From: Strigamia acuminata
Taxonomy: Eukaryota; Arthropoda; Chilopoda; Geophilomorpha; Linotaeniidae
Direction: 5' to 3'
Assembly (NCBI GenBank): GCA_949358305.1
Contig: OX442315.1
Coordinates: forward strand, 9,698,427-9,762,426
Length of the DNA: 64,000 nt
Under the pieces are notes generated by a model. The model was given only the letters and a program-made list of their open reading frames with translations. It was not told the DNA's origin and did not search any database. The translations under genes were made by a program, and so were the position numbers. Shown one piece after another: positions 1-64,000 of the stretch (positions within the stretch are counted from its first letter, which is position 1; each line of letters starts with the position of its first letter).

Positions 1-1340
1 GATACTTCGGTGGCAAAATAACCGTGGGTCGGTTATTAGATATGAATTCACAAGGGCTATTCACTCGCTTTCACGGAAATAGCACTCAGGTAAATTCGTG
101 AGTGTTACAGTTGACTTAGATCAGCGGTCCTCGATCAATCCTAACTTGTACTTGAAGTTGGCCTGACGGTGAGGTAGTTGCTGTGTTCTTGGTGTCGTTT
201 GTGTAAGTTCTGTCTTTAGGCGGGAAACTCCACCTTTTATAGGCCAGTGTGAGGGGCCAGGCTAAGCTTGTAATCGGATCGGATCGGATGCGGTTTCAGG
301 TAAATCTGCATCCGATCCGAAATTAGTGCGGATCGAGAAATGCAGATCCGCATCCGAACCGCATGCCCAGGTCGGCATACTCGCATCCGATCCGCATCCG
401 ATCCGCCATCAATCCGCGGATTGCGGATCAATTGCGGATCAATTTTTTTTTTTTTTTTTTTTTTAATTATTATTTTTTTCCCCTAATTTCGGCGCAAACA
501 ACACACAGACACAACTCCCTGCTTGAACAATTAAATTCCCCATTCAAAATTACTTAAAATCGAAAAAATAAACAAAAAAAAGCCCAACCGGCGCACGCAG
601 CCAGCGATGAATAAACGATCGAAAAAGACCGAAACCGAACCGGGCGACTAAACACCCGCCTTTTTCTTGTTCTCCCGTCACCATTACAAACCTGTATGTC
701 TTCGCCGGTGCTGTTGGGTGGGAAGAGTCGGAGAAACAGGTCGCGCTTGCGACCTCGGGCGTCAGGCGACGATCGACGATCGACAGCGTAGGCCCTACGT
801 AGGCCCTACGCCTTACGCCCTACGATTAGCCAGACCCGCTGAAAAGGTGTACAGGGGTGTGGTCGTGATCGGTGGACGAGAAAAAGGCAGGTGTTTAGGC
901 CTTTTTGATTGTTTGTTAGTCGCTGCGTGCGCCGGTTGGCCTTTTTTTTGTTTATTTTCTCGTTTTTAACAAAATAAAAAAAATTTGCGGATTGTTTGAA
1001 TCAATCCGCGGATTTGGCCAATCCGATCCGCGGATTGGTTGCGCGGATTAGCCACCCGTCCGATCCGCAAGCGAATCCGCAGGCGGATCATTTAAAAGAA
1101 TCCGCATCTGCATCCGAACCGACCCGATCCGCGGATGTGCGGATCCTATCCGATCCGATTACAAGCTTAGGCCAGGCTCAGCCAATGGGGGCTCGCCACC
1201 TGCCACCTCACTCCCCTCGGGGCAAGCTCTTCCCAAGGGGGGAAAGGCGGAGCCAACATGAGGGAAACGACTCTTCATTCATGGTGACTCAGGTAGATGG
1301 TATCTGCCGAGGGGGCATAACCACCCGCTGGGTCACCACA
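1..1340 (-). mobile_element. LTR of the tRNA-Pro-primed family, interrupted and cut by the window edge
   Basis: The reverse complement of 1178-1340 followed by 1-262 aligns by eye, in order, with the first half of the 824-bp LTRs at 43254 and 59590. Landmarks kept are the TGTGGTGA start (at 1340), the promoter-like CATAAAAG region, and the stretch reading CAACTACCTCACCGTCAGGC. Identity looks like roughly 75-85%, so this is an older copy. About 400 bp of the LTR lie before base 1, so I cannot tell a solo LTR from the 5' LTR of a full element. A separate inverted-repeat element splits it at 263-1169. Confidence 0.85.
263..1169. mobile_element. Non-autonomous TIR transposon (8-bp TSD)
   Basis: A 907-bp insert in the LTR with perfect ~22-bp terminal inverted repeats (TAAGCTTGTAATCGGATCGG and its complement) and an 8-bp direct repeat GGCCAGGC at 255-262 and 1170-1177. 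Removing the insert and one GGCCAGGC restores the LTR alignment. Both ends carry dense GGAT/ATCCG motifs (264-430 and 995-1160) that can pair across the element. The middle has a poly-T run (444-463) and a short tandem array of CCCTACG units near 787-830. No transposase is encoded. The 8-bp TSD fits hAT-like or P-like families, but the termini are not the usual hAT CAGGG form, so I leave the superfamily open. Confidence 0.82.
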
Positions 1341-1410
1341 CTGTAAAGCTGACATTTCCACATTAACTTTTGGAACTTTACAATTTGTAAAGCCATATTT
1401 TTTTCCAGTG
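1341..1410 (-). repeat. Dispersed repeat end (CACTGGAAAAAA type)
   Basis: On the minus strand it reads CACTGGAAAAAAATATGGCT, then a TTTACAAATTGTAAAG palindrome, then CCAAAAGTTAA. The same order of blocks occurs on the plus strand at 21067-21140. It looks like the terminus of a DNA transposon, truncated here by the LTR border at 1340. Confidence 0.55.
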
Positions 1411-2120
1411 AAAATCACGTTTAAATTTATTATTCATAATAAATCAAACAATGCACCCCTGTTTTAAGTTCCTGTTGAAAATTTGATTGAGGACAAAATG
1501 GCTGCCTGTTGACTTTTTAAAAACAAAATCTGGCAAAACACTTATTTGTTAAAATGTTCCGTTCGGTGTTTTTGTGCTTTTGTCTTTAAAAATCCATAAA
1601 CACAAATGTTTGATTCGATAAATAAGAGTCCACAACACACAATAATGAGTAAATAAACAGTACCCTTTTACCTCAGATTAAGCTACATGCCGGTGTAGTT
1701 AAACCGGAATGTCGATAAACCTCGTTTTTAACAGCATGCCGGTGTAAGTGAGTACAAATTTTTATTTCAAGAGTATTACGTATTATAGAGCCGCTATTCC
1801 ACCCGCGGCATTAGTTAGCGCGGCGTCTCGCCAGGTGATACCCATGAAATTACTATTAGCGGCGCCGCGCTAGGTCATACCCATGAAATTACTATTAGCG
1901 GCGCCGCACTAGGCCATACCCGGTAAGTGGTTTGGCTCGGCGCCGCTCGTAGCAATTTCACGGGTATGAAGAAGCGCGGCACGAAATTTTTTTTTTGTTT
2001 TTTATGTATTGTTTGTTATTTATGTATTGTTTGTTTTTTATGTATTGTTTGTTTATGTTGATGTTTTTATATGTGTTTTGTATTAATTTATTTTATTCAG
2101 TAAAAAATGATTGGTAAAGA
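1411..2120. other. Non-coding stretch with short tandem repeats
   Basis: No supported gene. Holds a GC-rich block of about 47 bp present twice (about 1838-1930; core CATACCCATGAAATTACTAT followed by the palindrome GCGGCGCCGC), with an inverted partial copy at about 1945-1970. A TTTATGTATTGTTTG unit is repeated about three times at 1996-2055. The GGCGCC palindromes recur at 2508-2518 on the far side of the RING fragment. Confidence 0.6.
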
Positions 2121-2604
2121 TTAGATAAACATGCGCATTGTGCTTTGCACATCCGCCCTGCAGTAAGGGCATCTGGCTGGCCTACTCCTCAGTACGCGCT
2201 CGCTGCATGTAGTGCAGAAATATGCATGTCCGCAAGGTATCATGGCAGTACTCCTGTCCTCACGGAGACAAACCATACACTGCTTCTGGAGACTCGGCAT
2301 CTGACTCGCCATCCGACTCGGTGTTCGACTGAGCATCTGCCAATTCAGCCGCCCCGGTCACCACCTCGTTAGCCACCACATTTGCACGTCGAGCGGTAAC
2401 ACGGCTGGCACATCTAGTAAACCAGCTTGATACTTGTCGGCACCCCTTAGCACTCTGACTGGGTTTAAGTGGTGCCGCGCCAACCCATACCGTGGGTATT
2501 AACAATAGCGGCGCCGCGATTGTTGAAATTCTGGATTTGCGGCAACATGACTTGGTGCAAATTTGAATGCTGCGCCAGATAATGCCGCGCGGAGTACTCG
2601 TCAC
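2121..2604 (-). pseudogene. RING-finger (C3HC4) protein fragment
   Basis: The minus frame ending at 2121 encodes a C-terminal RING finger: C-x2-C (CMVC), then CGHAYFC, a CxxC pair and CPYC, ending shortly after, as in IAP- and Mindbomb-type E3 ligases whose RING is the last domain. The acidic run just upstream (2300-2360, ESDGESDAES) lies in another minus frame (2260-2604), which runs out right where the RING begins. The layout therefore suggests a frameshift or a missed intron in a once-continuous gene. No complete gene is present. It could be a captured host exon inside an unidentified element, since GC-rich palindromes flank it at 1838-1970 and 2508-2518. RING assignment is firm; gene identity is unknown. 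Confidence 0.62.
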
Positions 2605-2800
2605 CGTATTACAGTAATAACGTCAGATTACAGTACGTATGTAGGACGTTCATTCATCTCATACCGTATACTGTATATTGTTATGCGGTTGGCGAGCACA
2701 CTGTAAGCCAGTTGTCGCCACCACGTTTCCGTACTCATTTGATCTGAATTAACTCATTAAATTCCCAATAGAGTTCGCCTTAAGCGAATGAGGTAATCAG

Positions 2801-3109
2801 TGTTGGTTTATAGTATTAAATAGTGCAGAATTGTTCATCAGTGGTGTGGAAAGCATTAGAGCAGAAATAAAAGGACACAGTCTTTACAGGTGCAAAGCAA
2901 AACATGGAGTGACTTTTATTTCTTAGTCATGTGACGCATAATACCTGTAGCCACCTGTAGGCAATTAATATAAGTTATACAATAACATCCGTGATTGTTC
3001 ACGTGATTAAAGGCAAACAGTAATATCAAATAAAGAACATATTGTCGCTTGAATAATGCGATATAAATATACACGTGTTCTAAAGTGAATTACATCTTAT
3101 ATCTCAACA
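2801..3109 (-). repeat. 3' LTR of the copia element
   Basis: On the plus strand it begins TGTTGGTTTATAG and ends ATCTCAACA. It is nearly identical to 8374-8682, with about two visible substitutions, including the terminal CA to CG change at 8682. A minus-strand polypurine tract (GAGGGGGCCGAT) abuts it at 3110-3121. Confidence 0.92.
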
Positions 3110-3127
3110 ATCGGCCCCCTCGCATTA

Positions 3128-6100
3128 TTAAGCACTTATTACATTCAAATCAACTAGGAAACGGTTACAGAACTGAATAAGATCACATTTATCAACAGAC
3201 TTCGTGAAAATATCCGCATAATTACTCTTTGTTCCAACATGTACTATTTTAAGGTTGTCTTTCCTCACAAGCTTTTTAATAAAATGGTATCGAATGTCAA
3301 TGTGTTTCGTTTTTCGATTCTCTATGTTGGATTTCGTAAAATCTACTGTCGAGATGTTGTCACACAACACACGATGGAAGAACTTGTCGGCCAAGTTTGG
3401 AACAATTTCATGCAGAACTCGGACAATCCACATGTAGTCCTTTACTGTCTCCGTAAGGGCTACATATTCGGCTTCCATAGTTGATAACGTCACGTTGCGT
3501 TGCTTGAAGGTTCTCCAATAGACAGGTGTATTTCCTAGCGTTATTAGAGTCCCTCCAATGAAGATCCGATCGTCTCTATTGTTGGCGTAGTCCGAATCAC
3601 TGTAGCCAACAACTTCGATCCTGTCATTTGGGAATAACATCAGTCCGAAATTTTTCGTTGTCCTAAGATAACTTAGCAAGTCCAGTAAGACAATCCAGTG
3701 ACTCCATCCGGGGTTTGACTGAAACTGACTTAAAATATTGATCGCATAAGTCATGTCGGGTCTGGTCCTCGATCCGATGAATGCCAACGATCCGAGCAAG
3801 CTTCTATAAGGAATTCCTTTCATCAGCTTTACGTCCTGGATTGTGTGTGGGCAGTCTTGTTTGGTGAGGACAGTTGATTTGGTCATTGGTTGTGACCTGA
3901 CTTTCACTGGATCCAAATGGTTTTTGAATCTCAGCAACACTTTGTTGATGTAGGCTCTTTGGTGCAATACCATTTGTTGTTTGTATGGATAGAATTCAAC
4001 ACCTAATAATTTCTTTGTCTGTCCTAAAATGACCAAATCGAATTGAGTCTTGATCATGTCCAGCACGTGCATCGCATCAGTATACTGTTTCCCAAAAACA
4101 ACGATGTCGTCCACGTACACAATCAAATACGCGACACTCTTGTATTTGTAAACACAATTACACCAATTCACGTGTTCTAATCCAAGTTTGAGTAAAGTCT
4201 CTTCTAACTCCATGCCCCATTCTCTGCCGGATTGATGCAATCCGTAAATTGCTCTAAGGAGTCGGCAAACGTAATTCGGTTTATCCGGATGAATAAATCC
4301 CTTGGGCTGGCGCATGTATATGGTCTTGTGTAGTTTCGCGTAGAGGTACGCACACTTAACATCTGCCTGGATATACGACCATTTAAGCATGCAAACCAAT
4401 AATGTGAACATAAATCTGACGATTGAAAAATCCACCACGGGAGAAAATGTCTCCTCATACGACTCGCCGTAGACTTGTGAAAAGCCCTGCGCGACAAGTC
4501 TGGCTTTGTATCTGGCAAATTCCCCTTGATCGTTCTGCTTAACGGTGTAGATCTATCTGCATCCTATCACCTTGGTGTCGGGTGGCGGTGGAACCAGCTC
4601 CCATACTTCACGCTCATGCATGGTGTCGATTTCATCAGTCATCGCTTGATTCCACTCGCTCTTCTCTGGCAAATTTGCTATTTCCTCATAGCGGACTGGA
4701 ACATGCACTTCAAGATGATTTGCCTCAAAATCTAGAGTCAACTCATCTATGTCTAAGTCGAAATCAAAATTGTCGGCTGTTGCGCTCAATCCAGATGGCT
4801 GCTTCCTTCTCTTATCTTCAAAGAGATGCTCAGGAACAGGGAGACTGTGGCCCGCGCAGTATCGTTTCACATCTGGTATCGAACGTAACTTTGGCTTCTC
4901 GTATCCCTCGATTGTATATTTCACGTCCTTTTGTCCAGTTGGTCTAAATTTCTCTGTCTTTATCCAAACTAGTGGAGGTATAGTGCGAGCAGGATTCTGT
5001 ACTTCTGCTGTCGCTTGCGGCACAGTTTTAGGTGGATTAGCTCGCAATTTCTCCTCTGGCAGTCGGAACTTTAATCTAAGTTGAGGTAATTCTTCTTGTT
5101 TGAATTCCTCTTTCTTATTGGCTGGGATTGGCGGGGGCAGCGGTGGCCTGACGTCTTCATCCGAATAATATTGACAATCATCACTCTCCAAATTATCATT
5201 CAAGTCGTCAATATACGTCGTATACTTGTCGGGGAGGCCCAGCACGCCTTCAACTCCGCGCCTGCTTTCAACAAACTTGATGTCATTTGTTTCCAAGACT
5301 TTGGAAAATTCTGGCAACCAAACTCTGTATCCTTTCGTAATTCTAGAATAGCCGAGCATGATCCCGTATATCCCTTTGTTGTCGATTTTGCCATCTCGAA
5401 TCTTCTTTTTGACAAAACACAAACATCCAAATTTTCTTAGATGACGCAGCGATGGTTTGCGATTGTAATAAAGTTCCATCGGCGTCTTGTCTGATTTTAA
5501 CTTGGCAATCCTATTCCTGAGATAATTAAACGTTAGGATCGCCTCGCCCCAAAATCGATGTTCCAAACCCGCATCGTAAACAAGTGCTCGCATTCCATTA
5601 GCCAAGGTTTGGTTCAGTCTCTCAGAAACTCCATTCTGGGCGGGCGTGTACGCATTCGTTCTCTCGTGGATAATTCCCTGCTCTTCGAGATACTCTCCAA
5701 ACTTGTTAGAGCAGAACTCCATACCGTTGTCCGTCCGTATCGCAAGGATCTGTCTGCCAAGTAGTCGTTCGATCCTTTTCGCGTGTTTGCGGAATAAGTC
5801 AAAGACTTCATCTTTCTTCTTCATTAAATAGACGGTGGAATAGCGGGAATAATCATCCGTTATGGTGAGGAAATATCTATTTCCAGATAGTGTTGGTGTG
5901 TTAAACGCCCCACACACGTCCATATGTAATAGTTCTAGTGGCTGTTTAGACCTTATCCCTGGCAAAGATTTGTGTGAAACTGACTTTTTCTTCGCCAAGT
6001 CACACACGTCGCATTGTGTTATCGGCACATCCAGAATTGGAAGTCCAATTACAGCGTTACTCTTGCTCATCTGCTGTACGCTGGGAAAATGAATGTGTCC

Positions 6101-7588
6101 AAGCCGCTCGTGCCACAATCTTGCTTCCTCTGGGCTTGATGCATGCTTCGAACTGGTTGGATGTCCCGTCTTTTCTTCACCTACACTGACTTTGTTTTCA
6201 TTCTTTTCTTGTGGTTTTGCAATTTCAGGTTTCTTGTCGCTAGTTTTAATGTAGTAAAGTCTGTCCCTTTTTACTCCTTCCATCAACTGCCTGTTCCATT
6301 GCGGATCATAGATTTTTACTACTCCCGAACCAATTGCAACTTTACATCTGGCTTCGTCCATACATGGCCCCGATAGCAAATTTCTTCTCAAGTCGGGCGC
6401 ATAGTATACTTTCTTTAGTGTTACTGGAATTGTATCATTTCCCACCACGCTCATGATGCAAACGTTGCCAACGCCTTGAATCTTGATTAAAGTTTTCTTG
6501 TCTGCTTGGCTTATGGTTCCTGTAGTCTCAGTAAAACTGGTGAATTGATTTCTGTCTTTACAGAAGTGCCCAGTCGCTCCCGTATCATATATCCAACAAT
6601 TGTTGGTTGTAGCGCATTGTAGTAATTCTTCCTCGCTTAACTCTGTGAGGAATCCAACTTCTAACATTTCATTGTCGAAATCCTCTGCAGTATTGGTGTT
6701 TAAATTACTCGTCGGTTGGAGCTGTGCTGTGCAATCCTTTGCCCAATGTCCTTGTTGATTACACCGAAAACACGGCCCCCGTGGTGATGATCCAGTCGTA
6801 TTTCCTCTGAAATTCCTCGTATTCGCTCCGCCTCGATAATTCGATCTGCCTCTGCCTTTCTGTCCTTGATATCCTCGATTATTTTGGCTATAATTGCCCT
6901 GCTGCTGAGATTTCGACGAATTATCAGTCCCCTTATTGCTGGGAGAATTTGGTCCTGTGCTGAACGCATCTATGATTGATCCTTGTCCCGAATCACGCTT
7001 CTGTTGTGCGAGTCTCTTTTCTTCAGCGACCAATTCTATCTCGACCTTCTCCAACGTGAAATCCTTATCTTCCCAACGATAAATGGCCTGGACAATTGAT
7101 TGGAACTCCTGTGGCAGATATCGAATCAGTTGAAATGCCTGGTATAAATTGTCCAAATCGTGTTTTACATCGGCTAGTCTTTTCGCCGCATTGCGTATCT
7201 TCGCCGCGAATACGCCGATTGTTTCCGTTGTGGGATTGTATTTGAGGCTGAAAAACTGGTCCAATAAACGAATAATTCGCGCTCTGGAGACCGGTTCGAA
7301 ATTAGTTTTGAGCGTATCCCACGCTGTTTTCGCATTCTCAATTCCGCCTAGTAATTCATGATACTGTTCTTCTATTGAGTAGTATATTAAGCTGAACGCT
7401 CGCCCCTTTCGTAGTTGAAAATCCAAACGATCACGCCACGATGCGCCCGGCGCCAGTGCCTCTTGCGTCCCGTCAGTGAACGCCCAACAGCCGTGGTGCA
7501 TTAAAAGCACTTTGATTTGCTGCTTCCACGCATCATAGTTCATCCTATTCAGTAATGTTATTTTGCGCTCTGGTTTTTCTGCATCCAT
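3128..7588 (-). pseudogene. copia Gag-Pol polyprotein with one premature TAG
   Basis: A single frame of about 1486 codons runs from ATG at 7588 to 3128, broken once by TAG at 4553-4555, where copia RTs usually have Trp (GCR-stop-IYTVKQN). Order: Gag starting MDAEKPERK with the UBN2/copia-type Gag fold; zinc knuckle CFRCNQQGHWAKDC (near 6755); protease WIYDTGATGHF (near 6590); the integrase zinc region (HERLGH...CDVC) and core with RTDNGMEF and NGVSERLNQ; then after the stop the RT with YVDD at 4106-4117; then RNase H with YSDSDYA and STMEAEYVAL and the copia-typical end HIDIRYHF. Gag, PR, IN, RT, RH is the defining copia order. The stop separates most of RT and all of RNase H from the upstream part, so this copy should be inactive unless the stop is read through. 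Confidence 0.93.
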
Positions 7589-8358
7589 GATAGTTCCGTG
7601 GCCTTTTCTTGTTCAGTAGCACTGTATACACCAGAAACACTCTCACTTTGCTTCAAAAACACTTTCTGTACTGATTATCACAACAAGGTGCAGTGTTGTG
7701 AGGTTAATGCGCTCTTAAATTATGTTAGTACTAATTCTAATGACAAATAATTTCGACTGGTACAATATTTGTTCATTCTAAACAATTCTAGTGTTTTAAA
7801 TTGAAAAATGTATTCGAAAATGATGTTTTCAAGACGTTTTCCAGCCGTATTTCTCGTAGAATCACACTTCACGTGTGTGTTGCAGCTGAATGTCGTCTTC
7901 TCTGCTCGATTCTCGTGTCGTCTTGCGTTTTTGCGCTCCGTTGTGTCGTTTTTCACCCAAAAATTCCCTTTTTCGTCCAAAATTACGTGTCACACTTCGC
8001 GTGTGGTTGACGGGAATTGTTCCTCTCGTGTAGTATTCGTTTCTGTTCCGAAATTCTCGTCGTCACGTCGACGAAACGTATTGCGGCCCGCAAGACGGAA
8101 ATCACACTTCCAAACAAAGGAAAAGAATTGTTTAAATAAATTGTTTATAATTTTCGAACCCTGCTAGTGTTTCCGTGTTGTTTGATGACTCTTTGCTGCA
8201 CTGGAATCCTTAGTATCCTGGCACAAACACAAGCTTCTTGCTTCAGTTGTGGGCGCCGCCATTTTGAATAATTAGAGGAAATCTGATTTGTTCATCTCTA
8301 ATTGGCTCTAAATAGTTGAAAATCATCCCAAATGATTTTCTAACGCTTTCCTGGTTAT

Positions 8359-8373
8359 ATTGGCCCATAACCA
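8359..8373 (-). other. Primer-binding site, internal initiator-tRNA-Met type
   Basis: Directly after the 5' LTR on the minus strand the sequence reads TGGTTATGGGCC. This complements the anticodon-side region of eukaryotic initiator tRNA-Met (GGGCCCATAACC) rather than its 3' end. Drosophila copia is known to prime from such a cleaved half-tRNA. Confidence 0.7.
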
Positions 8374-8682
8374 TGTTGGTTTATAGTATTAAATAGTGCA
8401 GAATTGTTCATCAGTGGTGTGGAAAGCATTAGAGCAGAAATAAAAGGACACAGTCTTTACAGGTGCAAAGCAAAACATGGAGTGACTTTTATTTCTTAGT
8501 CATGTGACGCATAATACCTGTAGCCACCTGTAGGCAATTAACATAAGTTATACAATAACATCCGTGATTGTTCACGTGATTAAAGGCAAACAGTAATATC
8601 AAATAAAGAACATATTGTCGCTTGAATAATGCGATATAAATATACACGTGTTCTAAAGTGAATTACATCTTATATCTCAACG
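8374..8682 (-). repeat. 5' LTR of the copia element
   Basis: 309 bp, paired with 2801-3109. It is followed at 8683-8687 by the second ATCAG of the target duplication. Confidence 0.92.
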
Positions 8683-8877
8683 ATCAGTTTACCTATCAAT
8701 CACTAATAGAACAACCCAAACCTATTTAAGTCTGGGTTTGACTCAGAGATGACACAGAGCTTGTCAGGCAGTTATTGCAGTGGCATCTCAAGGTTTTAAT
8801 GTGATAGATTTAGTGTTATTCATGCTCATAGAATTAAGATAGTTTTAGTTTAGGTTTAGGTTAGTCTTAAGTTAATT

Positions 8878-9920
8878 TGTCACGGTCCTGACTTTAGACA
8901 GTAATAATTTTCAAAATTTTAAGCGCATTTTGCGCCTTTCCTTTGAATTTTTCCCAATTTTATTGAGAAATTGTTCTAGTTTCTTTAAATTGTTTTATTT
9001 TCCCCAAATCTAAATTTATTATTTTATTTTATTTTATTTTCCTTATTTTTGATATTTATCTTTAATTTGGCCTGGTTTTAATCACCCCATCCAGACAATT
9101 AATGAGAATTCTGCAATAAGTTGATATAATCGCGCTCTAAATTTGCATATTTCACCCCTGATCGCCTGTTTTCTGCTCGGTCCCCATTGGGAATTGACTT
9201 GGCCTTTGACATGTGATCAGAGGTGACTTGTTCTGTCAAGACAATTTGAACAGAGAGAATAATTTTTGCCTTCGACTAGTCAACATCTCCTGTCTTAACT
9301 AGGAAGATTTCCAAGTGCGATTTATGTTGCGTCTCAACGCATACGGTCATTATGCAGCCCGAATTCTCATGGTTGGCTATCTAACCACAACATTTATTAT
9401 TTGCCCATTATTTGCGTACAAATTACTGGAAAAACGGCGTATTCGACGGTCTTAATTCGTCAATACATTTTATGCCACGACTGTGACTTCCTCCTCAGCC
9501 TAGACATTTTGAACTCATACTCGTCTCAATTGCGTATTCATTTCATTATCGACGGTTCGACGACGTTGTCTGCGGTTTGGTACCTGTTTGCGCGTTCACC
9601 CAACGTTTGCGCGTGTTCAGGAGAAGAAACATACTCTTCGTAAGTACGCCTAGCATATGACGACATTTTCCCTAGTGAAGAGTGATATTTGGTCTTAAAA
9701 TTCAACTATCAACGTTCGCCATTTTGTACGGCGCCCGAATTGAATCCTGCACCCATAAAAATACAGATTTCACGAATAGACGCTGTCTTAACCTAGCTAC
9801 CACCCCCGGCAAAGTTTTAAGAGTTGCAGCGCCTGCAAACCTAAATTTTCTGGTTATCACAATCCCTGGAAATTCTCAAATTTCCGAAACCATTGTTAAA
9901 AAGTCGACTACGACGTGACA
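8878..9920. mobile_element. Solo LTR of a third family
   Basis: A 1043-bp insert in the gypsy 5' LTR that begins TGTCACGG and ends GACGTGACA, a TG...CA pair with short inverted ends, flanked by a 4-bp TSD AATT. The intact 3' LTR at 18572-19058 shows the uninterrupted site. The insert has no long ORF, primer site or polypurine tract inside, as expected for an LTR left by recombination. Its transcription direction is not clear to me. Confidence 0.85.
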
Positions 9921-10099
9921 AATTATCATTTGGAATTGCTTTATGTTTTATAACAGAATAAATATATTTTATATTATTTGAACATAATCAATGAGTCCTT
10001 CTTATTTACACCCCAAGTCATTGAATAAATGCAATTAGAACTCAGTTTAATAAATAGTCTTTTACGTGGTCAAACAGTAGTTAGTCTGGCCACGTAACA

Positions 10100-11088
10100 A
10101 AGTGGTGGAGATTGCGGTTCTTTCTATTTGAGACCCATTAATTGGCTAAAAGTAGTGAAAAGTAGTAAAAGTAAAGTGAAATTGGCCAGTTATTTGCTAA
10201 AAATTAGATGATCCAGTTAAAATCCGTACAAAATTGCATCAAAAGTAATAAAAATCTCTTATAAAATTTGAAACCAATGCATAGTAATTTGCATAAGTGA
10301 TAAGAAAGAGAGGTGACTCATTGTAAATGTTTGAGTTGTATTTTTTTTTTTTTTTACAGATTAGCTGATTGAATATTAAGTAGAGTGAAGTTGAATATTT
10401 AATTATAGTACACTAAAAAGATTTACATGTTTGAATTTGTTAAAAATATTTACCCAAGTTGAATTTATAATAAAATGAGGTTGTTTTGGAGGTTAAGAGT
10501 GGTAAATATTGAATGTTTGTTTACTAATGGAAAAGTTAATAATGATTTAATTGCAGGAAATGTTTTCTTTTTGGTTTATGTTGAAGTTTATATTGATTTT
10601 GATGATTAATTTTGATTATTTTTCAGGAAATAATTTATTGTTTTGATTTTGTTGAAATTTATTGTGAATTGGTGACTAATTGTGATAATTAATTGTGCAT
10701 AAGTTTATTTCAGGGTTAGTGAAAGTTGTGAGTTGCTACAGCGTTTGTGAATAAAGTGAAGTTATAATTTAAGGCTTAACAGTGGATCAGCCAGTTAAGT
10801 TATCACAGGCGCAAACGGATAATCTACTGGACTTAAAGAATCAAGAATTAGAAAGAGAATTAGTAAGGACAGTGGATGATTCCAAAGTAGCGTTTAGAAA
10901 GAGAAAAACAACTTCACAGTCGGAGCCTGGAATAGACGAGGTTGAGCAGAATACGTCTACATTGGATGATAAACTTGCTTTTGCAACCCCATTGAAATTT
11001 GCGCAATCAAAGTCTTTTCAATCAGTATTTGAATTATTAACACCAGTAAAATTAAAGGAATCCACATCAAAAGGAACTCTATCCAAGA
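10100..11088 (+). other. Leader of the gypsy element with primer-binding site
   Basis: A candidate primer-binding site TGGTGGAGATTGCGGTTC lies at 10103-10120, three bases after the LTR, in the normal place and starting with TGG. I could not match it to a tRNA I know. The rest is AT-rich. The gag frame is open from about 10773, but the first ATG in that frame is at 11089. Confidence 0.6.
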
Positions 11089-12131
11089 TGGCGGACCCAA
11101 AAACAGTTTTGACTGATCTTCTCAAGGGTATTTTGATACAAAAGCGCGAAGTTGTTTGTTATGATACGGAAAAAGGTAACATTGACCAATGGCTTGTGGC
11201 TTATGAAGCTACAATAGCATCAGATGATGAACGAGTGAAACAATTGCCGTTAGCCTTTAAGACTGACGGACTGGCATGGTTTGTGGAACAATATAAAACG
11301 AATCCAACCTGGACTTGGAAAGAATGGAAGCCACAAATCGAAAAGAAGTTCAGGAAAAGCCAGGAAAATGTATTGAACACTCTTCATTTTATGAGGCATA
11401 CAGAAGGAAAAGCCGATGCATTTATGAAGAAAGTCTTGGCCGAATGTGCTTATGCGCGACCAGAATTGCCTGAGAATTTGAAGCTTAACTATGTTTATCA
11501 AGGATTGAAGCCCGAAATGCAAAAAATGTTGATTACTGTATTCCCGAAGACGTTGGCGGATATGGAAGAGAGAATTAAGTTATTTGAAAGTCATAAGATA
11601 AAAGATCCAGCGGATGTTCTACTCGCGGCATTTAAAAAAATCGTGGATGAAAAGGTGATCCCAGTAACAGCAGGTAAACTGAGTGGAACTGTGGGGACCC
11701 AACCAACCCACGCCGAGTTGTTAGCTGAAGTTGCTGATTTGAAACAGCGATTATTGGAAGCTGAGTCAGTGGATTTGCTGGATGAAGAGTCGATATTGAT
11801 ACAAAATCAGTGGTATGCGCCAATAAAGAATAGGGGACAGTATAATCAAGGAGGTAGAAGTAGAGGTGGTAGACAAGGCTTTAATCCTAATTATAATAAT
11901 TATAATACTAACAATAGTAATAATTCTAATAACCGTTCATGCGGATGTTATCATCATTTCAGCTGTGAGTTTTACAATCCACCCAGGCAACAACAACAAC
12001 AGCAACAACAGCAACAGGAAAGAGGTGGAAGTAACAGCTGGAAGTGGAACAAAAAGAGGAGAAGAGGTGATAATCCAAGTGGAAATCCTAATCCTCAGGC
12101 GCAGATGAAGGACCAAAATTCGAAAAACTAG
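10782..12131 (+). CDS. gag: Gag of the Ulp1-carrying gypsy element
   Basis: The frame is open from about 10773 to the TAG at 12129-12131. The first in-frame ATG is 11089 (context CAAGATGGCGG), so translation probably starts there, giving about 347 residues; a non-AUG start or splicing could add the upstream part. The capsid-like region contains WLVAYEA, WFVEQYK and the spaced WKEWKPQIEKKF typical of retrotransposon Gag. The C-terminal tail is Gly/Arg/Asn-rich with a Gln run at 11988-12015 and ends in a Lys/Arg-rich segment. There is no normal CCHC knuckle, only a cysteine/histidine cluster CGCYHHFSC (about 11940). The frame ends AAA AAC TAG at a candidate frameshift site leading into pol. Confidence 0.82.
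   Translation: MDQPVKLSQAQTDNLLDLKNQELERELVRTVDDSKVAFRKRKTTSQSEPGIDEVEQNTSTLDDKLAFATPLKFAQSKSFQSVFELLTPVKLKESTSKGTLSKMADPKTVLTDLLKGILIQKREVVCYDTEKGNIDQWLVAYEATIASDDERVKQLPLAFKTDGLAWFVEQYKTNPTWTWKEWKPQIEKKFRKSQENVLNTLHFMRHTEGKADAFMKKVLAECAYARPELPENLKLNYVYQGLKPEMQKMLITVFPKTLADMEERIKLFESHKIKDPADVLLAAFKKIVDEKVIPVTAGKLSGTVGTQPTHAELLAEVADLKQRLLEAESVDLLDEESILIQNQWYAPIKNRGQYNQGGRSRGGRQGFNPNYNNYNTNNSNNSNNRSCGCYHHFSCEFYNPPRQQQQQQQQQQERGGSNSWKWNKKRRRGDNPSGNPNPQAQMKDQNSKN
12122..12128 (+). promoter_or_regulatory. Candidate -1 ribosomal frameshift site gag-pol
   Basis: In the gag frame the last sense codons are AAA AAC before TAG, preceded by G: heptamer G-AAA-AAC. A shift of -1 gives GAA AAA CTA, which is exactly the pol frame, and that frame is open from here into protease. 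The first base departs from the ideal A-AAA-AAC. The other full-length gypsy here has the ideal form at the same place. Confidence 0.6.
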
Positions 12132-15100
12132 TTGGACGGCCACAGAGAAATTGTTGCCACCCAAAGAAAAGGAAAAGACAAAAGAAGAACAGTAAGATAG
12201 TTATAATTGACGTTCAGGTATCAGAGTCATTGTTGGAGATCCCGGTAATTGTAAAAGAAGTGGAAATAAAAGCAGTAATGGACACTGGAGCCAAACGGAA
12301 CCTTTTGAGCGAAGAAGTGGCAATAGCCCTTCAATTGGATTATTCACCCAGCCCTAACATTAGGCTACGTGGGATAGGAAAGGATTTGGTAGTTCCAGTG
12401 GGTAAAGCAAAAATGAACATTGCAATTGGAAAACTGACCTATAAAGTGGAAGTGTTAATAGTGTCAGGATTTCATCATCAGCTTTTATTGGGGGATCCAT
12501 TCATGAGGTCAACGAGAACTGTCGTCGATTATGATTTACAAAAAATCTTTGTGGGCCGGAACAATGATAGTGGAGTAGAAAAAGCAGTTTTTCCAATAAA
12601 CAAAACATTTTCGGACCAGAGTTATGTCGCCAGAGTGATGAAGAATATTTCAATTCTACCAATGCATGAATGTGTTATACCAGTTTATTTGAATACAAAA
12701 TTAACCACAGAAATGTTTATGGAACCTCTAGGAAATGTAATAGATAGGTTTGGAATTTTGTGTTGTAAAACATTAACAAATTTTGAGTATGGTAAAGGAG
12801 TTCTGCGTGTGGCTAATCCAACGAACAAATCAGTCTTTTTGAAGGAGAAATCTGCAATTGGTAAGGCGTATTACATCATTGAGATTGGGTTGTTGGATGA
12901 AAAGCAAGTGCATTGCTCTGACTCCTCAACCAAAGCGGTTGAGTTGACAGATGAAAAGCAAGTGCATTGCTTTGACTTTGACTCCTCAATTGCTAAAAAT
13001 AAAATGAACAAAAGCCAACAAGAGCAGATGAAACAGTTACTTCAGAAGAACCAGGATAGATTTGCAGCCACAGACAAAGACTTAGGTAGAGTAACAACAT
13101 TTAAACACAGAATTAATACGGGGGACCATGATCCAATACATTTGCAGCCTTATAGACGTTCAATCGCAGAAAAAGAAGTAGAGGCAGAAGAGACCAGAAA
13201 GTTGCTTGAGATGGGAGTCATTAGGGAGTCAGAAAGTCCATGGAGTGCACCAGTACTTCTCATCAAGAAAAGAGACGGTAAATGGAGGTTTTGTGTCGAT
13301 TGGAGGAGGTTGAACGCGATCACAAAGAAAATGGTATACCCACTGCCCAGAATTGACGATACGTTGGACCAACTGGCAGGGGCCCAGTATTTTTCGATGA
13401 TGGATCTTATTCAAGGATATTATCAAGTCGAAATAGATGAACAAGATCGTAAAAAAACAGCGTTCACCACTTCAAGCGGACATTTTGAGTTTAACGTCCT
13501 AGGAATGGGATTATGTAATAGCCCAGCTGCGTTTCAAAAATTGATGAACAAAGTGCTTGGTAATCTTCTTGGTAAGGTCTGTATAACCTATATTGACGAC
13601 CTTATCATATTCTCAAAAACATTTGACCAACATCTTCAGGATCTTGATGCTGTCTTCAGTAAACTGCGTTAGGCAAACTTGAAGGTCAAATTGAGTAAGT
13701 GCACATTTGGTACTAATACCATCAAATATTTAGGCCACATTGTTGATTCTGATGGAGTGTCACCTGATCCACGGAACTTAGAAAGTGTTGCTAAATTTCC
13801 AAAACCAACAAATTTAAAGCAGTTGAGAGGGTTTTTGGGTTTATGTTCGTATTATCGAAAGTTTATTCCAGGATTTGCGGACGTATCCAAGCCCTTAGCC
13901 AACTTAACTCGCAAAGATGAAGCTTTTGATTGGGGACCACCACAGGAAACAGCGTTTAAGGCCTTACGAACAGCTTTAGTTACGGTACCAGTTTTGGCAC
14001 ATCCAAATTTCGCTGAGCCATTCATTGTATCTACGGATGCAAGTGCTTATGGACTTGGTGCAATTTTGAAGCAGCGTATTAACAAGCAAGAACATGTGAT
14101 TTGTTACGCCAGTCGATTATTATGTACAGCGGAACAGAACTATAATGCCACCGAAAGAGAATGTTTAGCCATAATATTCGGCATTAACAAGTTTAGATCA
14201 TATCTTTACGGTAGGAAATTTACCATTGTAACAGACCATTCTGCGTTACAATGGCTGAGTAGGGTGAAGAATCCCAACGGTAGGTTGGCCAGGTGGAGTT
14301 TACAACTGGTAGATTATGACTACGATGTGGTGCACAAGTCAGGCAAGAAGCACACGGATGCAGATGCTCTTAGCCGAATCCAAGAAGAGAGTGGTGAGGA
14401 AGAAAAAGAAATTATTCCCTTATTACTTCTCGAAAAACTCAACTTACCTGTCGAACAGCGTAAGGACGAGAAAATTTTGGAGATCATCACCGCAATGGAG
14501 AATATTGAGCAACTTCCAAGGAACAGGAAACGTCCTTTAAAACAGTTTGTTATTCTGGATAACATTTTGTTTAGAAAGAAAAATTACAATTCTCTAAACA
14601 TGGAAGGGAACCTTTTAGTAGTACCGCAGCATTTATGTAAGCAAGTGTTAGAAGAAATGCATGACGGGCTCGTAGGTGCTCATTTCGGCCTAAACAAGAC
14701 GTGGAAAAGGATTAGAGTAAGATTCTTTTGGCCGAGGATATATAGGGACGTAAGGAATTACGTACTCTCTTGTCCACATTGCGCAGGTAGTAAGTCCATG
14801 ACCACTCCACATAAAGGTTTATTACAACCTTGGTCGACGATTTCAAGACCGTTCGAGAGGATTGGTATAGACACGTTAGGAAGCTTTCCAGTTTCAAACA
14901 GTGGAAATAAGTTTGTTTTTGTCATAACTGATTACTTGTCGCGTGCAGTCATCGCTAGAGCGGCTCCAGCATGCACAGCGTTGGAAGCAGCAAAAACTCT
15001 TGTATTCGAGGTAATGCTCAAAGAGGGAAGTTCACGCGAGATACTCAGCGATAAGGGGACGGAGTACAGGAACGAAATGATCAATGAAGTATCAGCACTG

Positions 15101-16183
15101 TTTAAATCCCAGCATAAATCTACTTCCGGGTATCACCCAAGAACCAACGGGTTGACGGAAAGATTTAATGCAACGTTTGCTAAAATGTTGACATGTTACA
15201 CTAATAAAGATCATACAGATTGGGATGAATTTTTACCATTTGTCATTTTCTCCTATAATTCAGCAGTCCATGAAACAACTGGATATACCCCATATTATTT
15301 GTTGAAAGGTTATGAAGTTGATTTGAGTGTGGACGTGAACTTGAACCTTCCTCGAAAGGAATTCACTCTTCGCACTTCTAAATTCATGCGGGAGATGCGG
15401 AAAATTGCCAATGAAAGACTAAAATGGCAGAGTGAGAAGAGCAAGAGAAGATTTGATTTGGACAGAATTGTGGTGGAATTCGAACCACGAGAATTGGTTT
15501 ACTTGAAAACCCCAAATAGGAAAGTAGGGTTAAGTGAAAAACTCCTGCCACCATTTTCTGGACCATATGAAATAGTTAGACGCACAGCGCCAAACGATTA
15601 TGAAGTAAGGAATTCATCACGAAAGAAAACTAGCATTGTCAATGTTGAGCGTTTAAAACCATACAAGCCACGAGAGGAAATTCCAGAAACTATTCTGCAG
15701 GATTTACCACCCAAGAAAGTAACATTTTCTGATGAAGTGCAAGAAAATTCGCAAAAAGACGATCAAAAAGCAGAAATTGTGAAGAAAGACGAAGATTTGC
15801 GAAATAAGCCGAAATTAGGTGCAAAGGAAAGATTCATTACTGACGAGGATCAGATATCATTGAAATCACTCTTTGAATCTGAAGATGAAACGTCAGAATT
15901 CCCGGTTCCAACTGAAAGGGAACGATTGAAGGCACTATACGGGCCGAAAGAAATTGAGGAACGTCGAGTGAAAAAGGAAGTTGATTTAGAACGGCAAAAT
16001 CAGTTGCTAAAATTGTCGCCAGACGAAAGCAAGAAGAATCGATCGCAGAAACCATACCAGGTGTCGCAAGTGCTGTTAGCGTTGATACGCATGCGCGACG
16101 TCCGGTTGAAAGTGATTTCCGGTCACGACGACTTAGATCGCAACCACGCCAAGATTACACTGCATTTTACTAGCTTTCCTTGA
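12122..16183 (+). pseudogene. pol: gypsy Pol (PR-RT-RNase H-IN) with one internal TAG
   Basis: The pol frame is in -1 relative to gag and is open upstream into the end of gag. It has no obvious own ATG, which fits a frameshift fusion. Domains: aspartic protease with DTGAK at 12281; RT with SMMDLIQGYYQ and YIDD at 13589-13600; an in-frame TAG at 13670-13672 (reading KLR-stop-ANLK, where Gln is likely); RNase H with STDASAYGLGA (about 14032); integrase with the HHCC zinc region (about 14680-14800) and catalytic Asp codons at 14870 and 15050 and Glu at 15158; then a charged Lys/Glu-rich tail. Synthesis would stop within RT, so the copy is defective unless the stop is suppressed. Confidence 0.93.
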
Positions 16184-16734
16184 GTGAACGCAAGTTATTT
16201 GCAATGAGCAAAGGGAATTGCTATTTTTCGAGACGTGATTGACGAGGATTTTGTGTAGTTTCGGTGAAAGTAGGTACTTTTAATTGACGAAAGTTGAAAT
16301 GAACGTAGGCGAGACGTGATGTGATTTTGATGTAGTATTTTCTTGTTTTCGAGGCGAACGCAAGTTATTTGCAGTGAACCGAGAATAACTTGAATTTACT
16401 TGATGATTTGAAGAGATTTAAGACATTTTTCATGGATTTTGGAGGATATTAATAAAAGTCCCGAAAGTGAGCAAAACGAAACAAATCTATCGCCATTTTT
16501 CCAGCGAATAAAGCGAACTTTGCACATTTTCGAAATGTTAACTTAGCATTTAATTTTAAAAGTCAATAGAAATAGCTTTGAATATTTAATTGGTTTAGAT
16601 GAAATAATTTGAATATTGTATAAAGTTAGAGACTTAATGAAATTTAGACAAATCGATTGTATACATGAATTATATTGGTCATTAATGAATTTTAATTAAT
16701 GAATTTAATTTATTTTTGCACATATTAGACTTGA
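16184..16734 (+). other. Spacer between pol and the Ulp1-like ORF
   Basis: No ORF seen. A motif GAACGCAAGTTATTTGCA is present twice (about 16187-16204 and 16361-16378). AT-rich just before the next ATG. A splice acceptor for a subgenomic mRNA could lie here, but I cannot single one out. Confidence 0.5.
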
Positions 16735-18096
16735 ATGGACGATATGACGGGAAAGTTCAGTCGGATGGATGTGAAAGACAGCTCGGACGAAGACGACAAT
16801 ATTTCCGTGTGTTCGGGAGTTTCAACCCAGATGTTTGACTTGTACGATAGTAACTCAGAGTTGGAGCACTTGGATGTCTTGGCGGAAGAGGAGGACATTG
16901 CAACTGTTACCATTAAGCCATTGTCCGAGCTGGTAACATTCAAGCGACCATTTTCTGATCGCAAAGAACTCGGTGCGCGGCCGAAAGTATATGACACACC
17001 ATTGACGCCCGCGCAGCTCAGCAAAATAGGACGGCGTAAACGTTGTGAGCAGAGGAGACGAACTGCGGACACGGTGGAGAAGCGTGCGTTTACTGAAAAA
17101 GGACTTCAAGTCATCAAGAAGCAGGCTGAGAAGACAGTAACCCGAAATGAGAAGCGTCTTGCAGAGCTTAGAATTGAGCAGCGCTGTATGACCGAGGAGG
17201 TGAAGAAAAAAGGGTTGAAAGGCCTTGATGGACGTCTGATGTTCGAGGCATGGTTTCGAGCAGCAGATAAGTTGTTGCAATATGAGGCTAAGATTCGTCG
17301 CAACATCCAACGAGCAAAGGCACTCGGACGCCGGGAATTTAAATTAGACCAATGTGTGATTTTGCCCAAGGAATTGGTGCTTTATCGCGTCCGTTTACGA
17401 GGAGACCAGCAAATGGAGGCGTTGGAAGCGACGGTAGCTTTTAGTTACCGACCAAAGCATGAAACAGCAATCACCATGTCAGATGACCCGTCCATAATAA
17501 TAACCAACAGCGAAATGGCGTCTCTTGGACACCTTGCGCCAGGTGAAAAGGCTTGGGTTCATCCAAGTGTGATTGACCATTATTTGCGGATGCTCGCGAA
17601 GTTTAACGAACGAGTATGGGCAGTCAGATTCGACTTTGTCGAGATGATACTGGACCCGAAACGGTTTCCGGAAGCGAGAAGATGGATGAAGAAAACCCAT
17701 GATCATTATGGGAAATCAATTTGGATTTTTCCAATACCGGAAATCGATCACTGGCAGCTATTCGTGGTCGATTGGACCAAATTTCCAACGCAGGTAACGC
17801 TTTATGATCCGAGCGGGGTTCTGACTTTCAGTTGCCCTGCTTGGGAGCGTGTGCATAATTGTATTATCGGAGCTGGGATGGTTTTTCCACGGGGCTATGA
17901 GAAGTGGGACCCGTCCCGCATGCAACAGCTTGACGGCGATAGCTGCGGGCCCACTATCTTATATTTTGCCCGCCGATATATCGAAGACAGGGACAACATG
18001 CGCCATGGCCACCCGATCGATTTGCGCCAGCGTATAGTGTACGAGATCTTACACGAGAAGTTGATCCCATTCGAGAAGGAGGAAAACCAGCCTTAA
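16735..18096 (+). CDS. Ulp1/C48-type cysteine protease-like protein in env position
   Basis: An intact 453-residue ORF starting at ATG 16735. Residues 1-60 are acidic. Residues about 90-220 are rich in Lys, Arg and Glu and look helical. The C-terminal third has the arrangement of Ulp1/SENP and adenain-like cysteine proteases: His339 in DHWQLFVVDW, Asp358 in LYDPSG, Gln398 in QQLDGDSCGP and Cys404, six residues after the Gln as in Ulp1. Known members cleave SUMO-like or viral polyprotein substrates. Here the target is unknown; it could be Gag, Pol or a host SUMO conjugate. It lies after pol and before the polypurine tract and 3' LTR, on the element's strand, where some gypsy elements carry env. 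It has no signal peptide or membrane segment, so it is not Env-like. The frame is free of stops although pol carries one. Fold call fairly firm; function inferred. Confidence 0.78.
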   Translation: MDDMTGKFSRMDVKDSSDEDDNISVCSGVSTQMFDLYDSNSELEHLDVLAEEEDIATVTIKPLSELVTFKRPFSDRKELGARPKVYDTPLTPAQLSKIGRRKRCEQRRRTADTVEKRAFTEKGLQVIKKQAEKTVTRNEKRLAELRIEQRCMTEEVKKKGLKGLDGRLMFEAWFRAADKLLQYEAKIRRNIQRAKALGRREFKLDQCVILPKELVLYRVRLRGDQQMEALEATVAFSYRPKHETAITMSDDPSIIITNSEMASLGHLAPGEKAWVHPSVIDHYLRMLAKFNERVWAVRFDFVEMILDPKRFPEARRWMKKTHDHYGKSIWIFPIPEIDHWQLFVVDWTKFPTQVTLYDPSGVLTFSCPAWERVHNCIIGAGMVFPRGYEKWDPSRMQQLDGDSCGPTILYFARRYIEDRDNMRHGHPIDLRQRIVYEILHEKLIPFEKEENQP

Positions 18097-18571
18097 TTGG
18101 ACATTAAGTGTTGTGTGAAATTATTTTTTTTGTGTATTATTTGTTTTTATTGTTTTGTCGATGATGTGAGCCCAGGTGTACTGGAGCAAGCAGAGATATT
18201 ATTTTTACTTATTATTTGAAGTTGATATTGTTTTTTTTTATTTTGTCATTGTTTTCATTTTCATTCACATTGAATGTAATGTACATTGTTTTCTTTGAAT
18301 TATTTAGTTTTGATAGAAAATTGGAAAACTGTAAACAAAAAAAGTAATATAAGCATGTAAAAATACCAAAAAGTGTTGATTTTGAAAGTGTATTTTGTAA
18401 TACTTGAAACGATATTCTGAATTTCAGAGCGTGAATTTGTTTTAATTTATCTTTAATTTAAAGTGTATATTATTGTAAATGAGCATGGATAACGCATACC
18501 AAGAGAATGAATAACACGTGTTTAACCAGATTTATTTTGTTTTTGAGGTCCAAAAAGCTAAAAGAGGGGGC
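18097..18571 (+). other. 3' untranslated region and polypurine tract
   Basis: T-rich non-coding sequence ending in the purine run AAAAGAGGGGG (18560-18570) next to the 3' LTR, the expected plus-strand primer. Confidence 0.75.
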
Positions 18572-19058
18572 TGTTACGCGGTTGGCGAGCACACTGTAAG
18601 CCAGTTGTCGCCACCACGTTTCCGTACTCATTTGATCTGAATTAACTCATTAAATTCCCAATAGAGTTCGCCTTAAGCGAATGAGGTAATCAGTTTACCT
18701 ATCAATCACTAATAGAACAACCCAAACCTATTTAAGTCTGGGTTTGACTCAGAGATGACACAGAGCTTGTCAGGCAGTTATTGCAGTGGCATCTCAAGGT
18801 TTTAATGTGATAGATTTAGTGTTATTCATGCTCATAGAATTAAGATAGTTTTAGTTTAGGTTTAGGTTAGTCTTAAGTTAATTATCATTTGGAATTGCTT
18901 TATGTTTTATAACAGAATAAATATATTTCATATTATTTGAACATAACCAATGAGTCCTTCTTATTTACACCCCAAGTCATTGAATAAATGCAATTAGAAC
19001 TCAGTTTAATAAATAGTCTTTTACGTGGTCAAACAGTAGTCAGTCTGGCCACGTAACA
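18572..19058 (+). repeat. 3' LTR of the Ulp1-carrying gypsy element
   Basis: 487 bp, TGTTACGCGG...CACGTAACA, uninterrupted. It shows the empty sites for the copia and solo-LTR insertions in the 5' copy. Followed by ATAT of the target duplication. Confidence 0.95.
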
Positions 19059-19062
19059 ATAT

Positions 19063-20252
19063 ACAGTACCGCAAGATGTTCCTGTTTACAATTCATTCAA
19101 GCTTGATCAAGTGATTACAATAATGGACGTGATTACTGTCTCAACAATGAAATGCAAAAGGTTTATTAAAAATAATAAAAAAAAAATTATCACTTATACA
19201 GGCATGTTTTGTTTTATACCAGCATGCCGGGAAAAAATTTTTGTATGCAATTTTAATAACCTGGTAAACCCATGGCCAACGGAAAAGATGTGAGATAATA
19301 CGGCATGTTCGATAATGTTAGTGATTACACATCAAGAATACACAGCTTTTCACAAGTGATATCAATCCCACGATGCAATGCTTACACAAAAGATAATCTC
19401 GTTCACAGGATAATTACATATAAAAACTCTCTAAAACAAACACTAGTGGAAGTGACATCACAAAATATAAACACAAACACCAAAACACATGTAAAACACA
19501 ACATTTTGTGTGCAGATTAATTGAAGTGTTTTGAATTTGTGTTTACAAAATTTCTGCTCTACAAATGCCATTAAAAGACACAATCCTCCCTAAACAATCA
19601 ACTAAAACGCTACATTTGAAGTGTTTGTGTTTTGGCATGTTTTTGGGCCAAAAACACAAACATTTGAGGAAATGACATCCCCAAACCAAAACACAAACAT
19701 CTAAAACACTTAAAACACACTTTTGAAATGCAGCTAGTCGTGTGCAATAACAGACATCAACTGTGTGGTACAATAAATTGAATAACGGGATCAGGTGTTA
19801 CTTTACAATTCATTTTATAAATAACGGTTAGTGTAAACTTACTGAAAAAAAAATAACTGAATGTTTTTTTTTACATGGCAAAAAATTTACGATACAAAGT
19901 ACTACCTGTACAGCAAATTTAAGGAATTATTTTTAAGACTGTGCAAGATGGCTTCTCTGCAGACCTGTGAGCTGTTTCCCTTTAAAGCGGCGAGCAACTT
20001 CTCTGAAGAGCAACTTCTGTGCGGAGCAACTTCTATGCAGAGTGGCCTCTGTGTAGCTATTTCCATTAAAATTTAAGAAAATTAATTTTAAAGCATCATT
20101 GTTTCTGCAAAACAATTTCAATTATGTGTCTTAACGTGTTTCAATGTGTCTTAAAATAATGCTTATTGTAAGTTTGCAGTGTTCAATGGTGTTCATTCAG
20201 AATTTTTGTTATTGACTTTAGCCTTTATGTTTATAATTTTGATTCTTTCAAG
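19063..20252. other. AT-rich non-coding DNA
   Basis: No supported gene. About 19430-19730 is rich in AAACACAAAC/GTTTGTGTTTT blocks in both orientations, including a hairpin around TTTTGGCATGTTTTTGGGCCAAAAACA (centred near 19645). This suggests the remains of a palindromic element. Confidence 0.5.
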
Positions 20253-20354
20253 GAATGCTGAAAGCTAGATTTGGTATAGATGATTTGACTAAAGGCCCAA
20301 AAAAAAGAATGACTTTTGAGCAAGAAGAAGAAATTAGGATACATATGTTTGCTT
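20253..20354 (+). other. Orphan exon candidate
   Basis: An AG acceptor preceded by a T-rich tract (ends 20252) and a strong donor GTAAGT (20355-20360) bound a 102-base open stretch. It encodes FGIDDLTKGPKKRMTFEQEE and a few more residues. The basic-then-acidic pattern resembles the linker before a Tc5/pogo or CENP-B-type helix-turn-helix, but that is only a resemblance. I found no partner exon. Confidence 0.35.
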
Positions 20355-20901
20355 GTAAGTTGATTGATTTGTGAGTACAAGTACAATTAAATTCTGGATT
20401 AACACTCATTAAGATCCAAAGCACAAAGATAAAATCCACTAAATTTCAATTCCACTTAATCAGGATCAATCCAACTTACTAACTAATGTAGCATTCCTTA
20501 ACTAGCACCAACATAGATAGTTTTAATCATATATACAAACCAACCCATAACTTAATAACTTAATTTTATTCTCATTCTCCATGTTCACAGATTTTAGTTT
20601 GTAATATTATTGTAATCTATTTTCATTTCATTTTTAAAGGGTATAAACCACATCTACCACGACAACCAGGTGCTCATGTGCTGATGGGATCAAACGTACG
20701 ACGGCAAATACACGGGTAAAACACAAAAAATCACAAACATCAATAACATTTAATGAAAATCAACTGTTATAGTATTAATCAAAATGTATTGAATAAATCA
20801 AATTGGAAAATATTATTTTTGTTTTTAAAATATTATAATTATAATGATAATTAGTTTTATTTATTTTGATAAATGAATATATCTACACTGTTCACACCTT
20901 G

Positions 20902-21066
20902 TTCACACCACCACCAACAACAACAACAACTCCATTCGATAAGAGTTTGAAGAGTTTCTGGCCAATAGACTGGTTATTAAGGTAGTTCAGTACGTATGAG
21001 TGAGGGGAAGTGTCGAAGGCCTCACACACGTATGTCTTGGCCTGGTGGAAGAGGTTTTGGAGGTCA
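20902..21066 (-). other. Second orphan exon candidate
   Basis: On the minus strand a TTTTTTCCAG acceptor-like tract is followed by an open frame of about 54 codons (CDLQNLFHQAKTYVCEAFDT..., ending LFKLLSNG and then a Val/Gly run from a CAA/CCA microsatellite) up to TGA near 20902. The composition looks protein-like. I do not recognise the family. The acceptor overlaps the CACTGGAAAAAA repeat end, so the border may be the repeat rather than a splice site. Confidence 0.35.
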
Positions 21067-21246
21067 CACACTGGAAAAAATATGGTTTTACAAATAATAA
21101 ATGCTCCAAAAGTTAACGTGTAAATGTCAGGTTTACAGTTTTTGTGAAGTTGTTGTTAAATCGAAGAAAAATTAGACATTTAACAGTGTATTTACACACT
21201 TCTTACATTTCATGTGTAAATTAGACATTTACATTAAATTTAATTT
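21067..21246 (+). repeat. Dispersed repeat end (CACTGGAAAAAA type)
   Basis: Begins CACTGGAAAAAATATGG and keeps the block order of 1341-1410 in the opposite orientation. It contains several GTGTAAAT/ATTTACAC inverted motifs (21115-21235). Broken off by the LTR relic that starts at 21247. Confidence 0.55.
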
Positions 21247-22112
21247 TGTGACGATTCTACTTTTGGCTGATTTATCAACCATTTAAAAGAGATAAAACTA
21301 TTGGAACAAGACATTGTTAAACCTAACAATAACCTGACCGAGATAAGATACGAAATGTGTGCGGAGCGAGTAAATAACAGAATAAGACAAACTTACAGTT
21401 TTACATGTTTATTAACGAGATACAACTGGATCTGGGTTCTGAGCACATGTAAATGGGGGGCATCAACTGGTTGAGGATCCGGGTGGGCCAAGGGATAGGG
21501 CTGGCTTCGCGGCATTGGCACAAAGAACGCTACGGAGACGTATTCGGTTTCGTGGCACAAACGACGATGAATGCGAAAAATGCTTCGCATTCGCTGAGAT
21601 CTAAATCTGCCGATCATTCAATCGAATGATTCAGACTTTGAACAAAACTAAAACTATAAAAATGCAACAAATAAAAGTTTGTTATTATTTTTATGGGCGG
21701 GGACAGTCTAGATGGTTTTACAACCATCACGGGAGAGTTTTGAGGTCTCCATCCGCCAGCATGCCTTACGATGACAGGATCTTGTGATCAAGCACCGGGT
21801 AATTAATTAACATATAAGTGGATTACCATTATCCAGGTATTTGTTTAGCACGGTATTAGAATACCGTTCACGGGCTACCAATCCGGCGTGTTGCCTGTAT
21901 AAAGGCCCTTCATTGACTACAGACAATACTGCCTGTATCACAGAAGGACCAACAAGCTACATAAGTAACAGGACCCGGGAGTATGTTTCACTGACTGTAG
22001 ACATAAATGTCCAATACACAGAGGATCAACGGTCACCTAAGTAACAGAACCTGAGAATATGGTTTACAACAACCATCCGTACTTCAAGGGAAGCAGTTAG
22101 TTGAGTTAGTTT
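21247..22112 (-). mobile_element. Old, truncated LTR of the 1749-bp gypsy family
   Basis: The plus strand begins TGTGACGATTCTACTTTTGG, the complement of the 3' end of the 1749-bp LTRs, and the similarity can be followed in order to about 22110. Blocks kept include the GGATCC...CATCAACTGGTTGAGGATCC region, CATCCGCCAGCATGCCTTAC and CACGGGCTACCAA. It has many substitutions and indels, so it is much older than the copies at 27288-41941. Its far end is missing; the satellite starts where similarity stops. Confidence 0.82.
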
Positions 22113-22570
22113 GGTACCAAAATATATTTGGTACCAATAGTACCAAAATATGTTTGGTATCAATTGTATCAAAATATATTTGGTACCAATGGTACCAAAA
22201 TATATTTGGTACCAATAGTACCAAAATATATTTAGTACCACCAATTTTACCAAAATATATTTGGTACTAATGGTACCAAAACATATTTGGTACAATATCA
22301 TACCAAAATACTGTACCAAAATACCATACCAAAATACAAAATACCATATCAAAATACAAAATACCATATCAAAATACAAAATATCATACCAAAATACAAA
22401 ATACCATACCAAAATACAAAATACCATACCAAAATACAAAAATAACATACCAAAATACAAAATACCATATCAAAATACAAAATATCTTACCAAAATACAA
22501 AATACCATACCAAAATACAAAATACCATACCAAAATACAAAAATAACATACCAAAATACCAAAATACCAT
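22113..22570. repeat. Two-part satellite array
   Basis: First part (about 22113-22310): a roughly 26-bp unit built on ACCAAAATATATTTGGTACC, itself a near-palindrome. Second part (about 22311-22570): about a dozen copies of a 20-bp unit, CAAAATACAAAATACCATAC. The shared ACCAAAATA core suggests the second unit grew from the first. The long frames over this stretch are repeat artefacts. Confidence 0.9.
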
Positions 22571-22988
22571 TGTTTATTTACTTTATTTTAAGATTGTTAG
22601 GCTTAATAAAACCTCATCTTTTATTAAAACCTGGTGTATTGCTCTACTTTTTGGTATCACTACACCAGTGAAAAGGCTTTGAAGAAAGGGGGGTTTTTCT
22701 TTACTCTTAAGGTCAAACAGAGTATAGTTAACCTGGTGTGGGACGCACACTCACGTGAAATGACAAAGACTCGTTATTATTGGTTGTTGGCCTTTAATAC
22801 TGTTGTCTAGGAGTATGGGGAATCTCGTCACCCATTGCAGGGGTGCCAGTAAGGCATACCACACCGGGGAGTGTTTGTGGTAGGAGAAGGGGTAGTGGAA
22901 ATGAGAGGGGGATTTCGGCCATGAAAGGGCCGAACGCTTATGCTGTGGGGCCATAGAGCAGGTGAGAGCAGCGAGATGTCATCGATGG
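22571..22988. other. Unassigned, probably the tail of the decayed minus-strand element
   Basis: No clear gene. Minus-strand Pro/Thr/Ser-rich frames continue weakly to about 22830. The last 100 bases after the satellite are unassigned. Confidence 0.4.
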
Positions 22989-24203
22989 CTACATAGCCTT
23001 GCTCACGGTTTTGTCGTCTCTGGTCCATCCGGTGCACTGTGTCACGTCCAGACCACGTGAAACAGCATATTGGCGGACTTCTTCACTAGTAGTGGTCACT
23101 GACACGTTCGTGAGCAAGATGCGAGCTGTGAGGCGGTTGTCGAGAGATGAGGCAGCCAAAATTGTGCTGCCTACCACCATGCCAACGTGTGAGTGCACAC
23201 GTGGGTATTACGGGCGTGACCTCGCGACGGTCCGTCATAATGGCAGGCTTTTCGAGATATGGCACCTGATGTGGCACCTGCCGTGTCACATTGGCATATG
23301 ACTGAGTGGAGTTTGTCACGGATGGGATATCCATCACAGGGGCCGTAGGAGTAGCAGCAGCAGGAGCAGCAGGACACACGGTCACATCGTTTCGCAAAGT
23401 GGCATTCTCTGCACGAAATTCAGACTGGATACCGGCAATTGCATCAAAAATCTTCTGGAGAAAGCAAGACAGCTGGTCAGAGTCGACCAGGGGGGGCGTG
23501 GGAGAGAGGAAAACTTGGTAGTTATGATAAATTTCTGGCGTTTTCATCCATAAATTTAGTGTTGACGACGATGTGTTGGGCCTCGGTGTTCAGGGGGAGA
23601 AACGACGGTGGCGGCAGTAACGGCGGCGGTGGCGATCGTTTCAGTCGTGTATTGGTCATCAGAGGACAAGAGGCTGTTTGCAGTGATATTATTGACGTTT
23701 GAGGTGCGTGAGACCATAGGTGCAAGTGGGGGAGTATTACTGGTCAAGTTGACAAGAGTATCGGCAACAGTATCGACGGCAGAGTCCAAAATATCCAAAT
23801 ATTGGCAATGGAGGCCGGTAATGGCGGCCAAAGGCGCATGGTCGGATTCACGTTTTTCGTCGTTGTCAATGCGTATATCAGTTAGATGATCGTCAGGTTT
23901 GGTGCGGACGTTGATCTGACGTTCAGACAGACTGGAGAAGGTGCTGGACGCGCTGTAGGCCGTACGTTTTCGGCGCGTTCGGCCACGCGAAGAATGAGCC
24001 GCATGGTCGTCATCGCAAAACAGGGCATTTTTCAATAAATTGTGAATTCGTTTTTTGTTCGATTCGAATTTGGTCACTTGTGATTTGTTGGGTGTCTTTC
24101 CAGATGATGTGGAGTTAAAAATCTTGATGATCTTGTCCAATTTAGAGTATATTTCAACTCGTTCCAGGAGCGATAGCGAGATGCGACTTGCAACGGTGGC
24201 CAT
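22989..24203 (-). pseudogene. Decayed retroelement ORF1/Gag-like gene
   Basis: Three minus-strand frames follow one another and switch at frameshifts: 24203-23556 (215 codons, ATG start MATVASRISLS), 23547-23086 and 23198-22989. The first has a basic patch (RGRTRRKRTAY) and Ser/Thr/Ala-rich repeats. The second has a helical segment (LSCFLQKIFDAIAGIQSEFR) and a SYANVTR motif like the SYAxVT seen before the nucleic-acid-binding part of many LINE ORF1 proteins. The third (RILLTNVSVTTTSEEVRQYA) resembles an RRM-like fold start. No reverse transcriptase follows. A LINE ORF1 or a BEL/Pao-type Gag are the main options. Confidence 0.45.
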
Positions 24204-24682
24204 TTTACATTACTTTTAAACTATACAGTGGGTTGGCTGTAGAAACAGCCCTGAAATAATATCATCAGATTATCAGAATATCATCAGATTCTCGGTCGTT
24301 TTAAAATCTCAGATTTCCGAGACGAGACGCACTCGTCCTGAGACGAGATCTCGTACGAGACCGAGATCAAAAACGAGATTTGATCCAAAAAGTCCAAAAA
24401 CGCAATGTTAATCATTTTCGGTGTTTTTTTGATGTTATTTATGTTTTTTAGCACGGGTTTAATTATCTTTGATGTTTTTAGCAGGATTTTAATCATTTTT
24501 TAATGGTTTTAGCACAGTTTAAATCATTTTTGAAGTTTTTTGCATGAAAATCATTTTAACATTCAATTTTTAAGATGAATAAATTTTATTTTGTTTAATT
24601 TTTTACTTGTAAATTTGTAATCAAAGAATCAACGTTTTTTTTTAAAGTAACTTTTAAGCCCACTCAAATCACTCATAGTTTT
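24204..24682. other. Non-coding flank, possibly the terminal region of the hAT relic
   Basis: Contains ATCAGATTATCAGAATATCATCAG repeats (about 24261-24290) and a cluster of GAGACGAGA/TCTCGT motifs in both orientations (24310-24375). Such subterminal repeats are common in hAT elements. A TTTTAGCA/GTTTTAATCATTTTT-type repeat follows (24400-24545). I could not fix an end or a TSD. Confidence 0.4.
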
Positions 24683-25108
24683 TCAGACCATTCGCTCCCG
24701 TCTCTTGCTACGGTGGTTGCCAGCAACTGAGAAGTTCTGTTCACTTCTAATCGACGTACATCTGATCAGGTTTAAAGCGTCTTCAAGTATGGCAAGCTTT
24801 TCCGATTTAAGACATTTATATGTCTTAAAGTCCTCAGCAGTAAGGTCATTGGGATTTTTAGTTTTTACATTCAACCTTGTTCTTTTAGCCGGTTTTGGTA
24901 CAAAATTTGATGTCGTTCGTCGTTTGAGCGCAGCTTGTAAGCGTGATACGGAATCATCAACAACATCATCGTGGTTTTGTGGTTCAGCAGAGGCTTCCAC
25001 GACATCAACATTATCGTCGTCATCATCGTCGTCATTGTAAAAAAAATGTTTTCTCCAAAGTCTAATTCCTTCTTTCACGATTTCATCTTTCTTTGACAAT
25101 GTAAACGG
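24683..25108 (-). pseudogene. hAT transposase relic, C-terminal part
   Basis: The minus frame to TGA at 24683 ends in CTSIRSEQNFSVAGNHRS, matching the hAT dimerisation signature (S-x2-SER-x-FS-x-AG, with Gln for Arg here). An Asp run (25016-25033) and an acidic linker lie before it. The reading frame continues without a break into 42189-42501 once the inverted-repeat element and one CGG duplicate are removed. Key catalytic residues are not in the retained part. Confidence 0.7.
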
Positions 25109-25732
25109 ATGTACACCCGTGGAAAAAAAAAACTTTCCTTGGTAACTGCAGTTTTAAATTTACTCACCAGAGGCATGAAAATCCACTGAGATTGTGTGAC
25201 ATCACAGAACTAATGCTCGATCTCAAAATGGCTGACTTGTTTTGTGTACTTAGCCAGCATTTGCTTTCTTTTTTCACCTTTGAATTCAAATAATTAAAAA
25301 AAAAGAAACACAGTGTTTGGTCGAACGTGAATACGATGGTGATTCGCCCAAGCACAACTAAAAAAAAAAACAGTTCTAGACGCGCGTTGAAGAAGCCGGA
25401 GAAGTCATCGACGAGTGAGAAAGGCGGTTAGAAGAACAAGACGACATCAAACATGCCTTGGAACAGCAACTGGGCGCTTTGCCTCTTCCCTTCCTGTGGA
25501 TGGAAAGTAAGAAGATCTTAACAGGTTTATTTATTTATAACGGAATATAAAACATTTTTCTTCATTTACAGATTCGGCGCAGCAGTTTGCAAATGCGCAT
25601 GCAGCAAAGAAGCTGTGCAGCAAAGAAGCCGTCTCTCCCTTATTTTTTAGTATTTACAGACAGAAGGAAACGAAATGGTGGACATAGAGACAATGGCAGA
25701 TCATTTACAGCATCAATATAAGTAAAAATATA
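25109..25732 (+). repeat. Left inverted arm
   Basis: Contains the same exon-like stretch as the right arm (25380-25510), but a TGA replaces a TTA codon at about 25418, so its frame is broken. Confidence 0.85.
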
Positions 25733-26903
25733 ATGATGTTTAGATTGGGATTAAATTGTGGTGTTTATGTTTATATTTGGTTTTTTTTTAGGTCTGAATT
25801 ATAGAGTTATGTGTTATAATTACATTTGTGGATTCTGACATGAAGGAGGCCGGTCACAAAGCAGTTTCGTGTCTTAAAATGCCGCCCGAGCTGCGGGAAC
25901 AGCAACATGCGAAACAACTCAAAGCTCAGCAAAATTACCAAGCAACAGAACAGAATCAATTTGTTTTTTTCTTTTCCAATTGGTTGTATTGAAACTAAAC
26001 AATCCGATAATTAAAAAGAATTTAAAAAAAATTTTTTATTCAATTTACTTATTTACTTTATTAAAAAAATTGATAAGAATTTAACAAAAATTGTCAAAAA
26101 TTGGACAAAAAAAACAAGAAAATAAAAAAAAATATCAAAAAAAAAAAAAAAAAATTACAATGATTCGATACAAATGGTCAAAAAAATAACCAAAACAAAC
26201 AAATAATTACCAAAAGTTTACAAATAATTGACCAAAATTGATAAAATGTGACAGAAATTTAAAAAAGTATCAAAGCAATAATCAAAGATATTTAGATTTA
26301 CGTTGATGGTCGAGTCGCATATATGCGAACTTCACGTTGACTGTTTTCCAGAAATATCTAAAAATCAAAGCAAAAAAAAAATCATGTTTAATTTTTCCCC
26401 TTAATTTTATTTTCTTTTAAATCAAATCACTTTTCTTCAGTGGTTTCGGTTTGTGCTCTGTCGATGTGTCAATTTTCCTCCTTTTCCGCTTTTTACTTCA
26501 ATTTTTTACCAACTGCATCTCGTTCTCCTCTCTAACCTACGTGTTTTGATTGGATTTACTGGCGTATAATTTACGCAAACTCTTGTTAATCATATTATTG
26601 TCCTCCACTTCAACGTAATTCTCGTTATCGGATGAAAAATGGGCAAAGGCACATCTCCACCTTTGTATTAAAATAAAAAAAAATCAAACACCATTTTTAA
26701 AACGCAATTTCTCCTCTAATTTCACCCTTCAAAACAAAATTTAAAAAAATCAAAAAATTAATTAAATAAATTTAAGCAATATAAAATATCCACTAAAATC
26801 ACCTTTTTCGACTTCCAAACGAAAAGGATTTTTCTTTTTTCGACCATAATCCCTGAAATTTAAATAAAATGTAGACAAATTTCGAAAAATTTAGTAAAGA
26901 AAA
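25733..26903. other. Loop of the foldback element
   Basis: Very AT-rich with many A-runs. A short GC-richer stretch at 25840-25950 (AAATGCCGCCCGAGCTGCGG) could be an exon remnant. A TATATGCG palindromic motif lies near 26320. No frame above 60 codons stands out. Confidence 0.5.
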
Positions 26904-27287
26904 TATATTTTTACTTATATTGATGCTGTAAATGATCTGCCATTGTCTCTATGTCCACCCCATTTCGTTTCCTTCTGTCTGTAAATACTAAAAAATAAGG
27001 GAGAGACGGCTTCTTTGCTGCACAGCTTCTTTGCTGCATGCGCATTTGCAAACTGCTGCGCCGAATCTGTAAATGAAGAAAAATGTTTTATATTCCGTTA
27101 TAAATAAATAAACCTGTTAAGATCTTCTTACTTTCCATCCACAGGAAAGGAAGAGGCAAAGCGCCCAGTTGCTGTTCCAAGGCATGTTTGATGTCGTCTT
27201 GTTCTTCTAACCGCCTTTCTAACTCGTCGATGACTTCTCCGGCTTCTTCAACGCGCGTCTAGAACTGTTTTTTTTTTTAGTTGTGCT
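26904..27287 (-). repeat. Right inverted arm, inner part
   Basis: The rest of the arm is at 41946-42188; TGCT at 27284-27287 is duplicated at 41942-41945 by the solo-LTR insertion. Confidence 0.85.
27120..27260 (-). other. Exon-like coiled-coil frame inside the arm
   Basis: On the minus strand an open stretch encodes RVEEAGEVIDELERRLEEQ and continues through HALEQQLGALPL, with heptad spacing typical of a coiled coil. A GTAAGA donor-like site lies at its end and an acceptor-like TTCATTTACAG downstream (near 27070). It may be a captured host exon. Its copy in the left arm has a stop. Confidence 0.4.
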
Positions 27288-27358
27288 TGTGACGATTCTA
27301 CTTTTGGCTGATTTAATAGCCATTTAAGAGAGATAAATAATCGGTTTAAACAAGACGT

Positions 27359-29107
27359 TGTGATGATTACAAACCCGTATTTATCAATGTTCACAATAGA
27401 TGGCGCTGTTTACCAAACGCGCGTAATTCAAACTCGATAAAACTAAAAAGTGTGATAAATAATTATTTAGACACGGTGAATAAAATATAACTATTTTATT
27501 CGATATAAACTAAGTATTATTTACTTGACAATGTTGATTCTATCGAATCAATATCCACATTACTTACCTGTCGAAGGGAACCAATCGGACCCTTCCGGAC
27601 CCCAACTGGGCCCATTTGGACATAGTCATATATTAGGTCCGGACTAGTGACCCACGAATCCGCCGATTCGTACGCTGATTGGCTGTCGCCAATCTAGTAG
27701 TTCTACAGAACTATATAAGCATCAGTTTCTCACCCACTAACCCCCCTGGCTTGATAACTGAACTTGTATATTGTCTGTAGTTGAATTGTTATCGTTTGAT
27801 TTCATTATTCTCTATCGACACATCAGGCCACCTCAGCTCTCCACAGTTAGTATTCATTACTATTTTGTTATTGCTGTTGTAGGGCTATTTCGGGAAGGCT
27901 AACTCCGGTAATAGACATGCATTCGCATGAAATGGCCCCGTAACGTTAGCCAGCTGTTCTACGGGACAGTAGGATTTCGTACGGTGGCTTAATATAACGG
28001 TCGTATACAGTACGACCTTGCTAAATGAAAGTAGGTCCCTCAGCTAACTGGCCACAGTCCGCTGCAGGATGGTTGTTGTAAACAACCCACGCAGGTTCCC
28101 GTCTTTCTACGATTGGTCCTTCCGCTCGTTAAAAGTCGGTAAAGGCCTAATGCACAGGTAACACGCCGGGTTGGTAGCCCGTGAGCAATATCTTCAGATG
28201 TTGCGATAAATAACTACCTGGATAATGGTAATCCAACGGCAGTGGCCAAATAATATTTTACCCGGTGCTCGATCAATGGATCCCGTCATCGTAAGGCATG
28301 CTGGCGGATGGAGGAGTTAAATCCTCCCGCGATGGTTCTCTCGACCGTCGTGACGGTCCCCGCCCCATCGTACCCTCCGGGTTAGTAACCCGTGAACAGG
28401 AGTTGAACAACACTGTGTTAAACAAATTACTCGGGCATTGGTAATCCTGTATTGGCAATATATTTTAAACCCGGTAAGACCATAGAAATGTTTACCTGGT
28501 GGTTGGTACCACCGATAGCGAGTTAAAGCACACAATTAAATACTCGGCGCCTGATCACGAGATCTTGTCGTCGTAAGGCATGCTGGCGGATGGAGTCTCA
28601 ACAACTCCCGCGACGTTCTCTCAATTGTCGTGACGGTCCCCGCCCAATTAATATTTATACAACAATTCATTTGTTGTATTCCACTAATTACTTTACTTTT
28701 ATTCATTTGGAACATGGAATATTCTGCTGAATATTCCTACTTATGCGAAGGACTCTTCGCATTATTAGATACTCGAGCTGCGGACCAAATACGTCTCCGT
28801 AGCGATGTTTGTGACGATGCCGCAAGTCAGCCGTATCCCTTTGGCTTCGCCCGGATCCTCAACCAGTTGATGCCGCCCGTTTACACGCGTCCAGAACCTA
28901 TCTTTGTTATTGATTAATATTTAATAATAAATATGTTATGTCACACTAAAACTGTAAGTTATTTCTACTTGATCACATATTCATGTTTGTAAGGGCTTCC
29001 GTAGCTTATCTCGGTTAGGTTGTTGCTAAACTTAGCAACGTCTTGTATAAACCGAATTATCTATCTTAAAAGGACTAATAAATTAGCCCAAAAGTAGAAT
29101 CGTCACA
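27359..29107 (+). repeat. 5' LTR (1749 bp)
   Basis: TGTGATGATTAC...AATCGTCACA. Inside are two diverged tandem copies of a 200-270-bp unit (about 28165-28377 and 28378-28652). Each starts with a GGGTTRGTARCCC-type palindrome and ends with a GGCATGCTGGCGGATGGAG...GTGACGGTCCCCGCC block. A small frame at 28714-28917 (67 codons, MEYSAEYS...) follows the second unit. Confidence 0.95.
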
Positions 29108-29109
29108 AG

Positions 29110-29127
29110 TGGAGGTTCTACCGAGAT
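29110..29127 (+). other. Primer-binding site, tRNA-Gln
   Basis: TGGAGGTTCTACCGAGAT, two bases after the LTR, complements the 3' end of animal tRNA-Gln (…ATCTCGGTGGAACCTCCA) with one mismatch. Confidence 0.8.
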
Positions 29128-30217
29128 AGGCTGCCAAATTTTAAACAAAATTTGAAGTTTTGCATGTCTATGATGAATTCGAGTAGTGTAACGTTTATGG
29201 TGATTTTTGTGTGTAAAATAAATTTCGTTTGAGATTTATAAGTGTTTAATATATTTTATTTTTTTTTGAAAAGGCAATAAGTGTAACTCACTTTGTTCTT
29301 TATTCTCCGCTGTGGAAATTATACGTTTTAACAAAATAATAATTTCTACCGCGTGGTCAGGCCTAAAGGCCCAACCCCGAGAATGGGAGTCTTGCCCGAA
29401 CTTGTTGAAGTTGGTTCCGCCCGGGTAATGTCATTTTGTCGTCGACAATCTGACAAAACCACGCGGTCGGGCCTAATTTTGAAAAGTTGACCCTTTGACG
29501 GAATTCTTAAAGAATTCTATCAATTTAACAGTTGCCTTATTTTTAGAATGTTCCAAATAAGTAATTTTGCTTGAAACCTCAAGTTAAACCTAAATTTATT
29601 TGCCTAAATAAATAGAAGGAAAATTGATGCTTTCCGAAGGAATTAAAATTTATATTTTATTTCAAAGTGGGTTTACCTTATTTTACAGACGTGATTTACA
29701 TTGGAATGTTGGTTAAAAATCGTGATTTCAAGGCGTTGGAATCGAATTTTACGAATGGAGTACCGTTCGAATTTTAGCGAAGAAAAATTCTCACTGTTGT
29801 GTTGCCTAGCAACCAGGTTGTGCAGAGAAGCCGTCGATTCAAACGATTTGACGCGCTTTATTAAAATTGTGGGTTTTAATACTTTAAAATTCTCATGGAA
29901 TGGTCATTTTTATTAAATAAATTTGATAATATTTTAAAATACTTTGAAAAGTATCCATTTTGTTTGGTGACTACGTCATAACACTGGAATCTGTCAAGAT
30001 TACGGTTTCACGAACTTGATGATTTCCACCAATCTCGGACGAGATTGGACTCTCGCGAGACTAGCGTTGATACTTGACCAATCAGAGAGGTGTATCGAAG
30101 TATTCATACTTCCATTCGAACTAGTGTGACCACTGCTTCGTTTGCGATCCTCCTGAACGTTTGCACTTCATCGTTATCTCTCAGACTTAGGAAATTTTCT
30201 TAGTTTTAAGTTTAGTT
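29128..30217 (+). other. Long 5' leader
   Basis: About 1.1 kb without a convincing ORF. A CGCGGTCRGGCCTAA motif is present twice (about 29350 and 29462). A GCCTAGCAACCAGG...AGAAGCCG motif (29802-29836) has a relative downstream of pol (38313-38347). Confidence 0.6.
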
Positions 30218-32464
30218 ATGACTAATAACCAGCATCACATGAACACCCGTGGTAAGGAAAGAACTTGTTTGACTGGTGGAATGAATCTATCCGGGTTTAT
30301 ACCTGTTCCTAATGGAACTGAAGAAGTGGAAAACCACGCGGTCCATAATGGCGTTTCAAATGAAACAGCCGGACCATCTGGAGAGAATAGGGCTCCGCGA
30401 GAACCTACTCCGCCTGGAGAAGAGGAATGCATTCCTGAAGGTTCTCATTTAGGCCGAGGCGGTCTATTATTTTGTCAGGATCACGGTTTGAACCCAAACC
30501 AATTTAGATCTTTGACCGAAGTGTTAGATTTTGTACACGCGCAACGTGCTACGTCGGAGCAGCCTAATTCCCCAGCCAGCCAAAGATTAAATAATTTTAG
30601 TCCCACTCCTTCGACGCCTATTTCTAGATATAGAAATAAAAATGCACAACCTCCTCGTCAAGATCAGTCGAATTTGACACCAGGAGATTTTAATCGTGCT
30701 TTCCAACAACGATTACGAGCGAATAACTTCGCTCGCAACCAACAAAGGGGATTTACAAATCCAGAGAACTTTGAGAATACGTTCAACAGAGCGAATTTGG
30801 GTCCGCCTAATATGGCCAACCCTAATCCAAGTTTTCCAAACGGATCAAATAGTTGTCCGAATCTCGCTGGAAATTTGAACCCAAATTCAGGTGCGACAAG
30901 AGGTCCAAACCGCCGTTTTGACCCAAATTCTAGATTTGCAAACAATTCTAGTCCAGCACCTAACATGCAAAGGGGTCATCCAGTTCCTCCGAACTCGAAT
31001 AACCCAAATAATCCGAACGATTTAAATAATCCTTCTACTGGAACTCCAGGAAATTCAAATAACTATTTGAATCGAGGTACGCCAGGTAATTCGAACTATC
31101 GTCCGAATTTTGGTAATCAAGAAAGTTCGAACAACCGTCCGAATTTTGACAATCAGGGTAGTTCTAATAATCATTCGAATTATGGGAACCAGGGCAATTC
31201 GAATAACCATTCGAACTTTGGTAACCACGGTAGGTCAAATCAAGGAAGGTCGAATAATTTCAACCCTAATAGTGGTAGTTCAAGTCAAAATAACTCGAGT
31301 CAACCAAACAATGGCGGGTCGTCAAACGACAACTCGCGCCCCCCCAGTAGCTTTGGCATGACGGCTGATGACCTCGCGTCAATTGCCACGACCATGCACA
31401 AGTTGATGCAGGCAGGAAAAAGTTCCGCCACTGTCCCTCAAACTAACTGTTTGAAACCACCAGATATCCCTGTATTCTCCGGAAAAGCAGAAGAAAGCGA
31501 ACGCTTTCTCAATATTGTAAAAAATGTCGCTCTCCTGCGAAACATGTCACTCGATGACATGCTTGTTAAAGGCGTGGCCGGTTATTTAACCGAGCAAGCG
31601 CATGGTTGGTTTCATGAACGGAGAGAAGATTTCATATCTTGGGAAGTATTTGAACAGGCGTTCAAAGAACGGTTTGTAGCCACTCGACAAGAGCGGACGA
31701 ACCAACTAACTAAGTTGAAACAACTGGAAACAGAAAGTCTTTACGACTTTATGCACAAATATTACCAGTTATGGATATTACAAGACAGTCTTGATGCAAA
31801 AGGGGCTGGTTGTCTTTTTATCGGGAGTGTAACTCCTGCTAATGATTTGCTTTTGCATACGCAAGGCATAGCGGATTTACCTCTGACAGAGATTTATACC
31901 GTTATAACAAAAAATAAAGGCTTGTACAGTCGTACAGCTAATGGAGCAAGGGAAAATATTTCCAATCCAGTTGTTTTCCCACCTCGGAAAACTGACACTC
32001 GTCCTCAGTCGAAGACAAATGTTAAATCTTTAACTTTGGATTCACAAGAACAACTTAATATTTGTGAAGAAGAGTTACCTGAGGAATGCGAGGCTGTTTA
32101 TTTAATAAACGGAGTAGTAGATCAGACCAGACGTGGTCAATTAGTTTGTTACCACTGTAAGAAACCAGGACACATGCGTCGAGAATGTCCAGATTTAAAA
32201 CCACGTACAAATTTCAACTCTGAAGAGTTGCAAAAACGAAGTACTCCGGACTCCCCGACTGTGGATCCGACTTCTAAACGACCTAATAATAGGTGGATAA
32301 CTCAAGAAGTGTTGGATGCAACACTAGATGCTAAACTTGATGCGAAATTAAATACTTTTGAAAATAAGTTACAAACTTCGCTGACTAACTCGTTGGCAGA
32401 AATGGTCAAGACTTTGATCAAACCCGAATCTGCTGATTCAAGTGCGACTAGTTCAAAAAACTAG
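30218..32464 (+). CDS. gag: Gag of the 1749-bp-LTR gypsy element
   Basis: ATG at 30218, 748 residues, ending AAA AAC TAG. Residues about 86-112 hold a short motif, FCQDHGLNPNQFRS...DFVHAQR, which is also found in the 50930 ORF. Residues about 120-378 are strongly Asn/Pro/Gly/Ser-rich, with repeated GNxGxSNNxxNF units, like prion-like or phase-separating tails. Residues about 400-580 are the capsid region (WFHERREDF, SWEVFEQAFKERF, ETESLYDFMHKY), which matches retrotransposon Gag. The CCHC zinc knuckle CYHCKKPGHMRREC is at 644-657. The C-terminus has short LDAKLDAKL helical repeats. No stops or frameshifts. An unusually long Gag for gypsy because of the Asn-rich insert. Confidence 0.93.
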   Translation: MTNNQHHMNTRGKERTCLTGGMNLSGFIPVPNGTEEVENHAVHNGVSNETAGPSGENRAPREPTPPGEEECIPEGSHLGRGGLLFCQDHGLNPNQFRSLTEVLDFVHAQRATSEQPNSPASQRLNNFSPTPSTPISRYRNKNAQPPRQDQSNLTPGDFNRAFQQRLRANNFARNQQRGFTNPENFENTFNRANLGPPNMANPNPSFPNGSNSCPNLAGNLNPNSGATRGPNRRFDPNSRFANNSSPAPNMQRGHPVPPNSNNPNNPNDLNNPSTGTPGNSNNYLNRGTPGNSNYRPNFGNQESSNNRPNFDNQGSSNNHSNYGNQGNSNNHSNFGNHGRSNQGRSNNFNPNSGSSSQNNSSQPNNGGSSNDNSRPPSSFGMTADDLASIATTMHKLMQAGKSSATVPQTNCLKPPDIPVFSGKAEESERFLNIVKNVALLRNMSLDDMLVKGVAGYLTEQAHGWFHERREDFISWEVFEQAFKERFVATRQERTNQLTKLKQLETESLYDFMHKYYQLWILQDSLDAKGAGCLFIGSVTPANDLLLHTQGIADLPLTEIYTVITKNKGLYSRTANGARENISNPVVFPPRKTDTRPQSKTNVKSLTLDSQEQLNICEEELPEECEAVYLINGVVDQTRRGQLVCYHCKKPGHMRRECPDLKPRTNFNSEELQKRSTPDSPTVDPTSKRPNNRWITQEVLDATLDAKLDAKLNTFENKLQTSLTNSLAEMVKTLIKPESADSSATSSKN
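32455..32461 (+). promoter_or_regulatory. -1 ribosomal frameshift heptamer A-AAA-AAC
   Basis: The last two gag sense codons before TAG are AAA AAC preceded by A, a textbook slippery heptamer (X-XXY-YYZ). Slipping back one base enters the pol frame (AAA AAA CTA), which is open from here to pol. A GGTCCGGGGGACG stretch follows and could form the stimulatory structure. Confidence 0.78.
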
Positions 32465-35400
32465 GTCCGGGGGACGAAGGTTTATTCCATCCCCCAGAAG
32501 TAGCTAATGCTGCGTCGGAATCTTTATTTATGGATGTAGACACAACTTGTCTTGAAATAGCCACTAGTCATAGTGGCGGAGTAGAGGAAAATCTGCAAGA
32601 AATGACAGAACAATTAAAAAATCTGACATTGTTTCCACACAAGTGCTACACGAAGAAATTCTGTAGACTCCGCCGACTCAACAGAGTCATAGGTGGTAAT
32701 AATTTGCACAATATTACTTTAGGTAATAATAAAGATGATCCTCGAATGAAGATCACAATTGGTGGGCTCACCTACAACGCGCTCATGGATACAGGAGCAT
32801 CTCAATGTTACATTGGGGAACAACTCTTGTCTGAAACTCAGGCTTTGCCAGAATTTTTGCAAGAGGCCCCCAGAAATATGTTGGTTAACGCTGTAGGCGT
32901 AGCACACAAGCCTGTCGGACAAATAACTTTGTGCGTGCAATGGGCTGATGAATTTACACCAATGAATTTCATCGTTTTAGCAAAACGAGTTTGTGGCTTG
33001 ATACTTGGTCACAATTTCATGCGCAGACAGAAAATTAGTCCGCATCCACATTTACAAGAGTTCTCTTGTGCAGATAAACCAAATTGGTCCGCCCCTTATG
33101 AGTCGGAAGAAGCCAATTTGGCCCTCGCCCCGTTGAATCGAATTACTTTCGATTATTTAGGACTGTCGTCCACTCTCAACTCAATTGAGTTAACAGACAC
33201 TCCTGTGTTGACTTGGGATGAAAAATTAGTTGAGGAGAGCGACTGCACTCCGGAACAAAGACTAGCACTTCGCAAAGTCGTTAACTCGATACCGAATGTA
33301 TTTCGTGATCAAGTTGGGTGCACTAACGTGACCCAACATCGTATTAAGTTCAAAGAAGGGCATTCATTGCCCAAAATGCAGTATAGAATGTATAACCCGG
33401 CCAAGAGAGCCATTATGACCAAACTAGCTGCAGAATTGGAACAGGATGGACTCATTGAAAAGGCCAAAGGGCCCTTCATAAGTCATCCCGTCATTGTTGC
33501 AAAGCCTGACGGCTCGTATAGGATGTGCATTGACTACCGGTGGCTAAATGCCATCACTGAAGTCGAAGTAATACAAATGCCAAGTATTGACCTTTTATTG
33601 CATAATACTGGTCCGGCAAAGTATTTTACGTCTATCGACCTTGTTAAAGGTTACTACCAAGTCGAAATGTGTGAGGAAGATCGTCCAAAAACGGCGTTTT
33701 ATACGCCAAACGGCCCTTATCAATTTGTGCGAATGCCGTTCGGCCTTTGCAATGCACCTTGTACTTTCCAGCGTCTGATGGAAGGCATTTTAGGCTCAGC
33801 TTTACAAGACTACGCGTTAGTTTATTTGGATGACGTAATTGTGTATTCAGATAATTGGGATGATCATCTCAAACATGTTCGAGATGTTTTGGAAAGGCTT
33901 AACCAAGCCAACATGACAATAAATAAAGCGAAATCTCGTTTTGGGCGTACAGAATTAAAATTCTTGGGCCACTGGATTAAGCCCGAAGGTCTCTTCGGTG
34001 ATCCCGATAAAATATCGGCAATCATGAAATTTCCCACCCCCACGTGTGCTAAAGACATTCAGCGCTTTCACGGCATGACTAACTTCTTCAGGAAGTTTGT
34101 TTCAAATCACGGAACTATTGCCGCACCATACACACGTATGATGAATGAGAAAACTCCATTTGAATGGGGAGATGAGCAGACAGAAGCTTTTAATAAAATT
34201 AAAGAGCTACTTTGTGGTGACAATTGTCTACACAAACCAGATATGACTTTGCCATTTGTTGTCATGACTGACGCTTCACATGAAGGCTTAGGAGCTGTCC
34301 TTTGCCAAGACGTCGATATATTCGATGAAAAGAAGCAGAAAAACATTTCTGTACCCAGACCTGTAGCTTATGCAAGCAGAGTTTTACGTGGAGCGGAGAA
34401 GCGTTATACAACGCCGGAACTCGAATGTCTCGCAGTTGTGTGGGCTATTGATCGATTTAAACCATATCTCGAATATGGTACATTCACTTTAGAGTCAGAT
34501 GCAGAAGCACTGAAATGGTTGATGCGAACGCCTGAACCATCTGGGAAATTTGGCCGATGGGCCTTAAGAATCCAATGTGGAAATTTTAAAATTGTTTTTC
34601 GAAAAGGTGCTGCTAATCAAGTTGCAGATGCACTTTCTAGAGCCCCACTAACAGAGGAAGACATTCCTCTTCAAGATCATGTGGAACCTGTCGAAATTAA
34701 ACAATACTGGCCTGAGTGGGACGGAAATCCTTCTGTTTCATTAAATCGTGCCCCGGAGAAACGAGAATATTTGGCTAGTGTGCGTTCCTATTTTTCAGAA
34801 AATTCTAAAGAATGTTCTGAAGAAAAGGAGGGGGAGGAAGTACAAGAAACCTTGTACAGTGCGTTGACTGAAGTACTTAAAGAAGTCCCTCCAACAAGGA
34901 GAGAAATAATAGATGCTCAGTTGCTAGATAATGAATGCAAACGCATTCGAGAATATTTATTGAATGACAAGGTTGTTGGGATACCACAATCTGAAATAAA
35001 AGAATGGAAAAACAAAGTCAAAAACTATTGTTTAGACAGAAAAGAAAAAGATGGTGATCAAATGATCATCTATTTTAACCCTTCGTTCGAAGAGGAATTA
35101 AATGATTCGGGAAACGGCTTTAAAGCCGTTGTACCCAGTTCACTCGTAAAACGAGTACTCTTCGCTTGTCATGGCCACCCCCTAAGCGGTCACGCTGGGA
35201 TGAGTAAGACGCTTGAGAAAACGCGTTTAATATATTTCTGGCCGGGTATGAGTAGAAGTGTCAGGAACTACGTCAAAAGCTGCACGCACTGTGCTCAGTA
35301 CAAGCCTATTCAACAGAAAAGGCACGCAGCTCCTTACACACCACACAACATGACCAATCCTTGGGAATGTATTAACATGGACTTGATGGGCCCGAAACCC

Positions 35401-36660
35401 GCGGGAAGGTCCCAAAATCAGTATATTTTTGTCATTATTGACAATTGTACCAAGTTCGTTGAAATTAAGGCTTTGACCAAAGCCACGAGCGCTAACTGTG
35501 TTCAAGAATTAAGATCTGTTACAAACAGATGGGGACACCCCAAAAAGATTGTGAGCGATAACGGAAAACAATTTGTTTCCGATATTTACAATGAGTATTG
35601 CGAAATGTACAACATTCGCCCGTCTCATACGAGCACGTATCATGCCCAGGCGAACCCGACAGAGCGAGCCAATAGAGATATAAAGACGATGCTGGCCCTG
35701 TACACAGATGTGCACACGCAATGGCCACGATATTTAGACAAATTCGCGTTCGCGATGAGAAATAATGTCTCAGCGGCAACGGGCTCAAGCCCGATGCTAC
35801 TGAACACGGGACGAATCGTAACATTACCTTTCGACCCAAGGATTATTAAACATGCCAATCCATTTGACAAAGAAAATCCAGAAAAATATGTCAGAGTACT
35901 ATTAGATATATTACGCAGATCGCATCAAGAGATGCATCGCAGAATTCAATTGAATTTTGAACGACATAGGAAAATACACGAACAAAAGTTCGTAATTACG
36001 GAGTTCGAAGTTGGAGATTTAGTTTGGAAACAGACTCACATTCTCTCGTGCGCAGATAAAAATATCTCCGCTGGATTTGCCGAGAAGAGAGATGGACCGT
36101 GGGAGATTACTAAAGTACTTCCAGGCGGAGCGTATAAATTACGCAAATTAGCTGATGGTTCGATTGAAAAATCAGTAAATATTAAAGCGTTGTATCCCTA
36201 TACTCCGTCGTATCCGGTTGAGACTTGGAAAGTAGGACAAAAGTCCGCCTCTTACTCGCCTCAAGAAAATCCTAAATGGATGGATGAAAGTAACCAACTT
36301 CCGGATGCTGAAGAAATGGAATTAATTCCTGAAACTGCTTCAGAAATTCCAATGGAATTATCCGACTCAACTTCGGTGCAAATTGACAAATCTGCGCCCA
36401 TTAAGTCTAAACATAGACATAGACAACGCTTAACTGCTATAGAAAAGAAAGCGGCGTTGAAAAGAGGCGAAGTTTCAAAGAAACCACCTCAAAAACCCCG
36501 CAAACCCCAACCGATAGTTCCACGAACTAGCACTCGTCCACGACGAGAACGAAAACCAAATCCTAAATATGCAGATGAAAATTTCGTGCGAAACATCACT
36601 GCAGTATTTAAAAAACCATACCAACAACGAGGAAAAGCCTCAAAGTTCTGTTGGAATTGA
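32455..36660 (+). CDS. pol: Pol (PR-RT-RNase H-IN) of the 1749-bp-LTR gypsy element
   Basis: The frame is -1 relative to gag and is open from the slippery site to TGA at 36660. The first ATG is 32530, giving 1376 residues; positions below count from that ATG. Aspartic protease DTGAS at 87-91; RT with SIDLVKGYYQVE and YLDD at 432-435; RNase H starting TDAS with Asp581; integrase HHCC zinc region (about 880-930, ending CTHCAQY) and catalytic residues Asp951, Asp1010 and Glu1045; then a GPW-x-I-x-K module like the GPY/F domain; then a basic Pro/Lys/Arg-rich tail. All catalytic residues are present and no stop interrupts the frame, so the enzyme set looks functional. It could also mobilise the RT-less element at 45492, which shares its primer type and LTR ends. 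Confidence 0.96.
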   Translation, partial: KKLGPGDEGLFHPPEVANAASESLFMDVDTTCLEIATSHSGGVEENLQEMTEQLKNLTLFPHKCYTKKFCRLRRLNRVIGGNNLHNITLGNNKDDPRMKITIGGLTYNALMDTGASQCYIGEQLLSETQALPEFLQEAPRNMLVNAVGVAHKPVGQITLCVQWADEFTPMNFIVLAKRVCGLILGHNFMRRQKISPHPHLQEFSCADKPNWSAPYESEEANLALAPLNRITFDYLGLSSTLNSIELTDTPVLTWDEKLVEESDCTPEQRLALRKVVNSIPNVFRDQVGCTNVTQHRIKFKEGHSLPKMQYRMYNPAKRAIMTKLAAELEQDGLIEKAKGPFISHPVIVAKPDGSYRMCIDYRWLNAITEVEVIQMPSIDLLLHNTGPAKYFTSIDLVKGYYQVEMCEEDRPKTAFYTPNGPYQFVRMPFGLCNAPCTFQRLMEGILGSALQDYALVYLDDVIVYSDNWDDHLKHVRDVLERLNQANMTINKAKSRFGRTELKFLGHWIKPEGLFGDPDKISAIMKFPTPTCAKDIQRFHGMTNFFRKFVSNHGTIAAPYTRMMNEKTPFEWGDEQTEAFNKIKELLCGDNCLHKPDMTLPFVVMTDASHEGLGAVLCQDVDIFDEKKQKNISVPRPVAYASRVLRGAEKRYTTPELECLAVVWAIDRFKPYLEYGTFTLESDAEALKWLMRTPEPSGKFGRWALRIQCGNFKIVFRKGAANQVADALSRAPLTEEDIPLQDHVEPVEIKQYWPEWDGNPSVSLNRAPEKREYLASVRSYFSENSKECSEEKEGEEVQETLYSALTEVLKEVPPTRREIIDAQLLDNECKRIREYLLNDKVVGIPQSEIKEWKNKVKNYCLDRKEKDGDQMIIYFNPSFEEELNDSGNGFKAVVPSSLVKRVLFACHGHPLSGHAGMSKTLEKTRLIYFWPGMSRSVRNYVKSCTHCAQYKPIQQKRHAAPYTPHNMTNPWECINMDLMGPKPAGRSQNQYIFVIIDNCTKFVEIKALTKATSANCVQELRSVTNRWGHPKKIVSDNGKQFVSDIYNEYCEMYNIRPSHTSTYHAQANPTERANRDIKTMLALYTDVHTQWPRYLDKFAFAMRNNVSAATGSSPMLLNTGRIVTLPFDPRIIKHANPFDKENPEKYVRVLLDILRRSHQEMHRRIQLNFERHRKIHEQKFVITEFEVGDLVWKQTHILSCADKNISAGFAEKRDGPWEITKVLPGGAYKLRKLADGSIEKSVNIKALYPYTPSYPVETWKVGQKSASYSPQENPKWMDESNQLPDAEEMELIPETASEIPMELSDSTSVQIDKSAPIKSKHRHRQRLTAIEKKAALKRGEVSKKPPQKPRKPQPIVPRTSTRPRRERKPNPKYADENFVRNITAVFKKPYQQRGKASKFCWN

Positions 36661-37312
36661 TAAGTTTTATTCAAAACTTGAAGTCTGTAATTATTTACAT
36701 GTCTGACAGGTGTAGTGATTCATAATCTCAACACCGGGGGACAAGATATTACGATATTTATTGAAATTTATATTAAAATATGAATTTGTTGCGATAAGTT
36801 AAAATATTCGATAGAATATTTTATTATGTGGTCAGATTTATATGTATTTTAATTAAAATACAGAGAATTACTTTGAAAAGTGATAATCTCGCATTCTTAC
36901 GAAGATACGAGACTTACGAGGCGTGATTAAACCTCGAACCCGACAATTAATAGGGAATAAAATTCCCAGGGTTCATTGCACACAAACACTTCGTAAAACA
37001 CGTGGATATAAGTGACTTCGTCCCTTCGTCCTTCTTCACTTTTCGACTCGAGATTTCAACGCTAATTCATTTAGTCGACTCAAGCAGGAAAACTAGCTTC
37101 AACCGTAAGTAGTTTTCAATAATATTCTTTGACTAAAGAATTTAAAAGAATTGTTCGCAACAATTGGTAAAATATCGGCGGCCCGAAGAAAGTTAAAAAA
37201 TTCACGTGTATTATAAGCGTGAATCGGCATTAAATCACTCTGGAAGTTTAACTATTCAGTCGAATAGTTGGGTTAAATTTAATAATTATTTATTAAGTTT
37301 AAGTACGTGGGC

Positions 37313-37758
37313 ACTAATTATTTAAATCAAGTCGTGGACGAGGCTGTCTGACGCTCGACCGAGCGAGAGAAATTGCCAAGGTTCAACGAACCAATATCTT
37401 GGCACGAGGGCGAGCCCGTAAGCTTCAACAGGCCGTAGAAGCGTTGTCCAAACCCGTGGAGGATCCTCCAGCGGTCGTAATCGACGTGTCGAGCGCTCCT
37501 ATCGCGCCTAAGTCTGAAACTTCGGACGAGGCACAGTTCGAAGACGCTGAAGAGCTGCTTTCCGTCGTCGATTTCGTGGCCGAGCTTCTTGACGACATGC
37601 CGTTTCCGCTTCCGAGTCCGGAAGAGATTGAAGCTCCGGAGGAAGCTGTGTTTTCCGCCGTCTCGACAGAGGCGACTGAAGAATCGGATTTTCTGACTTC
37701 TGCTGAAGTCGAGAAAAAGGAAGAGAAAGATTCGACTGACGTCGAAAAGAAGGAGTAA
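37313..37758 (+). CDS. Acidic third ORF downstream of pol
   Basis: The frame is open from about 37313 to TAA at 37758 without an early ATG, so it would need splicing or a non-AUG start. The first 40 codons are basic (LDRAREIAKVQ, ARGRARKLQQAVEAL), like the TRARAKKLQ motif found in some retroelement polyproteins. The remainder is strongly acidic (EDAEELLS, SPEEIEAPEEA) and ends in charged EKKEEKD repeats. No signal peptide or membrane span, so not an envelope protein. Unknown function; GC content is above its AT-rich surroundings, which supports coding. Confidence 0.5.
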
Positions 37759-38510
37759 AAAAAGAAACAAAATTAACGTTCGTTATTTTTCCGAGTGGAG
37801 ATTTTTTATGACTAAAAATACTCCAAGTGTTTTGTTGTGTTTTTTTGCAATTACGAAATATTCTCATGAGTGTTGTGTTTGTTTGGTTTCATGATCTTGA
37901 ACTAATTATTTAAATATTCACAAGAATATAGTTGATTTAAAATTGGATTCAATTTAATTTGTTTTGTTTTCGAATTCAATTTGGATGTTTATTTAAACTA
38001 ATCATATTAATATATGTTTGTTTGATTTATTTGCAAATTTCATAATTATTTGTGGAAACTTTGTGTTTATTTTGCTTTGATCGAAGTATTAAAGAATTTC
38101 AAGTTGAAATTCGATAATTTTTATGACAGTCGTAATAAAAATTAGTAGTTTAGATTTTCGATAAATAAAGTTTTGCATAAATTTATTTTTATTGATTATC
38201 GTGTTGATTAATAAGCTAGGAAAGAAGTTTAGTTGATGAAGAAAATAAAATTTCTATCGAAATTAGTTTTCTCGAACATGTATCCATGTTCGGACGAGTT
38301 CATTTCCGTCGCTTAGCAACCGGGAGTTGCGTTGTACAGGGAAGCCGATTAGTCTAATCGGGTGATGAAGTTTCTGAAAGAAATAACGTGATTAAGTTTA
38401 ATAAAATACTTACCAAGTGGATTAATTCGATAGAATTAGGTGAACATTTCTTATACATTAAGAATGACAATTAAAAAGTTGGTAAACTCTATGATTGTCA
38501 CCGGGGGATG
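37759..38510 (+). other. 3' untranslated region and polypurine tract
   Basis: AT-rich. Includes GCTTAGCAACCGGG...AGGGAAGCCG (38313-38347), related to a motif in the leader, and a GGGGGATG purine tract directly before the LTR. Confidence 0.65.
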
Positions 38511-40259
38511 TGTGATGATTACAAACCCGTATTTATCAATGTTCACAATAGATGGCGCTGTTTACCAAACGCGCGTAATTCAAACTCGATAAAACTAAAA
38601 AGTGTGATAAATAATTATTTAGACACGGTGAATAAAATATAACTATTTTATTCGATATAAACTAAGTATTATTTACTTGACAATGTTGATTCTATCGAAT
38701 CAATATCCACATTACTTACCTGTCGAAGGGAACCAATCGGACCCTTCCGGACCCCAACTGGGCCCATTTGGACATAGTCATATATTAGGTCCGGACTAGT
38801 GACCCACGAATCCGCCGATTCGTATGCTGATTGGCTGTCGCCAATCTAGTAGTTCTACAGAACTATATAAGCATCAGTTTCTCACCCACTAACCCCCCTG
38901 GCTTGATAACTGAACTTGTATATTGTCTGTAGTTGAATTGTTATCGTTTGATTTCATTATTCTCTATCGACACATCAGGCCACCTCAGCTCTCCACAGTT
39001 AGTATTCATTACTATTTTGTTATTGCTGTTGTAGGGCTATTTCGGGAAGGCTAACTCCGGTAATAGACATGCATTCGCATGAAATGGCCCCGTAACGTTA
39101 GCCAGCTGTTCTACGGGACAGTAGGATTTCGTACGGTGGCTTAATATAACGGTCGTATACAGTACGACCTTGCTAAATGAAAGTAGGTCCCTCAGCTAAC
39201 TGGCCACAGTCCGCTGCAGGATGGTTGTTGTAAACAACCCACGCAGGTTCCCGTCTTTCTACGATTGGTCCTTCCGCTCGTTAAAAGTCGGTAAAGGCCT
39301 AATGCACAGGTAACACGCCGGGTTGGTAGCCCGTGAGCAATATCTTCAGATGTTGCGATAAATAACTACCTGGATAATGGTAATCCAACGGCAGTGGCCG
39401 AATAATATTTTACCCGGTGCTCGATCAATGGATCCCGTCATCGTAAGGCATGCTGGCGGATGGAGGAGTTAAATCCTCCCGCGATGGTTCTTTCGACCGT
39501 CGTGACGGTCCCCGCCCCATCGTACCCTCCGGGTTAGTAACCCGTGAACAGGAGTTGAACAACACTGTGTTAAACAAATTACTCGGGCATTGGTAATCCT
39601 GTATTGGCAATATATTTTAAACCCGGTAAGACCATAGAAATGTTTACCTGGTGGTTGGTACCACCGATAGCGAGTTAAAGCACACAATTAAATACTCGGC
39701 GCCTGATCACGAGATCTTGTCGTCGTAAGGCATGCTGGCGGATGGAGTCTCAACAACTCCCGCGACGTTCTCTCAATTGTCGTGACGGTCCCCGCCCAAT
39801 TAATATTTATACAACAATTCATTTGTTGTATTCCACTAATTACTTTACTTTTATTCATTTAGAACATGGAATATTCTGCTGAATATTCCTACTTATGCGA
39901 AGGACTCTTTGCATTATTAGATACTCGAGCTGCGGACCAAATACGTCTCCGTAGCGATGTTTGTGACGATGCCGCAAGTCAGCCGTATCCTTTTGGCTTC
40001 GCCCGGATCCTCAACCAGTTGATGCCGCCCGTTTACACGCGTCCAGAACCCATCTTTGTTATTGATTAATATTTAATAATAAATATGTTATGTCACACTA
40101 AAACTGTAAGTTATTTCTACTTGATCACATATTCATGTTTGTAAGGGCTTCCGTAGCTTATCTCGGTTAGGTTGTTGCTAAACTTAGCAACGTCTTGTAT
40201 AAACCGAATTATCTATCTTAAAAGGACTAATAAATTAGCCCAAAAGTAGAATCGTCACA
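38511..40259 (+). repeat. 3' LTR (1749 bp)
   Basis: Pairs with 27359-29107; transitions seen at, for example, 38825, 39401, 39491, 39861 and 39909. The small LTR frame is intact at 39866-40069. Confidence 0.96.
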
Positions 40260-42188
40260 ACGTTGCTAGGAGTAGCAACAACCTAACCGAGATAAGCTTG
40301 CAGAAGTCTGTGTAAAATGTGAATTCATGACTGAGCAGAAATAACTTACAATATTAATGTGGCATAACATATTTATTACTTATAATAACATAATTGGGTT
40401 CTTGACGCTTGTAAGCAGGCGGCATCAACTGGTTGAGGATCCGGGCGAAGCCAAAGGGATACGGCTGACTTGCGGCATCGTCACAAATAACGCTACGGAG
40501 ACGTATTTGGTCCGCAGCTCGATTATCTAATAATGCGAAGAGTCCTTCGCATAAATGGGAATATTCGGCAGAATATTCCATGTTTTAAAATGAATAAAAG
40601 CCAAGCGATTAAAGTAATATAACGAATGAATTGTTATATAAATATTAATTGGGCGGGGACCGTCACGACAATTGAGAGAACGTCGCGGGAGTTGTTGAGA
40701 CTCCATCCGCCAGCATGCCTTACGACGACAAGATCTCGTGATCAGGCGCCGAGTATTTAATTGTACGCTTTTAAATCGCTATCGGTGGTACCAACCACCA
40801 GGTAAACATTTCTATGGACTTACCGGTTTAAAAAGTTATTGCCAATACAGGATTACCAATGCCCGAGTAATTTGCTTAACACGATATATCTTATATATCG
40901 TTCACGGGTTACTAACCCGGAGGGTACAATGGGGCGGGGACCGTCACGACGGTTGAGAGAACCATCGCGGGAGGATTTGACTCCTCCATCCGCCAGCATG
41001 CCTTACGATGATGGGATCAGTAGATCGAGCACCGGATAAAATATTAATCGGCCACTGCCGTTGGATTACCATTATCCAGGTAGTCATTTATCGCAACATC
41101 TTGAAGATATTACTCACGGGCTACCAACCCGGCGTGTTACCTGTGCATTAGGCCTTTACCGACTTTTAACGTGCGGAAGGACCAATCGAGAAGAGACGGG
41201 AACCTGCGAGGGCTGTTTACAACAGCCATCCTGCAGCGGACTGAGGCCAGTTAGCTGAGGGACCTACTTTCATTTAGCAAGGTCGTACTGTATACGATCG
41301 TTATATTAAGCCACCGTACGAAGTCTAACTGTCCCGTAGAACAGCAAGCTAACGTTACGGGGCCATTTCATGCGAACGCATGTCTATTACCGGAGTTAGC
41401 CTTCCCGAAATAGCCCTACAACAGCAATAACAAAATAGTATTGAATACTAATTGTGGAGAACTGAGGTGGCCTGATGTGTCGATAGGAAAGTGAGATCAA
41501 ACGATAACAACTTATCAACTACAGACAATATAAACATATTCAGAATCAAGCCAGGGGGGTCACGGGGTGGAAAACTGATGCTTATATAGTTCTGTAGAAC
41601 TACTAGATTGGCGACGGCCAATCAGCATACGAATCAGCGGATTCGTGGGTCACTAGTCCGGACCTAATATAAGACTATGTCCAGATGGGCCCAGTTGGGG
41701 GCAGGAAGGGTCCAATTGGTTCCCTTTGACAGGTAAGTAACGTGGATATTGATTCGATAGAATCAACATTGTCAAGTAAATAATACTTAGTTTATATCGA
41801 ATAAAATAGTTATATTTTATTCACCGTGTCTAAATAATTATTTATCACACTTATTAGTTTTATCGAGTTTGAATTACGCGCGTTTGGTAAACAGCGCCAT
41901 CTATTGTGAACATTGATAAATACGGATTTGTAATCATCACATGCTTGGGCGAATCACCATCGTATCCACGTTCGACCAAACACTGTGTTTCTTTTCTTTT
42001 TAATTATTTGAATTCAAAGGTGAAAAAAGAAAGCAAATGCTGGCTAAGTAAACAAAACAAGTCAGCCATTTTGAGATCGAGCTTTAGTTCTGTGATGTCA
42101 CACAATCTCAGTGGATTTTCATGCCTCTGGTGAGTAAATTTAAAACTGCAGTTACCAAGGGAAGTTTTTTTTTTCACGGGTGTACATG

Positions 42189-42501
42189 CGGCTCATCCAG
42201 AACTCCCGGATTGTTCAGAAATTTCAGCAAACTCACAGTTAATTTCGGTCTTCTCTTCACGATTTCCTTTTCCAGCTCTTCTAGTAAGCAGTCTTTCAAG
42301 TAGGATTGCTGCTGAAGTCTTAATTCTTTGAGGAGAAATTCCAATGCCTCTTCTGCCATGTGTAGAGATTTGATCAACCGTATGGTGTTTGTATTGTTCA
42401 CATCGCACGTTTCCGTATTAGTGCGACTGTTAAGCAACTTGTTTATTGTTACATCATGTCCCGGAGTTGAGGATCGGTTAATATTGACTTTTATTAATGC
42501 G
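42189..42501 (-). pseudogene. hAT transposase relic, internal part
   Basis: A minus-strand open frame from the LTR border at 42501 down to 42189 encodes a helical segment (EALEFLLKELRLQQQSYLKD, then LLEELEKEIVKRRPKLTVSL and LKFLNNP), matching the region before the hAT C-terminal domain. It joins 25108-24683 in frame. The upstream part is cut off by the LTR element at 42502 and would lie beyond the window. Confidence 0.62.
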
Positions 42502-42815
42502 TGTTACGTTGCCACAACCGTTTCCCCTTTGTGTAATGATTTAGCAAGTTGTCGTCTGCTCAAATGAGCATTTTGTTTATATAATTTGTTCTGTTATTAG
42601 TTATCTTTGTTTTAACTTTGTACAGGATAAATCAACTGATGTTAATCATTGATTTGTCCTATTGATAGATATTGAGTGCAGTTAGCCTCAATGTATGTAT
42701 TTTATGTTCACTTATTATGCCTGGAATAAAAATGGCCACTTGCATGGTTTTCAAGTGCAAGTTTTATACAACTGTCTGCCATTATTTCACTGCACTCACC
42801 AGCCTATTTCCAACA
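42502..42815 (+). repeat. 5' LTR (about 314 bp) of the tRNA-Met element
   Basis: The left border is set by TGTTACG and by the end of the open hAT frame exactly there. The right border is CCAACA before the primer site. A polyadenylation signal AATAAA is at 42725. The partner LTR is outside the window, so borders are inferred. Confidence 0.65.
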
Positions 42816-42816
42816 A

Positions 42817-42834
42817 TGGTAGCAGAGGGTGGTT
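42817..42834 (+). other. Primer-binding site, initiator tRNA-Met 3' end
   Basis: TGGTAGCAGAGGGTGGTT matches the complement of the initiator tRNA-Met 3' end (TGGTAGCAGAGGATGGTT) with one mismatch, one base after the LTR. Confidence 0.85.
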
Positions 42835-43253
42835 TGGTGAGTGTTTAACGTTGCTACAACGTTGAAAAACGGATTCGCGACGTTTTTCTGGCCTAGAACG
42901 TCGATTACGGGTGACCGGAGATCGTCGGAAGGAGACGCGGCATTCGAGGACGTTTTCGCGGCACGGCGATTCGAGATTCGCGTGCTTTGTGGCGCAGAGA
43001 AGTCGACGAGTTGCGAACGAGTGGAATTCGACGTTTTTCGTGGGAAAACAACGTGGAATCGTCGGTGGATGGTTACTATAGAAAGTAGGAACAATTCTAA
43101 GTGTTTTGAGAATTTGTTTGGTGGAAATAACACCATTTTTCGTCGTTTCAAATCAACGATGGCGCGTCATAGTAAGATGGCGGCGCACACAGTTCGAGTG
43201 TATTAGCAGCTGTGGAAAGTGTTTTCGGAAGTTTTGCAAGTACTTTCAAGTAC
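42835..43253 (+). other. Leader of the tRNA-Met element, first part
   Basis: GC-richer than its surroundings, with a TAAGATGGCGGCG motif at 43173-43185. A frame is open over 42841-43206 but lacks ATG and known motifs. Continues at 60418 after the insertion. Confidence 0.5.
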
Positions 43254-44077
43254 TGTGGTGAGCATGGGGGTTAAATATTTCCCCCCGAGTGGATATTTGC
43301 CCCATGACTCACTGCAATAGACCGGTCGTTCCCCTCGTGTTGGCTCCGCTTCTCCCTGAGCAGGTGTGTGCCCCGAGGGGAGTGAGGTGTCGGGTGGCAA
43401 GCCCCCATTGGCTGCGCCGGCCCCTCACACTGACCCATAAAAGGGAGAAATTCCCGCCAAAAGTCAGAACTTACACAAACGACACCAAGAACACAGCAAC
43501 TACCTCACCGTCAGGCCAACTCCACCAAAAGTTAGGATTGATCGAGGACCGCTGATTCCAGTGCAACTGTAACTCTCACGAATTTACACTGTGTGTTATT
43601 TCCCCCGCGAAAGCAGGAAAATAACCCTTGTGGATTCACACGAAATAATCGACCCACGATTATTTCCATTGCGAAGTGTCCGAGTGCCCTGTAAGAAACT
43701 CCCCGTTTCTGGACGGAGCCTTGCGACGCTAAAACCAACCCCTAGACAACAGGCACGGATAGAAGACTCGAAAGAGCATTCCACCGCGTCCGTGAACGAC
43801 GAATCCGTGACGAATTAACGACAACTCGAGACGCCGCCTTTGTTCCGCCGACCACGCGGGACCGACGACGCCATCTTGAGAAATCCTTTGTTCGACTCTG
43901 ACCAAGTCGACTCTAGTTTTATACTGAGTGTATTTTAAGGCTTACGCCTATTGAATAAACCTGTTTGTTCATTTACATATACTTAGTATTCATTTGGGTA
44001 ATTTACATATTTAGTAGAATCACAGGTAAAGTAATACACGTTAGCTCTTTAAACCTATCACCAGGTAGGACGCGACA
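43254..44077 (+). repeat. 5' LTR (824 bp)
   Basis: TGTGGTGAGC...GACGCGACA. It has a CATAAAAG box (43434) and a polyadenylation signal (AATAAA, 43962). It contains CGCCATCTTG (43869), the complement of a YY1-like core. Confidence 0.95.
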
Positions 44078-44079
44078 CG

Positions 44080-44097
44080 TGGGGGCCTGTCCGGGAT
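44080..44097 (+). other. Primer-binding site, tRNA-Pro-like
   Basis: TGGGGGCCTGTCCGGGAT, two bases after the LTR. It complements animal tRNA-Pro 3' ends (TGGGGGCTCGTCCGGGAT) except for a CT/TC swap. Confidence 0.7.
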
Positions 44098-44142
44098 TTA
44101 GAAATAAATCTCAACTGAACTTGTGATCTCTCTTTTGAAAAA

Positions 44143-45491
44143 ATGACCCAAATGAAAATTATGTCAGACAAAGGTGAACAATCCACGTCTAAAACCAAGC
44201 AACCTTTGCCCGAAAAGTCAAACAAAGACGAACAATCTGCGTTTGATACCGAGCAGCCTTTGCTCGAAAAGTCAGACAAAGACGAACACTCCACATCTGA
44301 AACCGAGCAACCTATGCTCGAAAAAGGGAAAAAGGCCTCCGATTACCATCTACGGTCGGGCGGCCCCATCCCCGAACCATCCGCAAAGGCGAAAGCCCGA
44401 GCGAATCGAAGAAAGGCGAAGGCGCAGAAAGAGGAAGAAGCAGCTTTGCTCAAGGCCCTAACCGAGCCCGAGCGGGAGCCGCTCTCCTTGAATATGCCCT
44501 CCACCAAAAATACCGATACGGAAGTTCCAGAAAATCGAGAAGAAATTTGCGATAAGTCAACGGAACGAGTACCGATATTAATAGCCGAGGAGACAGTCAA
44601 AACTCCAAAGCAAACAAATACAGTCGGCACAGACACACCGCCACCGACGTATCAAACGTCCGCCGCCATAAACCAAACTCCGGAACGGAACACGAGCAGG
44701 ACCCCGATGGCCTCCCGAGGCCCGGCGAGACCTGCCCCAGTTTCTCCGGAAGTCGCCCATTTGATCCATTTATCGCAACAAGCGGCTCAACTAAAAGTCT
44801 CAACAAACATTCCGTTTGGAACTTCAGCCTGGGACTCAATCACGCTACTCACTGAGGCCATTTGCGCAGCAAAAGCCCCGACGCCGTTTGCAAGACTAGC
44901 GGCGGCGACACCCATGCTGCAAGAAACGCCAAGCGAGTTAAGCAACTTCGTACCAGACCCCCATAAAACTCTTCACGAAGCCAGAGAAAAAGCCCGAGAA
45001 GAAGCCAAGATAAGGCAAGAATGGGACATCCCCGTAGAAGGAAGGCGTAAAAGAGCCCAAGACTACAAGGACCGCAAATGCTCAGAGAATGAAGAAACTA
45101 AATGGCATTTATTTTGTGAAAGCAGCGACAGAAGGGAGCCGCCGCCATCCGGAAGCTTGAAGAAGCCACGAGATGGCGATGAAGTCCCACCTAGAGGAGC
45201 AGAGAATCGCCCCCATGGCGACCCCTCCGACTCGTCGGACGACGACCACCCAAATCGGTCGTCCACGAGGACAAACCGAACGGGCGGGGATGGCGACCAA
45301 CGCCAACCTGACCCCACGAGCACCTCAAACCAATCTTCCCGGAGCTGTCACCTTCGCCCACAAAAAGGAAATGATTTTCTAACCAATCCCAAGCCGCATG
45401 TCCACGAACAAACGACAAGGGACAACAGAAAGGAAGCATCAAGTAGAACTAAATCACTACAAAGTAGCCCCGAGTCTGAATTTGAAAATTA
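44143..45491 (+). CDS. ORF1 of the RT-less element, 5' part
   Basis: ATG at 44143, 46 bases past the primer site, in the gag position. The first 80 residues hold three repeats of a charged unit (SxxEQPLLEKSDKDEH-type), then SDYHLRSGG and a basic stretch (KAKARANRRKAKA). A Pro/Thr-rich linker and a Pro/Asp/Arg-rich tail follow. A short helical block (VAHLIHLSQQAAQ) and an Ala-rich segment (TLLTEAICAAKAP, FARLAAATPM) might be a reduced capsid, but no family is recognisable. The nested element enters after base 45491; with it and one ATTA copy removed, the frame runs on at 54924 without a break. Confidence 0.8.
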
Positions 45492-47404
45492 TATGACGGT
45501 TTACAATGGCTATAAATGCCTATTTTCTATCAAGAAAGCGCTGTTGCGCCAATATGATGGTATTTTTACAATATTCTGTGTAAAACTGATAAATGTCTAG
45601 AATAAAGTCATTTATGATGTTTCAAATACAAAGATGTTCGTTTATTAAGAATAAACACTAATTTCCACATGATACTAAAGTATCACGGCATAATTACGAA
45701 GATTCGTCTGCTAAAACCCGCATTTGTCAATGCTCCATATTGCCACTAGATGGCGCGATCGCAATTAGCGATAAATTCGAATACGAACTTGAAAACCTCA
45801 TGATTAAATATAAACGTATATTTAATCAAGTGAATAAATTGTGTTAAATATTAATATAAATATATATTAAGTATCTGACATTGTTAAATACAATGTAACT
45901 TCCATTTCTGCGGGACAGAATGTTTAGCGATCAATCGGTCAACCGATCAATCTGATTGGTGGAACCCATTTCCGGTCCTGGGTATCCAGTTCCGGTTGTA
46001 ACAAGGATTAGCATAATTTGCATAAATGCTCCTCCGTATCCACTTCCGGTGATACGGGATTGGAGGGATTCGTGGAACCCATGTTCCAATTGGATGACTG
46101 GATTAATCCTTAAATCCAGTCAGGTTATATAAACCCAAACAATCGGCCATTCCGCAGCTCTGTTTGATTATTTCTGTTTGGTATTGTTACTTAAGAAGTA
46201 TGATTCGTTGTTCACGTAAAAAACCTTTTGGTTCTTTGTTGATTTATTCGCAAAGAACCGTTGCATGATTCTACAGAATCATGCCACCGCCGGCAATTGA
46301 AGTCGAAGTGCTGGGATTATTATGTTGCATAAATGTTACAGTCTACGGTTGCGACGCCGAAGGAGAACCCGCCGTTGTGCAATTCAGTATCCTCCGGACA
46401 GGACCAAGTTGTCTTTTTCGGTATGAACGTATTCCGTTACCACGAGTAGCATCGGTATTGTTGAGAATCGGTTCCTTCACCTGATGGTGCCAAAGCAGTC
46501 TGTTTTACAGTAACCACGAGTAGCACCAAGTGTTTGGCAAGCTGATTCTCATGGTATTCGATGCCAAAGCAGTCGGTCTATTATTAGTACCGCGAGAGAT
46601 AAAACTGCTGTGCGGAGCCGCGAGCTATCGACCCCTGTGTACGTGGTACCGTCAACCACTCGATGGACGACCGTGCTGCGACGCCGGGGACGCTTGATAC
46701 CGTTCTGCATGGCAAGGCGTATATTCTAATCGATGGCAATTGTGTGTTGCGACGGGAAGCTTAATCTTCAATTTTATTTATAACAGCAAAACTTAAACTC
46801 GACAACCAGTTGGACCAAAATCAAGTCAGAAGACTTAATCTCATATTGAACTCAATATAACCGATAAGTTGACGACAACTTATTCCCGAAATATCTAAAT
46901 AAGAATTCACAACGATATGAATTAAATATAATTCATAAGTGGAATATTGATAAGTAAATGAATACATTTACTTACACCAATATCCTCCCAAAGTTGTGGC
47001 GGTGCAGACAAAGTCAACCGCAATGCTCAGATCATTCGATTTATCGACGTGCGATAGTTTACACAGCGAACCAAGGAAACCAGCGAAGCCGTATCGGACT
47101 CCAGGACACAGCCATCCGGCTTAAGATGACATCTATAATCAGGTCGAGCGATGGGGAAACCGCTCCCATATTCCAGACCCGTAGTGATATTATTCTAGGG
47201 CCAGTTGGCCAATTCTTTGTATAGTTTAATAGCTGATTTAACTTGCCAAATGTCGGCATTAGTCCTATGTATAATTTAGCTCATCCATATTGTTTGCCAA
47301 CAATAAACTGTCTTGTATTTATCTCGTATTGTATTCACTGTTTATTTATTGCGATCTCTTCCCGGTACCATTGTCAAATGGGAGTTGTGGTCGTCACCGT
47401 CACA
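45492..47404 (+). repeat. 5' LTR (1913 bp) of the nested element
   Basis: Includes a small frame at 46281-46484 (67 codons, MPPPAIEVEVLG...) that lies, like the MEYSAEYS frame in the 1749-bp LTR, downstream of the probable transcription start. A TATATAAACCC box is at about 46125-46136. Confidence 0.94.
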
Positions 47405-48000
47405 CGTGGAGGTTCCACCGAGATTAGGTTGCAATTAAATTCGATTGAATTGCAACAGTGAATATTGGAGATAAATATTTAACTAAAAGATTTAAGTTAA
47501 AAATAGACAGATTAAATTTTCAGTTTATATTTCCATGTGAAGAAGTTAAACTGATGAAATAGAAATACGTAGTAGATTTTCCTTCATTATTTTCGTTTGA
47601 AGATTTTAGGGATTTCAAAGACTACCACCTAATCTCACACGTGGAGGTCCCACCGAGATTAGGTTGCAATTAAATTCGATAGAATTGTAAAAGTGAATTT
47701 TGAGATAAATATTTAACTAAAAGATTTAGTTAAAAAACAGACAAGTTTCAAACCATGTTTATTTTTTTGAGAAACACCAAAACAGTCCTTTAACTAGGAA
47801 TTTCGGAAGTTATAGACCTATCACACGATCACTGAAATAGGTTGCAAATTAATTCGATCGAATTGCAAAAGCGAATCTTGAATCCGATATTAACTAAAAA
47901 ATTTTAGTTAAAACAGACAAATAGATTTTCAGTTTATATTTTCATGTGAAAAGTTAAACTGACGAAATGGAAACGTTTAGTGAACTCTCTTTACTATTTT
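47405..48000 (+). repeat. Primer-site region repeated about three times
   Basis: The tRNA-Gln site TGGAGGTTCCACCGAGAT at 47407-47424 matches tRNA-Gln perfectly. The block from CACACGTGGAGG through AGGTTGCAATTAAATTCGAT and the following ~190 bases recurs at about 47636-47820 with one change in the site (GGTCCCACC). It recurs again at about 47821-48000, where the site itself is largely lost (CACACGATCACTGAAATAGG) but the rest is kept. Confidence 0.8.
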
Positions 48001-50929
48001 CGTTCGACAATTTAAGGAATACGAAGTATTTTAAATAAGAAATCAAAAAAGTTTCGAGTGAAATAAGAATACAGATATTTTTTTTCGAAGTTTGTTTTAT
48101 TTCGAAAAGCTAAAAACATACAAGTTTAGAAGGCGGACTTCTTACGAATTTATCTTTCCACCTGAAAAGTTAAAACGAAGAAAACACCGCAACTATTTGG
48201 AAATATTTACAAGAAATTAAGTTTCTTGTAACTGTACGTCGACACCGATAGCCAGCGACCACGCGCCATAGCAATACGCGTCGATCTCCGTATCAAACGC
48301 AGCAGGGAAGCTACTCAAACCTTCAACGCAAGGTGCGAACGAATGCTTGGAAATTATGGCGGACAACAGATAAAAGACAGCGGAGAAATGTTACAGAAGG
48401 TTCGTAGAGATTTATTTAAGTGTCGCGAACTAATTTTTCCACTGCCATCGGTACCAAAGATAATTTAGTTGTTGGAGAAAAACAACACACTCCATTTCGC
48501 AGAAAAGATTTGCAAATCGAAATGAATATTACCTTTATTTGAAGGAATTAACTATTTTCACAAAAAGTACATTTTTTCCTTCGGGACAATGGAAATTAAG
48601 AAAATATAAAATGGCGGCGAATGAAGTTGCCGACCACGTAGAATAGTATTTTTTACATTGAAAGTTACGAATCACGATAAACGCTTTCCCTCGGAAAAGT
48701 AAAAGGATTTCATTCAATCTTTCCTTTCGGAAATTTAACAGTGTTTTAAGTTTCCAACGATATTTGGGTCTCCCAAATTTTGAGAATTTCTAAATGAAAT
48801 TTAGCTGTTTGAAAAACAACGAATATTTTTAGTAATCTAATCGGACATTTTCCCACATGATTTCTTAAAACCGGAATAACAAATCCATTTGTGGCTATGA
48901 ACTTTGCCACATGAAATATTTACGGAGCGAATATTTTTTGATTGGATTGAAGCTTTAAAATCAGATAGCTGATTTAAACGAAGAAAATAAGTTTCAAAGT
49001 AATTATTTTTCTTTCGGAAAAATCAAATAAATCACCGCTGATGAAAAGTTGTATTTTTCCATTCGAAAAAACTAAGAATTGCACAAGATTTATCTTCTAT
49101 TTTGAACATAGATTTTATTCGGAAAAGGAAAGATTCTAGATACATTATTTTTCTCTAAAAATTAAGAATTTAGTCAATTTTCCTAAAGGTTAATGGAATG
49201 TCATCATATATTTCGTTCGTAATTTACGTGTTAAAGTTTAATCAGAAAAACGATTGAATATGTTTTATTTGCGATAAGTAAAAGAAAGGTTCTTTAAAAA
49301 TGGAATTTCGATGCAAATCCCACAGTAAAGGGAATGTTATGTGTGAGCAATTAACGAAAAGTTGGAATAACTTCATTTTATTTCATTCAAAAGTAGTTGT
49401 GAAAAATCAATTTCAAATATTTTTCAAAGAAAAATTATTTTTATCGGAAAAAAGTAATTTACATGTCCTCGCGCGGACCGAGTAGTAAACTGCTTAATTG
49501 TGACATCGATACTGTTATTGTGTCACGTGTTATACGGAATTCCAAAACAGTGAATTACGAATTTTGGCGCGATAGGAATAGAAGTTTGACAGTGAAAGTT
49601 CTCCAGATTTGTCTTTTCATTTGAAAAGTTCAAATTGAGGAAATGCTGCAGCAGATGAAGGTATTTACGACAATTGAGATTTAAATATTCTTTCATTCAA
49701 AAGATAAAAGATCTCTGCAAAAACATCTCGTTATTAGAGATAAGGGGGACGAAAATTATTAAAACGAATAATCAAAGACACGTCCTTCGTAAATATCGCA
49801 AAGGAATAACTAATTGTGAAAACAATTGTCCGCTCAGGAAAAGTGGAATTTAGCTAGATATTTTCTTTCGAAAAATCAAAGCAATTGTCATCAAAAAAGA
49901 AAGATTTGATGAATAATTTTTACCCAAAAGTCTAAAGGATTGTCGAATAGTTTTCTCCCGAAAAACAAGTACACATTTGTACCAATAACTTTATCGTTTA
50001 AAGTAAAATTTCGAATATTTTCTTTTGGAAGATTAGAGAATTAGATAATTTTTCTCGCAAAACAAATTTAAAGAATTTTAACGAATTTTTATTTGTTAAA
50101 AAAATTTGTTAAAAAAGGGGGAGATGGATGGTGAAAATTTATTTTTTCACACTCGAAAAATGGAATTTAAACCCGAAAAAGTAAAGACTTGGTCAAATTA
50201 TTCTTCCTATTGGAAATGAATACACAATGTTGGGAATCGAAAATAGATTTCAATTACAAAGGAATGATTATTTGAACGATAATTGAATAAGAATAAGAAA
50301 AATTGAGAGTTTGAGAAAACTTTATTAAAGTTGTGGTTGTAACAATATCACACACTAACGGAATAATTAAAAGAAAAATATTTTTTGAAGAAAAGTTATT
50401 TAATTATTTGGATTGGTAAAAATCCCAAAGTTCAAGAAGATTGAAGTAAGTTTATTTTATTTTCATTTGAAAAATACAATATTTTACGAATGTCTTCCCG
50501 AAGGAATTTTATTTTATCGGTAAAATTGAATCTCGAAGGGAACGGACTTAGTAGAGAACTACTAAATAGATGTAACGTCCTTTATACCATTGGCCGACAC
50601 TAGCATCCGCCAATCAGAAGTTGGGAGATCTAGGGATCCCCAGCCCCCTGCTATTAAAGGAGGACCAGATCAGATACTGATCATTCGCATCCAGACCAGA
50701 CCAGAAGACGTGTTCCAGAGTCATCTTGACCACGCCGTCCCGATTTCAGTCACGATTCGAATTTTGTGTGCCGTGTAACCTGCAAAAGCTAACACGTGTC
50801 AAACAAACGCGAAGTTTAATTTTATTTTGTCAAAAGTAAAGTTTAGAAGTGTTTCTTGTTGAAAAGTGTATTATATTCGTCTTCTTTATAAATTAAAGAA
50901 TTAAAATCGTCAGATTTTGAATTTTTTTT
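48001..50929 (+). repeat. AT-rich leader with a dispersed short hairpin motif
   Basis: No supported ORF. A degenerate motif of the form TTTTC-n-TYGAAAA followed by RTNAAA recurs some twenty times, every 60-200 bases. Examples are near 47938 (TTTTCATGTGAAAAGTTAAA), 48163, 48682, 49006, 49052, 49612, 49858, 49951, 50143 and 50457. Each copy can fold into a small stem. Confidence 0.6.
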
Positions 50930-52411
50930 ATGGCTCAAAAACCATTGAATATGATCGATCCAAAAGGAAATAATAAGCAGACAAACTTAAATTTAAGTTC
51001 TGTACCACTTGGCGATCAAACAGAAAAGATTCCCGATCATTTTACTCTGTATTGTAATCGTCATGGACTGGATAAAACCAAGTTTAAAAATATAATCGAA
51101 GCTTCAGACTATGTAAAAGCTAGGAACTGGCGAGATCGTACCCAATCTCAATCTTCACATCAAGATCCAGTACGGAATCCACAAACATACAGCCGAAACT
51201 TAGTGAATCAAGATTCTCATACTATGTTTCAAACATCCAGTAGGGGATCTAAGTTAGAAAAGTTTAAACCACCTAATTCGGTAGATAAGGGGGAAGAGAA
51301 TTATAAACCTAATAATTCTCGTCCAGAGAGTTCGTTAACTAACCAGTCGGTTGTTCAGAACAAATTAAAACTCGTTTACAATCGAGATCAGCTAATTTCA
51401 GTTCGATATGCTAATCCAGCTGAAGCACAACGATATGTGGCTAGCCTTAATCTGTCGATTAACCTACCGCTATCAAAAGAATTGGGAACCGTAAACAAAA
51501 GTTTTGGGCCACCAATATCAACGCAAAGGAAAGATATTCGGACTCCAAACAAACATTTGCAGTCAAATAACGTACAACAACGTGCCCGATCGCCGATCAC
51601 AAACTCATGTTTGCGGACGTATGATTTGTCTACCAAGAAGAGTCCCCAGCCAAGACAATTCTACCTAACGCCCATTTCAAATCGAAAAAAGGTCAAGCAA
51701 ACTTTTCCCTTGAAAAAGTATTACCAACACGATAATGAGAATGATTTTAAACCTAAAAAAGAAAGTTTTTTGACTAACCCACGGGAGATCCGGTATCAAT
51801 TCGAACAGTATTGTAAACAATACCAGTTAAATTCAGCTGAATTTAAAAATATAAACGAAGCGCAACAATTCGTATTTCGAAATCAATACCGTAACCAACG
51901 ACTAAAACCCGTCCCAGTCGTCAATCTGACGGAGATACAACAATTTGCGTCTGGAAAGCAACCCTGCAATATCCAGAATAATTCATCTCAACGAGAGGAA
52001 TTAAGAACTTCAAAAAAGCGTTTTCGGTCACCAAGTCCAGCTGGTGATGAAGAAACTTCAAGTACAAACCAACATGTTCAAAAACTGACTGAAAACCCAG
52101 GTTTCCAATCATCAGTTCCACGACTTAGAGTCAAATATAGATCCCCTCGTTTGTTGCGGGATTTCACAATTCCAAATATGGGTCCTTTCCACGTATGGTT
52201 TTCCAATGAGGGTCCCATTCATGTATGGTTTTCCAGAGATGACCTAAAACAAAAAGTTGGGTCGTCACGGTCATTTACACTGCCAAGTCAGTACACTGTA
52301 TGTAACTGCCCAAAGGAAAAACGTCGAAAGAAATCAGTACAGCAGGCTGAGAGATCTCGGAAATTCGCAAATATGCGAGCTCAATATTTAGCAAAGAATC
52401 ATGTTGATTAA
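50930..52411 (+). CDS. Gag-N-terminus-like ORF of the nested element
   Basis: ATG at 50930, 493 residues, intact. Two copies of a short motif, LYCNRHGLDKTKFKNIIEAS...YVKARN (residues about 40-70) and QYCKQYQLNSAEFKNINEAQ (about 290-315), match the motif near residue 90 of the Gag at 30218. There is no capsid region and no zinc knuckle. The protein is basic, rich in Asn, Gln, Ser, Arg and Lys, with several KKR/RKR clusters. Near the C-terminus a short tandem repeat reads PFHVWFSNEGPIHVWFS. It probably binds RNA or Gag. Its role, for example recruiting the genome into the helper's particles, is inference. Confidence 0.72.
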   Translation: MAQKPLNMIDPKGNNKQTNLNLSSVPLGDQTEKIPDHFTLYCNRHGLDKTKFKNIIEASDYVKARNWRDRTQSQSSHQDPVRNPQTYSRNLVNQDSHTMFQTSSRGSKLEKFKPPNSVDKGEENYKPNNSRPESSLTNQSVVQNKLKLVYNRDQLISVRYANPAEAQRYVASLNLSINLPLSKELGTVNKSFGPPISTQRKDIRTPNKHLQSNNVQQRARSPITNSCLRTYDLSTKKSPQPRQFYLTPISNRKKVKQTFPLKKYYQHDNENDFKPKKESFLTNPREIRYQFEQYCKQYQLNSAEFKNINEAQQFVFRNQYRNQRLKPVPVVNLTEIQQFASGKQPCNIQNNSSQREELRTSKKRFRSPSPAGDEETSSTNQHVQKLTENPGFQSSVPRLRVKYRSPRLLRDFTIPNMGPFHVWFSNEGPIHVWFSRDDLKQKVGSSRSFTLPSQYTVCNCPKEKRRKKSVQQAERSRKFANMRAQYLAKNHVD

Positions 52412-53006
52412 CATGATATGATACACAAAGATTCCCCGATTATAGTGTAAACAGAAAATCCTCTTCTAAAAATCATGACCTCTCTTCTAAAGAAAAGGGG
52501 GACAAAATATAAAGTTAAAATTAACAATTCTCGAAAAGTAATATTACAGTATTAAAAGACAACTAGTTTAAATTAAAATTAGTCAATTGTACAAAGAATA
52601 CCAAGTGACTCCGGTCATGACAATTAAGGGGGACATTTTGATTCTTAAATTGTCAACTCTTATCATCTAAAAGCTATTTATTGTATATTTATAGCGATAC
52701 ATCTGACTAGGCATATGAAATAAATATTTTGTGATAACACAAATGATGATTTTATGTATGACGAAAGTTTCTTCAAAAAGAAGACTTGGAAATAAATTCT
52801 GGACTTGAATTTAGGCTATTAGAAAAGATTATTTCGGCAGAAAATCAGAACTTAGATAATTCAAGTTAGTTTATGTAAACTCAAATTCGAAATTGGAAGT
52901 CACGGTATCTCCAAGATACATCAAGTCCGAAAATAGCATTTATGCTAATTAGGAGAATAACGAAAACTCTATAAAATATTATATAGTTGTGTTATTAAGG
53001 GGGATG
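52412..53006 (+). other. 3' untranslated region of the nested element
   Basis: AT-rich with three AAGGGGGAC/GGGGGATG purine runs (52494, 52627, 52997). The last abuts the 3' LTR as the polypurine tract; the earlier two may be extra plus-strand priming sites. Confidence 0.6.
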
Positions 53007-54919
53007 TATGACGGTTTACAATGGCTATAAATGCCTATTTTCTATCAAGAAAGCGCTGTTGCGCCAATATGATGGTATTTTTACAATATTCTGTGTAAAA
53101 CTGATAAATGTCTAGAATAAAGTCATTTATGATGTTTCAAATACAAAGATGTTCGTTTATTAAGAATAAACACTAATTTCCACATGATACTAAAGTATCA
53201 CGGCATAATTACGAAGATTCGTCTGCTAAAACCCGCATTTGTCAATGCTCCATATTGCCACTAGATGGCGCGATCGCAATTAGCGATAAATTCGAATACG
53301 AACTTGAAAACCTCATGATTAAATATAAACGTATATTTAATCAAGTGAATAAATTGTGTTAAATATTAATATAAATATATATTAAGTATCTGACATTGTT
53401 AAATACAATGTAACTTCCATTTCTGCGGGACAGAATGTTTAGCGATCAATCGGTCAACCGATCAATCTGATTGGTGGAACCCATTTCCGGTCCTGGGTAT
53501 CCAGTTCCGGTTGTAACAAGGATTAGCATAATTTGCATAAATGCTCCTCCGTATCCACTTCCGGTGATACGGGATTGGAGGGATTCGTGGAACCCATGTT
53601 CCAATTGGATGACTGGATTAATCCTTAAATCCAGTCAGGTTATATAAACCCAAACAATCGGCCATTCCGCAGCTCTGTTTGATTATTTCTGTTTGGTATT
53701 GTTACTTAAGAAGTATGATTCGTTGTTCACGTAAAAAACCTTTTGGTTCTTTGTTGATTTATTCGCAAAGAACCGTTGCATGATTCTACAGAATCATGCC
53801 ACCGCCGGCAATTGAAGTCGAAGTGCTGGGATTATTATGTTGCATAAATGTTACAGTCTACGGTTGCGACGCCGAAGGAGAACCCGCCGTTGTGCAATTC
53901 AGTATCCTCCGGACAGGACCAAGTTGTCTTTTTCGGTATGAACGTATTCCGTTACCACGAGTAGCATCGGTATTGTTGAGAATCGGTTCCTTCACCTGAT
54001 GGTGCCAAAGCAGTCTGTTTTACAGTAACCACGAGTAGCACCAAGTGTTTGGCAAGCTGATTCTCATGGTATTCGATGCCAAAGCAGTCGGTCTATTATT
54101 AGTACCGCGAGAGATAAAACTGCTGTGCGGAGCCGCGAGCTATCGACCCCTGTGTACGTGGTACCGTCAACCACTCGATGGACGACCGTGCTGCGACGCC
54201 GGGGACGCTTGATACCGTTCTGCATGGCAAGGCGTATATTCTAATCGATGGCAATTGTGTGTTGCGACGGGAAGCTTAATCTTCAATTTTATTTATAACA
54301 GCAAAACTTAAACTCGACAACCAGTTGGACCAAAATCAAGTCAGAAGACTTAATCTCATATTGAACTCAATATAACCGATAAGTTGACGACAACTTATTC
54401 CCGAAATATCTAAATAAGAATTCACAACGATATGAATTAAATATAATTCATAAGTGGAATATTGATAAGTAAATGAATACATTTACTTACACCAATATCC
54501 TCCCAAAGTTGTGGCGGTGCAGACAAAGTCAACCGCAATGCTCAGATCATTCGATTTATCGACGTGCGATAGTTTACACAGCGAACCAAGGAAACCAGCG
54601 AAGCCGTATCGGACTCCAGGACACAGCCATCCGGCTTAAGATGACATCTATAATCAGGTCGAGCGATGGGGAAACCGCTCCCATATTCCAGACCCGTAGT
54701 GATATTATTCTAGGGCCAGTTGGCCAATTCTTTGTATAGTTTAATAGCTGATTTAACTTGCCAAATGTCGGCATTAGTCCTATGTATAATTTAGCTCATC
54801 CATATTGTTTGCCAACAATAAACTGTCTTGTATTTATCTCGTATTGTATTCACTGTTTATTTATTGCGATCTCTTCCCGGTACCATTGTCAAATGGGAGT
54901 TGTGGTCGTCACCGTCACA
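53007..54919 (+). repeat. 3' LTR (1913 bp) of the nested element
   Basis: Same length as 45492-47404 and no difference found by eye. The MPPPAIEV frame is at 53796-53999. Confidence 0.94.
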
Positions 54920-54923
54920 ATTA

Positions 54924-56919
54924 TAAGCACAAGCCAAAGAAAAAAGCTCGAGACAGAGAAGCAACGCTCTTTTCATGTCCAAGCCACACCGAAGTAACGA
55001 GCGAGGCCGGCTACCTGACCAAGCTATTAACAAAAGCGCCAGACGGCAAGACTGTACAAAAAGAGAATTTAACAAAAACAGTCTTTTCTTTTTCGGGAAG
55101 AATAAACGGCGACAAAAACGAAAACAAAACGGCAAACGATGTACGGGTTTCTACACTTACTCCACTGCAAGCCATGAATATTCGTGATGAACATGGACAA
55201 ACAAATAAGGCAGGGCAAGCAATATTAGAACCAATGGAAAAAATTAAACAATTTGATGAAGGAAACAGTGCGAGAAATACAAGCACCAGCCAAGCACGTC
55301 GACGTACGAACATCTCGAACACTGACACTTATTCAACCAGTTTGGATGATATCGTGGATCAGCAAATACAAATTGACGCGAGTCGCACGACAGATGAACG
55401 AGAATGTATCGGTATAAACCGAAAGGGAAGGGAAGAAGCGCTGAAGCAAAGAAAGAAGCATTGTCACAAGCAATGGAACAATAAAAAGCCACCAAACAAT
55501 TCGAAAAATCAGCCAGATGGGCCACAAGGCGGACGGCTACATCATTGTCACCACTCTGAAAATAATGACAATAAAGCTCGCCACAAGAAGGAGAATAAAC
55601 AACAAGAACGGTCTCAGTCACCATTAATCACCTTAATTCCGTTGCACCCCGCGCATAACAACTTTTATGGAGACAAACATGACATTCAAAAGAAATGCAA
55701 AGGAATTCGATGTCAATTATTTCACAATAACCAAGATTTGTTGCCGGAAAATATGACTGACAAACCAGAGCTTTTGCAAGATGACCAATCAAGTCTTCAT
55801 CAGGAAACTGTCCAACAAAAACAGCCCGATGTAACTCCAGCCCAACTGGAGCAAGCGATTTCGGAGAGGGAGGAAGCAGAAGAAATCACTTCTGAAAATG
55901 ATAAAACACATCATCCTCACCGTTCCAAACAGAAATGCGACGAACATCATCTCGAGCGGGAAGACAGAAAATGGAATCGATTGTTATCCCCAATGAACAA
56001 ATATAAATCCACCCCCTGTCTAAATGAAAGGAAAAAACTAAAAGACTGCATTCATGAGCCTAACCAATCAAACACGTTACATAATCCAAAAGTTGACCGT
56101 CAAATTGGGGCCTCTTCACGCAGCCCGATAAAAACCAGAGCAACAGTGAAACAAAAACAGCTAGAAAAAATGGCTCAACCACCTCCAGTTGGAACCTCAC
56201 AAACCCCTCAAGTTACTAAGCCTACCAGAACGAAAAACCAAAAAGAGAAACGAAAAAAAACAAGAGAAAAAAAGAACCGACCGGCACAGAGTCAAGCAGC
56301 CAATTGCGAACCATTTGCAATGAAGCGCCGACCGCCCGATCTCACTATGCGGTGCCACAATAAAGAGTTTGTTGCTAACCGCTCCTTCTCAGAGCTCAAG
56401 AGAGCGAATCAGTTAGACGAAGACATCTTGGGAGGAGAGGAGATAAAGAAAGCAACAATAATTTTGGAAGAAAATCAAGAAAAGCCAAAAAAGGAGAAAG
56501 GAGCATTAAAAACAGATTATGAGCAAGACAAACTGTGTCCAAACTTCAAGGACAATCGGAGTGAGCCAGACAGCACTAGAATGATAGAAGTGCAGTCAAC
56601 TCGGAAGAAACAGACCCTCTGTTTGTTACACGAGCTCCCGCTGGCCAACCACCCAGACAAGGCACAGACCCATTATCGAGCCAAAAAACTAGTGTGTTGG
56701 CCGAGGATGAGAAAAAACACTTCTTATCTCATTGGACAATATCCCCAAGATGTTGCCACTGGGCGGATTATGATCTGTGCCCTCGCTAAACGCTTTGCTG
56801 AGGAGATCACACAGAATTTGCATGATGTAGCACTGAGATTCAAATTCATAAAAAAGTATCATCAGACAATAACGCGCAATTTGTCTTTAAAATATGCAAA
56901 GATTTCTGTGGCAAATTAA
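54924..56919 (+). CDS. ORF1 of the RT-less element, 3' part
   Basis: Continues ORF1 in frame after the nested element, to TAA at 56917-56919. Together the two parts make 1115 codons including the stop. Lys/Glu/Gln-rich, largely disordered in appearance, with many His and Cys but no clear zinc knuckle. The last 100 residues look more folded (LCLLHELPLANHP, VCWPRMRKN, FAEEITQNLHDVALRFKFIK). The bases between 54805 and 54923 that extend this frame upstream belong to the nested LTR and are not part of the gene. A slippery heptamer lies at 56850. Confidence 0.78.
56850..56856 (+). promoter_or_regulatory. Candidate -1 frameshift site A-AAA-AAG
   Basis: In the ORF1 frame: AT(A) AAA AAG TAT. Slipping back one base gives AAA AAA GTA, which is the ORF2 frame, and that frame is open from here to 59558. 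ORF2 has no ATG until residue 43 of the annotated frame, consistent with expression as an ORF1-ORF2 fusion. Confidence 0.6.
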
Positions 56920-59558
56920 AGAATATCCTGAGCAAACCATATGGATATGAGTGCAAGTGGAATCAAACCCTGATTGTACGGATTTTCGACATACTTGAGA
57001 GAATTCACAATTTGGAAACGGATCTTCCATTCAAAGACTCCAAAGCTAACGACCAAGTTTGGAAAGAAATTCAAAGACTGCCCAGTGCGACAAAGGATAC
57101 TGCTGCCAGTCAGGCAGCTCAAAGAATTAGTTCCGGCATGAGCAGAGCTGGACAAAGCAGCGATACTTACAAACTGCTACAAATAATCTACAGCTACAAA
57201 TCAAAGTCTGTAGATGTGGATCAACTGACACAATATCTGCCAGAGTTTTCCCCGGAGTTCTTTCGTCAAGCGTACCCCGAGAAAAACGCCAACGCCTGGG
57301 CCATTCGCTTGCGCTACTCACGAACGAGCAAGGAGCACTTCAACCAGTCGCGAACAGCGAAATGTACGCCGCAAAGCATGCGTGAAAGAGTGGGGCCGCA
57401 AATCGATCCCGATTTCGATTCGCCGAGCCCTATCTTTAACGAATTAATTCGAGCTTGGTACGGAGGTACCGAAGCGGACGAGCGCACCTCCCTCAGGTGG
57501 CGCAACGCCCCGACCCCCGAGGCTCGGCAGCAAATCGTCCGCGAAGAAATCGCTCACCTCGAGCGTGCGGCGACCCGCGCTGTAACCCGAGCGTTAGAGC
57601 GAAACGGCTTCTCTCCTGAAGAAGTCCGAGAATGGTGGCGAGACGTGCGAGAAGACAACCAAACGCCACGTTGGATACCGCCCGTCGGTTTTGTCGCCAC
57701 TCAAGCTGAAATGTGGCAACTACTTCAGGTCGGAATTCTCCGAAGTGGCCAACGATTGGGGAAATTGAAGAGGCAAGCTCAGAGCTTGACCGGCGGCCCT
57801 GCTCGAATTAGACAGGCCATCTCCTCCGTGGAGAGCAGCCCATCGACGAGTGGGACGCAGCTTAGTCGCTCAGACAGCTCCGGCTCAAGAAGTCAAGTAG
57901 TCATCCACCAAGGAGGCCATCGATCAGTCGAAGTCGTACCTGCCTTGTCCAACAAAGCGCGGGTCAATCAAGAAGCCGAGCCCTCTAACCTCTGGAGTGA
58001 TCACGTCGACGAGCAGGAGAGACAGGCGACTGACAAGGCAACGTCTTCCCTTTTTCTCGTGCAGACCGCGCAATTGTCGGACGAGACGTCGACAACTTTC
58101 AAACATAGGGGCGTCCGTCGCCCGAACCAAAAGACCACGACGACCGCTCCGCAGGCTGTCGTGACCAATACCTTGCGGAACAGGAAGCGCAGGTTCCGTC
58201 ATCGACAACGGATCAAGACGTTGTGGACAACCTTGGCAGCCCAAAAGAAGAAGGCGACCAACGCCAAAGCTTTCGACCCACCAGGGGTCAAACCCGTGAT
58301 CGAGTCGTCCTTCGACCGATCGAAAGAACCAGAGGCATGGTGCAGGACCATTGAAGAACGAATGGTATTGGACGAAGAACCTAACCTGGAGAAACCCATT
58401 TCCCGAAAGGAACTGGCCGAAGCGCTGACCCATGCCCTTCGTGGATTCTTTGCAAATCGACCAGAGTCGTCCGCAAACAGCGTCCCAATCGCGCCAACCT
58501 CTCACCAGGTCCAACCGCAGTGGCCACTTCTCCTTGAGGTAAAGGCCACGGCACTGATCATGTGGTCGCTCCCTGACAGCTCGCTATCAGGAGCGGCGAC
58601 TCATGCGCCAGTCGGATACCAGCTACCTGACCTATGTGCTCCACCCATTCCACCGCCACCTCAGGCGCCAAAACCACACCGCAACGTTATGTGGTATGAG
58701 GAGCGGGATCTCGGCGCTCGGAACCGAAGAGAAGCAACAAATCCCACCTTGGGAGAACTGCAGGCTTACCAGACTGAGTTTGAAGATCCAGCAGCTGCCA
58801 AGCTGGCTTTGACTCAGACCGACCCCGCTCAAATAGCCCACATCAACTGGGCGATAACCCAATCGCTCCTACAATGGATGGCAAAAGAAGCATGGACCAC
58901 CGTTAATCAAGGGAGTATAAGAATATCTCCATCAATGAGCAACACGTGGAGCCAAATTGTCTCCTCGACAAGCAACATCCGCCATGGTTTGACACATAAC
59001 AAAGTCAAGTCAGAGGCAGAAACGCAACAAATCATGATGGTGAAAATTTCCCCGAGGAAGGACGTAGCAGCAGCCAACAAATACCGACTGTCCCGGCCAA
59101 TCACATCAGCTAGCCAACAGTCAACCAGCCCTTGGAGTGTCATTTCACCAGTTGCAGTTGGAGCCTCGACAACTTCACCATCAACTAACAATCACGAGCG
59201 ACAAGACTCATCACGGAACTCACGAAATGAACCCACAGTACTGAGAGCACCAAAGTCAATTCCAACTCAGACGGCTAGCCCATTTGTACTGACCATTGCC
59301 ACAAAGACATCGACCCCTCACAACGACAGTAGAACTCTTGTTGTATTCCTCACATACTGGAGGCGTACACCGACCAAAACAACATGCAAACCAAAAAATA
59401 AACATGTTTTGTTCTCCATGAATGACCAAAACGACCTACGTTCTGTCCTCAACGGAAAACGATTATTCCCGACACCTCACATCCCGGCATCAGCCTTAAG
59501 ATTTGATTATACTTTACCACGGGCTGAGAGCTGGAGGAGAGTTAGGGATCGCTTGTGA
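56857..59558 (+). CDS. ORF2 of the RT-less element
   Basis: The frame is in -1 relative to ORF1, overlaps its last 60 bases and runs about 900 codons to TGA at 59556-59558. Counting from 57012 (848 residues): a helical first 120 residues; a region at about 140-260 rich in charged and Trp residues (NELIRAWYGG, EEIAHLERAATRAVTRALER, EEVREWWRDVRE, PRWIPPVGF); a Ser-rich linker; a basic cluster (RNRKRRFRHRQRIK, about 390); a possible second fold (about 430-490, SRKELAEALTHALRGFF); then Pro- and Ser/Thr-rich sequence. I searched it by eye for DTG, YxDD, TDAS and DDE patterns and found none. It stands where pol should be. I do not recognise the family. Confidence 0.75.
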
Positions 59559-59589
59559 ACACCCCGTGTTCAAAGCTGGGGGAAGGACG

Positions 59590-60413
59590 TGTGGTGAGCA
59601 TGGGGGTTAAATATTTCCCTCCGAGTGGATATTTGCCCCATGACTCACTGCAATAGACCGGTCGTTCCCCTCGTGTTGGCTCCGCCTCTCCCTGAGCAGG
59701 TGTGTGCCCCGAGGGGAGTGAGGTGTCGGGTGGCAAGCCCCCATTGGCTGCGCCGGCCCCTCACACTGACCCATAAAAGGGAGAAATTCCCGCCAAAAGT
59801 CAGAACTTACACAAACGACACCAAGAACACAGCAACTACCTCACCGTCAGGCCAACTCCACCAAAAGTTAGGATTGATCGAGGACCGCTGATTCCAGTGC
59901 AACTGTAACTCTCACGAATTTACACTGTGTGTTATTTCCCCCGCGAAAGCAGGAAAATAACCCTTGTGGATTCACACGAAATAATCGACCCACGATTATT
60001 TCCATTGCGAAGTGTCCGAGTGCCCTGTAAGAAACTCCCCGTTTCTGGACGGAGCCGTGCGACGCTAAAACCAACCCCTAGACAACAGGCACGGATAGAA
60101 GACTCGAAAGAGCATTCCACCGCGTCCGTGAACGACGAATCCGTGACGAATTAACGACAACTCGAGACGCCGCCTTTGTTCCGCCGACCACGCGGGACCG
60201 ACGACGCCATCTTGAGAAATCCTTTGTTCGACTCTGACCAAGTCGACTCTAGTTTTATACTGAGTGTATTTTAAGGCTTACGCCTATTGAATAAACCTGT
60301 TTGTTCATTTACATATACTTAGTATTCATTTGGGTAATTTACATATTTAGTAGAATCACAGGTAAAGTAATACACGTTAGCTCTTTAAACCTATCACCAG
60401 GTAGGACGCGACA
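59590..60413 (+). repeat. 3' LTR (824 bp)
   Basis: Differs from the 5' copy at about 59622 (T for C), 59685 (C for T) and 60056 (G for T). Preceded by the purine tract AAAGCTGGGGGAAGGACG and followed by GTAC. Confidence 0.95.
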
Positions 60414-60417
60414 GTAC

Positions 60418-61541
60418 TTTAAAGGTATTAAATGTTTCTTCAACACCTATAGTGGTGTTTGTGCTTCGTTTTTCGCCAATATCCGACGATAATTGGCGAT
60501 TTATCGTCTGCGCACACGTCGATTACGGGTGCGGCGATTTGGAATCGTTTTGGAAACGTATCGGAGCACAGCGCACGTTTTAAATACGTGCCCACCGATT
60601 TTGAAGACGTCCGGAGAACGTATTTCGGTGGATAGTGGAGATTTTCGTGTCCGGGACCCGAGAAACGAGCGAAGACACGTCGGCATCGCATACGACGATA
60701 AGATCGTCGAAAAGTAACGGATTCAACTGGAATCAACAAGGATTCAACGCCTGGAATAAGCGTGGATTGCCAAGACACAGTAGGAAAATCGAAATTATCG
60801 TTTTTGTGTATTTTTCAGCCTGATGTGCGGTGCAGCCGAATCCAAAATGGCGCCGCTCATGCCAAGCTGGTGAAAAAGGACGAGAATCGTCGCCAACGAG
60901 TATTTGGAGCATCTCCATCGTTGGATAACGTCGTGAAGACGTTCTACGGAACAGCGGCTAGTGTTTCAAGAGGTTTTTGGAATTTTTGCGGCGAACATTT
61001 CGATTTTTGGAGCGATTCTTCGCACGCGACGTGCGAATCGAGATTCGCCGATCACGGATTAGCCCGGGATGGGTATCTGTGCACCGTTGGACCGAATAAG
61101 TCTTGTGCCAGGTGCACAAGTGAATGCCAGCGTTTAGGATTGACGTTTCAGCGACGTCTACGTGGGATTTTGCGACGCAAAAGTTCCGCAAACAAGAAGA
61201 CAACGTGCCAACATATTATTGTTTATTTTTGGGGTTGTCGTGAAACTTTGTATAGTTATTTAAGGTTTTGTTTTGGGGTCCTTTTGTTTGTTTTCTGCCC
61301 TTTACTCAGTCGAGTAGCAGAATCCTATTTCCACACAGGCTATTTCTGGCCACCAAGTGTCCCGCGGGCCCAGGTGCACCGGTCGGAACTTGGGAAATAC
61401 TGTGTGGAGTTTGTCATCTCACTTAGTGAGATTAGTCCCAGGGCAGAGTGTAGTTTCGCCTTATTTTTGGAGGGAAAATTAGTGTTTTTGAGTATTTTTC
61501 AAAGTGAAAAGTGCATTTTGTGAAAGTGCTGCATTTAATTC
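60418..61541 (+). other. Leader of the tRNA-Met element, second part
   Basis: GC-moderate. A frame open over 60762-61523 has no ATG and no motif. A CAAAATGGCGCCG motif lies at 60843-60855. Added to 42835-43253, this leader is about 1.5 kb, long for an LTR element, so it may hold an intron or an unrecognised small gene. Confidence 0.45.
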
Positions 61542-62264
61542 GTGAAAATGTGTTTTGTGCCGTCACTAAATTTATTAGTGAGTTTGGTGTGGTCGTGTGG
61601 TGCAAATTTTGCGCCAACAGTGTTTTGTGCAGCAAGAAAGTCTTCAACGGACAATAGGAATGCCTGCAACAAACAAACAATGGTCGACACACGCAAAGCG
61701 CAACTGAAGATGGAAACTCATGCACAAAATGTCTTTAACGGACAAACAGTGCATAACGCACTTGATGAACAATTGGAAAAGGAAATTAGTGTTCTAGGAA
61801 AAGAGAAAGGATATTTGGAATTGAATTCCGATTTAGATTCGGACAAAATTGTATTGTTACTAACACATTTAGTACATAAGAGCGCACTAACAGATAACAT
61901 AGATACTGTGATAAAGGGCATAGCTGATTTAATCTTAGCAACCTGTAAGATGCGTGCGAATGAAATGAATGGGCATTGGGATAGTGAAGTGCAGGGCACG
62001 AACAATTGTAGACAGGGTCTAAAGGTGATTAATTCAAACAGGGTTTCGAAAATCACACAGAATTGTTCAGGAATTTCGAATGCCAATATGGAAAACAAGG
62101 AAAATGACCAATTTGAAGTTGGTAACTTGAAATATTCGAACCGGGTTTGGAATAAAAAGAATAAAAAGACCGAGGGGGACAGAAAGTTGAATACCTCGAT
62201 TAGGATTGATGGAATTAACATTCAAGGTTCTTGTAGACAGAATCTGTTGTGTATTTATCGTTGA
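61542..62264 (+). pseudogene. Truncated first ORF (gag position) of the tRNA-Met element
   Basis: The ORF opens upstream; candidate starts are 61542 (TTCGTGAAAATG region) and the ATG before VDTRKAQLK at about 61680. A helical acidic segment (LDEQLEKEISVLGKEKGYLE) and a Leu-rich stretch (IVLLLTHLVHKSALTDNIDT) precede a basic tail (SNRVWNKKNKKTEGDRK). This could be a Gag but has no knuckle. The minus-strand gypsy element at 62265 cuts it off. Confidence 0.5.
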
Positions 62265-62415
62265 TGTAGGTAGTGGTCAAGAAAGCAACATGTCAGCTAA
62301 GTTAAACTAAAATGACTGATTTATTCAAGAATTACAATATAGGTGGCGCTGCTCTTAAAAGCGCCAAAACATAACGATTGGTCAAGATTGACCGATGGAG
62401 TAGGACACTCCAACA
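62265..62415 (-). repeat. Short 3' LTR (about 151 bp)
   Basis: On the minus strand it begins TGTTGGAGTGTCC and ends CCTACA, with an AATAAA signal inside. The purine tract AATTAAAAGGGA adjoins it at 62416-62427. Partner LTR not seen. Confidence 0.75.
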
Positions 62416-62569
62416 TCCCTTTTAATTGGGAGAAACACCAATTATACAATCAAGAAAAGGATAAAACAAATTAAACATTAAACACATGTATATAAAAGTT
62501 AATAAAGAACAAAGTTGAAATTTAAGCAAATACAAAATGAAATCAAATGTCACAAAACACACACAAATA
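62416..62569 (-). other. 3' untranslated region of the minus-strand gypsy
   Basis: AT-rich, no ORF kept; shadow frames only. Confidence 0.5.
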
Positions 62570-64000
62570 TTAATTTGATGGAAAACCAAAGAATTCCGTT
62601 TGCTTCCTGTTTCGGACGGGTCGAGGACTGTGGGCAGTAGGAACTGGAGCACTCGAGCCGGCAATTGCAGGTGGCGATGGCGCGCGGACTGGCAACGGCG
62701 GTGCGTGTGTCGGAGCAACGTTTTGAGGAACGACAGCGTGTGGAACGGCGTGTGGAACGGCGAGTACTGGATCAGGCACGGGCACAGGCGGTGTAGTTGG
62801 TTGAGAAGTGATGGCAAAAGAAAGAAGAGAACTTCTACAATCTTTCCCCCCATTTTGTGGCAACAAACTCGGATCTGCGCGGCGTCGCAACTGGTCAATG
62901 TGCCGATTCCACGTAACATCGAGAACGACTTCGACATCGTAAGTAGACGAGGAAGTTTTCTTTTTAACAATACCGGGTATCCACTTGGGAGTACCCCGAT
63001 AATCCCGCGCGTACACGAGGTCCTCAACTTCAAAACGGCGCGGAATGTCAATTTGGTCGACATCTGGCAAAAGTCGTGGATTCAGCAAATGTAAGCGCGT
63101 CCGCATCTAACGCTGAAGGAAGGCGACAGCTGGTGAAACTTTCGTTGTAGTGTGTGGAGTCGAGCAATACGATGCGATGAAACGAGATACGGCGTCCGAC
63201 AAGGAAAAATTCAATGTTAAAAATTTGTCAATTTGGGTTTTAAAAGTTTTCACAAAACCCTCAACCGCGCCATTTGTAGCTGGATGGTATGGCGGTGAGA
63301 GAGTGTGACGGATTCCATTTATTGCCAAGAACTGGCGAAATTCCTGCGAGGTGAACTGTGGCCCGTTGTCGGTATGGAAGTGCAGTGGCAAACCGTTATT
63401 TTCGAGCCAAGACTTGATTACTTCAATGGTGGCGGCAGCAGTGGTAGTTGTCATCTTGCGAACTTCGCACCACTTGGTTTTTGCGTCAACCGCCAGCAGG
63501 AACATCGCGTTGTGAAATGGGCCGGCGAAATCGAGATGTACCCGTCCCCACACCTGGTCTGGAACTGGCCAACTGACGGTGTTTGATTTTGGTGGATCGG
63601 GCAAGCTTCGCTGGCATACATCGCAATTCTTAACTGTGCGCTCGATGTCAGCGTCGATTCCAGGCCACCAAACCGTGGCTCGCGCCAACGATTTGGTACG
63701 GACAATGCCGTAATGACCCGCATGGAGCTCAACCAACACCAAACGACGAACAGCTTTCGGAATCACCAACCTGTCGGAGAGAAATAAATATTCATCAAAG
63801 GTTGAGAATGAGTCTCGTTGCTTGTAAAATTCAGCAACATCCAACGTCCGTGATTCCCATCCGGTGCGAACATGTCGCAAAGCAGCTTGCAATACTTCAT
63901 CAGCTGCATAAGCAGCTTTGAGAGAAGTAGCAGTCATGGGAAAATCTGAAATGAGAGTTGAATAAATTTTGTTAATGCCGACTTCTAAATCTTCTTTGCT
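62570..64000 (-). pseudogene. pol: gypsy Pol, integrase and C-terminal tail, with one stop
   Basis: A minus-strand frame open from the window edge. HHCC zinc region (ELHAGHYGIVRTK...CDVCQ, near 63720-63600), integrase core with HLDFAGPF (first Asp), HTDNGPQFTS (second Asp) and NGAVEGFVKTFK (Glu). The frame meets TAG at 63107-63109, between FLQR and MRTRLHLLNP, where relatives have an uninterrupted GRK/PMRTRLD segment. It then continues in the same frame through an SH3-like module (FEVEDLVYARDYRG, WIPGIVKKK) and a Pro/Ala-rich tail to 62570. The core is complete, so the main lesion seen is the stop. Confidence 0.9.

What the first reader, a model, noticed from the sequence alone, without database searches (positions are those of the whole stretch)
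43254..60413. Young LTR element with two long intact ORFs but no reverse transcriptase, integrase or protease
LTRs, primer site, purine tract and TSD all mark a real LTR retrotransposon, and the LTRs differ by only about 0.4%. Yet its ~2000 coding codons hold no known retroelement enzyme. Most non-autonomous LTR elements (LARDs, TRIMs) have lost coding capacity; this one keeps two large frames in a gag-pol layout. Intact frames suggest selection on unknown proteins, for example a Gag substitute or a factor that exploits a helper.
Basis: partly seen in the sequence, partly recalled or inferred. Interest (0 to 1): 0.9.

Follow-up and report, generated by a model that had tools for sequence, protein, structure and literature searches.

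The report
Helper-dependent retrotransposon keeping one open frame
This is a jumping element that has lost the capsid and enzymes it would need to copy itself and is probably copied by larger intact relatives in the same genome, yet it keeps one very long reading frame free of stops, much of which shows little sign that its protein sequence matters.

Summary
The two ORFs are pieces of one frame: an un-nested copy has a single 2159-codon ORF. So this is a non-autonomous Ty3/gypsy derivative that lost capsid, zinc knuckle, PR, RT and RH. Two results go beyond an ordinary deletion. (1) LTRs are mosaics switching at the predicted RNA start: U3 belongs to the non-autonomous lineage, R-U5 is about 99-100% identical to helper LTRs, from three helper sets in different copies (two read, the third inferred). 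That fits first-strand transfer from a co-packaged helper RNA. (2) Between subfamilies Gag-N shows purifying selection (omega 0.34-0.60, 8 of 10 intervals below 1), while the part after it has omega 0.67-1.36 (9 of 10 intervals include 1), yet no in-frame stop where 8-10 were expected in most pairs. The frame seems kept open with little regard to its amino acids. The helper part is well supported; the reason for openness is inferred.

The parts
43254..44077 (+). 5' LTR (824 bp)
   Evidence: 3 mismatches to the 3' LTR; mosaic
43254..43464 (+). U3 part of the 5' LTR, of the non-autonomous lineage (predicted boundary)
   Evidence: 195/209 identical to B, 136/192 to helper 1
43465..44077 (+). R-U5 part of the 5' LTR, helper-like (predicted boundary)
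   Evidence: 605/612 identical to helper 1, 529/600 to B
43250..43253 (.). target-site duplication GTAC, left copy
60414..60417 (.). target-site duplication GTAC, right copy
44080..44097 (+). primer-binding-site-like stretch (tRNA not identified)
   Evidence: sequence; genome scan uninformative
44119..45491 (+). first piece of the long frame: Gag N-terminal extension, cut by the nested element
   Evidence: tblastn with helper Gag 1-600
45488..45491 (.). ATTA duplication of the nested element, left copy
45492..54919 (+). nested younger LTR element (LTRs 45492-47404 and 53007-54919)
   Evidence: LTRs 1913 bp, 100% identical
54920..54923 (.). ATTA duplication of the nested element, right copy
54924..56919 (+). 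second piece of the long frame: middle region with integrase remnants (the stop-to-stop frame starts at 54790, inside the nested LTR)
56593..56718 (+). integrase H2C2 zinc-finger remnant
   Evidence: Pfam PF17921, E 4.2e-5, 24 bits vs cut-off 25.5
56826..59558 (+). third piece of the long frame after one frameshift in the overlap 56826-56919; from about 57264 related to helper ORF3
59578..59587 (+). polypurine tract
   Evidence: sequence
59590..60413 (+). 3' LTR (824 bp)

Best explanation
The element is one copy of a diversified, non-autonomous Ty3/gypsy lineage derived from 12.8-kb Gag-Pol-ORF3 elements in the same genome. It has lost capsid, zinc knuckle, protease, RT and RNase H and keeps a single frame from leader to polypurine tract: a Gag N-terminal extension, shuffled integrase remnants and, in this subfamily, much of ORF3. 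It is copied by helper proteins: its RNA is packaged together with helper RNA, helper R-U5 is copied first, and that strong-stop DNA is transferred to the R of the non-autonomous RNA, so new copies pair their own U3 with a helper's R-U5. Selection acts in cis on its translation: Gag-N as a protein (perhaps for entry into helper particles), the rest chiefly to stay open so that ribosomes run to the end of the RNA, for example to avoid decay of RNAs with a long 3' untranslated region. Shown: derivation, losses, mosaic LTRs, constraint on Gag-N, openness with weak or no amino-acid constraint downstream. Inferred: co-packaging and strand transfer, the role of Gag-N, and the reason for openness.
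For: Helpers: L024+L025 encode Gag with CCHC, PR, RT, RNase H, H2C2 and rve, then ORF3. Losses. Mosaic LTR: U3 A-B 195/209 against A-helper1 136/192; R-U5 A-helper1 605/612, B-helper2 609/610, A-B 529/600; a third set of about 12-kb-spaced LTR pairs matches R-U5 of copy C5 at 98-100%; the switch lies at the predicted start site, 27 bases after the start of a TATA-like box. Selection: Gag-N omega 0.34-0.60 in 10 pairs, 8 of 10 CIs below 1; after Gag-N 0.67-1.36, 9 of 10 CIs include 1 (transition bias 3). Openness: no in-frame stop, 8.8 expected for window-L021 codons 1264-2159 and 9.7 for B1-B2 after Gag-N; the other two frames show 4-16 one-sided stops in the four comparisons with 89 or more substitutions. 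24 of 27 scored copies have an open frame of 1499 codons or more (counted by hand).
Against: No transcript, peptide or mobilisation data. The window copy is broken. In one search, 3 of 27 copies have shorter frames (1282, 1201, 913), and 7 of 27 have a stop inside at least one matched row, 4 of them among the 24. Many copies are young, so their open frames alone prove little; the case rests on a few subfamilies whose pairs share branches and may recombine. After Gag-N omega is not uniformly 1: B1-B1b is 0.67 (CI 0.48-0.97), and with transition bias 1.5 two of 10 CIs exclude 1; over the whole ORF omega is 0.52-0.83. Weak protein constraint is therefore not excluded. In global alignment 7 of 23 A-B gaps are not divisible by 3, and Gag-N holds several 1- and 2-base gaps. 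The RNA start is predicted, not measured; the third helper set was not read.
Confidence: 0.72

Rival explanations
1. Conserved but fast-evolving polyprotein: the whole long protein is needed (for example a disordered scaffold or a factor acting on helper particles), with loose sequence requirements after Gag-N.
For: Whole-ORF omega 0.52-0.83 between five copies; after Gag-N B1-B1b is 0.67, CI below 1; frame open end to end.
Against: 9 of 10 CIs after Gag-N include 1; group B lost most of ORF3 and B3 lost the coiled coil while the frame stayed open, so no one domain after the first part of Gag-N is kept by all.
Confidence: 0.35
2. Plain young deletion derivative: the frame is open only because too little time has passed; mobilised in trans with no role for its own product.
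For: Window LTRs differ at 3 of 824 sites; L021 and C5 differ by only about 20 codon changes; the window copy already carries a frameshift.
Against: Between subfamilies 8-10 stops were expected in 7 of 10 post-Gag pairs and none was seen in the five frames compared; five distinct indel lengths after Gag-N are all multiples of 3, against 0 of 12 in the LTR control, the window copy's own frameshift being the exception; Gag-N omega below 1.
Confidence: 0.12
3. DNA-level gene conversion between LTRs, not strand transfer during reverse transcription, made the mosaics.
For: Conversion between repeats occurs and is discussed for crapaud LTRs (PMC10787394, passages).
Against: The switch lies at the predicted RNA start in A and B with different helper sets, and both LTRs of a copy carry the same mosaic (window and L021).
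Confidence: 0.12

Closest known systems
RLG_Quinta / RLG_Cereba in wheat (PMC11302176; passages read)
   Same: Non-autonomous Ty3/gypsy with an intact ORF (GAG plus a domain of unknown function), same PBS and LTR ends as its autonomous partner, and a second LTR half conserved from near a predicted TATA box onward.
   Different: Quinta keeps GAG and is thought to supply it; here capsid and zinc knuckle are lost, the frame fills the whole interior, and more than one helper set matches R-U5.
RLG_Sabrina / RLG_WHAM / RLG_Wilma in wheat (PMC9744471; passages read)
   Same: Long-lived non-autonomous or semi-autonomous lineages co-evolving with an autonomous partner.
   Different: Long Sabrina elements encode GAG and protease; no LTR-to-LTR frame of this kind appears in the passages read.
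ONSEN recombinants in Arabidopsis (PMC5668417; passages read)
   Same: Most LTR recombinants fit recombination at the first template switch, in R, between co-packaged RNAs.
   Different: There between members of one family during a burst; here between a non-autonomous lineage and helpers only about 68-79% identical to it in coding DNA.
LTR swapping in soybean autonomous/non-autonomous elements (Du et al. 2010; seen only as a title in a reference list)
   Same: By its title, LTR exchange enhancing an autonomous/non-autonomous partnership.
   Different: Text not held, so not compared.
crapaud of Podospora (PMC10787394; passages read)
   Same: LTR variation mostly in U3, before the TATA box, with the rest conserved; template switching discussed.
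   Different: Has Gag and RT-RNase-IN ORFs; not a helper/parasite pair in the passages read.

Membership tests
LTR retrotransposon | paired LTRs, target-site duplication, primer-site-like stretch, purine tract | tested here: met
   (tRNA match of the primer site not shown)
Autonomous Ty3/gypsy | own PR-RT-RH-IN in that order | tested here: not met
   absent from the window element, L021 and L058; present in the relative L024/L025
Derivative of a Ty3/gypsy helper | shared LTR, leader, Gag-N and ORF3 with an autonomous relative | tested here: met
LARD (definition recalled) | large interior without coding capacity | tested here: not met
   2159-codon ORF in L021; 24 of 27 scored copies with 1499 codons or more
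TRIM (definition recalled) | very short element without coding capacity | tested here: not met
   un-nested copy about 8.2 kb with a long ORF
TR-GAG / semi-autonomous Gag donor (definition recalled) | keeps a Gag with capsid | tested here: not met
   helper Gag 620-1057 gives only E 0.002, 0.026 and 0.24 against L058, L021 and the window element
Helper-mobilised non-autonomous element | cis signals shared with the helper | tested here: met
Helper-mobilised non-autonomous element | mobilisation in trans demonstrated | not testable with these tools
   no expression or activity data

The most novel reading that the evidence does not exclude
After Gag-N the long frame is not a protein gene but a cis-acting open frame: selection removes stops and frameshifts so that ribosomes traverse the whole genomic RNA, while the amino-acid sequence drifts almost freely. 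Openness of a reading frame would then be a selectable property of a retrotransposon RNA in its own right.
Probability: 0.35. Interest if true: 0.8.

Novelty: new variant of a known kind. Interest (0 to 1): 0.62.

Why it matters
Non-autonomous LTR elements are usually sorted into those without coding capacity and those that supply Gag. This lineage fits neither: it dropped capsid and enzymes but kept an end-to-end frame through several subfamilies. It offers a natural test of whether translation of a retrotransposon RNA matters in cis apart from the protein made. The LTR mosaics point to the helpers by sequence alone and warn that whole-LTR trees of such elements mix two histories.

Tried and rejected
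Rejected: unknown replacement enzymes (helpers with normal pol and integrase remnants); a chance ORF (stop counts in the three frames); two independent intact ORFs in this copy; an envelope-like ORF3 (highest 19-residue hydropathy mean 0.92 for helper ORF3).

Led nowhere: helper ORF3 had no hit at E up to 0.001 among the 7990 scored candidates of the large protein search, no NCBIfam hit (a library for prokaryotes), no PDB sequence match at E up to 1 and one sub-threshold Pfam hit. AlphaFold2 without alignment on a 225-residue window piece was poor (mean pLDDT 44.6), so no fold search was run. A genome scan for the primer-site 12-mer was uninformative (271+250 matches, 266+250 for the reversed control). 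The organism was not identified; a COX1 match on contig C157 with 11 in-frame TGA fits an invertebrate mitochondrion (inference). A genome-wide protein search with helper ORF3 did not complete. Literature searches (listings only, open-licence papers only) listed nothing that I recognised as an LTR-to-LTR frame of this kind. PMC4079200 was seen in passages: recombination between centromeric elements, some non-autonomous. One control (helper1-helper2 Gag-N) was read in a wrong frame and is discarded; corrected (dN 0.196, dS 1.178). One search aligned some window pieces loosely across indels; mask such positions and are preferred. One search was run after the report was first drafted, to pool the part after Gag-N; it added one pair with omega below 1.
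Full report
What is there. The window is G000:C3:9698427-9762426 of a 237.5-Mb assembly. LTRs lie at 43254-44077 and 59590-60413, 824 bp, with 3 mismatches, flanked by GTAC. Inside sits a second LTR element, 45492-54919, with 1913-bp LTRs identical over their whole length and an ATTA duplication. By coordinates alone the host element accounts for about 7.7 kb.

One frame, not two. Stop-to-stop frames are 44119-45600 (its end reads into the nested LTR), 54790-56919 (its start reads out of the nested LTR) and 56826-59558. In the un-nested copy L021 (C1:52472490-52481680) they correspond to a single ORF of 2159 codons. The window copy has this frame cut by the nested insertion and by one frameshift within 56826-56919.

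Relatives with a normal pol. The LTR search scored 40 of 752 candidates and includes pairs about 12 kb apart. One such element, read as L024 and L025, has a 1057-aa Gag with a zinc knuckle (E 0.0024, 18.3 bits, under the cut-off of 20.8), protease, RT, RNase H, H2C2 finger and integrase core, then a 974-aa ORF3. Helper Gag 672-761 aligns with residues 429-520 of another gypsy Gag in the window (E 1.4e-7), which itself matches Retrotrans_gag at 465-528; this is the basis for calling it capsid. tblastn of helper parts against L021, L058 and the window element finds Gag 1-600 and integrase pieces in each, and ORF3 strongly in L021 and the window element but only weakly (24% over 92 residues) in L058. 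For Gag 620-1057 there are three weak hits (E 0.002, 0.026, 0.24); for PR-RT-RH none at E up to 1. In L021 the integrase pieces are out of order: the Pol C-terminal tail lies before the zinc-finger remnant.

Non-autonomous subfamilies. Searches show a subfamily A (window, L021, C5, C1:547, C4, C1:400) and a larger group B. L058 (B) has a 1745-codon ORF between its LTRs. With the L058 protein, 27 of 4835 candidates were scored; counting by hand, 24 of 27 copies show an open frame of 1499 codons or more, the other three 1282, 1201 and 913; 7 of 27 have a stop inside at least one matched row, 4 of them among the 24. The window copy was not among the 27. A and three of four B copies share the junction where Gag stops matching the helper, and all five share the stretch around SEFENYK and much of the middle, so a common non-autonomous ancestor is likely. 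The four B copies lack most of ORF3, and B3 lacks the coiled-coil part of Gag-N.

LTR mosaics. In LTR positions 1-211 window-B identity is 195/209, window-helper1 136/192, B-helper2 158/209. In positions 212-824 (two intervals summed, gap columns left out) window-helper1 is 605/612, B-helper2 609/610, window-B 529/600. The switch lies at about TCAGAACTT (position 211), 27 bases after the start of a TATA-like ATAAAAGG (184). Helper 2 was found because B's R-U5 matches LTR pairs 12.04-12.05 kb apart at 97-100%; pieces of one such element were read and show Gag, a PR-RT-RH-IN frame and an ORF3 relative. R-U5 of copy C5 matches a third set of pairs about 12 kb apart at 98-100%; these were not fetched, but several lie beside helper-type Gag hits. 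Window, L021 and C4 fit helper 1 best, C5, C1:547 and C1:400 the third set. Intermolecular first-strand transfer during reverse transcription would leave this pattern; ONSEN recombinants point to the same step (PMC5668417), and Quinta/Cereba share the LTR half from near the TATA box on (PMC11302176).

Selection. Five full ORFs were compared in all ten pairs, with positions near gaps masked and transition bias 3 (assumed; ts/tv 463/318 in the A-B alignment). Gag-N omega is 0.34-0.60, CIs below 1 in 8 of 10; the two others have only 18 and 25 substitutions. After Gag-N omega is 0.67-1.36, CIs including 1 in 9 of 10; the exception is B1-B1b, 0.67 (0.48-0.97). With transition bias 1.5 the range is 0.57-1.15 and 2 of 10 CIs exclude 1. 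Split into four regions after Gag-N, 36 of 36 listed intervals include 1 (rows with few changes were not printed). Window-L021 over codons 1264-2159 gives 0.98 (0.75-1.37). Control: helper1-helper2 omega is 0.07 in the capsid part and 0.11 in PR-RT-RH, with saturated dS.

Openness. No in-frame stop occurs where 8.8 (window-L021) and 9.7 (B1-B2 after Gag-N) were expected. In the other two frames one-sided stops number 6 and 13 (window-L021 ORF3 part), 7 and 6 (window-L021 middle), 15 and 16 (B1-B2), 8 and 4 (B1-B1b), 5 and 3 (B2-B3), and 0 in the true frame each time. Losses of existing stops count in the other frames, so this is a guide, not a matched test.

Indels. Gaps with well-matched flanks after Gag-N have five distinct lengths (27, 45, 12, 3, 141), all divisible by 3; the one exception is a 1-base gap at the window copy's own frameshift. 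The LTR control (window-B1) has 12 gaps, none divisible by 3. Within Gag-N several 1- and 2-base gaps occur while the frame stays open. In global alignment 16 of 23 A-B gaps are divisible by 3.

Mechanism. Shown: derivation from helper-type elements, loss of capsid and enzymes, mosaic LTRs, constraint on Gag-N, openness with weak or no amino-acid constraint downstream. Inferred: packaging with helper RNA, a role of Gag-N in it, and selection on translation through the RNA, perhaps to avoid decay of RNAs with long 3' untranslated regions. The stop codon ends 31 bases before the 3' LTR, so the frame nearly fills the interior.

Limits.

Noticed in passing
45492-54919: Nested LTR element with identical 1913-bp LTRs; a 2-kb piece of its interior matches 40 genomic places at about 100% (capped at 40 scored), yet its longest interior ORF is 496 aa (50921-52411) with no Pfam domain above cut-off. 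The ORF holds two copies of a short motif also seen in the gypsy Gag at 30191 (E 2e-4 and 0.056). Apparently recent, abundant and non-autonomous.
   Followed up: partly
10773-18096: Ty3/gypsy-like ORFs with protease and RT, followed at 16735-18096 by a 453-aa ORF with a sub-threshold match to Peptidase_C48 (Ulp1-like; E 0.0039, 17.5 bits, cut-off 20.7).
   Followed up: partly
30191-36660: Two-ORF Ty3/gypsy element with Gag, CCHC, PR, RT, RNase H and integrase domains.
   Followed up: partly
3128-7612 (minus strand): Copia-type element with gag and integrase domains (4553-7612) and a further 474-aa ORF at 3128-4552.
   Followed up: no
16-262 and 1170-1271 (minus strand): Fragments 82-85% identical to parts of the LTR of the studied element.
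   Followed up: no
L025:2588-5512: ORF3 of the helper, 974 aa, in the place where an envelope gene would lie, without homologues in the searches run and without a strongly hydrophobic segment.
   Followed up: partly
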